From positions 233,410-265,612 of the forward strand of contig NZ_LN611423.1 in NCBI RefSeq assembly GCF_000821245.2: DNA of 32,203 bases. Reading direction: 5' to 3'. Positions 1-32,203 of the stretch are shown here, in pieces. Position 1 is the first letter of the stretch, and every line of letters begins with the position of its first letter. The notes under the pieces are model-generated. The model worked only from the letters and a program-made list of their open reading frames with translations, had not been told where the DNA came from and made no database searches. The position numbers and the translations under genes are program-made. This DNA is from Virgibacillus senegalensis (lineage in GTDB: Bacteria; Bacillota; Bacilli; Bacillales; Amphibacillaceae).

Positions 1-99
1 ACCAAAATTAGCACCCCGACGAAAACGAGAGCGAGGACCAAAACCTCGACGGAAGCGGTAACGAGGGCCGACACCGAATCCACCTATGAAGAATGGCAT
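1..99 (-). CDS. Small Gly/Arg/Phe-rich protein, partial (3' end outside window)
   Basis: On the minus strand an ATG at 97-99 lies 7 bases after a perfect AGGAGG (107-112). The frame then stays open to the window edge for 33 codons. The peptide begins MPFFIGGFGVGPRYRFRRG and is dominated by Gly, Arg and Phe, with repeated RFRRG-like units. Short proteins of this composition occur in Bacillaceae, some of them spore- or surface-associated, but I do not recognise this one and assign no function. The strong ribosome binding site and the absence of stops are the only real evidence that it is a gene. Confidence 0.6.
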   Translation of the reverse strand, partial: MPFFIGGFGVGPRYRFRRGFGPRSRFRRGANFG

Positions 100-270
100 A
101 AAAATTCCTCCTTTAGTAAATGATATTGTAGGTTATGCCAAAAAGGTGGACGCGGATAGAGACATATATGGAGAAATCTTTAAAAAAACTGCCGATGAAT
201 TTCTCATAAGTTACGGTAGTGGTACTAAGCATTTTCATTACTATCATTTCTTTCATAAGTAATTTTTCAA

Positions 271-978
271 CTAAAAAAAGAATCCTTTATAACCAGCGAA
301 TAATTGTCCACCATACTTATCAAGTGTAGATTGAATGAATGCTATCAGTTCTGTTTTATCATTCGTCTTCACGTATGTTTTTGTATATTCAGCTAGTTTA
401 TCAGACAGATCTTTATCGTATGATTTAAGGTTTCTAGCAACCCACTTTCCTTCACCAAACCAATTCCCCTCCACCCTTAAAATCAGTTCCGTTAACGTAT
501 TGATCAACTTATTTAAAATAAAGAAACTTTCTTCAAAGTCTTCTGAACTTCTAAAGTCTGACAAAAAATCTGTGATTTGATACCTTGCTGCATTTATTTT
601 GTCGTCATCCCAAAGCTGTGGACCTTGTTCATAAAGTATTCTTGCCTCTCTTTGGAGTTCCTTTCCATCCCCTTGTTTATCCTCTATAAGTAAACCCTCT
701 GCACACATTTTTATGATGGTGGGCATCCCTTTATATCTAGCTGTTTGAAATTCAAGCTCCAGAGATAAAGCTGTATAAATAAATGCTTCGATTTTCCATC
801 CAAGAAAGTGAAAACATTCAAGTCTCGGTGTTTCTGTTTCATCAATGATAATCAAGTCAAGATCGGATTCCGTTGTTAGATTTCCATAAACGGCGCTCCC
901 ACCTAACCAGGCTATATCTGACTCAGGAAAGTGCGTAATGATAAACTGTTGAGCTATTCGCTTGATCGACTCTCTCAT
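271..978 (-). CDS. Nucleotidyltransferase-fold protein
   Basis: The 235-residue product has the signature of the pol-beta-like nucleotidyltransferase superfamily near its N-terminus: GGSAVYG at about residues 26-32, followed by SDLDL with the metal-binding Asp pair at about 39 and 41. This is the G-S-x(n)-D-x-D arrangement seen in aminoglycoside nucleotidyltransferases and minimal nucleotidyltransferases. The remaining ~190 residues look helical and may bind substrate. I chose the ATG at 976-978 because GGGAGG sits about 8 bases before it; an upstream in-frame ATG at 1006-1008 has no such site. The substrate cannot be read from the sequence; it could be a nucleotide- or antibiotic-modifying enzyme. 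It seems to be transcribed alone. Confidence 0.75.
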   Translation of the reverse strand: MRESIKRIAQQFIITHFPESDIAWLGGSAVYGNLTTESDLDLIIIDETETPRLECFHFLGWKIEAFIYTALSLELEFQTARYKGMPTIIKMCAEGLLIEDKQGDGKELQREARILYEQGPQLWDDDKINAARYQITDFLSDFRSSEDFEESFFILNKLINTLTELILRVEGNWFGEGKWVARNLKSYDKDLSDKLAEYTKTYVKTNDKTELIAFIQSTLDKYGGQLFAGYKGFFF

Positions 979-1197
979 ATGAAATACCTCCCATACCAGG
1001 ATATTCACCTAAAGGATTAGTGTTCTAGAACGCAGGTGCTATCTGTAAAACAAATTCCTGTGCTCCCATCCATTTGCTTGGGAGGCGACAAATAATTTCC
1101 CCCTTCATTTTTGTCCCATTAACTTTTCCATATTTTTAAGCATAAGATGTTGGGTAAATACCAATTCACGTTTATTTGGCTCAAGAGGAGTGTTATT

Positions 1198-2652
1198 ATG
1201 GGAGCTATCAATGGGACAGAATTTCTTAACCGGATAAATCAGCTAAATACAGAAATTTGGCTAGATGGAAAAAAGATTCAGGGGAAAATCTCTGAGCACC
1301 CTGCCTTTAAAGGGATCCTTCAGACAAAGGCTTCCCTATATGACATGCAGCATGATCCTGCATTGAAAGATGAGATGACTTTTCTTTCACCAAAGACGGG
1401 GGATTCTGTCGGGCTATCCTTCTTGCAGCCCAAAACGAAGGAGGACTTACTAAAAAGGCGAAAGCTAAGTGAGCATTGGGCAAGAAAAACGGGAGGCTTT
1501 ATGGGAAGAAGTCCCGATTACCTCAATTCGGCTGTGATGAGTTTCGCCTCTTCTTCTCCTGTATTAAGAGGAAGAGCCAATTGTTTTCCGGAAAATATCC
1601 AATCCTTATATGAAATGGCGATGGAAAAAGACCTTTCATTCACCCATACATTTGTCTCCCCTCAAGTAAACCGTTCCAAGACCTATTATGAATCCTCTGA
1701 GAAAGAACCCATTGTCGCCCGGGTGATCGATCGAAACGAGGAAGGGATCGTTATTAAAGGTGCACGCCTTTTAGCTACACAAGGGGGAATAACCGACGAA
1801 GTACTCGTTACTAGTATTCCTAATTTTTTGCTAGATGAAGAGGAAGCTTTTGCCTTTTCTATTCCATCAGATATGAAAGGTTTAAAATTTATTTGCAGAG
1901 AGTCATTTGTTGGTGGGGATTCTCTTTTCAATTACCCCCTAAGTTCTCGGTTCGAAGAAATGGATACCATCCTTGTTTTCGACAATGTACTCGTACCATG
2001 GAATCGGGTATTCTATTATGACAATGGACTGGCAGCTGCAGAATTAGCCTTCCAAAGTTCTTTTCACGCTTTTACGTCCCATCAAGCCGTGATCAGACAA
2101 ATTGTCAAAACCGAATTCATTTTAGGGCTGGCAGAGCTTCTAGTACAAACCATTAACGTGAGCGAGTATCCACATATTCAAGATAAACTGTCAGAAATCA
2201 TCGTCGGACTTGAAACAATGAAAGCTCTATTGGAGAAGGCTGAACATGATGCCGCTTTAGACAAGTGGGGTACCATGCGCCCAAATGTTGTTCCGCTCCA
2301 GGTAGCCAACAACATCTTCCCAAAAATTTATCCCCGCTTCACTGAAATCATTCAATCGATTGGTGCCAGCGGACTGGTTGGTTTGCCTACGGAAAATGCA
2401 TTTCATTCCTCTATCCGATCCGATCTCGATCAATATCTCCAATCCGCCACGAAGAACGCAGAGGATCGAGTGAAAATATTCCGGTTAGCCTGGGACCTGA
2501 CCATGAGTTCATTCGGAACGAGACAAACGCAATATGAAAGGTACTTTTTTGGAGACCCGATCCGATTATCAGGCCGTCTATACAAATCCTATCCGCTTGC
2601 TGATTATGTAAAAGAAGTTAGCACATTCTTAGACTTGGAAACGGAAGAATAA
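1198..2652 (+). CDS. 4-hydroxyphenylacetate 3-hydroxylase (HpaB/YoaI family)
   Basis: The 484-residue protein matches the FADH2-dependent aromatic hydroxylase family (HpaB, PvcC, Bacillus YoaI), which ortho-hydroxylates phenols such as 4-hydroxyphenylacetate with flavin supplied by a separate reductase. Family-like segments are GFMGRSPDY (about 100-108), THTFVSPQ (149-156), KGARLLATQGG (187-197) and the VFDNVLVPWNRVF region near 280. Length is typical (about 480-520). The start is the ATG at 1198, preceded by AGAGGAG; an upstream in-frame ATG at 1147 lacks a ribosome binding site. No reductase (HpaC) or other aromatic catabolic gene is adjacent, so the true substrate is uncertain. Confidence 0.85.
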   Translation: MGAINGTEFLNRINQLNTEIWLDGKKIQGKISEHPAFKGILQTKASLYDMQHDPALKDEMTFLSPKTGDSVGLSFLQPKTKEDLLKRRKLSEHWARKTGGFMGRSPDYLNSAVMSFASSSPVLRGRANCFPENIQSLYEMAMEKDLSFTHTFVSPQVNRSKTYYESSEKEPIVARVIDRNEEGIVIKGARLLATQGGITDEVLVTSIPNFLLDEEEAFAFSIPSDMKGLKFICRESFVGGDSLFNYPLSSRFEEMDTILVFDNVLVPWNRVFYYDNGLAAAELAFQSSFHAFTSHQAVIRQIVKTEFILGLAELLVQTINVSEYPHIQDKLSEIIVGLETMKALLEKAEHDAALDKWGTMRPNVVPLQVANNIFPKIYPRFTEIIQSIGASGLVGLPTENAFHSSIRSDLDQYLQSATKNAEDRVKIFRLAWDLTMSSFGTRQTQYERYFFGDPIRLSGRLYKSYPLADYVKEVSTFLDLETEE

Positions 2653-2676
2653 ACGAAGAGCACTCTCCCGCTTTCC

Positions 2677-2862
2677 CTACGACCATGAAGGCGCATTATC
2701 CAGCACAAGGCGATCCATTTCAATAATCGCCTTTTTCACCTTCTTTTTTACGGTATACACAAGCAATGAAATTAGAAGGCTTCCCAAAAGTTCCGTGAAC
2801 TCCTGAGAAGCCTCCGTTACGATATATTGGTGATAACAATAACTGCTCTTGAGAAAATACAT
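2677..2862 (-). CDS. Possible very small membrane protein (doubtful)
   Basis: This is an open frame of 61 codons in the gap between the HpaB-family gene and the alkaline phosphatase gene. The ATG at 2862 has no ribosome binding site. An internal TTG lies about 11 bases after AGGAG and would give a 37-residue product with one hydrophobic segment (LLISLLVYTV) followed by a Lys-rich stretch. I do not recognise it. It is listed only because the gap is otherwise empty; it may not be expressed. Confidence 0.2.
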   Translation of the reverse strand: MYFLKSSYCYHQYIVTEASQEFTELLGSLLISLLVYTVKKKVKKAIIEMDRLVLDNAPSWS

Positions 2863-2900
2863 AGATAGATCATTCAGTTATAGGGAGTTGTGGTTTTTTG

Positions 2901-2936
2901 CAGAAAAAGAGTGCTAATCACAATCGATTAGCACTC
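2901..2936 (-). terminator. Rho-independent terminator after the alkaline phosphatase gene
   Basis: An 11-base perfect inverted repeat (GAGTGCTAATC at 2909-2919 and GATTAGCACTC at 2926-2936, loop of 6) is followed on the minus strand by TTTTTC. It lies just downstream of the phosphatase stop codon. The arms contain the two CIRCE half-sites in swapped order, which is probably coincidental. Confidence 0.85.
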
Positions 2937-2946
2937 CCTGTAGTAC

Positions 2947-4290
2947 TTATTTTAACTTCATAACATCCGCAATCATTTTCGGCAAATCCGTATTGTCATG
3001 GAATCCTACAAACTCATCTGCTTGCGGTCCATACACATAAAGTGGAATGTGTGCTCCAGTATGATTGGTGCTTGACCAGCCAATCTTTGCGTAGTTACTT
3101 ACAATCGTATTGATTGCAAGCTTAGGATTGCTTGCGTCTTCAATGGCTTGTACCTCTTCTTCTGATAACGCTAGCCCTGTGTACTCTTCCACTACTTCCC
3201 TTACGTTGGAACGTTCTTCATTTAATTGTGCGGCCATGTATTCACCAGTGGCGGTTACATTGCCTAAAACATCAGCACTTAATTCCATCGATTCATTTGC
3301 ACCAGTTGTCATTCCACCAGTGTCATGGTCCCCAGCAACAACAACCATTGTTTTCCCATCTTCTTCTGCAAATTTCAATGCCTCTTCTACCGCTTTCTCA
3401 AAAGCAGCTACATCAGACATTGCCCATGCCGCATCGTTGTCATGTCCAGCCCAGTCAATTTGGCTGCCTTCTACGACAAGGAAGAATCCATCCTTATCTT
3501 CTTCTAAAACATCAATAGCTTGTCCTGTCATTTCAGCAAGACTTGGCTCTTCTGTTTCCCCACGATGTAATTCAGGAGCAAGTGCATCTTCTGCAAATAG
3601 ACCTAACAATTTGTCCCCATCTTCAACATTCAAGTCTTCTATGTTTTGTAATTGATCACGCGTTTCTACAAAATTAAATCCTTTCTCATCTGCTTCTTCT
3701 ATTAGATTACGCTCTTCCTGGTTTCCGCCTTCAGAGGATGGAAGAAAGTTATTTTTTCCTCCACCAAGTATTACATCTACTTCACTCTCAACTAGTTGTC
3801 TCGCAATTTCCGTTTCCTTGTTACGATCATCTACATGTGCTGCAAAAGAAGCAGGAGTAGCATGTGTAACCGTTGAGGTCGCTACTAAACCAGAAGATTT
3901 ACCCGCTGATTCAGATTTTTCAAGGATAGTCGGTAACACTTCTCCTTCTGGATCAAGCCCGATAACCCCATTGTTTGTTTTTTCACCAGTTGCCATTGCC
4001 GTTCCCGCTGCTGCAGAATCTGTAATATCACTATTTGCAGAATTTGTTGTGTACATCCCTTTTAAATGCGCATCCCATATCGCATCTTCGCCTTTATACA
4101 CACGGTAATTCGCAGCATAATCCGAGCTAAACCCATCTGGAATCATGTAGATGACATTTTCTACTTTTCCATTATTCGGTTTCCCTTTGTCACCAGCTTG
4201 ATCAGACTTCGCTGCATCTACCACACCCAAACTTGATCCTGAGAATACAAGACCTGCGCTTAAAGCTAAAACACCCAATCTTTTATACAT
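2947..4290 (-). CDS. Secreted alkaline phosphatase (PhoA/PhoB family)
   Basis: This 447-residue exported phosphomonoesterase frees phosphate from organic esters outside the membrane. Residues 1 to about 26 form a Sec signal peptide (basic MYKR, hydrophobic core, likely cut near VDA-AKS). Catalytic-site residues are visible: IPDG with metal ligand D52; TDSAAAGTA with nucleophile S92; HAT at 143-145, with His where E. coli PhoA has Asp153, as in many Bacillus enzymes; E274, D279 and H283 in the EGSQIDWAGHDND segment; D321 and H322; and a distal His in the HTGAH segment at 410-414. Of two adjacent ATGs, the second (4288-4290) is better spaced from AGGAGAGG. It appears monocistronic, with PhoP-type boxes upstream and a terminator downstream. 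Confidence 0.92.
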   Translation of the reverse strand: MYKRLGVLALSAGLVFSGSSLGVVDAAKSDQAGDKGKPNNGKVENVIYMIPDGFSSDYAANYRVYKGEDAIWDAHLKGMYTTNSANSDITDSAAAGTAMATGEKTNNGVIGLDPEGEVLPTILEKSESAGKSSGLVATSTVTHATPASFAAHVDDRNKETEIARQLVESEVDVILGGGKNNFLPSSEGGNQEERNLIEEADEKGFNFVETRDQLQNIEDLNVEDGDKLLGLFAEDALAPELHRGETEEPSLAEMTGQAIDVLEEDKDGFFLVVEGSQIDWAGHDNDAAWAMSDVAAFEKAVEEALKFAEEDGKTMVVVAGDHDTGGMTTGANESMELSADVLGNVTATGEYMAAQLNEERSNVREVVEEYTGLALSEEEVQAIEDASNPKLAINTIVSNYAKIGWSSTNHTGAHIPLYVYGPQADEFVGFHDNTDLPKMIADVMKLK

Positions 4291-4339
4291 CATACCTCTC
4301 CTCTCAAATCCTATTTCAATTACTAATTTAGTAGAAAGA

Positions 4340-4378
4340 TATTGACTGCGTATTAACGGCAAGTTAACGTTCAGTGAA
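4340..4378 (-). promoter_or_regulatory. Four PhoP-type boxes upstream of alkaline phosphatase
   Basis: Reading the minus strand, four hexamers resembling the PhoP consensus TTAACA occur with exactly 5 bases between each: TTCACT (4373-4378), TTAACT (4362-4367), TTAATA (4351-4356) and TCAATA (4340-4345). The strict 11-base period matches direct repeats bound by the PhoP response regulator in Bacillus. The gene starts about 50 bases downstream. This implies induction under phosphate starvation. No convincing -10 box could be assigned. Confidence 0.72.
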
Positions 4379-4493
4379 GAATTTTCAATCTATTTGCCTA
4401 CTACTTTCTTCACGGGCAACTTGAGAGGAACGGAAAGGTAAAAAGCTAAACGGTGTTTATATAATTTATTCATTATCTTGGCGACGAAGGAAT

Positions 4494-4745
4494 TTGGGGT
4501 TCACATTGTGGATTCGAAAAATGATAAGGAGCATATCAATTAGTGTAATAGGAATCTACTTTTTCTCAGTAAAATTCATCCTTAACGAAGATAATTCGCG
4601 TACTTTTATAAATTTTATGGTATTTGTTTTAAGTCTTTTGGTAATAGAAGTATTCAACTTTTTTACTCGTTTGGAAGTTAGTGCTGGAACAGCTATTGTT
4701 ATTGCTTTTATCACTTTGGTTTTAATAACCCTTAACTTTAGTTAG
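4494..4745 (+). CDS. Small integral membrane protein, unknown function
   Basis: The predicted 83-residue product has three hydrophobic stretches: about residues 12-30 (SISISVIGIYFFSVKFIL), 37-57 (FINFMVFVLSLLVIEVFNFF) and 62-82 (the VSAGTAIVIAFITLVLITL region). This suggests a three-helix membrane protein. The start is unclear: TTG at 4494 follows GAAGGA very closely, TTG at 4506 is farther away, and ATG at 4521 has only a weak site. I do not recognise a family. Its hydrophobic pattern supports a genuine gene, although the surrounding DNA is decayed and it could be a remnant. Confidence 0.5.
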   Translation: MGFTLWIRKMIRSISISVIGIYFFSVKFILNEDNSRTFINFMVFVLSLLVIEVFNFFTRLEVSAGTAIVIAFITLVLITLNFS

Positions 4746-5124
4746 GAAGGAAATCGAAAATAAAAGCGGGTAATCTATCCATCTCAGCGATTAGTTTACG
4801 ACGAATATGTAGACCATTATGTATTTGGACTAATTATTATAAATCCTCAGAAAAAAACACCTATTAGCTTGGGTATACGGTTTTTTCTTTTTCTTGGGAG
4901 CTGTACTTTTTAAATTTCCTTCTGTTTTAGATGCTTTCTTCTACATCACATACTCCCTCTCCTTTATAAAGAAGTGCGTTTATCTTATCATATCAATTTA
5001 TTAAAGTAAAAAATTACTAATTACTATAAAAAATGGTGAAAACAAGGAAGATGTGCAGGAACAATGGTGTCAAGGCCGTTTAATTTTCTACAAAATCGGC
5101 AGGTTAAAATTATAAGCTACCGCC
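4746..5124. other. Gene-poor interval before the istB relic
   Basis: AT-rich DNA without a convincing gene. One frame on the plus strand, about 4860-5000, encodes a hydrophobic stretch (LLAWVYGFFFFLGAVLFKF) of about 45 codons. It has no start codon or ribosome binding site and is probably a remnant. Just before the istB relic, CCGCC-TTATTC-GGCGG at 5120-5135 followed by CTTTGTTTTT could form a weak terminator on the plus strand. Confidence 0.4.
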
Positions 5125-5369
5125 TTATTCGGCGGCTTTGTTTTTCATTCGAAAGCTTGGCCCTTCGACAGAAAATACTCTGGAATGATGGAGAACCGAT
5201 CTAATTGCTGTCTCAATAATTCCCTCTCCTAACACTTTTCCCCACTGGCTGAAGGTTTGTTAGACGTTAAAATGACCGAACTATTTTCATACCTTCGACT
5301 AATTACTTGAAATAAATAATGTCCTTCATTGGTTGATAGATTCAATTACCCCAATTCATCAATAATCAG
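5125..5369 (-). pseudogene. istB: IS21-family IstB C-terminal relic
   Basis: On the minus strand the conceptual translation gives the IstB Walker B segment (LIIDELG, then a stop where Tyr is expected), then STNEGHYLFQVISRRYENSS and VILTSNKP. A one-base frameshift is followed by FSQWGKVLGEGIIETAIRSV and LHHSRVFSVEGPSFRMKNK, ending at the natural stop (5125-5127). These are conserved C-terminal segments of IstB, the AAA+ helper ATPase of IS21 transposons. The N-terminal part with Walker A and any istA are absent. The relic sits immediately upstream of the cas operon, so it may mark an old mobile-element boundary. Confidence 0.8.
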
Positions 5370-5548
5370 GGTTGAGGAAACGATAATCACTATATTTGGA
5401 TTACCAATACTTTTCTCTTATAAGAAATTACCCTTATTTACCTATATTTTAGTAAATTTATCCATATTTATATATCCGATGTACAAAAGTTTTGTTACCA
5501 TAGTTATAGAATGTTTTATACTAGGTTATTTTAATGGAGGTGGATGAA

Positions 5549-7912
5549 TTGTTACTAGCTCATATTAGGAATAGTGACTATGCAGAGCAATCTGTTCAAT
5601 CGCACTTAGAAGAGGTATCTTTAATCGCACGTGAATATGGCGACTCTGTAAACTTGGGAGCTCATGCGGAATTGGCAGGACTTTTACATGATATGGGTAA
5701 ATTCACACAACACTTTACAACTTATTTACAAAATGCCGTTTTCAAAAAAGAAGTTACCAAGAAAAAAATAGACCATTCTACTGCAGGTGCCAAATACTTA
5801 TATGATCGTTATTATAATCAAAATACCTTTCAGAATTACGTGGTTGAAACAGTTGGCATGGCGATTTTATCTCACCATTCGGGATTGCAGAATTTTATAC
5901 ACCTTGACTTAAAACCCTCTGACTATTTAAGGCGGGTAACCAATGTAGAACTACCTCACTATGATGAAGTGGTTGAGAATTTTGAATCGATAGAAGGAAA
6001 TGAACAAAGAGTGAAGGCTCTTATCGAAGAGGCTACCAATGAATTTAGGGCATTCATAAAAAGTATAAAACCTTTCGCAAAACCTAATGTTTATTTGAAC
6101 TTGATGCAAAAGTTAGTGTTTAGTTGTTTGATTGATGCTGATCGGACTAATACCAGATGTTTTGAGGAAAATGAAGAAAATAACCAGTCGCCCGAAAATG
6201 AGAACGTATTCAAGGATGGGTATAAGGAGCTTATGGCCCAGGTTACAAAATGGAAACACCAACAAGTGACACAAATAAATCAATTACGCAATGATTTATC
6301 AGAAAGTTGTGACCAATTCGCTAACAAATCTTCAGCTATCTATACATTAACTATTCCAACCGGTGGTGGTAAAACCTTTGCGAGTCTCCGTTATGCACTA
6401 AAACATGCCCAAACTCATCATAAATCCCGCATTATTTATGTAGTACCCTATACAACGATACTGGAGCAAAATGCAGAAGCTGTAAGAAGAATTATTAAGC
6501 AGCCTGAAGCTGTTCTTGAGCACCATGCCAATGTAATAGACGATGATAACTTGGATGAGGAAATGGATTATTATCAAATACAGAACCACAAGAATCTCCA
6601 ATTAGGAAGAGACAATTGGGATTATCCGATTATTTTTACAACAATGGTACAATTTTTGGATGCCTTTTTTCAAAAAGGAACAAGAAAAAGCCGTCGATTA
6701 CATAATTTAACTAACTCTATTATTATCTTTGATGAAGTGCAATCTGTCCCCTATCAACACTCCGAATTATTTAATGCAGCTGTGAACTTTCTACATATTG
6801 TAGGGAACAGCAGCATTGTGTTATGCACTGCAACACAACCCGCAATAGATAAATCGAACCATCCCATTCTACTAAAAGAAAATTCAGAGATGGTACCAAA
6901 CCTTAATAGAGTAGTAGATGCGTTCAGACGGGTAACCTTCCACAATAAAGTAGAACGTGAAGGGTGGGATGTCGATCAAATAGGAAATTTTACTGAACAG
7001 ATTGTACAGAAAGTAGATTCGGTATTGATAATATTAAATACAAAAACAGTAGTAAGAAAGTTATACGAGCGTCTAGCAGAACAAGAAGAAGCTTATGTTG
7101 TCCATTTAAGTACATCTATGTGTCCCTCACATCGAAAGGAAAAGCTAGCAGAAATTAAAGGAAAACTGGGGAAAGAAAAGGTTATTTGCATTAGCACGCA
7201 GCTTATTGAAGCTGGTGTGGATATTAGCTTTGAATCTGTCATCAGGTCTCTAGCCGGCCTAGATTCAATTGCCCAGGCAGCAGGGCGTTGTAATCGAAAT
7301 AAAGAAGTAGAGATTGGAGACGTATATCTTATACGCGCAAAAGATGAACATCTTTCTAAATTACCAGAAATTCGTATTGGTGGGGAAGTAACAGAAAACT
7401 ATATTCTGTCTAATCCTCAATACGCCGAGATGTTATTAAATCCTGAAACGATTAGAACATACTTCTCACATTTTCAGGCAGAAGCCTCTCGCGAAATTTT
7501 GAGAAACCCAAAAAGGTTAGATTATGAATTAATAGATCTGCTTAATGGGTCGTTCGCAGCGAAACAAAGCCCACAGACAAAATCCACGGGAATGTTCAAA
7601 ACGATAGAACGATATTTTGAAGCCATATCTTCACCTACAACGGGTGTTCTGGTTCCATTTGGGGAAGGTAAAAATATTATTGCACGTTTAAATGAAAACA
7701 TAAACGACCATACACTATTTAATCAATTGTTAAAACAAGCCCAACAGTACAGTGTTAACCTTTATGATTATGAATTGCAAAAATTAAGTTCTGAGAATTT
7801 AGTTACACCGCTCTTTAATGAGGCAATCTTTTGTCTGAATGATAAGGCGTATCACGAACAATATGGTGTCTCGTTAGAAGGAGAAGCAACATTAGATAAC
7901 TATACCTTTTAA
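5549..7912 (+). CDS. cas3: CRISPR-associated helicase/nuclease Cas3 (type I-C)
   Basis: Single-chain HD nuclease plus superfamily 2 helicase, 787 residues, which is recruited by Cascade to unwind and degrade target DNA. The N-terminal HD domain shows H19, HD at 47-48 (LLHDMGK), H76 and HH at 109-110. Helicase motifs are TIPTGGGKT (about 268-276), DEVQ (395-398), [15 protein letters not shown] and [10 protein letters not shown] place the start at TTG 5549 because GGAGGTG (5536-5542) lies 6 bases before it. An in-frame ATG at 5534 overlaps that same ribosome binding site and is a poorer choice. It is the first gene of the cas operon; cas5 starts 13 bases after its stop. Confidence 0.95.
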
Positions 7913-7925
7913 GGAGGTGAAAATA

Positions 7926-8651
7926 ATGAGAAATCAGATTGAATTCATTGTTTATGGTAAATATGCCCTTTTCACTGACCCTACAACAAAGATTGGCGGA
8001 GAAAAATTCACGTATCAAGTACCAACATATCAAGCATTGAAAGGAATTGTGGAATCGATTTACTGGAAACCAACTATTACATGGTATGTTGATGAAGTTC
8101 GCGTGATGAATGCGATTCAAACGGAAGTAAAAGGGATTCGCCCAATAAAATATCAAAACAGTGATAATGATTTAATGTACTATACGTATTTACGTAATCC
8201 AGCGTACCAAGTCCGGGCTCATTTTGAATTTAATGAGAATAGACCAGACCTCGCCTATGACCGTAATGAACACAAGCATCATAACATCGCAATTCGCGCC
8301 ACTAAAAGAGGAGGACGAAGGGATATCTTTTTAGGAACGCGAGAATGTCAGGGATACATTGAAGCATGTTCTTTTGGGGAAGGCGAAAGTTTTTATGATC
8401 ATTACGGTGATATTAGCTTTGGACCGATGTTTCATGGATTCACCTACCCAGATGAAGGGGATCAAAAATTATTTCAAGCACGTTTATGGATGCCAACCAT
8501 GAAAAACGGGATTATTTCATTCAAGCGTCCCGAGAATTGCGAGATTGTTAGAACAATACACAAAGATAGTATGAAACACTTTAAGAAGGGAACAAATTTC
8601 ACTCCAGTTGATGAGGAGTATGAAACGATGTTTAAGGAGGTGAAGCGATGA
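7926..8651 (+). CDS. cas5c: Cas5c/Cas5d crRNA-processing endoribonuclease (type I-C)
   Basis: The 241-residue protein is the type I-C Cas5. In this subtype it replaces Cas6: it cuts the pre-crRNA at the base of the repeat hairpin and stays on the 5' handle in Cascade. Residues matching the catalytic triad described for the B. halodurans enzyme (Tyr46, Lys116, His117) are present as Y46 and K117-H118 in NEHKHHN. A Gly/Arg-rich segment ([19 protein letters not shown]) follows, typical of the family. The start at ATG 7926 follows AAGGAGGTG by 6 bases; an upstream GTG at 7917 lies inside that site. Its stop overlaps the cas8c start. Confidence 0.94.
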
Positions 8652-10564
8652 GTTGGATGCAGCAATTAGCCGATGTTTATAAACGCAATGGATCACAAGT
8701 TGGAAAATTTGAAGAACGACGGAAACAACGTATAACATTGCTCCCGGTTTCACATGTGATGCAGAGTGCTCAAATAGAGATCTTAATCACTTCAGAAGGT
8801 GAATTTAAAAATGCAAAAGTCATTGACAAAGAAAATGCACGGACGATAGTTCCGGCAACAACAGCATCGGCAAACAGGGCGAGCACCAGTGCCCCCCACT
8901 TTCTGCACGATAAATTACAATATGTCGCAGGAGATTATGTAAACTATGGAGGGGAAGCAAAACGCAAGGGACATTATAACGATTACTGTAAACAAATGAA
9001 AGACTGGGCTGAAGCAAGAAATGCTCCTAAAAAAGTTAAAGCAATCTATTCGTATATTTCAAAGGGAACCCTAATACAAGATTTAGTTAACGAAAAAGTT
9101 CTTCCTATGGATGACAATAATAAAGTGATTGACAAATGGACTGCAAACAAAAAAGAAGAAAAGCCAAAAATCTATAAAGCAGTATCGGAAGGCGCTCTTT
9201 CAGCTTTTGTAAGATTTGATGTATTACATGAATCTCCGGATGACCCTGCTGTATGGGAAGATCATATATTGTTTAATAACTTTATAGATTTCCTAGAAAA
9301 TTCACATGATCAGAAACAAGGTTATTGTTATGTGACAGGGAAACAAACAACCTTAACGACTCAACATGGATCTCGCATTCGTAATGCTGGTGATATGGCC
9401 AAATTAATCTCAGCAAATGATCACTCTGGGTATACATTCCGTGGCCGTTTTGCTGAGGCGACAGAAGCTGTACAAATTGGCTACAATGTGTCACAAAAAG
9501 CACACCATGCGCTAAGATGGCTGATTCAAAGACAAGGAACATACATTGATTCACGCTACTTTGTCTCTTTTGGTTTAGAACAGCCTGATGTACTTGATCC
9601 TTTTGACAACACAAAAGAATTAATGAAAGATGATATTTTTGCTCAAGATTTACTGGCTTTAAGTAAAGAACAAGTTTTAACAGAAGACGTAGTAGGTGAA
9701 GAGCTGAACAAAGCCTTACATGGAATGAAACATAATTTAGAAAAAGAAAATCTCAAAAATGTAGTAGTTATAGCACTTGACGCAGCAACCAAAGGAAGAT
9801 TAGCCATCGTCTATTACCAACAGCTTAGTGCTGATTTATTTTATAATGCCATCATAAAATGGCATATGACGTGTCGCTGGATTCAAAGTTATAAAGAAGA
9901 AGGTACAAATGTCACAAAATCATATGTTGGAACCCCATCTACGTTCCGAATAGCCGAAGCAGTTTATGGCAGTAAAGCAGATAGCCGAGCCAAAAAAGAT
10001 TTATATACACGGCTACTTCCATGTATCATCGAACAAAAACCGCTTCCCAAAGATATTGTACGGATGATCTATAATCGCGTTAAAAATCCGTTTAGTTTTA
10101 CCAATTCTAATGATTCTTGGCAGGCAACACTCCATATTGCATGTGCACTCATTAATAAACAATATGAAAGTGAGGGATACACAGTGGCATTACAAGAAGA
10201 CAATCATTCACGTGATTATTTATTTGGTCGTTTGCTTGGTATTGCAGAAGTTATGGAAAAAAGAGTTCTTGAAAAACGTGATGATAAAAGAGCTACCAAT
10301 GCAACCCGTTATTTTAATGCTTTTTCACAGCATCCAGCTCGGACTTGGATGATTATTCGCAAACAGTTGGCGCCATATTTTGAAAATTCAAGTGATAATA
10401 CGAGTTACTACGCAATGCTTTTACAACAAGTTGAAAACAAATTAAATACTGAACAAATGACCGATGATTCTCTCAAACCGATATTTTTACTTGGCTACAG
10501 TAGCCAAATTCAAAACATGTATACGAAAAAGGAGGATAATAAAAATGACAACATTGAATCATAA
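8648..10564 (+). CDS. cas8c: Cas8c/Csd1 large subunit of type I-C Cascade
   Basis: The 638-residue protein has the length and position of Cas8c (Csd1), the large Cascade subunit that recognises the PAM and helps open the target duplex. Recognisable segments include the N-terminal [26 protein letters not shown] (about residue 226), a [13 protein letters not shown] stretch and a C-terminal helical region ([15 protein letters not shown]) corresponding to the small subunit. Its ATG overlaps the cas5 stop and follows AAGGAGGTG. Its last 20 bases overlap cas7. A plausible internal start for Cas11c is annotated separately. Confidence 0.93.
10184..10564 (+). CDS. cas11c: Putative Cas11c small subunit from an internal start in cas8c
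   Basis: Type I-C systems are known to make a separate small subunit, Cas11c, from an internal start near the 3' end of cas8c. Here an in-frame GTG at 10184-10186 lies 7 bases after GAGGG within cas8c (codon 513). It would give a 126-residue helical protein beginning near the conserved [15 protein letters not shown] segment, which is the expected size and place. The start is an inference from spacing; another in-frame candidate is the Met in the [10 protein letters not shown] segment, which has a weaker site. Several copies of Cas11c would line the Cascade belly alongside Cas7. Confidence 0.5.
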   Translation: MALQEDNHSRDYLFGRLLGIAEVMEKRVLEKRDDKRATNATRYFNAFSQHPARTWMIIRKQLAPYFENSSDNTSYYAMLLQQVENKLNTEQMTDDSLKPIFLLGYSSQIQNMYTKKEDNKNDNIES

Positions 10565-11420
10565 GATTGATTTCGCAGTTGTATTTACAGTCGATAAAGC
10601 TAATCCCAATGGTGACCCACTCAACGGTAACAGACCTCGTCAGGATTTTCATGGACATGGAGAGGTATCAGATGTAGCTCTTAAAAGAAAAATAAGAAAT
10701 CGTCTGCAGGATGAGGGAGAATCAATACTTGTGCAGTCAGACGAAAGACGATCGGATGAATTTCGTAGCATTAAAGATCGCGTTGATTCTGTGGACGAAC
10801 TGAAAAAGCTACTAACAAAATCTAAAACAACTGGTACTGATGAGCAAACAGCTGAAATGATTGCCAGTAACACCTGGTATGATGTGCGTGCTTTTGGACA
10901 AGTCTTTGCCTTTAAAGGAACCAAGATGTCTATAGGCATAAGAGGGCCAGTATCAGTACACACTGCAACAAGTATTGAACCTGTCGATATATCAAGTATG
11001 CAAATAACAAAAAGTGCTAATTCCATAACTAACGAGAAAGATCCCGGTCAAAAAACATCAGATACAATGGGAACTAAACACCGAGTCGATTTTGGAGTCT
11101 ATGTCTTCTATGGCAGTATCAATCCACAACTCGCTGAACAAACAGGATTTACATATGAAGATGCTAAAAAACTTAAAGAAGCTTTAAAAACACTTTTCGC
11201 GAATGATGCGTCTTCTGCAAGACCTGATGGCAGTATGGAGGTAAACAAAGTTTTTTGGTGGGAGCATAATTCGAAGTTGGGTCAATATTCTTCTGCTGCT
11301 GTACATCGCACAGTAAATGTGAAACGAGTTAAAAATGATTTACCTCAGTCTATTCAAAATTATAAAATTACTGCAAATAAATTAGATGGATTGGCTGTCG
11401 AGGAATATGACGGACTATAA
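10545..11420 (+). CDS. cas7c: Cas7c/Csd2 backbone subunit of type I-C Cascade
   Basis: The 291-residue protein is the RAMP-type backbone that polymerises along the crRNA. The N-terminus has the family pattern VVFTVDKANPNGDPLNGNRP, and the middle contains WYDVRAFGQVFAF and IRGPVSVH, characteristic of Csd2. The ATG at 10545 follows AAAGGAGG by 9 bases, which excludes the longer reading frame starting at 10464. It overlaps cas8c by 20 bases and cas4 by 14 bases, so translational coupling is likely. Confidence 0.94.
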   Translation: MTTLNHKIDFAVVFTVDKANPNGDPLNGNRPRQDFHGHGEVSDVALKRKIRNRLQDEGESILVQSDERRSDEFRSIKDRVDSVDELKKLLTKSKTTGTDEQTAEMIASNTWYDVRAFGQVFAFKGTKMSIGIRGPVSVHTATSIEPVDISSMQITKSANSITNEKDPGQKTSDTMGTKHRVDFGVYVFYGSINPQLAEQTGFTYEDAKKLKEALKTLFANDASSARPDGSMEVNKVFWWEHNSKLGQYSSAAVHRTVNVKRVKNDLPQSIQNYKITANKLDGLAVEEYDGL

Positions 11421-12066
11421 AGAAGATGAATATCTATTACTTTCAGGCATTCAGCATTTTGTCTTCTGTAAGAGACAATGGGCATTGATTCATATTGAAC
11501 AAGAGTGGAAAGAAAATGTACTAACAGTGGAAGGTAATTACCTTCACGAAAAGGCAGATAATCCTTTTATACGAGAAAAAAGAGGAGAAACCATTTATGT
11601 CCGTGCTTTACCAGTCCATTCAAGAGAATTGGGTATCAGCGGTGTATGCGATATGGTTGAATTCATTCAAGATAAGGATGGTATTCCACTCGATCAAGAA
11701 GAAAATCTTTATCGTGCAAAACCAATAGAGTATAAACGTGGAAAGCCAAAAAAACATGATGCTGATATTTTACAATTAGTCGCACAGGTTATATGTCTAG
11801 AGGAAATGCTAGCCACCACTATTCATGAAGCAGCGCTTTTCTATAATGAAACAAAACGTCGTGAAAATTTTATGATCAACGAGGATATGAAGAGACGCGT
11901 CGTAAAAATGGTACAAGAAATGCATCATTATTATCATAGAAGATACACTCCTCGCGTAAAAACAGGGAAACATTGTTTACGCTGCTCTCTGCATAATTTA
12001 TGTTTACCAAAGTTATTAGAAAGAGAAAAAGTATCTACGTATATGAATAGGATGTTGACAGATTGA
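11407..12066 (+). CDS. cas4: Cas4 RecB-like iron-sulfur nuclease
   Basis: The 219-residue protein is the adaptation-associated Cas4 that trims prespacers and selects PAM-containing ends with Cas1-Cas2. Iron-sulfur cysteines are C21 (FCKRQW) and the C-terminal trio C190, C193 and C199 (KHCLRCSLHNLC). RecB-type nuclease residues are H47, D82 (GVCDMVEF), E108 and K110 (IEYKRGK). I used ATG 11407 because GAGGA lies just before it, though spacing is short; ATG 11386 is possible but lacks a site. The gene overlaps cas7 by 14 bases and its TGA overlaps the TTG start of cas1. Confidence 0.93.
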   Translation: MTDYKEDEYLLLSGIQHFVFCKRQWALIHIEQEWKENVLTVEGNYLHEKADNPFIREKRGETIYVRALPVHSRELGISGVCDMVEFIQDKDGIPLDQEENLYRAKPIEYKRGKPKKHDADILQLVAQVICLEEMLATTIHEAALFYNETKRRENFMINEDMKRRVVKMVQEMHHYYHRRYTPRVKTGKHCLRCSLHNLCLPKLLEREKVSTYMNRMLTD

Positions 12067-13094
12067 AACAATTATTAAACACCGTTTATGTCTCTGAACC
12101 TGATATGTATTTGGCTTTAAAAGGGAAAAATATCAACCTGATGAAAGATAATAAGTCTATTGCACGTATTCCACTTCATAACATCGAAGCAATATCTACT
12201 TTTGGACACCAGGGTGCAAGCCCTGCACTAATGAGTGAGTGTATGGAGCAAAACATAAGCTTAACTTTTTTCACAAACAGTGGACGCTTCCGGGGTCGGC
12301 TAACTGGTAAAATAAATGGCAATGTTACATTAAGAAAAAAACAGTATCGTGTTTCAGATCATGAAGAGGAAAGCACTAAAATTGCTAAACATTTCATTGT
12401 AGGGAAAATCTTTAATAGTGAACAATTGCTGAAAAGAACAACTAGAGACCATGCTTTAAGGGTTGATGTCAATCGTATCAATCAAATAGTGAATAGATTA
12501 CATGATTCTAGAAAAGAGGCTTTAAGCTGCAATAATTTAGATGAACTACGTGGTATTGAGGGAAATGCAGCAAATGCTTATTACAGTGTATTTGATGAAT
12601 GCATTTTACATCAAAAAGATATATTTTTCTTTCGCGAACGTACTCGCAGGCCTCCCTTGAATCCTGTAAATGCTTTGCTATCTTTTGCCTATTCTTTACT
12701 TGCATCAGAATCGGCTGCAGCACTTGAAGGAGTTGGGCTGGATTCTTACGTAGGGTTTCTACATCGTGACAAACCAGGCAGAACATCATTGGCGTTAGAT
12801 TTAATGGAGGAATTACGTTCAACCATAGCCGATAAGTTTGTTTTGAAGATAATCAATCGTAAACAGATAAACAGTAAAGACTTTGTTACTAAAGAAAATA
12901 AGGCAGTAATCCTTACAGATGAAGCCCGCCGTAATTTTTTACAGCTTTGGCAAAAGGAAAAGCAGTTAGAAATCACCCATCCCTACTTAAAAGAAAAAGT
13001 ATCTTGGGGATTAATCCCCCATATCCAGGCGTTATTATTGGCTCGCTTTCTACGCGGAGACCTTGAGGCATATCCCCCTATTTTAGTAAGGTAG
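12063..13094 (+). CDS. cas1: Cas1 integrase (type I-C)
   Basis: The 343-residue protein is the CRISPR integrase that inserts new spacers at the leader end. Catalytic residues are visible as E166 (RGIEGNAANAYY), H234 (VGFLHRDKPGR) and acidic D246 in SLALDLMEELR. The conserved RRPPLNPVNALLSFAYSLL stretch lies at about 195-213. Translation probably begins at TTG 12063, overlapping the cas4 stop as TTGA; AGGA lies 10 bases upstream, and the product starts MKQLLNTVYV as expected for the family. cas2 follows after 10 bases. Confidence 0.94.
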   Translation: MKQLLNTVYVSEPDMYLALKGKNINLMKDNKSIARIPLHNIEAISTFGHQGASPALMSECMEQNISLTFFTNSGRFRGRLTGKINGNVTLRKKQYRVSDHEEESTKIAKHFIVGKIFNSEQLLKRTTRDHALRVDVNRINQIVNRLHDSRKEALSCNNLDELRGIEGNAANAYYSVFDECILHQKDIFFFRERTRRPPLNPVNALLSFAYSLLASESAAALEGVGLDSYVGFLHRDKPGRTSLALDLMEELRSTIADKFVLKIINRKQINSKDFVTKENKAVILTDEARRNFLQLWQKEKQLEITHPYLKEKVSWGLIPHIQALLLARFLRGDLEAYPPILVR

Positions 13095-13104
13095 GTGTTA
13101 AAAA

Positions 13105-13395
13105 ATGTTAGTATTAATCACATACGATGTGCAAACATCTTCTGAAAGCGGGAAAAAACGTTTGCGAAAAGTTGCCAAAAAGTGTGAGGAATATGGTGTT
13201 CGTGTACAAAACTCTGTATTTGAGTGCATAGTTGATAGTACCCAACTAAAACAACTGCAAATTGCACTTGAAGAAATTATAGACCCCTCAGTTGATAGTT
13301 TGCGTTATTACCGACTAGGTAATAATCATGATACTAAAGTGAAACATATGGGTGCTAAACCGGCAATTAAAGTCGATAAACCTTTAATTTTTTAG
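13105..13395 (+). CDS. cas2: Cas2 adaptation protein
   Basis: The 96-residue ferredoxin-fold protein forms the dimer at the centre of the Cas1-Cas2 integrase. The N-terminus MLVLITYDVQT has the conserved Asp of the family, followed by RLRKVAKKCEEYGVRVQNSVFE, a near-diagnostic Cas2 segment, and RYYRLGN. TAGGTG precedes the ATG. It is the last cas gene; the CRISPR leader begins directly after its stop. Confidence 0.95.
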   Translation: MLVLITYDVQTSSESGKKRLRKVAKKCEEYGVRVQNSVFECIVDSTQLKQLQIALEEIIDPSVDSLRYYRLGNNHDTKVKHMGAKPAIKVDKPLIF

Positions 13396-13553
13396 CTGCG
13401 AACCTTAAGTGAACATAATAATACCGGGGGGTTCGCGTGAAATATTGGTGGTTCACCTCTCATAAAAGTTTAAATAAACATGTGATAATTCTATTAACAA
13501 GAAGAAAAATCAATATATAGTATTATATTCGATACGTATACCTATATCTCGCT
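13396..13553 (+). promoter_or_regulatory. CRISPR leader
   Basis: AT-rich 158-base stretch between cas2 and the first repeat. It starts with a perfect 7-base inverted repeat, GCGAACC (13398-13404) and GGTTCGC (13430-13436), with a G-rich run before the second arm. I recall a similar element from other type I-C leaders. Toward the repeats, TTAACA and TAGTAT spaced by 18 bases could be a promoter, but this is weak. The leader lies on the cas2 side, and the degenerate repeats are at the opposite end, which fits the expected polarity. Confidence 0.75.
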
Positions 13554-16500
13554 GTCGCTCCCTAGATTGGGAGCGTGGATTGAAATTCCAGGTTAGGACT
13601 CACTGTTTCCCCTCCTAAGTCGCTCCCTAGATTGGGAGCGTGGATTGAAATTTGTTTTGCTGTTAATTTAGCCATTTATGTCATCAGTCGCTCCCTAGAT
13701 TGGGAGCGTGGATTGAAATAGAACATAACCAGCATGCTTTTCCATTGATTGCAGGTCGCTCCCTAGATTGGGAGCGTGGATTGAAATAGTTTTTCGGCAG
13801 CTGCCTGTTGCAATCCGGGTGTCGCTCCCTAGATTGGGAGCGTGGATTGAAATAGGCCGGTATATTGCATCAACTCATATTTTGCAAAGTCGCTCCCTAG
13901 ATTGGGAGCGTGGATTGAAATATCGTGCGCGAAGAAACGGACATCGACAAAATCGTCGCTCCCTAGATTGGGAGCGTGGATTGAAATAATGACATCGTTC
14001 ATTTGCTCGCCCTCCGTTTTGTGTCGCTCCCTAGATTGGGAGCGTGGATTGAAATCCTCGGTCCATTTAAATCCACGTGGATGCATGATGTCGCTCCCTA
14101 GATTGGGAGCGTGGATTGAAATAAACATTATCAGAAATGGAAAGCCAACAAGACCAAGGTCGCTCCCTAGATTGGGAGCGTGGATTGAAATCAAATTTTA
14201 AAGCTATTGCCTTCATGCGTGTATGTCGCTCCCTAGATTGGGAGCGTGGATTGAAATCATATCAAGCCCTGGTTCTTTTCAAAGCACTCCGGTCGCTCCC
14301 TAGATTGGGAGCGTGGATTGAAATCACGTCTTGGCCACAATAAGATTTGTATTTTTCCGTCGCTCCCTAGATTGGGAGCGTGGATTGAAATTAGCCATCA
14401 GCTGTTAACGGCAAGCCTTCCGCCCGTCGCTCCCTAGATTGGGAGCGTGGATTGAAATAAAACTTTCACCAGTCCGTCTGGTCGTACTTAACCGTCGCTC
14501 CCTAGATTGGGAGCGTGGATTGAAATAGTGCGTCGGAACAATCAACATCCAACTTTATGGTGTCGCTCCCTAGATTGGGAGCGTGGATTGAAATCGTGAT
14601 GGAATAGGCCCGGTTGAAGGCACCGACCAGTCGCTCCCTAGATTGGGAGCGTGGATTGAAATAACATATCGAAGAAGGGTTGATTGATACGGTCCTGTCG
14701 CTCCCTAGATTGGGAGCGTGGATTGAAATTTCAAGTCGATTTGTCCGTCGTGTCCGATGATGATGTCGCTCCCTAGATTGGGAGCGTGGATTGAAATAAT
14801 GCAAGACAATTCGCATTCGCGGCGACCGAAAGTCGCTCCCTAGATTGGGAGCGTGGATTGAAATTCCTCTACGGTGCCTGGCGTATATCCAATCGACCGT
14901 CGCTCCCTAGATTGGGAGCGTGGATTGAAATGAACACCTACGGGAACACGGTTGGACCGCAACCATGTCGCTCCCTAGATTGGGAGCGTGGATTGAAATT
15001 GCCAAGTCCAACTTCCAAACCTTGAATCTGGAGTCGCTCCCTAGATTGGGAGCGTGGATTGAAATTCTTAGAGAATACACCGGTCTGAAAGACATTGAAG
15101 TCGCTCCCTAGATTGGGAGCGTGGATTGAAATTCTACTCTTAATTTCCAAATCTCTGCCAACCGCTGTCGCTCCCTAGATTGGGAGCGTGGATTGAAATG
15201 AGTATCTTTTGTTTGTCTTCCGCCTGCTGAACTAGTCGCTCCCTAGATTGGGAGCGTGGATTGAAATTCTTATTTGCTTGTAGAGGACTTCCTGAACGTC
15301 CGTCGCTCCCTAGATTGGGAGCGTGGATTGAAATTTCGCAGTGAGTACGAAATCATCGAGCGCCCGGGTCGCTCCCTAGATTGGGAGCGTGGATTGAAAT
15401 GTGCCTCAACCGCTTCTCTTAACACAGCCATTAAGTCGCTCCCTAGATTGGGAGCGTGGATTGAAATCTCGTTGCTGCTGTACCACTCGCTTAGCCAAGC
15501 GAGTCGCTCCCTAGATTGGGAGCGTGGATTGAAATTGGCGTTGTCGAAAACCCTTCCGCCGATAATACAGTCGCTCCCTAGATTGGGAGCGTGGATTGAA
15601 ATCGGAGTCATCCGTTAAATGGCTATCCTATCGAGTCGCTCCCTAGATTGGGAGCGTGGATTGAAATCTTCTGTGATGAATGGTATCTCCGCCGTCCCGT
15701 TGTCGCTCCCTAGATTGGGAGCGTGGATTGAAATCTGATGCATTTTTCGAGGGGGATGACACTTTTAGTCGCTCCCTAGATTGGGAGCGTGGATTGAAAT
15801 GAAGTCCTTTGCTGTCTCTTCTCTTCCGTACTTGTCGCTCCCTAGATTGGGAGCGTGGATTGAAATAATGATCGAGGTGGTCGAAGGATTTACCAAACCG
15901 TCGCTCCCTAGATTGGGAGCGTGGATTGAAATACATAGCTTTGAAATTGATTCAAGTGCCAGGGCTGGTCGCTCCCTAGATTGGGAGCGTGGATTGAAAT
16001 AAATATCATGTCGATCAGTTCTTCATCCCGTTCGTCGCTCCCTAGATTGGGAGCGTGGATTGAAATAGCCGGGCTACACGCCAAGTGACGAACAACAGAC
16101 GGTCGCTCCCTAGATTGGGAGCGTGGATTGAAATAATAAGGATTACACATTAATAGGAGACGCTTTTACGTCGCTCCCTAGATTGGGAGCGTGGATTGAA
16201 ATGGTACTAAAGAAGGCAATCGTCGACTTACAGCCGGTCGCTCCCTAGATTGGGAGCGTGGATTGAAATTCTGTGATTTGGTTCAACAAGTAGGTATCAA
16301 AATCGTCGCTCCCTAGATTGGGAGCGTGGATTGAAATATCCTTTGCTAAGCACACCGAAATAAGTTATACGTCGCTCCCTAGATTGGGAGCGTGGATTGA
16401 AATATTATGAATCATACACCAACAATCACATCATCCCGTCGCTCCCTAGATTGGGAGCGTGGATTGAAATAGCTTTGCGATGGACATATTTCGTCAACTG

Positions 16501-17143
16501 TCTGACGTCGCTCCCTAGATTGGGAGCGTGGATTGAAATAAGTCGTTGGCGTGGCGAATCAAAACCATTGTCGTCGCTCCCTAGATTGGGAGCGTGGATT
16601 GAAATAATTTAAAAAGTTTTCCAAGAAGCAGCTGAAAGTGTCGCTCCCTAGATTGGGAGCGTGGATTGAAATAAATTAGTAAAATTAAATATCAAATACA
16701 ATACGGGTCGCTCCCTAGATTGGGAGCGTGGATTGAAATCGTGAAAGGTAATCCGTTTCACTTTTGCGCGATCGGTCGCTCCCTAGATTGGGAGCGTGGA
16801 TTGAAATTAAAGCGGATGTATTGATTACACCAAATAGCAAGTCGCTCCCTAGATTGGGAGCGTGGATTGAAATGGGAGCCATGACAATCGGTTTTGGCGG
16901 TTTGGGGTCGCTCCCTAGATTGGGAGCGTGGATTGAAATGTAAGCCAATCCATTATGCCACCCCACTCATGGCATGTCGCTCCCTAGATTGGGAGCGTGG
17001 ATTGAAATAGCCATGTCATTTAAGGCATCATCTGCTTCCGACAGTCGCTCCCTAGATTGGGAGCGTGGATTGAAATAATTCCATCCCTCCTATTGTTCAG
17101 CTCGAAACGAGTCGCTCCCTAGATTGGGAGCGTGGATTGAAAT

Positions 17144-17185
17144 TTGCAGCCCTGGCGCTTTCTCTCGGTTCTCTCGGTTCTCTCG
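17144..17185 (+). repeat. Spacer 54, enlarged to 42 bases by a tandem 9-mer
   Basis: This spacer is 6-10 bases longer than all others. Its end consists of three perfect copies of TTCTCTCGG (17160-17168, 17169-17177, 17178-17186); the final G is the first base of the next repeat. Removing one unit would give 33 bases, inside the normal range. It may reflect slippage in the array or a repeat already present in the captured DNA. Confidence 0.85.
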
Positions 17186-17319
17186 GTCGCTCCCTAGATT
17201 GGGAGCGTGGATTGAAATAGCGGAAAGCAGGTGTCGAAGACGACGGTATCTACGTCGCTCCCTAGATTGGGAGCGTGGATTGAAATACCAGCTGTATATC
17301 GCTGGTTTTGGTATCATCG

Positions 17320-17601
17320 GTCGCTCTCCCTAGATTGGGAGCGTGGATTGAAATACTGTAGGAGAACAGGATGACGACGGAGAATGGACGTCGCTCCCTA
17401 GATTGGGAGCGTGGATTGAAATCGCACTGTTAACCGTGAATAGTTGGCATAAACAGTCGCTCCCCAGATTGGGAGCGTGGATTGAAATATCAAGGGCGAT
17501 TTCTTTGTGCTTGATGATGCCCAGTCGCTCCCTAGATTGGGTGCGTGGATTGAGATACAGGGCCTTTTGCAAAGTCCCTGCCTACATTATGTCGCTCCCT
17601 A
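17320..17601 (+). repeat. Degenerate distal repeats of the array
   Basis: The last repeats depart from the consensus. Repeat 57 (17320-17354) is 35 bases with a CT insertion that bulges the stem. Repeat 58 is normal. Repeat 59 (17456-17488) has one loop change. Repeat 60 (17524-17556) has GGGTGCG in place of GGGAGCG, breaking a stem pair, and AGAT in place of AAAT in the handle. Repeat 61 is only GTCGCTCCCTA. Decay at the leader-distal end is expected for the oldest repeats, but the abrupt cut in repeat 61 points to a rearrangement. Confidence 0.9.
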
Positions 17602-17770
17602 TCGGCCAACCCACCCATGCCGGAAATCAGTAGATTCGTTGTCTCTATCAAGGAGAGACCGGTCAGCAGTCCGGCTACCTCAGCAGCTACAATAATGGCA
17701 AATATGACATTCACCCGCATTAAACTCAATGCAATGAGAACAAGAACTGAAATAATAACAACCCATTCCA

Positions 17771-17771
<1 letters not shown>
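17601..17771 (-). pseudogene. Truncated amino-acid/Na+ antiporter-like transporter gene (N-terminal stub)
   Basis: The ATG at 17769-17771 overlaps the hutG stop (TAATG) and follows GGGGGAAGG. About 55 codons are transporter-like: MEWVVIISVLVLIALSLMRV, then VNVIFAIIVAAEVAGLLTGL and ending GMGG, with two hydrophobic segments. Bacterial antiporters of the YuiF/NhaC type have this kind of N-terminus, and a permease after hutG would fit histidine uptake, but the family call is by eye. After GMGG the frame runs into the CRISPR array, reading LADRER and then repeat-derived codons to a stop at 17532. The rest of the gene is missing. Confidence 0.65.
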
Positions 17772-21717
<3,946 letters not shown>

Positions 21718-21731
21718 TACCATCTCTCCCT

Positions 21732-23258
21732 TTATATGAATTGTTTTTCTTTACTTACTGGATGTAAAATCGAATCCCAATTTTCTTGTTTCATCCATAA
21801 TGCAACAGACTCAATATCTTTTGAAAAGGCACGGTCCTTTGTTATGGATTGGACAATCTCGCGCCCTTTCCGGTATATCCTCTGTGTTCGTGGAGCCATG
21901 TGTTGGACACCCCGAAACTCTGAAGCCTGCAATGCACAGATCATTTCGATTGCAACAACTCTTCTTGTATTAGTAATGATTTGCATAGCGTGTCTGGCCG
22001 CGATCGTTCCCATGCTGACGTGGTCTTCCTGGTTAGCTGATGACGGAATCGAGTCGACGCTGGCTGGATGTGCAAGTGTTTTGTTTTCAGACACGAGGGA
22101 AGCCGCACTGTATTGCATGATCATCGCTCCAGATTCCAGCCCCGGCTTGGCGCTTAAAAACGCCGGCAAATCGTTTAACTGAGGATTGACTAGCCGTTCA
22201 ATACGGCGTTCCGAAATGTTGGCAAGCTCGGCAACTGCAATCCCTAAAAAGTCCATGGCCAATGCAATCGGCTGGCCGTGAAAATTGCCGCCTGAGATGA
22301 TTTTCTGGCCGCCTTCAAAAATGAGTGGGTTGTCTGTGGCCGCATTGATTTCGATTTCAAGCTTATCTTTTACATAGTTAAGGGTTTGCCAAGTCGCGCC
22401 ATGCACCTGAGGAATACAGCGTAGTGAATAAGCATCCTGGACCCGGATTTCCCCTTGCCTGGTAATAAGATTGCTTCCATCAAGATATCGACGCATCCGG
22501 GCTGCCACGTCAACTTGTTCCGGGTACCCTCTTGCGAAATGGATATCTTCGTCAAACGCATCAATGATTCCGCGTAACCCTTCCATCGTCACGGAAGCAG
22601 TCGCTTCGGTTTGTAGTGCGAGTTTTTCCGCTTCCAAATAAGAAACGACTCCCACCGCTGTCATGGCTTGCGTACCATTGATTAGAGCCAGGCCTTCTTT
22701 CGCGGTTAATGTAATCGGCGTAAGTCCGACATTGCCAAAAGCTTTCATTGTCGGCATTCTCTCACCTTTATAAAACACTTCCCCTTCCCCGATTAAAACC
22801 AATGCCAAATGAGAAAGGGGAGCAAGGTCACCGCTGGCTCCAAGTGAACCTTGTTGGGGAACAACGGGATGAACATGCTCATTCAGTAAGGCTAACAATT
22901 TTTCTATCAGTTGTTTTCTTACACCCGAATATCCCTTCAGAAGCGCATTCGCCCTAAGCAATACCATGGCACGGCTGACGATTTCGGGAAACGGTTCGCC
23001 GACACCGCAGGTATGGCTGCGAATCAAATTCAATTGCAGTTCTTCGACATCTCCTTTTTCGATTAGTACGTCACTCATCTTTCCGAATCCGGTGTTGATT
23101 CCGTAAACGGTTTTTCCTTCGTTGACTACATTCTCTACCGCTTGGCGGCTTTTGCTGACACATTCCCAGCTCTCCTTTGAAGCCTGCACTTTTTCCTGAT
23201 CATACAACACGTGTTTGACATCATCTAACGTTAATGAATGTCCTTCCAATGTAATCAT
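21732..23258 (-). CDS. hutH: Histidine ammonia-lyase
   Basis: The 508-residue enzyme removes ammonia from L-histidine to form urocanate, the committed step. The self-forming MIO cofactor comes from A141-S142-G143 in [17 protein letters not shown]. Catalytic Y53 lies in the [10 protein letters not shown] motif, and LINGTQAM and [11 protein letters not shown] are also typical. ATG 23258 follows AAAGGAG by 6 bases. It is preceded by the HutP-controlled attenuator, so expression depends on histidine. Confidence 0.96.
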
Positions 23259-23295
23259 TTTATGCTCCTTTCCTCTACCGTAATAAAGTGGATAT

Positions 23296-23342
23296 AAAAA
23301 GGGGCTGTACCGAAGAAAATTTGATTTCTTCGGTACAGCCCC
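23296..23342 (-). terminator. Attenuator terminator between hutP and hutH
   Basis: A perfect 18-base inverted repeat (23301-23318 and 23325-23342, arms beginning GGGGCTGTACCG, loop of 6) is followed on the minus strand by TTTTTATATC. It sits between hutP and hutH, where HutP antitermination is known to act in B. subtilis. Without histidine-bound HutP it should stop transcription before hutH. Confidence 0.9.
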
Positions 23343-23366
23343 CTATTCGCTAATATCTATGGGCTA
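23343..23366 (-). promoter_or_regulatory. HutP-binding UAG array
   Basis: Just after the hutP stop, the mRNA would contain four UAG triplets, each separated by exactly four bases (complements CTA at 23364-23366, 23357-23359, 23350-23352 and 23343-23345). HutP bound to histidine and Mg2+ recognises UAG triplets with four-base spacing. The last triplet abuts the terminator stem, so bound HutP could block the stem from forming. Confidence 0.85.
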
Positions 23367-23368
23367 CA

Positions 23369-23821
23369 TTATATGTGATTGATTCCCAATCCAATGGTTT
23401 CGTGCTCCAATCCCTTGACAGGAGCACCAATCGTTCCATAAAGCGCAATGGCCAACCATTCGCCTTCTTCTTCATTGTCGTACGGATTTCCCCGCACAAG
23501 CGCGAATCTTAATCCGACCGTCCGTAATATTGTACCCAACTGGACTTGCCCGCGGGTCACACCGTGAAGCGCTTCGATGGTCGCATGGTACAAGGCGTGC
23601 AATTCCCTGTAAAGATCGGCCTTGATAATACCGTTTCTTTTCGCCGCTGTTTCGATAGCTGCAACGACCTTATGTGAATCCATCGAACCTACTTTCCCTG
23701 TACAAAACTGCCACTTTTGACGCTCAATTTGCTTATTAAACTCAGGATCGTTTTCAAATTGTTCATTTAATACCAACAACATCGCCTGCTTGCCAATTCT
23801 TCGGTCAACTTGTAACAGCAA
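23369..23821 (-). CDS. hutP: HutP antiterminator of the hut operon
   Basis: The 150-residue protein is the hexameric RNA-binding antiterminator that responds to L-histidine and Mg2+. Its sequence matches HutP nearly throughout: [36 protein letters not shown] (with metal/histidine-binding His residues), [16 protein letters not shown] and the C-terminal [19 protein letters not shown]. Length is close to the 148-residue B. subtilis protein. Translation begins at TTG 23821 ([10 protein letters not shown]), which aligns with the known N-terminus; GAGAG lies upstream. It is the first gene of the operon. Confidence 0.95.
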
Positions 23822-23860
23822 GTTCGATCACTCTCTTCTAATATCTAAAGAACTACCATT

Positions 23861-23889
23861 ATTGTAATCGCTTACATAAATGATGTCAA
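23861..23889 (-). promoter_or_regulatory. hut operon sigma-A promoter with overlapping cre box
   Basis: On the minus strand TTGACA (23884-23889) and TACAAT (23861-23866) are separated by 17 bases. Between and overlapping the -10 is TGTAAGCGATTACA (23863-23876), a perfect match to the CcpA target TGWAANCGNTNWCA. Binding there would block the promoter, so the operon should be repressed by preferred carbon sources. Confidence 0.88.
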
Positions 23890-24444
23890 AGTATTTTTTG
23901 AAAATTTTGTTGATTGACTCGGCTTTGTCTTCTAGTTGACTCTCGTCAATCCGGGGCGGAGCAATCAATAAATTCCCCCTCCTGATCTAACGAAAGCTCA
24001 CTTATATTTTCTCGAATTCTGAATCAGGGATATCCTTTACATTTGCCCACTGTCAAACCAGCGTCACTATATTTAAAAGTTGTATAAGATGGCCCGTATC
24101 TAAATGAATAACGTACTGATAGATCAGCTGTTTCAAAGTATCTATAACCGATGAATAACCCTTCCTTATATCACTTGTTACTTGATCTGCAGGATAGAAT
24201 GCCAAGAAAGGCACCTGAGTAATAACTATTGAGAAGGTTTCGCTTAATTACCACTCCTATTGTGTTTACCAAGAAAAGCATCAACGGCAGCTTTACTAAA
24301 ACATGAGGAAGTTTTTTAGTATCCAGTCACCAAAAAGATCACCTAGATTTCAGAATAACAGAAATGGATCTTGAACCATTTCGGCTAATGCATTTAAAAT
24401 ATTGGGTTCACAAACTAGAAGTAGTTGCTAATGCTGGGGCTTTA
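23890..24444. other. Gene-poor interval upstream of the hut operon
   Basis: No convincing gene. A minus-strand frame at about 24053-24247 stays open for about 64 codons (including [15 protein letters not shown]) but has no start codon or ribosome binding site. A plus-strand frame at about 24310-24472 is also open (MDLEPFRLMHLKYWVHKLE) and runs into the hepT end on the other strand. I recognise neither; both look like decayed coding DNA. Confidence 0.4.
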
Positions 24445-24834
24445 TCATTTACTTTTCATCCGTTCGACCCATAGATGGAGTAGGTTATTATACCGGGGAA
24501 GATTTTTGTGGATTTTAATGGCCACTTCTTCATTATAGGTATGGACGGTCAAATTTCGATCATTTACCATTTCCAAAGCCAGAACGGCCTCTTCATCCTC
24601 TAACAAATCAACCTCCCTGCAGCTGCGAATGACGCTCTTCGGAGAGCCGGCATCCACTCCTTCTACGTCATACAAGTATTGCTTAGCCGCTTTCCAACTA
24701 GCCTCGAAAGAGAATTCAAATCGTTGAATCCCTGCATCTCGTTCCACGTCGTTCGGGTTGTTAAGGTTAGCTAGCTTTTCAAAGGCAGCCAACGCTTTTT
24801 CTGCTGCTTCTAATCGTTGACGTAATCTTTCCAT
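24445..24834 (-). CDS. hepT: HepT-like HEPN toxin (HI0074 family)
   Basis: The 129-residue helical protein is of the HEPN / nucleotidyltransferase-substrate-binding type. It carries RNLTVHTY near residues 93-100, which is exactly the RX4HXY motif of HepT toxins: Arg and His are the RNase active site, and the Tyr is modified with AMP by the antitoxin. It begins inside the end of the upstream gene (25-base overlap), the usual arrangement for the pair. Whether it is an active RNase cannot be told from the sequence. Confidence 0.82.
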   Translation of the reverse strand: MERLRQRLEAAEKALAAFEKLANLNNPNDVERDAGIQRFEFSFEASWKAAKQYLYDVEGVDAGSPKSVIRSCREVDLLEDEEAVLALEMVNDRNLTVHTYNEEVAIKIHKNLPRYNNLLHLWVERMKSK

Positions 24835-25133
24835 AAAATCCCCTCCTCTTTTACTTGTTGGACCAAAGCTTCATTGGCATCACGCAAATCCACTACATCT
24901 ACCTTGTAAGGAATGGTAGACTCTTCTATTTGCTCGATTAGTTCAATCCATTTAAAAGGAGAGAGTGGGATGTCGGATTCGATAGCAATGTCGATATCCG
25001 AACTCTGTTTTTCTTCCTGTCGGGCCCAGGAGCCAAATAAGTAAATATGCACTTTTTCCTTGGCGAGTTGTTCATTCAAAATCGATTTTAGTTGTTCTAA
25101 AATTTGTTCCCTTAATTCTGCAGGAACTCCCAT
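24810..25133 (-). CDS. mntA: MntA-like minimal nucleotidyltransferase antitoxin (HI0073 family)
   Basis: The 107-residue protein has GSWARQEEKQSSDID, exactly the GSX10DXD motif of minimal nucleotidyltransferases. MntA proteins AMPylate and so neutralise HepT in type VII toxin-antitoxin systems. The start is ATG 25133, preceded by GAGGAAGGG; an upstream ATG at 25160 has no site and overlaps the promoter -10. It precedes and overlaps hepT by 25 bases, which ties their expression together. Confidence 0.82.
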   Translation of the reverse strand: MGVPAELREQILEQLKSILNEQLAKEKVHIYLFGSWARQEEKQSSDIDIAIESDIPLSPFKWIELIEQIEESTIPYKVDVVDLRDANEALVQQVKEEGILWKDYVND

Positions 25134-25158
25134 AATATCCCTTCCTCTTTTTTGTCCC

Positions 25159-25167
25159 ATTATAGCA
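25159..25167 (-). promoter_or_regulatory. Extended -10 promoter of the HepT/MntA pair
   Basis: On the minus strand TGCTATAAT has a consensus -10 (25159-25164) with a TGn extension, 25 bases before the mntA start. No good -35 is seen at 17 bases (GTATAA). Upstream, TGGTC and GACCA around 25222-25240 form a short inverted repeat that could be an operator, which is speculative. Confidence 0.5.
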
Positions 25168-25374
25168 TATGTACATTTTACTTATACGGAGTTTCCTGCT
25201 CCTCTTCCCTGATTAATAATGTGGTCGTACAATGACCATTATCACTACACCAAAACCAAACGTGGATTGCATTATATTGGGCTATTAAAATGAAACTCTG
25301 TAAGGTTAAATATATTTAAGGGGCTATTACCTTGAAATTCACTCTTAATTTTTTAATACTCATTTCTTCCGCTT

Positions 25375-27297
25375 TCAAAATAATTTCATCTGCTGCCCAC
25401 TGCTGCTCTTTTCATCATCGCTTCCTTTGATCTTGTAATTCATCGACTTATACCCCTGCTTACGTTTTTCATACATAGTCTGCAACTCGGGAACCTGATA
25501 ATCAACATAATCATATACTTTTACAACATTCTTATTCGTATGAACACGATGCAACCTACCGACATATTGTTGGAGCGTTCCTTTCCAGGCGATTGGCATG
25601 GCAAGGAATAAAGTGTCCAGTCTAGCATTGTCAAATCCTTCTCCGATATACTTACCAGTGGCAATAATAAGCCTCTCTTCACAATCTGAGAGATTTTCTA
25701 TTAGCTTTAATCTATCTTTCTCTTCTTGCTTACTCAGCTTACCCGTTAATACGATGATATTCTTAGCAAAGCCTTCAAAGTGCTTTTCCAATTCATGCAC
25801 ATGTTCAATCCGCTCAGTCAAAATAATTGGGTGCGAATCATTCTCAAGTTCTTTCAATACATCATTGAATATCAGCTTGTTCCGTTTTTCATTAATAGCC
25901 AGGTTTGCATACACCTTTTGAAGATTTCCGTCACTTTTGAAGCTAGTAAAACGTGGAATAAGCACATGGTCAAACGGATGGAGTTTTGACTGATCTTTGG
26001 CGGTAACCTTATAACAGATTTCCCCGCACTGCATTGCAACTATCTTATGAAGCCCATCTTTTCTAGTTGGTGTTGCAGTTAGTCCATGAACGTAAGAAGC
26101 CTCTACTTCCCTTAGTACTTTTTCAAAACTTACCGCTGAAATATGGTGGCATTCATCGACAATGACTTGTCCATATCCCTTAACTCTTTCACGCACATCT
26201 TCTGATCTGCTCAAAGTCTGAATCATAGCAATATCCACTTTACCTGTTGGTTTCTTTTTACCCCCACCAATTTGACCAATCTTGTTACCGTCCAAATTAA
26301 TAAACGTCTGCAAACTTTCTTTCCACTGGGAAAGCAGTTGCTTCGTGTGCACGATGATTAATGTGTTGATGTTTCTCTCCGCTATTAGCGCTGCTACTAC
26401 GACAGTTTTACCAAAACCAGTTGCCGCTGATAGGACGCCACAACCACTTACCTTCATAGCATAGACCGCTTCATTTTGTTTTGGCAGAAGATTCCCTTGA
26501 AAATGAAAATTGTGGCCGCTTCCTTTGTAGGTTTGATCATCGATGTAGAAGTTGATCTCGTGCTTGGATAATATAGCTTTTATATCTGTCAGACAGCCGC
26601 GCGGGATAACCACCGAGCCCTCCGTCTCATAACTGCAGTCAATTTTTCTAGGAATACGGTGTGTTGACAGCCTTTTAGATTGGGCTTTAAAAAATTCAGG
26701 GTTATCGATGACGGCGAGGTTTATTAGCTCGTTCAAAATATTTGATGGAAGCTTATTTTTGGAAATATGTATGCCATTTTTTCTTATGATGGTGATTTCA
26801 AAGGGTTTATTCCTATCATATACTGCTGGTTCACTTTTTATAGTACACCCGCTAGGATTAATCTGCTTTGCCAGAATTGATTCAATCGCTTTTTTACTGA
26901 TTCTTTTTACGGACGCCAGATAAGTCCATTGATCAGTATATGGTTCAAATTTTTCATTAACAAAGACACTGTGGCTGTTTTTCCTGGGGAATTGTTGTAA
27001 AGGTAGTGCAATCAAGTTGCCAAATCCACCTTTAGGCATTGTATCCTGATTGGGAAAAAATCGATCAAATGAATCAACCCCTGTCTCATACCATTTTTCC
27101 AAGGTCCGGTTCATAAGAAGTGCCCCTAATTTACGGGCTGTTTTCGCCTCTATTTTGTCACTGAAAAAAATCCAGACATGGCAACCATCTCCGGATCGGG
27201 AAATTTCCATGCTTGCAGGTACACCTATATCGTTACAAACACTAAGGAAAGTGAGAGCATCCTTTTGCCATTCTTTTTTATCAAAATCAACGGCCAA
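25375..27297 (-). pseudogene. TOTE-type primase-helicase, 5'-truncated
   Basis: 640 codons remain. Residues 1-135 match an archaeo-eukaryotic primase domain: VDFD (metal-binding Asp pair at 4 and 6), SRSGDGCHVWIFF (H40) and DRFFPNQDTMPKGGFGN. Residues 270-600 are a superfamily 2 helicase: Walker A ATGFGKT (292-298), DECHH (381-385), TATP (407-410), GEGFDNA and QYVGRLHR. TOTE conflict-system proteins join these domains. The frame is open only to about 27350 and has no ATG or ribosome binding site; it opens at DETCWFLAVDF, which in full-length relatives is internal. About 100 or more N-terminal residues, and any TOTE nuclease gene, are missing. It may be inactive, although catalytic motifs are intact. 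Confidence 0.72.
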
Positions 27298-27326
27298 AAA
27301 CCAGCATGTCTCATCTTTTAACTTAG

Positions 27327-27360
27327 AAACCGTCCTGTTCTTGGACGGTTATTTTTGTTG
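27327..27360 (+). terminator. Rho-independent terminator at the truncated end of the primase gene
   Basis: AACCGTCC (27328-27335) and GGACGGTT (27343-27350) form an 8-base stem with a 7-base loop, followed on the plus strand by ATTTTTGTTG. It lies exactly where homology of the primase-helicase ends, so it probably belongs to DNA joined there by the truncating event. Confidence 0.65.
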
Positions 27361-27410
27361 TCAAGGAAATTATAAAATTCGTTAGCTGTAAAATGGCAGT
27401 TTTCGTCAGT

Positions 27411-27690
27411 TAATTTAAAGGATAGAAAGATAGATTTATTGATACTTGATGAGTGATTATTAACAGAGCTTTCAGGGGAGAACATACTTCATGTATTGGA
27501 GATTATTGAAGCAAGGTTAAAGAGAACGTCTACCATTTTCTGTTCTTAGTACTACCCAGCAGGATGGCACTAAACTAGGACAATCACAGATAGCTGATGC
27601 GATGCTTGACCGGATTGTTCACGATTCTTATCAGATACTAGTGGATGGCGAAACTTCTATGAAATAACGTCATGAATTAGGATCTGTATG
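27411..27690 (+). pseudogene. istB: Second IS21-family IstB relic
   Basis: The plus strand encodes decayed IstB: LKDRKIDLLILDE (Walker B, followed by TGA in place of Trp), LLTELSGENILHVLEIIEAR, LKRTSTIFCS, a TAG where Gln is expected, YYPAGWH, a 2-base frameshift, then IADAMLDRIVHDSYQILVDG and ETSMK followed by another stop and RHELG. This is the C-terminal half of IstB, from a different subfamily than the relic near 5.2 kb. At least three disabling changes show it is old. Walker A and istA are missing. Confidence 0.78.
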
Positions 27691-27996
27691 ATACCTACTG
27701 AAGTTGAAGACCGCATAGCAAAGTATTTTCTTCACAAGTATTTGGCTGAGAAGTGATGATTAATTTGAAGAAGAACTATTACCACCTGCATATGGACTGA
27801 AGATAATAAGGATTTAGATCACGATAAACTTGTGGTCTACCCTATTGAGATTATTAAAGAACAATTATAATAAAATATCCGGATAAACTAAAGTAGTCAC
27901 TAGAGTAGACCTCTGTTTTAGTAGCTCTCTAATCCGTAATTACTGGCTCCATCTATCCGCAATACTCAGTGCGCATATACCGTGATGTAAAAAACT
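27691..27996. other. Gene-poor interval between relics
   Basis: Short open fragments only. One reads MIPTEVEDRIAKYFLHKYLA from about 27688 to a stop near 27757; another, about 27790-27871, includes NKDLDHDKLVVYPIEIIKEQ. Neither has a ribosome binding site and I recognise neither; they look like debris of mobile DNA. Confidence 0.4.
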
Positions 27997-28160
27997 GGAA
28001 TAGACCTGGTAACAATTATGGAAAGAGTTGGTCATGAAGATTTAAAAACAACATGAAGATTTATACACATGTTACTAACAGAATGAAAAAAGATGCCTCC
28101 GATAAAGTAAAAACTTTTTATGGAGACATCCTTAATCAAGCTGAATCAAGTTTTTTGTGA
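27997..28160 (+). pseudogene. Tyrosine-recombinase (integrase) C-terminal relic
   Basis: Translation gives GIDLVTIMERVGHEDLKTT, a one-base deletion, then MKIYTHVTNRMKKDASDKV and KTFYGDILNQAESSFL before the stop. This is the last catalytic block of phage/ICE-type tyrosine recombinases: the GH of the conserved box and the nucleophile Tyr in IYTHVT. The N-terminal and core regions are lost. It lies 78 bases from the groEL stop, the position expected for an element that had integrated near the groEL 3' end. Confidence 0.75.
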
Positions 28161-28238
28161 TGTTTTTGTGAGGTTTTTCGGGTTTTAGTCGATTTTCACT
28201 CCAAAAACATTGATATATCAGCGTTTATGGGCGGTTGT

Positions 28239-29897
<1,659 letters not shown>

Positions 29898-29936
29898 TTA
29901 AAAAATTATGTTATTGTAAAATGGTTCTTCGCTTTA

Positions 29937-30221
29937 TTAGCCGATAACAGCTAAAATGTCGCTTTCACGAAGAATTAAGTATTCTTTTCCTTCGTATTTA
30001 ACTTCTGTACCAGCAAACTTCGAGAAGATGATGAGGTTTCCTTCAGCTACCTCTGGGGCAACTTTTTCTCCATTATCTGTGACACGTCCTGAACCTACTG
30101 CAACAACTTTCCCTTCCTGTGGCTTTTCTTTTGCAGAATCAGGAAGCACGATACCGCTTGCTGTTTTTTCTTCTTGCTCGACAAGTTCAATAATGACACG
30201 ATCACCTAGTGGCTTTAACAT
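29937..30221 (-). CDS. groES: Co-chaperonin GroES (10 kDa)
   Basis: The 94-residue lid of the GroEL chamber starts [20 protein letters not shown] and includes the mobile loop ([20 protein letters not shown]) and [27 protein letters not shown] lies 8 bases before the ATG. It is the first gene of the heat-shock operon. Confidence 0.98.
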
Positions 30222-30262
30222 GTGTGAAACCCTCCCTAACCGTTATTTAATTGGTTTGTTTG

Positions 30263-30289
30263 TTAGCACTCGTTAGTAATGAGTGCTAA
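30263..30289. promoter_or_regulatory. CIRCE element (HrcA operator)
   Basis: TTAGCACTC (30263-30271), nine bases, GAGTGCTAA (30281-30289): a perfect CIRCE, the binding site of the HrcA repressor. It lies 41 bases upstream of groES, between the promoter and the gene, so groESL should be released by heat or by titration of GroEL. Confidence 0.97.
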
Positions 30290-30296
30290 CACAGTT

Positions 30297-30328
30297 ATTA
30301 TAATAATCAATTCGTTTTCATTTTGCAA
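30297..30328 (-). promoter_or_regulatory. groESL sigma-A promoter
   Basis: On the minus strand TTGCAA (30323-30328) and TATTAT (30300-30305) are 17 bases apart. A consensus TATAAT (30297-30302) overlaps 3 bases farther on, but with a 20-base spacer. The start of transcription would fall at or just before the CIRCE element. Confidence 0.65.
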
Positions 30329-30460
30329 GCAATGTAATTATAATTTTTTCGACAAATTTTTATTGGCCTGCAGACAGCAAAAAAGTACCCCCGCCGCTGT
30401 TCAGCCACACTGCAGCAGGAGTTTTACAGCCCTTCTATTGCATGACTATTCTAATTGTAT

Positions 30461-30468
30461 GTTAAAAT
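30461..30468 (+). promoter_or_regulatory. Probable promoter of the CPBP protease gene
   Basis: TGTTAAAAT resembles an extended -10 (TAAAAT at 30463-30468). The only upstream -35 candidate, TTGCAT, is 19 bases away. It precedes the gene by about 50 bases. Confidence 0.4.
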
Positions 30469-30519
30469 ACGTACAATGATGTAGTAAAGTAAATCTGTTT
30501 TTTGAAGGAGTAGTTAAAG

Positions 30520-31230
30520 GTGCCTAAACGATATTGGTATGTCATCATGACCTATATAATCATGCAGCTTTCCGGATCTGTACTCGTTCCGTTCATTGAT
30601 ATGTTCGATATAGATCGGTTCACCTTCAGTGTCAACTGGAGTATTATCAGTTTTATTGCAGCACTTGTGATCACCCTGCTTTTGCTAAGGCCGGACATGC
30701 GCCAGGTCAGCGACCGCAATGCTTCCGGAATCGGCGGCATCATCGGCTGGAGTGTACTCGGGGTAGTGATGGCTTACATGGCGCAATATGCCGCTGTTAT
30801 CATTGAAACATTGCTTCTCGGAATCAAACCAGGTTCGGAAAACACCATGCAGATTATGGAGATTGCACGGGCAGCACCGATATTCATCATCATCCCTGCC
30901 CTGATTGCACCGATTTTAGAAGAAATCATTTTCCGGAAAATCATTTTCGGTAATTTCTACAAGCGGACGAACTTTTTTATCGCGGCTCTAGCATCTTCTG
31001 TTATTTTCGGACTTGTCCATATGGATTTCACCCATATCATTACCTATACCGGAATGGGACTGGTGTTTGCCTTCCTTTATGTACACACGAACCGCATCAT
31101 CGTCCCGATTGTCACCCATATGGCCATGAATACGATTACGGTTATTGCCCAGTTCAGTGTGGACCCGGAAGAACTTGATCAAATGCTTGAACAATGGGAA
31201 AAAATGCAAATGATCTTAATTGGAGGCTAA
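30520..31230 (+). CDS. ydiL: CPBP-family intramembrane metalloprotease (YdiL-like)
   Basis: The 236-residue membrane protein is of the CAAX-protease/bacteriocin-processing family (CPBP, Abi). Motifs of the active site are EEIIFR (motif 1, tandem Glu), FGLVHM (His) and HMAMN (His). Six or so hydrophobic segments are present. B. subtilis ydiL occupies the same position beside groES as I recall. The start is GTG 30520, 9 bases after GAAGGAG. The natural substrate is unknown. The ydiK-like gene follows closely. Confidence 0.88.
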   Translation: MPKRYWYVIMTYIIMQLSGSVLVPFIDMFDIDRFTFSVNWSIISFIAALVITLLLLRPDMRQVSDRNASGIGGIIGWSVLGVVMAYMAQYAAVIIETLLLGIKPGSENTMQIMEIARAAPIFIIIPALIAPILEEIIFRKIIFGNFYKRTNFFIAALASSVIFGLVHMDFTHIITYTGMGLVFAFLYVHTNRIIVPIVTHMAMNTITVIAQFSVDPEELDQMLEQWEKMQMILIGG

Positions 31231-31237
31231 TCAATTT

Positions 31238-31441
31238 ATGAGAACTTCCCCGTTGTTTATGGCTTTCTTGTATTTCGCAATGGGAGCTGTATTCACCTAT
31301 ATTGCAGCACAATCAGTAGAAGAAACGATTTGGAATTTCATTACGATCCTGCTGGCCATTTTCGCCACGCTGGACTTTGTCGTTTCGTTTCGATTGATCG
31401 GCCTGCATTTTAAAATTCAAAAATCCAAAAAGAACAAATAG
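31238..31441 (+). CDS. ydiK: YdiK-like small membrane protein (DUF4305-type)
   Basis: The 67-residue protein begins MRTSPLFMAFLYFAMGAVFT and contains ETIWNFITILLAIFATLDF, with two membrane segments and a Lys-rich C-terminus. It closely resembles YdiK of B. subtilis, encoded beside ydiL. GGAGG precedes the ATG by 11 bases; the in-frame TTG at 31220 overlaps that site and is unlikely. It starts 8 bases after the ydiL-like gene and is probably co-transcribed. Function unknown. Confidence 0.82.
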   Translation: MRTSPLFMAFLYFAMGAVFTYIAAQSVEETIWNFITILLAIFATLDFVVSFRLIGLHFKIQKSKKNK

Positions 31442-31445
31442 CTCC

Positions 31446-31491
31446 AACCATAAAAAACAGCTGACACGTATCAGCTGTTTTTTGTATGGTT
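31446..31491. terminator. Bidirectional terminator
   Basis: Perfect inverted repeat AAAAAACAGCTGA (31452-31464) and TCAGCTGTTTTTT (31471-31483), loop of 6, with outer arms AACCATA and TATGGTT. Each strand ends in a run of T, so it can stop both the ydiL-ydiK transcript and the convergent transporter gene, whose stop codon lies in the stem. Confidence 0.92.
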
Positions 31492-32203
31492 GTTTGGTTT
31501 TCCTTTTAAGATAAAGGAGATTGGGACGACAACCAGCATCAATATCGAAGAAAAAATAAATGCTTCGTTGATCGCCTGCAAGGCCGCTTCTTCTCCGGCC
31601 AATCCACTGACAGCGGAAATTTGCGCTCTTCTTACTTCATAGTAAATCGAGAAAAACACAATCCCGAAGGCAGAAAAAATTTGCCGCAATACGTTGTTCA
31701 TCGCCGATCCTTGAGCGACCAGCTTTTCGGGTATGGCATTCATCCCGGCAGTGGTCGCCGGCATATTGGACATGCCAAGACCCGCACCACGGACCGTGTT
31801 GATCAGCAATATCAGCCAAAATGGTGTCGATAACTGAAGGTTCCCCAGGGCAAAGGTGGTAGCCGCCAACAGCAGCAGCCCTGGCGGAACCACATAGCGT
31901 GGCCCTTTTTTATCCAGCAGTTTCCCGCCGAGGGTCATGAACAAACCGCTGCATAAAGCCGCCGGCAGAAACAACAAGCCGGTCTGGATTTCGCTCAAGC
32001 CGTACACATTCTGGATCAATAGCGGCAATAAAAAAATACCCGAAAACAGTCCGATCGATGCGGTGGCCGTCACTACGATGGAAACAGCATAGGTCGGGAC
32101 TTTGAAAACACTCAGTTCCAGTAGTGGCTGGTCTTGTCTTTGTTCGTAAATAATGAACAGAATAACTGCCGCCACACCGCCACTAATCAGCAGCAAACTG
32201 AAT
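31471..32203 (-). CDS. DHA2-type MFS efflux transporter, C-terminal part (5' end outside window)
   Basis: The 244 visible residues are the C-terminal half of a major-facilitator drug-efflux protein of the DHA2 (EmrB/QacA, 14-helix) type. They show several hydrophobic helices and YGLSEIQTGLLFLPAALCSG, a family-typical loop/helix, with GGKLLDKKGPRYVV matching the MFS loop motif G-x3-D-x2-G-x-R. The GAGLGMSNMPATTAGMNAIP segment also fits. The frame stays open past the window edge, so the start is not visible. The substrate cannot be inferred. Confidence 0.85.
   Translation of the reverse strand, partial: FSLLLISGGVAAVILFIIYEQRQDQPLLELSVFKVPTYAVSIVVTATASIGLFSGIFLLPLLIQNVYGLSEIQTGLLFLPAALCSGLFMTLGGKLLDKKGPRYVVPPGLLLLAATTFALGNLQLSTPFWLILLINTVRGAGLGMSNMPATTAGMNAIPEKLVAQGSAMNNVLRQIFSAFGIVFFSIYYEVRRAQISAVSGLAGEEAALQAINEAFIFSSILMLVVVPISFILKGKPNNHTKNS

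Follow-up and report, generated by a model that had tools for sequence, protein, structure and literature searches.

The stretch analysed here (the window) is a single gap-free contig of 32,203 bases lying between scaffold gaps (G000, C5:233410-265612) in the genome of a salt-loving bacterium that groups with Sediminibacillus. We compared it with four congeners (G001, G002, G003 and G004, among them S. halophilus, G001 with locus L074, and S. terrae, G003 with locus L075); the genus sample therefore comprises five species-level genomes, host included, and the host species is represented by one strain. The congener loci L073, L074 and L075 were aligned to the window by blastn. The features relevant to this study are the following.

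271-1008, minus strand: nucleotidyltransferase-like gene of the conserved left flank, 89-91% identical to L074/L075, with a weak NTP_transf_2 match below the Pfam cut-off
1147-2652, plus strand: hpaB-like 4-hydroxyphenylacetate 3-hydroxylase gene of the conserved left flank (PF11794/PF03241)
2653-17599, no strand: lineage-specific island of 14.9 kb, in place of 1,494 bp in S. terrae or 1,763 bp in S. halophilus
2757-2819, plus strand: scrap similar to the C-terminal end of a tyrosine integrase gene, 84-87% DNA identity over 63 bp to pieces of L074 and L135
2947-4362, minus strand: alkaline phosphatase gene on the island (PF00245)
5148-5366, minus strand, edges approximate: decayed IS21-type istB fragment, stops present, of which a stop-free piece matches PF01695 (7.5e-9)
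5534-13395, plus strand: type I-C cas operon (cas3, cas5c, cas8c, cas7c, cas4, cas1, cas2, all open)
13554-17556, plus strand: CRISPR array of 60 full repeats from repeat scans, its leader side adjoining cas2
17591-17601, plus strand: truncated repeat 61 of 11 nt, its TA at 17600-17601 common to the transporter side
17600-17771, minus strand: transporter stub, 57 of 439 codons; the frame continues to 17532 as a 79-aa fusion
17771-18784, minus strand: hutG, formimidoylglutamase (TIGR01227)
18723-23821, minus strand: rest of the hut cluster (ORFs conserved in L073-L075), which we take to be hutI, hutU, hutH and hutP from order and sequence
23299-23344, minus strand: 20-bp stem with a T tail between hutP and hutH (-38.6 kcal/mol, z -9.4), presumably an attenuator of HutP type
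23861-23889, minus strand: hut promoter-like site TTGACA-17-TACAAT, also in S. terrae

Both ends of the contig are repeated across the adjoining gaps. Window positions 1-1332 repeat the end of the preceding contig (C5:232077-233408) at 100% across a single N, and the 334 bases at 31870-32203 recur at C5:267073-267406 after a gap of 1,460 N. Both repeats are probably false assembly duplications, including the second nucleotidyltransferase gene that they create.

The initial annotation had the array break off inside a transporter gene, and this proved correct to the base. Eleven bases of repeat 61 remain, homology to the transporter begins at 17600, and the array thus runs directly into codon 57 of a YuiF-like Na_H_antiport_2 gene, with only the TA at 17600-17601 (2 bp) shared by repeat and transporter. 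The minus-strand frame starting at 17771, whose start codon overlaps the hutG stop codon by a single base, encodes 57 transporter residues (PF13726 Na_H_antiport_2, E about 1e-11), and the last 22 of its 79 residues are read out of CRISPR DNA up to a stop at 17532 inside repeat 60. It had also been proposed that this short frame is what remains of the start of a transporter gene overlapping hutG, and the PF13726 match and the 439-aa orthologues bear this out. Aligning the hut locus with relatives, as had been suggested, recovered an intact 439-aa ORF directly after hutG in three of the four congeners (G001, G003, G004), to which the stub is 95-96% identical; G002 has only a more distant homologue. 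In a stub search covering 61 genomes of the genus, family and order, own genome included, no relative with the short frame as a complete gene was found. Most of the transporter has indeed been removed: 382 of the 439 codons, about 87% of the gene, are gone, and what is left is a remnant whose first 57 residues match the family rather than a full-length membrane protein.

A search of the host genome with the full-length S. terrae protein returned, apart from the stub, a single full-length paralogue (C5:58798-60093, 64% identical) and two weak matches, and no detached 3' part of the gene. Since G001, G003 and G004 also carry a second, more distant homologue, the host paralogue is probably not a new copy, and it may buffer the lost transport. 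For this reason the suggestion that the cell had perhaps lost histidine uptake is not supported as originally worded. YuiF, we assume, belongs to PF13726, and the stub resembles YuiF-type permeases in matching that family; the host copy differs from them in being the last gene of a hut cluster, and broken. A role of the transporter in histidine uptake is plausible from its operon position. In HisR regulons of Bacillales, a published study (PMC9413887) classes YuiF as a putative permease for the uptake of histidine. Transporter and hutG were found linked at 3 of 30 transporter loci (1.5-kb flanks) and at 2 of 41 hutG loci, all from Sediminibacillus; we therefore rejected this linkage as a family-wide rule, as it was confined to that genus among the loci checked. 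We likewise considered relaxed selection on the stub, which shows four lineage-specific codon changes in 57 (2 synonymous, 2 non-synonymous) against 7 synonymous and 4 non-synonymous ones in the 337 codons of hutG, and these are too few to conclude.

On both sides of the CRISPR-Cas locus, the host sequence is conserved in the congeners. From 17600 to about 23936, some 6.3 kb, the window aligns unbroken by blastn to the hut cluster of three congeners at 96-97%. On the other side, homology to L074 and L075 ends at 2652, the stop codon of the hpaB-like gene, and window positions 1187-2652 and 271-1050 align at 87-91% to the genes lying just beyond the transporter in S. halophilus and S. terrae. 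In these two species the order is transporter, then hpaB-like and nucleotidyltransferase genes; in the window the latter two stand on the far side of the cas locus, and the left flank further out is also syntenic with the congeners. The insert is thus absent from relatives that keep its flanks, as in a genomic island. The ancestral segment that it replaces comprises the intergenic region and the final 382 codons of the transporter, and no match to this segment was found anywhere in the window (E up to 0.1).

Besides the cas operon and the array, the island holds the phosphatase gene and the integrase and IS21 scraps. The other copies of the alkaline phosphatase in the genus, own genome included, are 42-46% identical to it. 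The integrase scrap corresponds to the last 20 or so residues of a 63-aa frame in L135, itself a fragment, which matches PF00589 (4.1e-9) through residues 1-45, and hence to a part downstream of the matching region. Integrase-related and transposase-related DNA on the island amounts to this 63-bp scrap and the istB fragment, in place of a complete integrase with attachment sites; at the island ends we noticed neither an attachment site nor a duplicated target, and the window holds no tRNA. GC content gives weak support for a foreign origin: the cas genes stand at 36.9% against 46.7% for hut, yet a low value (40.5%) is found in the conserved left flank as well. Three pieces of 63-168 bp in the left part of the island (2757-2819, 4539-4706, 4949-5037) match the hutP side of the S. 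halophilus cluster (L074 3001-3714). Part of the island's left side is thus not foreign to the genus, and it looks as if DNA has passed from one flank of the hut cluster to the other.

Two of these pieces, 4539-4706 and 4949-5037, are 87.5% and 78% identical to L074 3365-3714, beside hutP. Integrase-like scraps of 35-63 bp lie beside hut in three Sediminibacillus genomes, on either side of it (2757-2819 here, L074 3001-3061, L073 10733-10767), and in another genus (G093) such a scrap stands between a related I-C array and groEL (L135 11746-11937). The hut and groEL flanks look like integration hotspots.

The CRISPR-Cas locus itself is of an ordinary kind. Cas8c/Csd1 is identified by TIGR01863 (354 bits, cut-off 218.65), PADLOC assigns Cas5c, Cas7c and Cas3c, as expected of type I-C, and the adaptation genes cas4, cas1 and cas2 are present. 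Type I-C systems have no separate Cas6, and here the seven plus-strand cas ORFs follow one another with no room for a further gene. The repeat unit of the array is GTCGCTCCCTAGATTGGGAGCGTGGATTGAAAT, with its first copy from 13554 (direct reading and repeat scans). The locus shares the order cas3-cas5c-cas8c-cas7c-cas4-cas1-cas2, the palindromic repeat and the leader beside cas2 with other Bacillaceae type I-C loci, and differs from them only in its position, with the trailer end abutting a broken host gene.

Within the genus, Cas8c was found in one of the five genomes, the host alone, and in none of the other four. It is also patchy in the family, occurring in 26 of 159 genomes and 16 of 46 genera surveyed. 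Its nearest relatives are 75-79% identical, the two nearest, from outside the genus, 78-79%. These two genomes, which belong to another genus, align to the cas operon and leader over 5529/5535-13560 with 81-83% DNA identity, and beyond this stretch only short pieces match.

One of the 60 spacers, spacer 28, matches a phage-like locus of a congener at 97%. Since the array holds a match of this kind, part of it probably grew after arrival, and the insert need not have measured 14.9 kb on entry. In detail, spacer 28 (15401-15434) and L148 1501-1534 in G002 are identical in 33 of 34 bases; from its ORFs, L148 is phage-like in our reading. The 5' flank of the match in L148 ends in TAC, which differs from the TTC motif of type I-C systems. 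Spacer 54 (17144-17185, 42 nt) holds a short tandem repeat. A search of phage records gave a single piecewise match of 68% in an unannotated record, which we discarded. Self-targeting as the cause was also considered and rejected. When the 60 spacers were compared with the retrieved loci, the matches besides the array were that of spacer 28 in L148 and others of chance length (14-17 nt); in the five genus genomes the array matched itself, its first repeat, G002 (through spacer 28) and, in G003, 31 bases overlapping a repeat end (E 0.026).

Considering these results, the junction is very probably the scar left at the right-hand end of a type I-C CRISPR-Cas island that was acquired horizontally. 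The ancestral layout would have been that of S. halophilus and S. terrae, with hutG, transporter and terminator followed by a convergent hpaB-like gene, and the island now stands in place of everything between the stop codon of the latter and codon 57 of the transporter. Gain in the host lineage rather than loss in the others is the most economical reading; with five species-level genomes and one host strain, the choice between one gain and several losses rests on parsimony. Since the joint lies within the last repeat and shares only 2 bp, it was probably made by illegitimate end joining and not by a transposon or integrase. The single deletion put forward in the initial annotation fits the transporter, which was deleted, and does not give the whole history, as the cas locus and array were inserted between the transporter and the hpaB-like gene. 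Because these two are neighbours in two congeners in which no Cas8c was found, the history needs a single replacement or else an insertion combined with a deletion, and array and transporter may have been cut either on insertion or later.

In the two-step version of this explanation, the island landed between the transporter and hpaB, and a later deletion took the distal array together with most of the transporter. The breakpoint lies inside both a repeat and a gene, as a random deletion would leave it, and the break may be young, as the stub frame is still open and only four of its 57 codons have changed in this lineage alone. Against two steps, no remnant of the ancestral intergenic DNA or of its hairpin was found on the island's left side, which slightly favours a single replacement, and the last repeats are changed in the manner usual near a natural trailer end, suggesting that little of the array is missing. 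However, intergenic DNA diverges fast here, with 84.6% identity between G001 and G003 in that stretch. We give the two-step version somewhat less than an even chance. By contrast, it is very unlikely that the joint is an assembly error linking unrelated stretches. The region is repetitive and there are faults nearby, in the form of the 1,332-bp false duplication across the left gap and the 334-bp one across the right gap; on the other hand, the joint sits inside a gap-free contig, its overlap of only 2 bp, with 11 nt of repeat, is too short to be explained by a repeat collapse, a search of the genome, which is 99.8% complete, did not find the missing part of the transporter, and the synteny on both sides fits one locus.

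A Cas3-driven deletion, in which the array would have targeted its own neighbourhood and the survivors would have lost the target together with the spacer, seems to us less credible still. Self-targeting type I systems can make large deletions, but the 60 spacers gave only chance-length matches to the lost segment of S. terrae and S. halophilus (at most 13 nt, the longest with a mismatch), the array had no other match in its own genome (E up to 0.05), and the guilty spacer could only be among lost ones. Least credible of all is a functional small gene, for which one might cite a frame open for 79 aa and a start codon overlapping the hutG stop: all three orthologues next to hutG have 439 aa, the last 22 residues derive from CRISPR DNA, and the stub makes up 13% of the protein.

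The truncated repeat raises the further question of whether spacers were lost, since the initial annotation had postulated an originally longer array. We compared the array ends of the 26 genomes with Cas8c after removing the host, leaving out G074, whose contig ends there, and setting aside G093, G012, G169 and G120 (runs of N at the end), which left 20. By our own rule, the last repeat is 3'-truncated or decayed in 11 of these 20 (G021 and G086 being weak cases), full with substitutions in four, and intact in five. G137 is among the intact ones by the mechanical rule, but may be followed by a stretch that resembles a decayed repeat. Eight array ends retain an exact 5' prefix, 12-26 nt long. 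The same 3' truncation or decay of terminal CRISPR repeats in general is described in a review (PMC8047081). The host array resembles such naturally truncated ends in that the 3' part of the last repeat is lost, and differs from them in that it is cut at the very point where a neighbouring gene is broken too. Within the array, repeat 57 (17320-17354) is 35 nt long with a 2-nt insertion, and repeats 59 and 60 carry one and two substitutions, respectively, relative to the consensus. As such ends are common in related I-C arrays, the truncated repeat 61 is by itself no proof of spacer loss, and with 11 of 20 related ends truncated or decayed and repeats 57, 59 and 60 deviating, we have no positive evidence that old spacers disappeared. 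What is missing may be no more than the trailer and 22 bases at the end of the last repeat. A cut last repeat should therefore be taken with caution as a sign of lost spacers, given how frequent such ends are among the related arrays compared.

Another consequence of the replacement concerns the end of the hut operon. In S. terrae and S. halophilus, a hairpin with an 11-bp stem and a T run follows the transporter (L075 12014-12046, L074 11534-11566). For the stretch in S. terrae, folding gave -18.3 kcal/mol (z -4.4), and none of 200 shuffles was as stable. Our terminator scan allows loops of up to 8 and missed this hairpin, whose loop is larger; it was checked by pattern and folding. Overall, the scan gave no excess over shuffled sequence (12 vs 11.9 in the window, 5 vs 8.9 in L075), its minus-strand matches within the array are the repeat palindromes, and the scans for promoter-like sites also return about the same number as shuffles. 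We read the hairpin after the transporter as the predicted terminator of the hut operon. It is present in both congeners that keep the intergenic region and lies in the segment lost from the host; the exact pattern is absent from the window and from G004. In G004, the hpaB-like and nucleotidyltransferase genes are missing at this place and other DNA follows the transporter. Since G004 has neither hpaB here nor the hairpin, instability is a general feature of this region, and this counts against the acquired-island reading.

The hut promoter-like site and the strong hutP-hutH hairpin are intact in the host. The latter is the same in S. terrae, and L073 and L074 match it exactly in the left arm only; a long hairpin at this position is what one finds in HutP-regulated hut operons, and the action of HutP here is putative. 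Since the operon has lost its terminator-like hairpin, antisense read-through is to be expected, and the hut transcript may run past the stub and antisense into the array. There is precedent for such transcription in S. agalactiae, where more than 70% of 138 genes with antisense RNA had it attributed to terminator read-through (PMC4448216). A bolder proposal, built on the sequence and to our mind improbable, is that histidine-induced, HutP-controlled hut transcription would cross the 60-spacer array antisense while pre-crRNA would leave the trailer-less array antisense into hutG, each inhibiting or modulating the other at the RNA level. If true, a metabolic operon would be wired to immune memory through the loss of the hut terminator. 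In the open-access papers searched, judged by title and abstract, we found no paper on such a hut-CRISPR arrangement.

We regard the locus as a real but fairly ordinary genome scar with an ordinary CRISPR system, the possible read-through being its most interesting consequence. It offers an example of a CRISPR-Cas module settling at the expense of a metabolic gene and its terminator, and a natural case for measuring read-through transcription that passes, in antisense, from an inducible operon to a CRISPR array.

The hut block has a second sharp boundary upstream of hutP, where the alignments to all three congeners stop at almost the same point, a few bases apart (23934-23937). A recent import of the block was considered, given 96-97% identity for hut against 87-91% for the left flank, but G001 and G003 show 95.8% vs 91.1% between themselves, and the idea was dropped. 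On the hutP side, 24445-27297 holds a HepT-like/nucleotidyltransferase pair. A primase-helicase gene there has an AEP-TOTE domain that begins only after the first 89 profile positions, and is possibly 5'-truncated. In S. halophilus, a Drt3b-type defence reverse transcriptase lies on the hutP side of the hut cluster (L074 849-2867), and defence genes are therefore found around the hut locus in more than one species.
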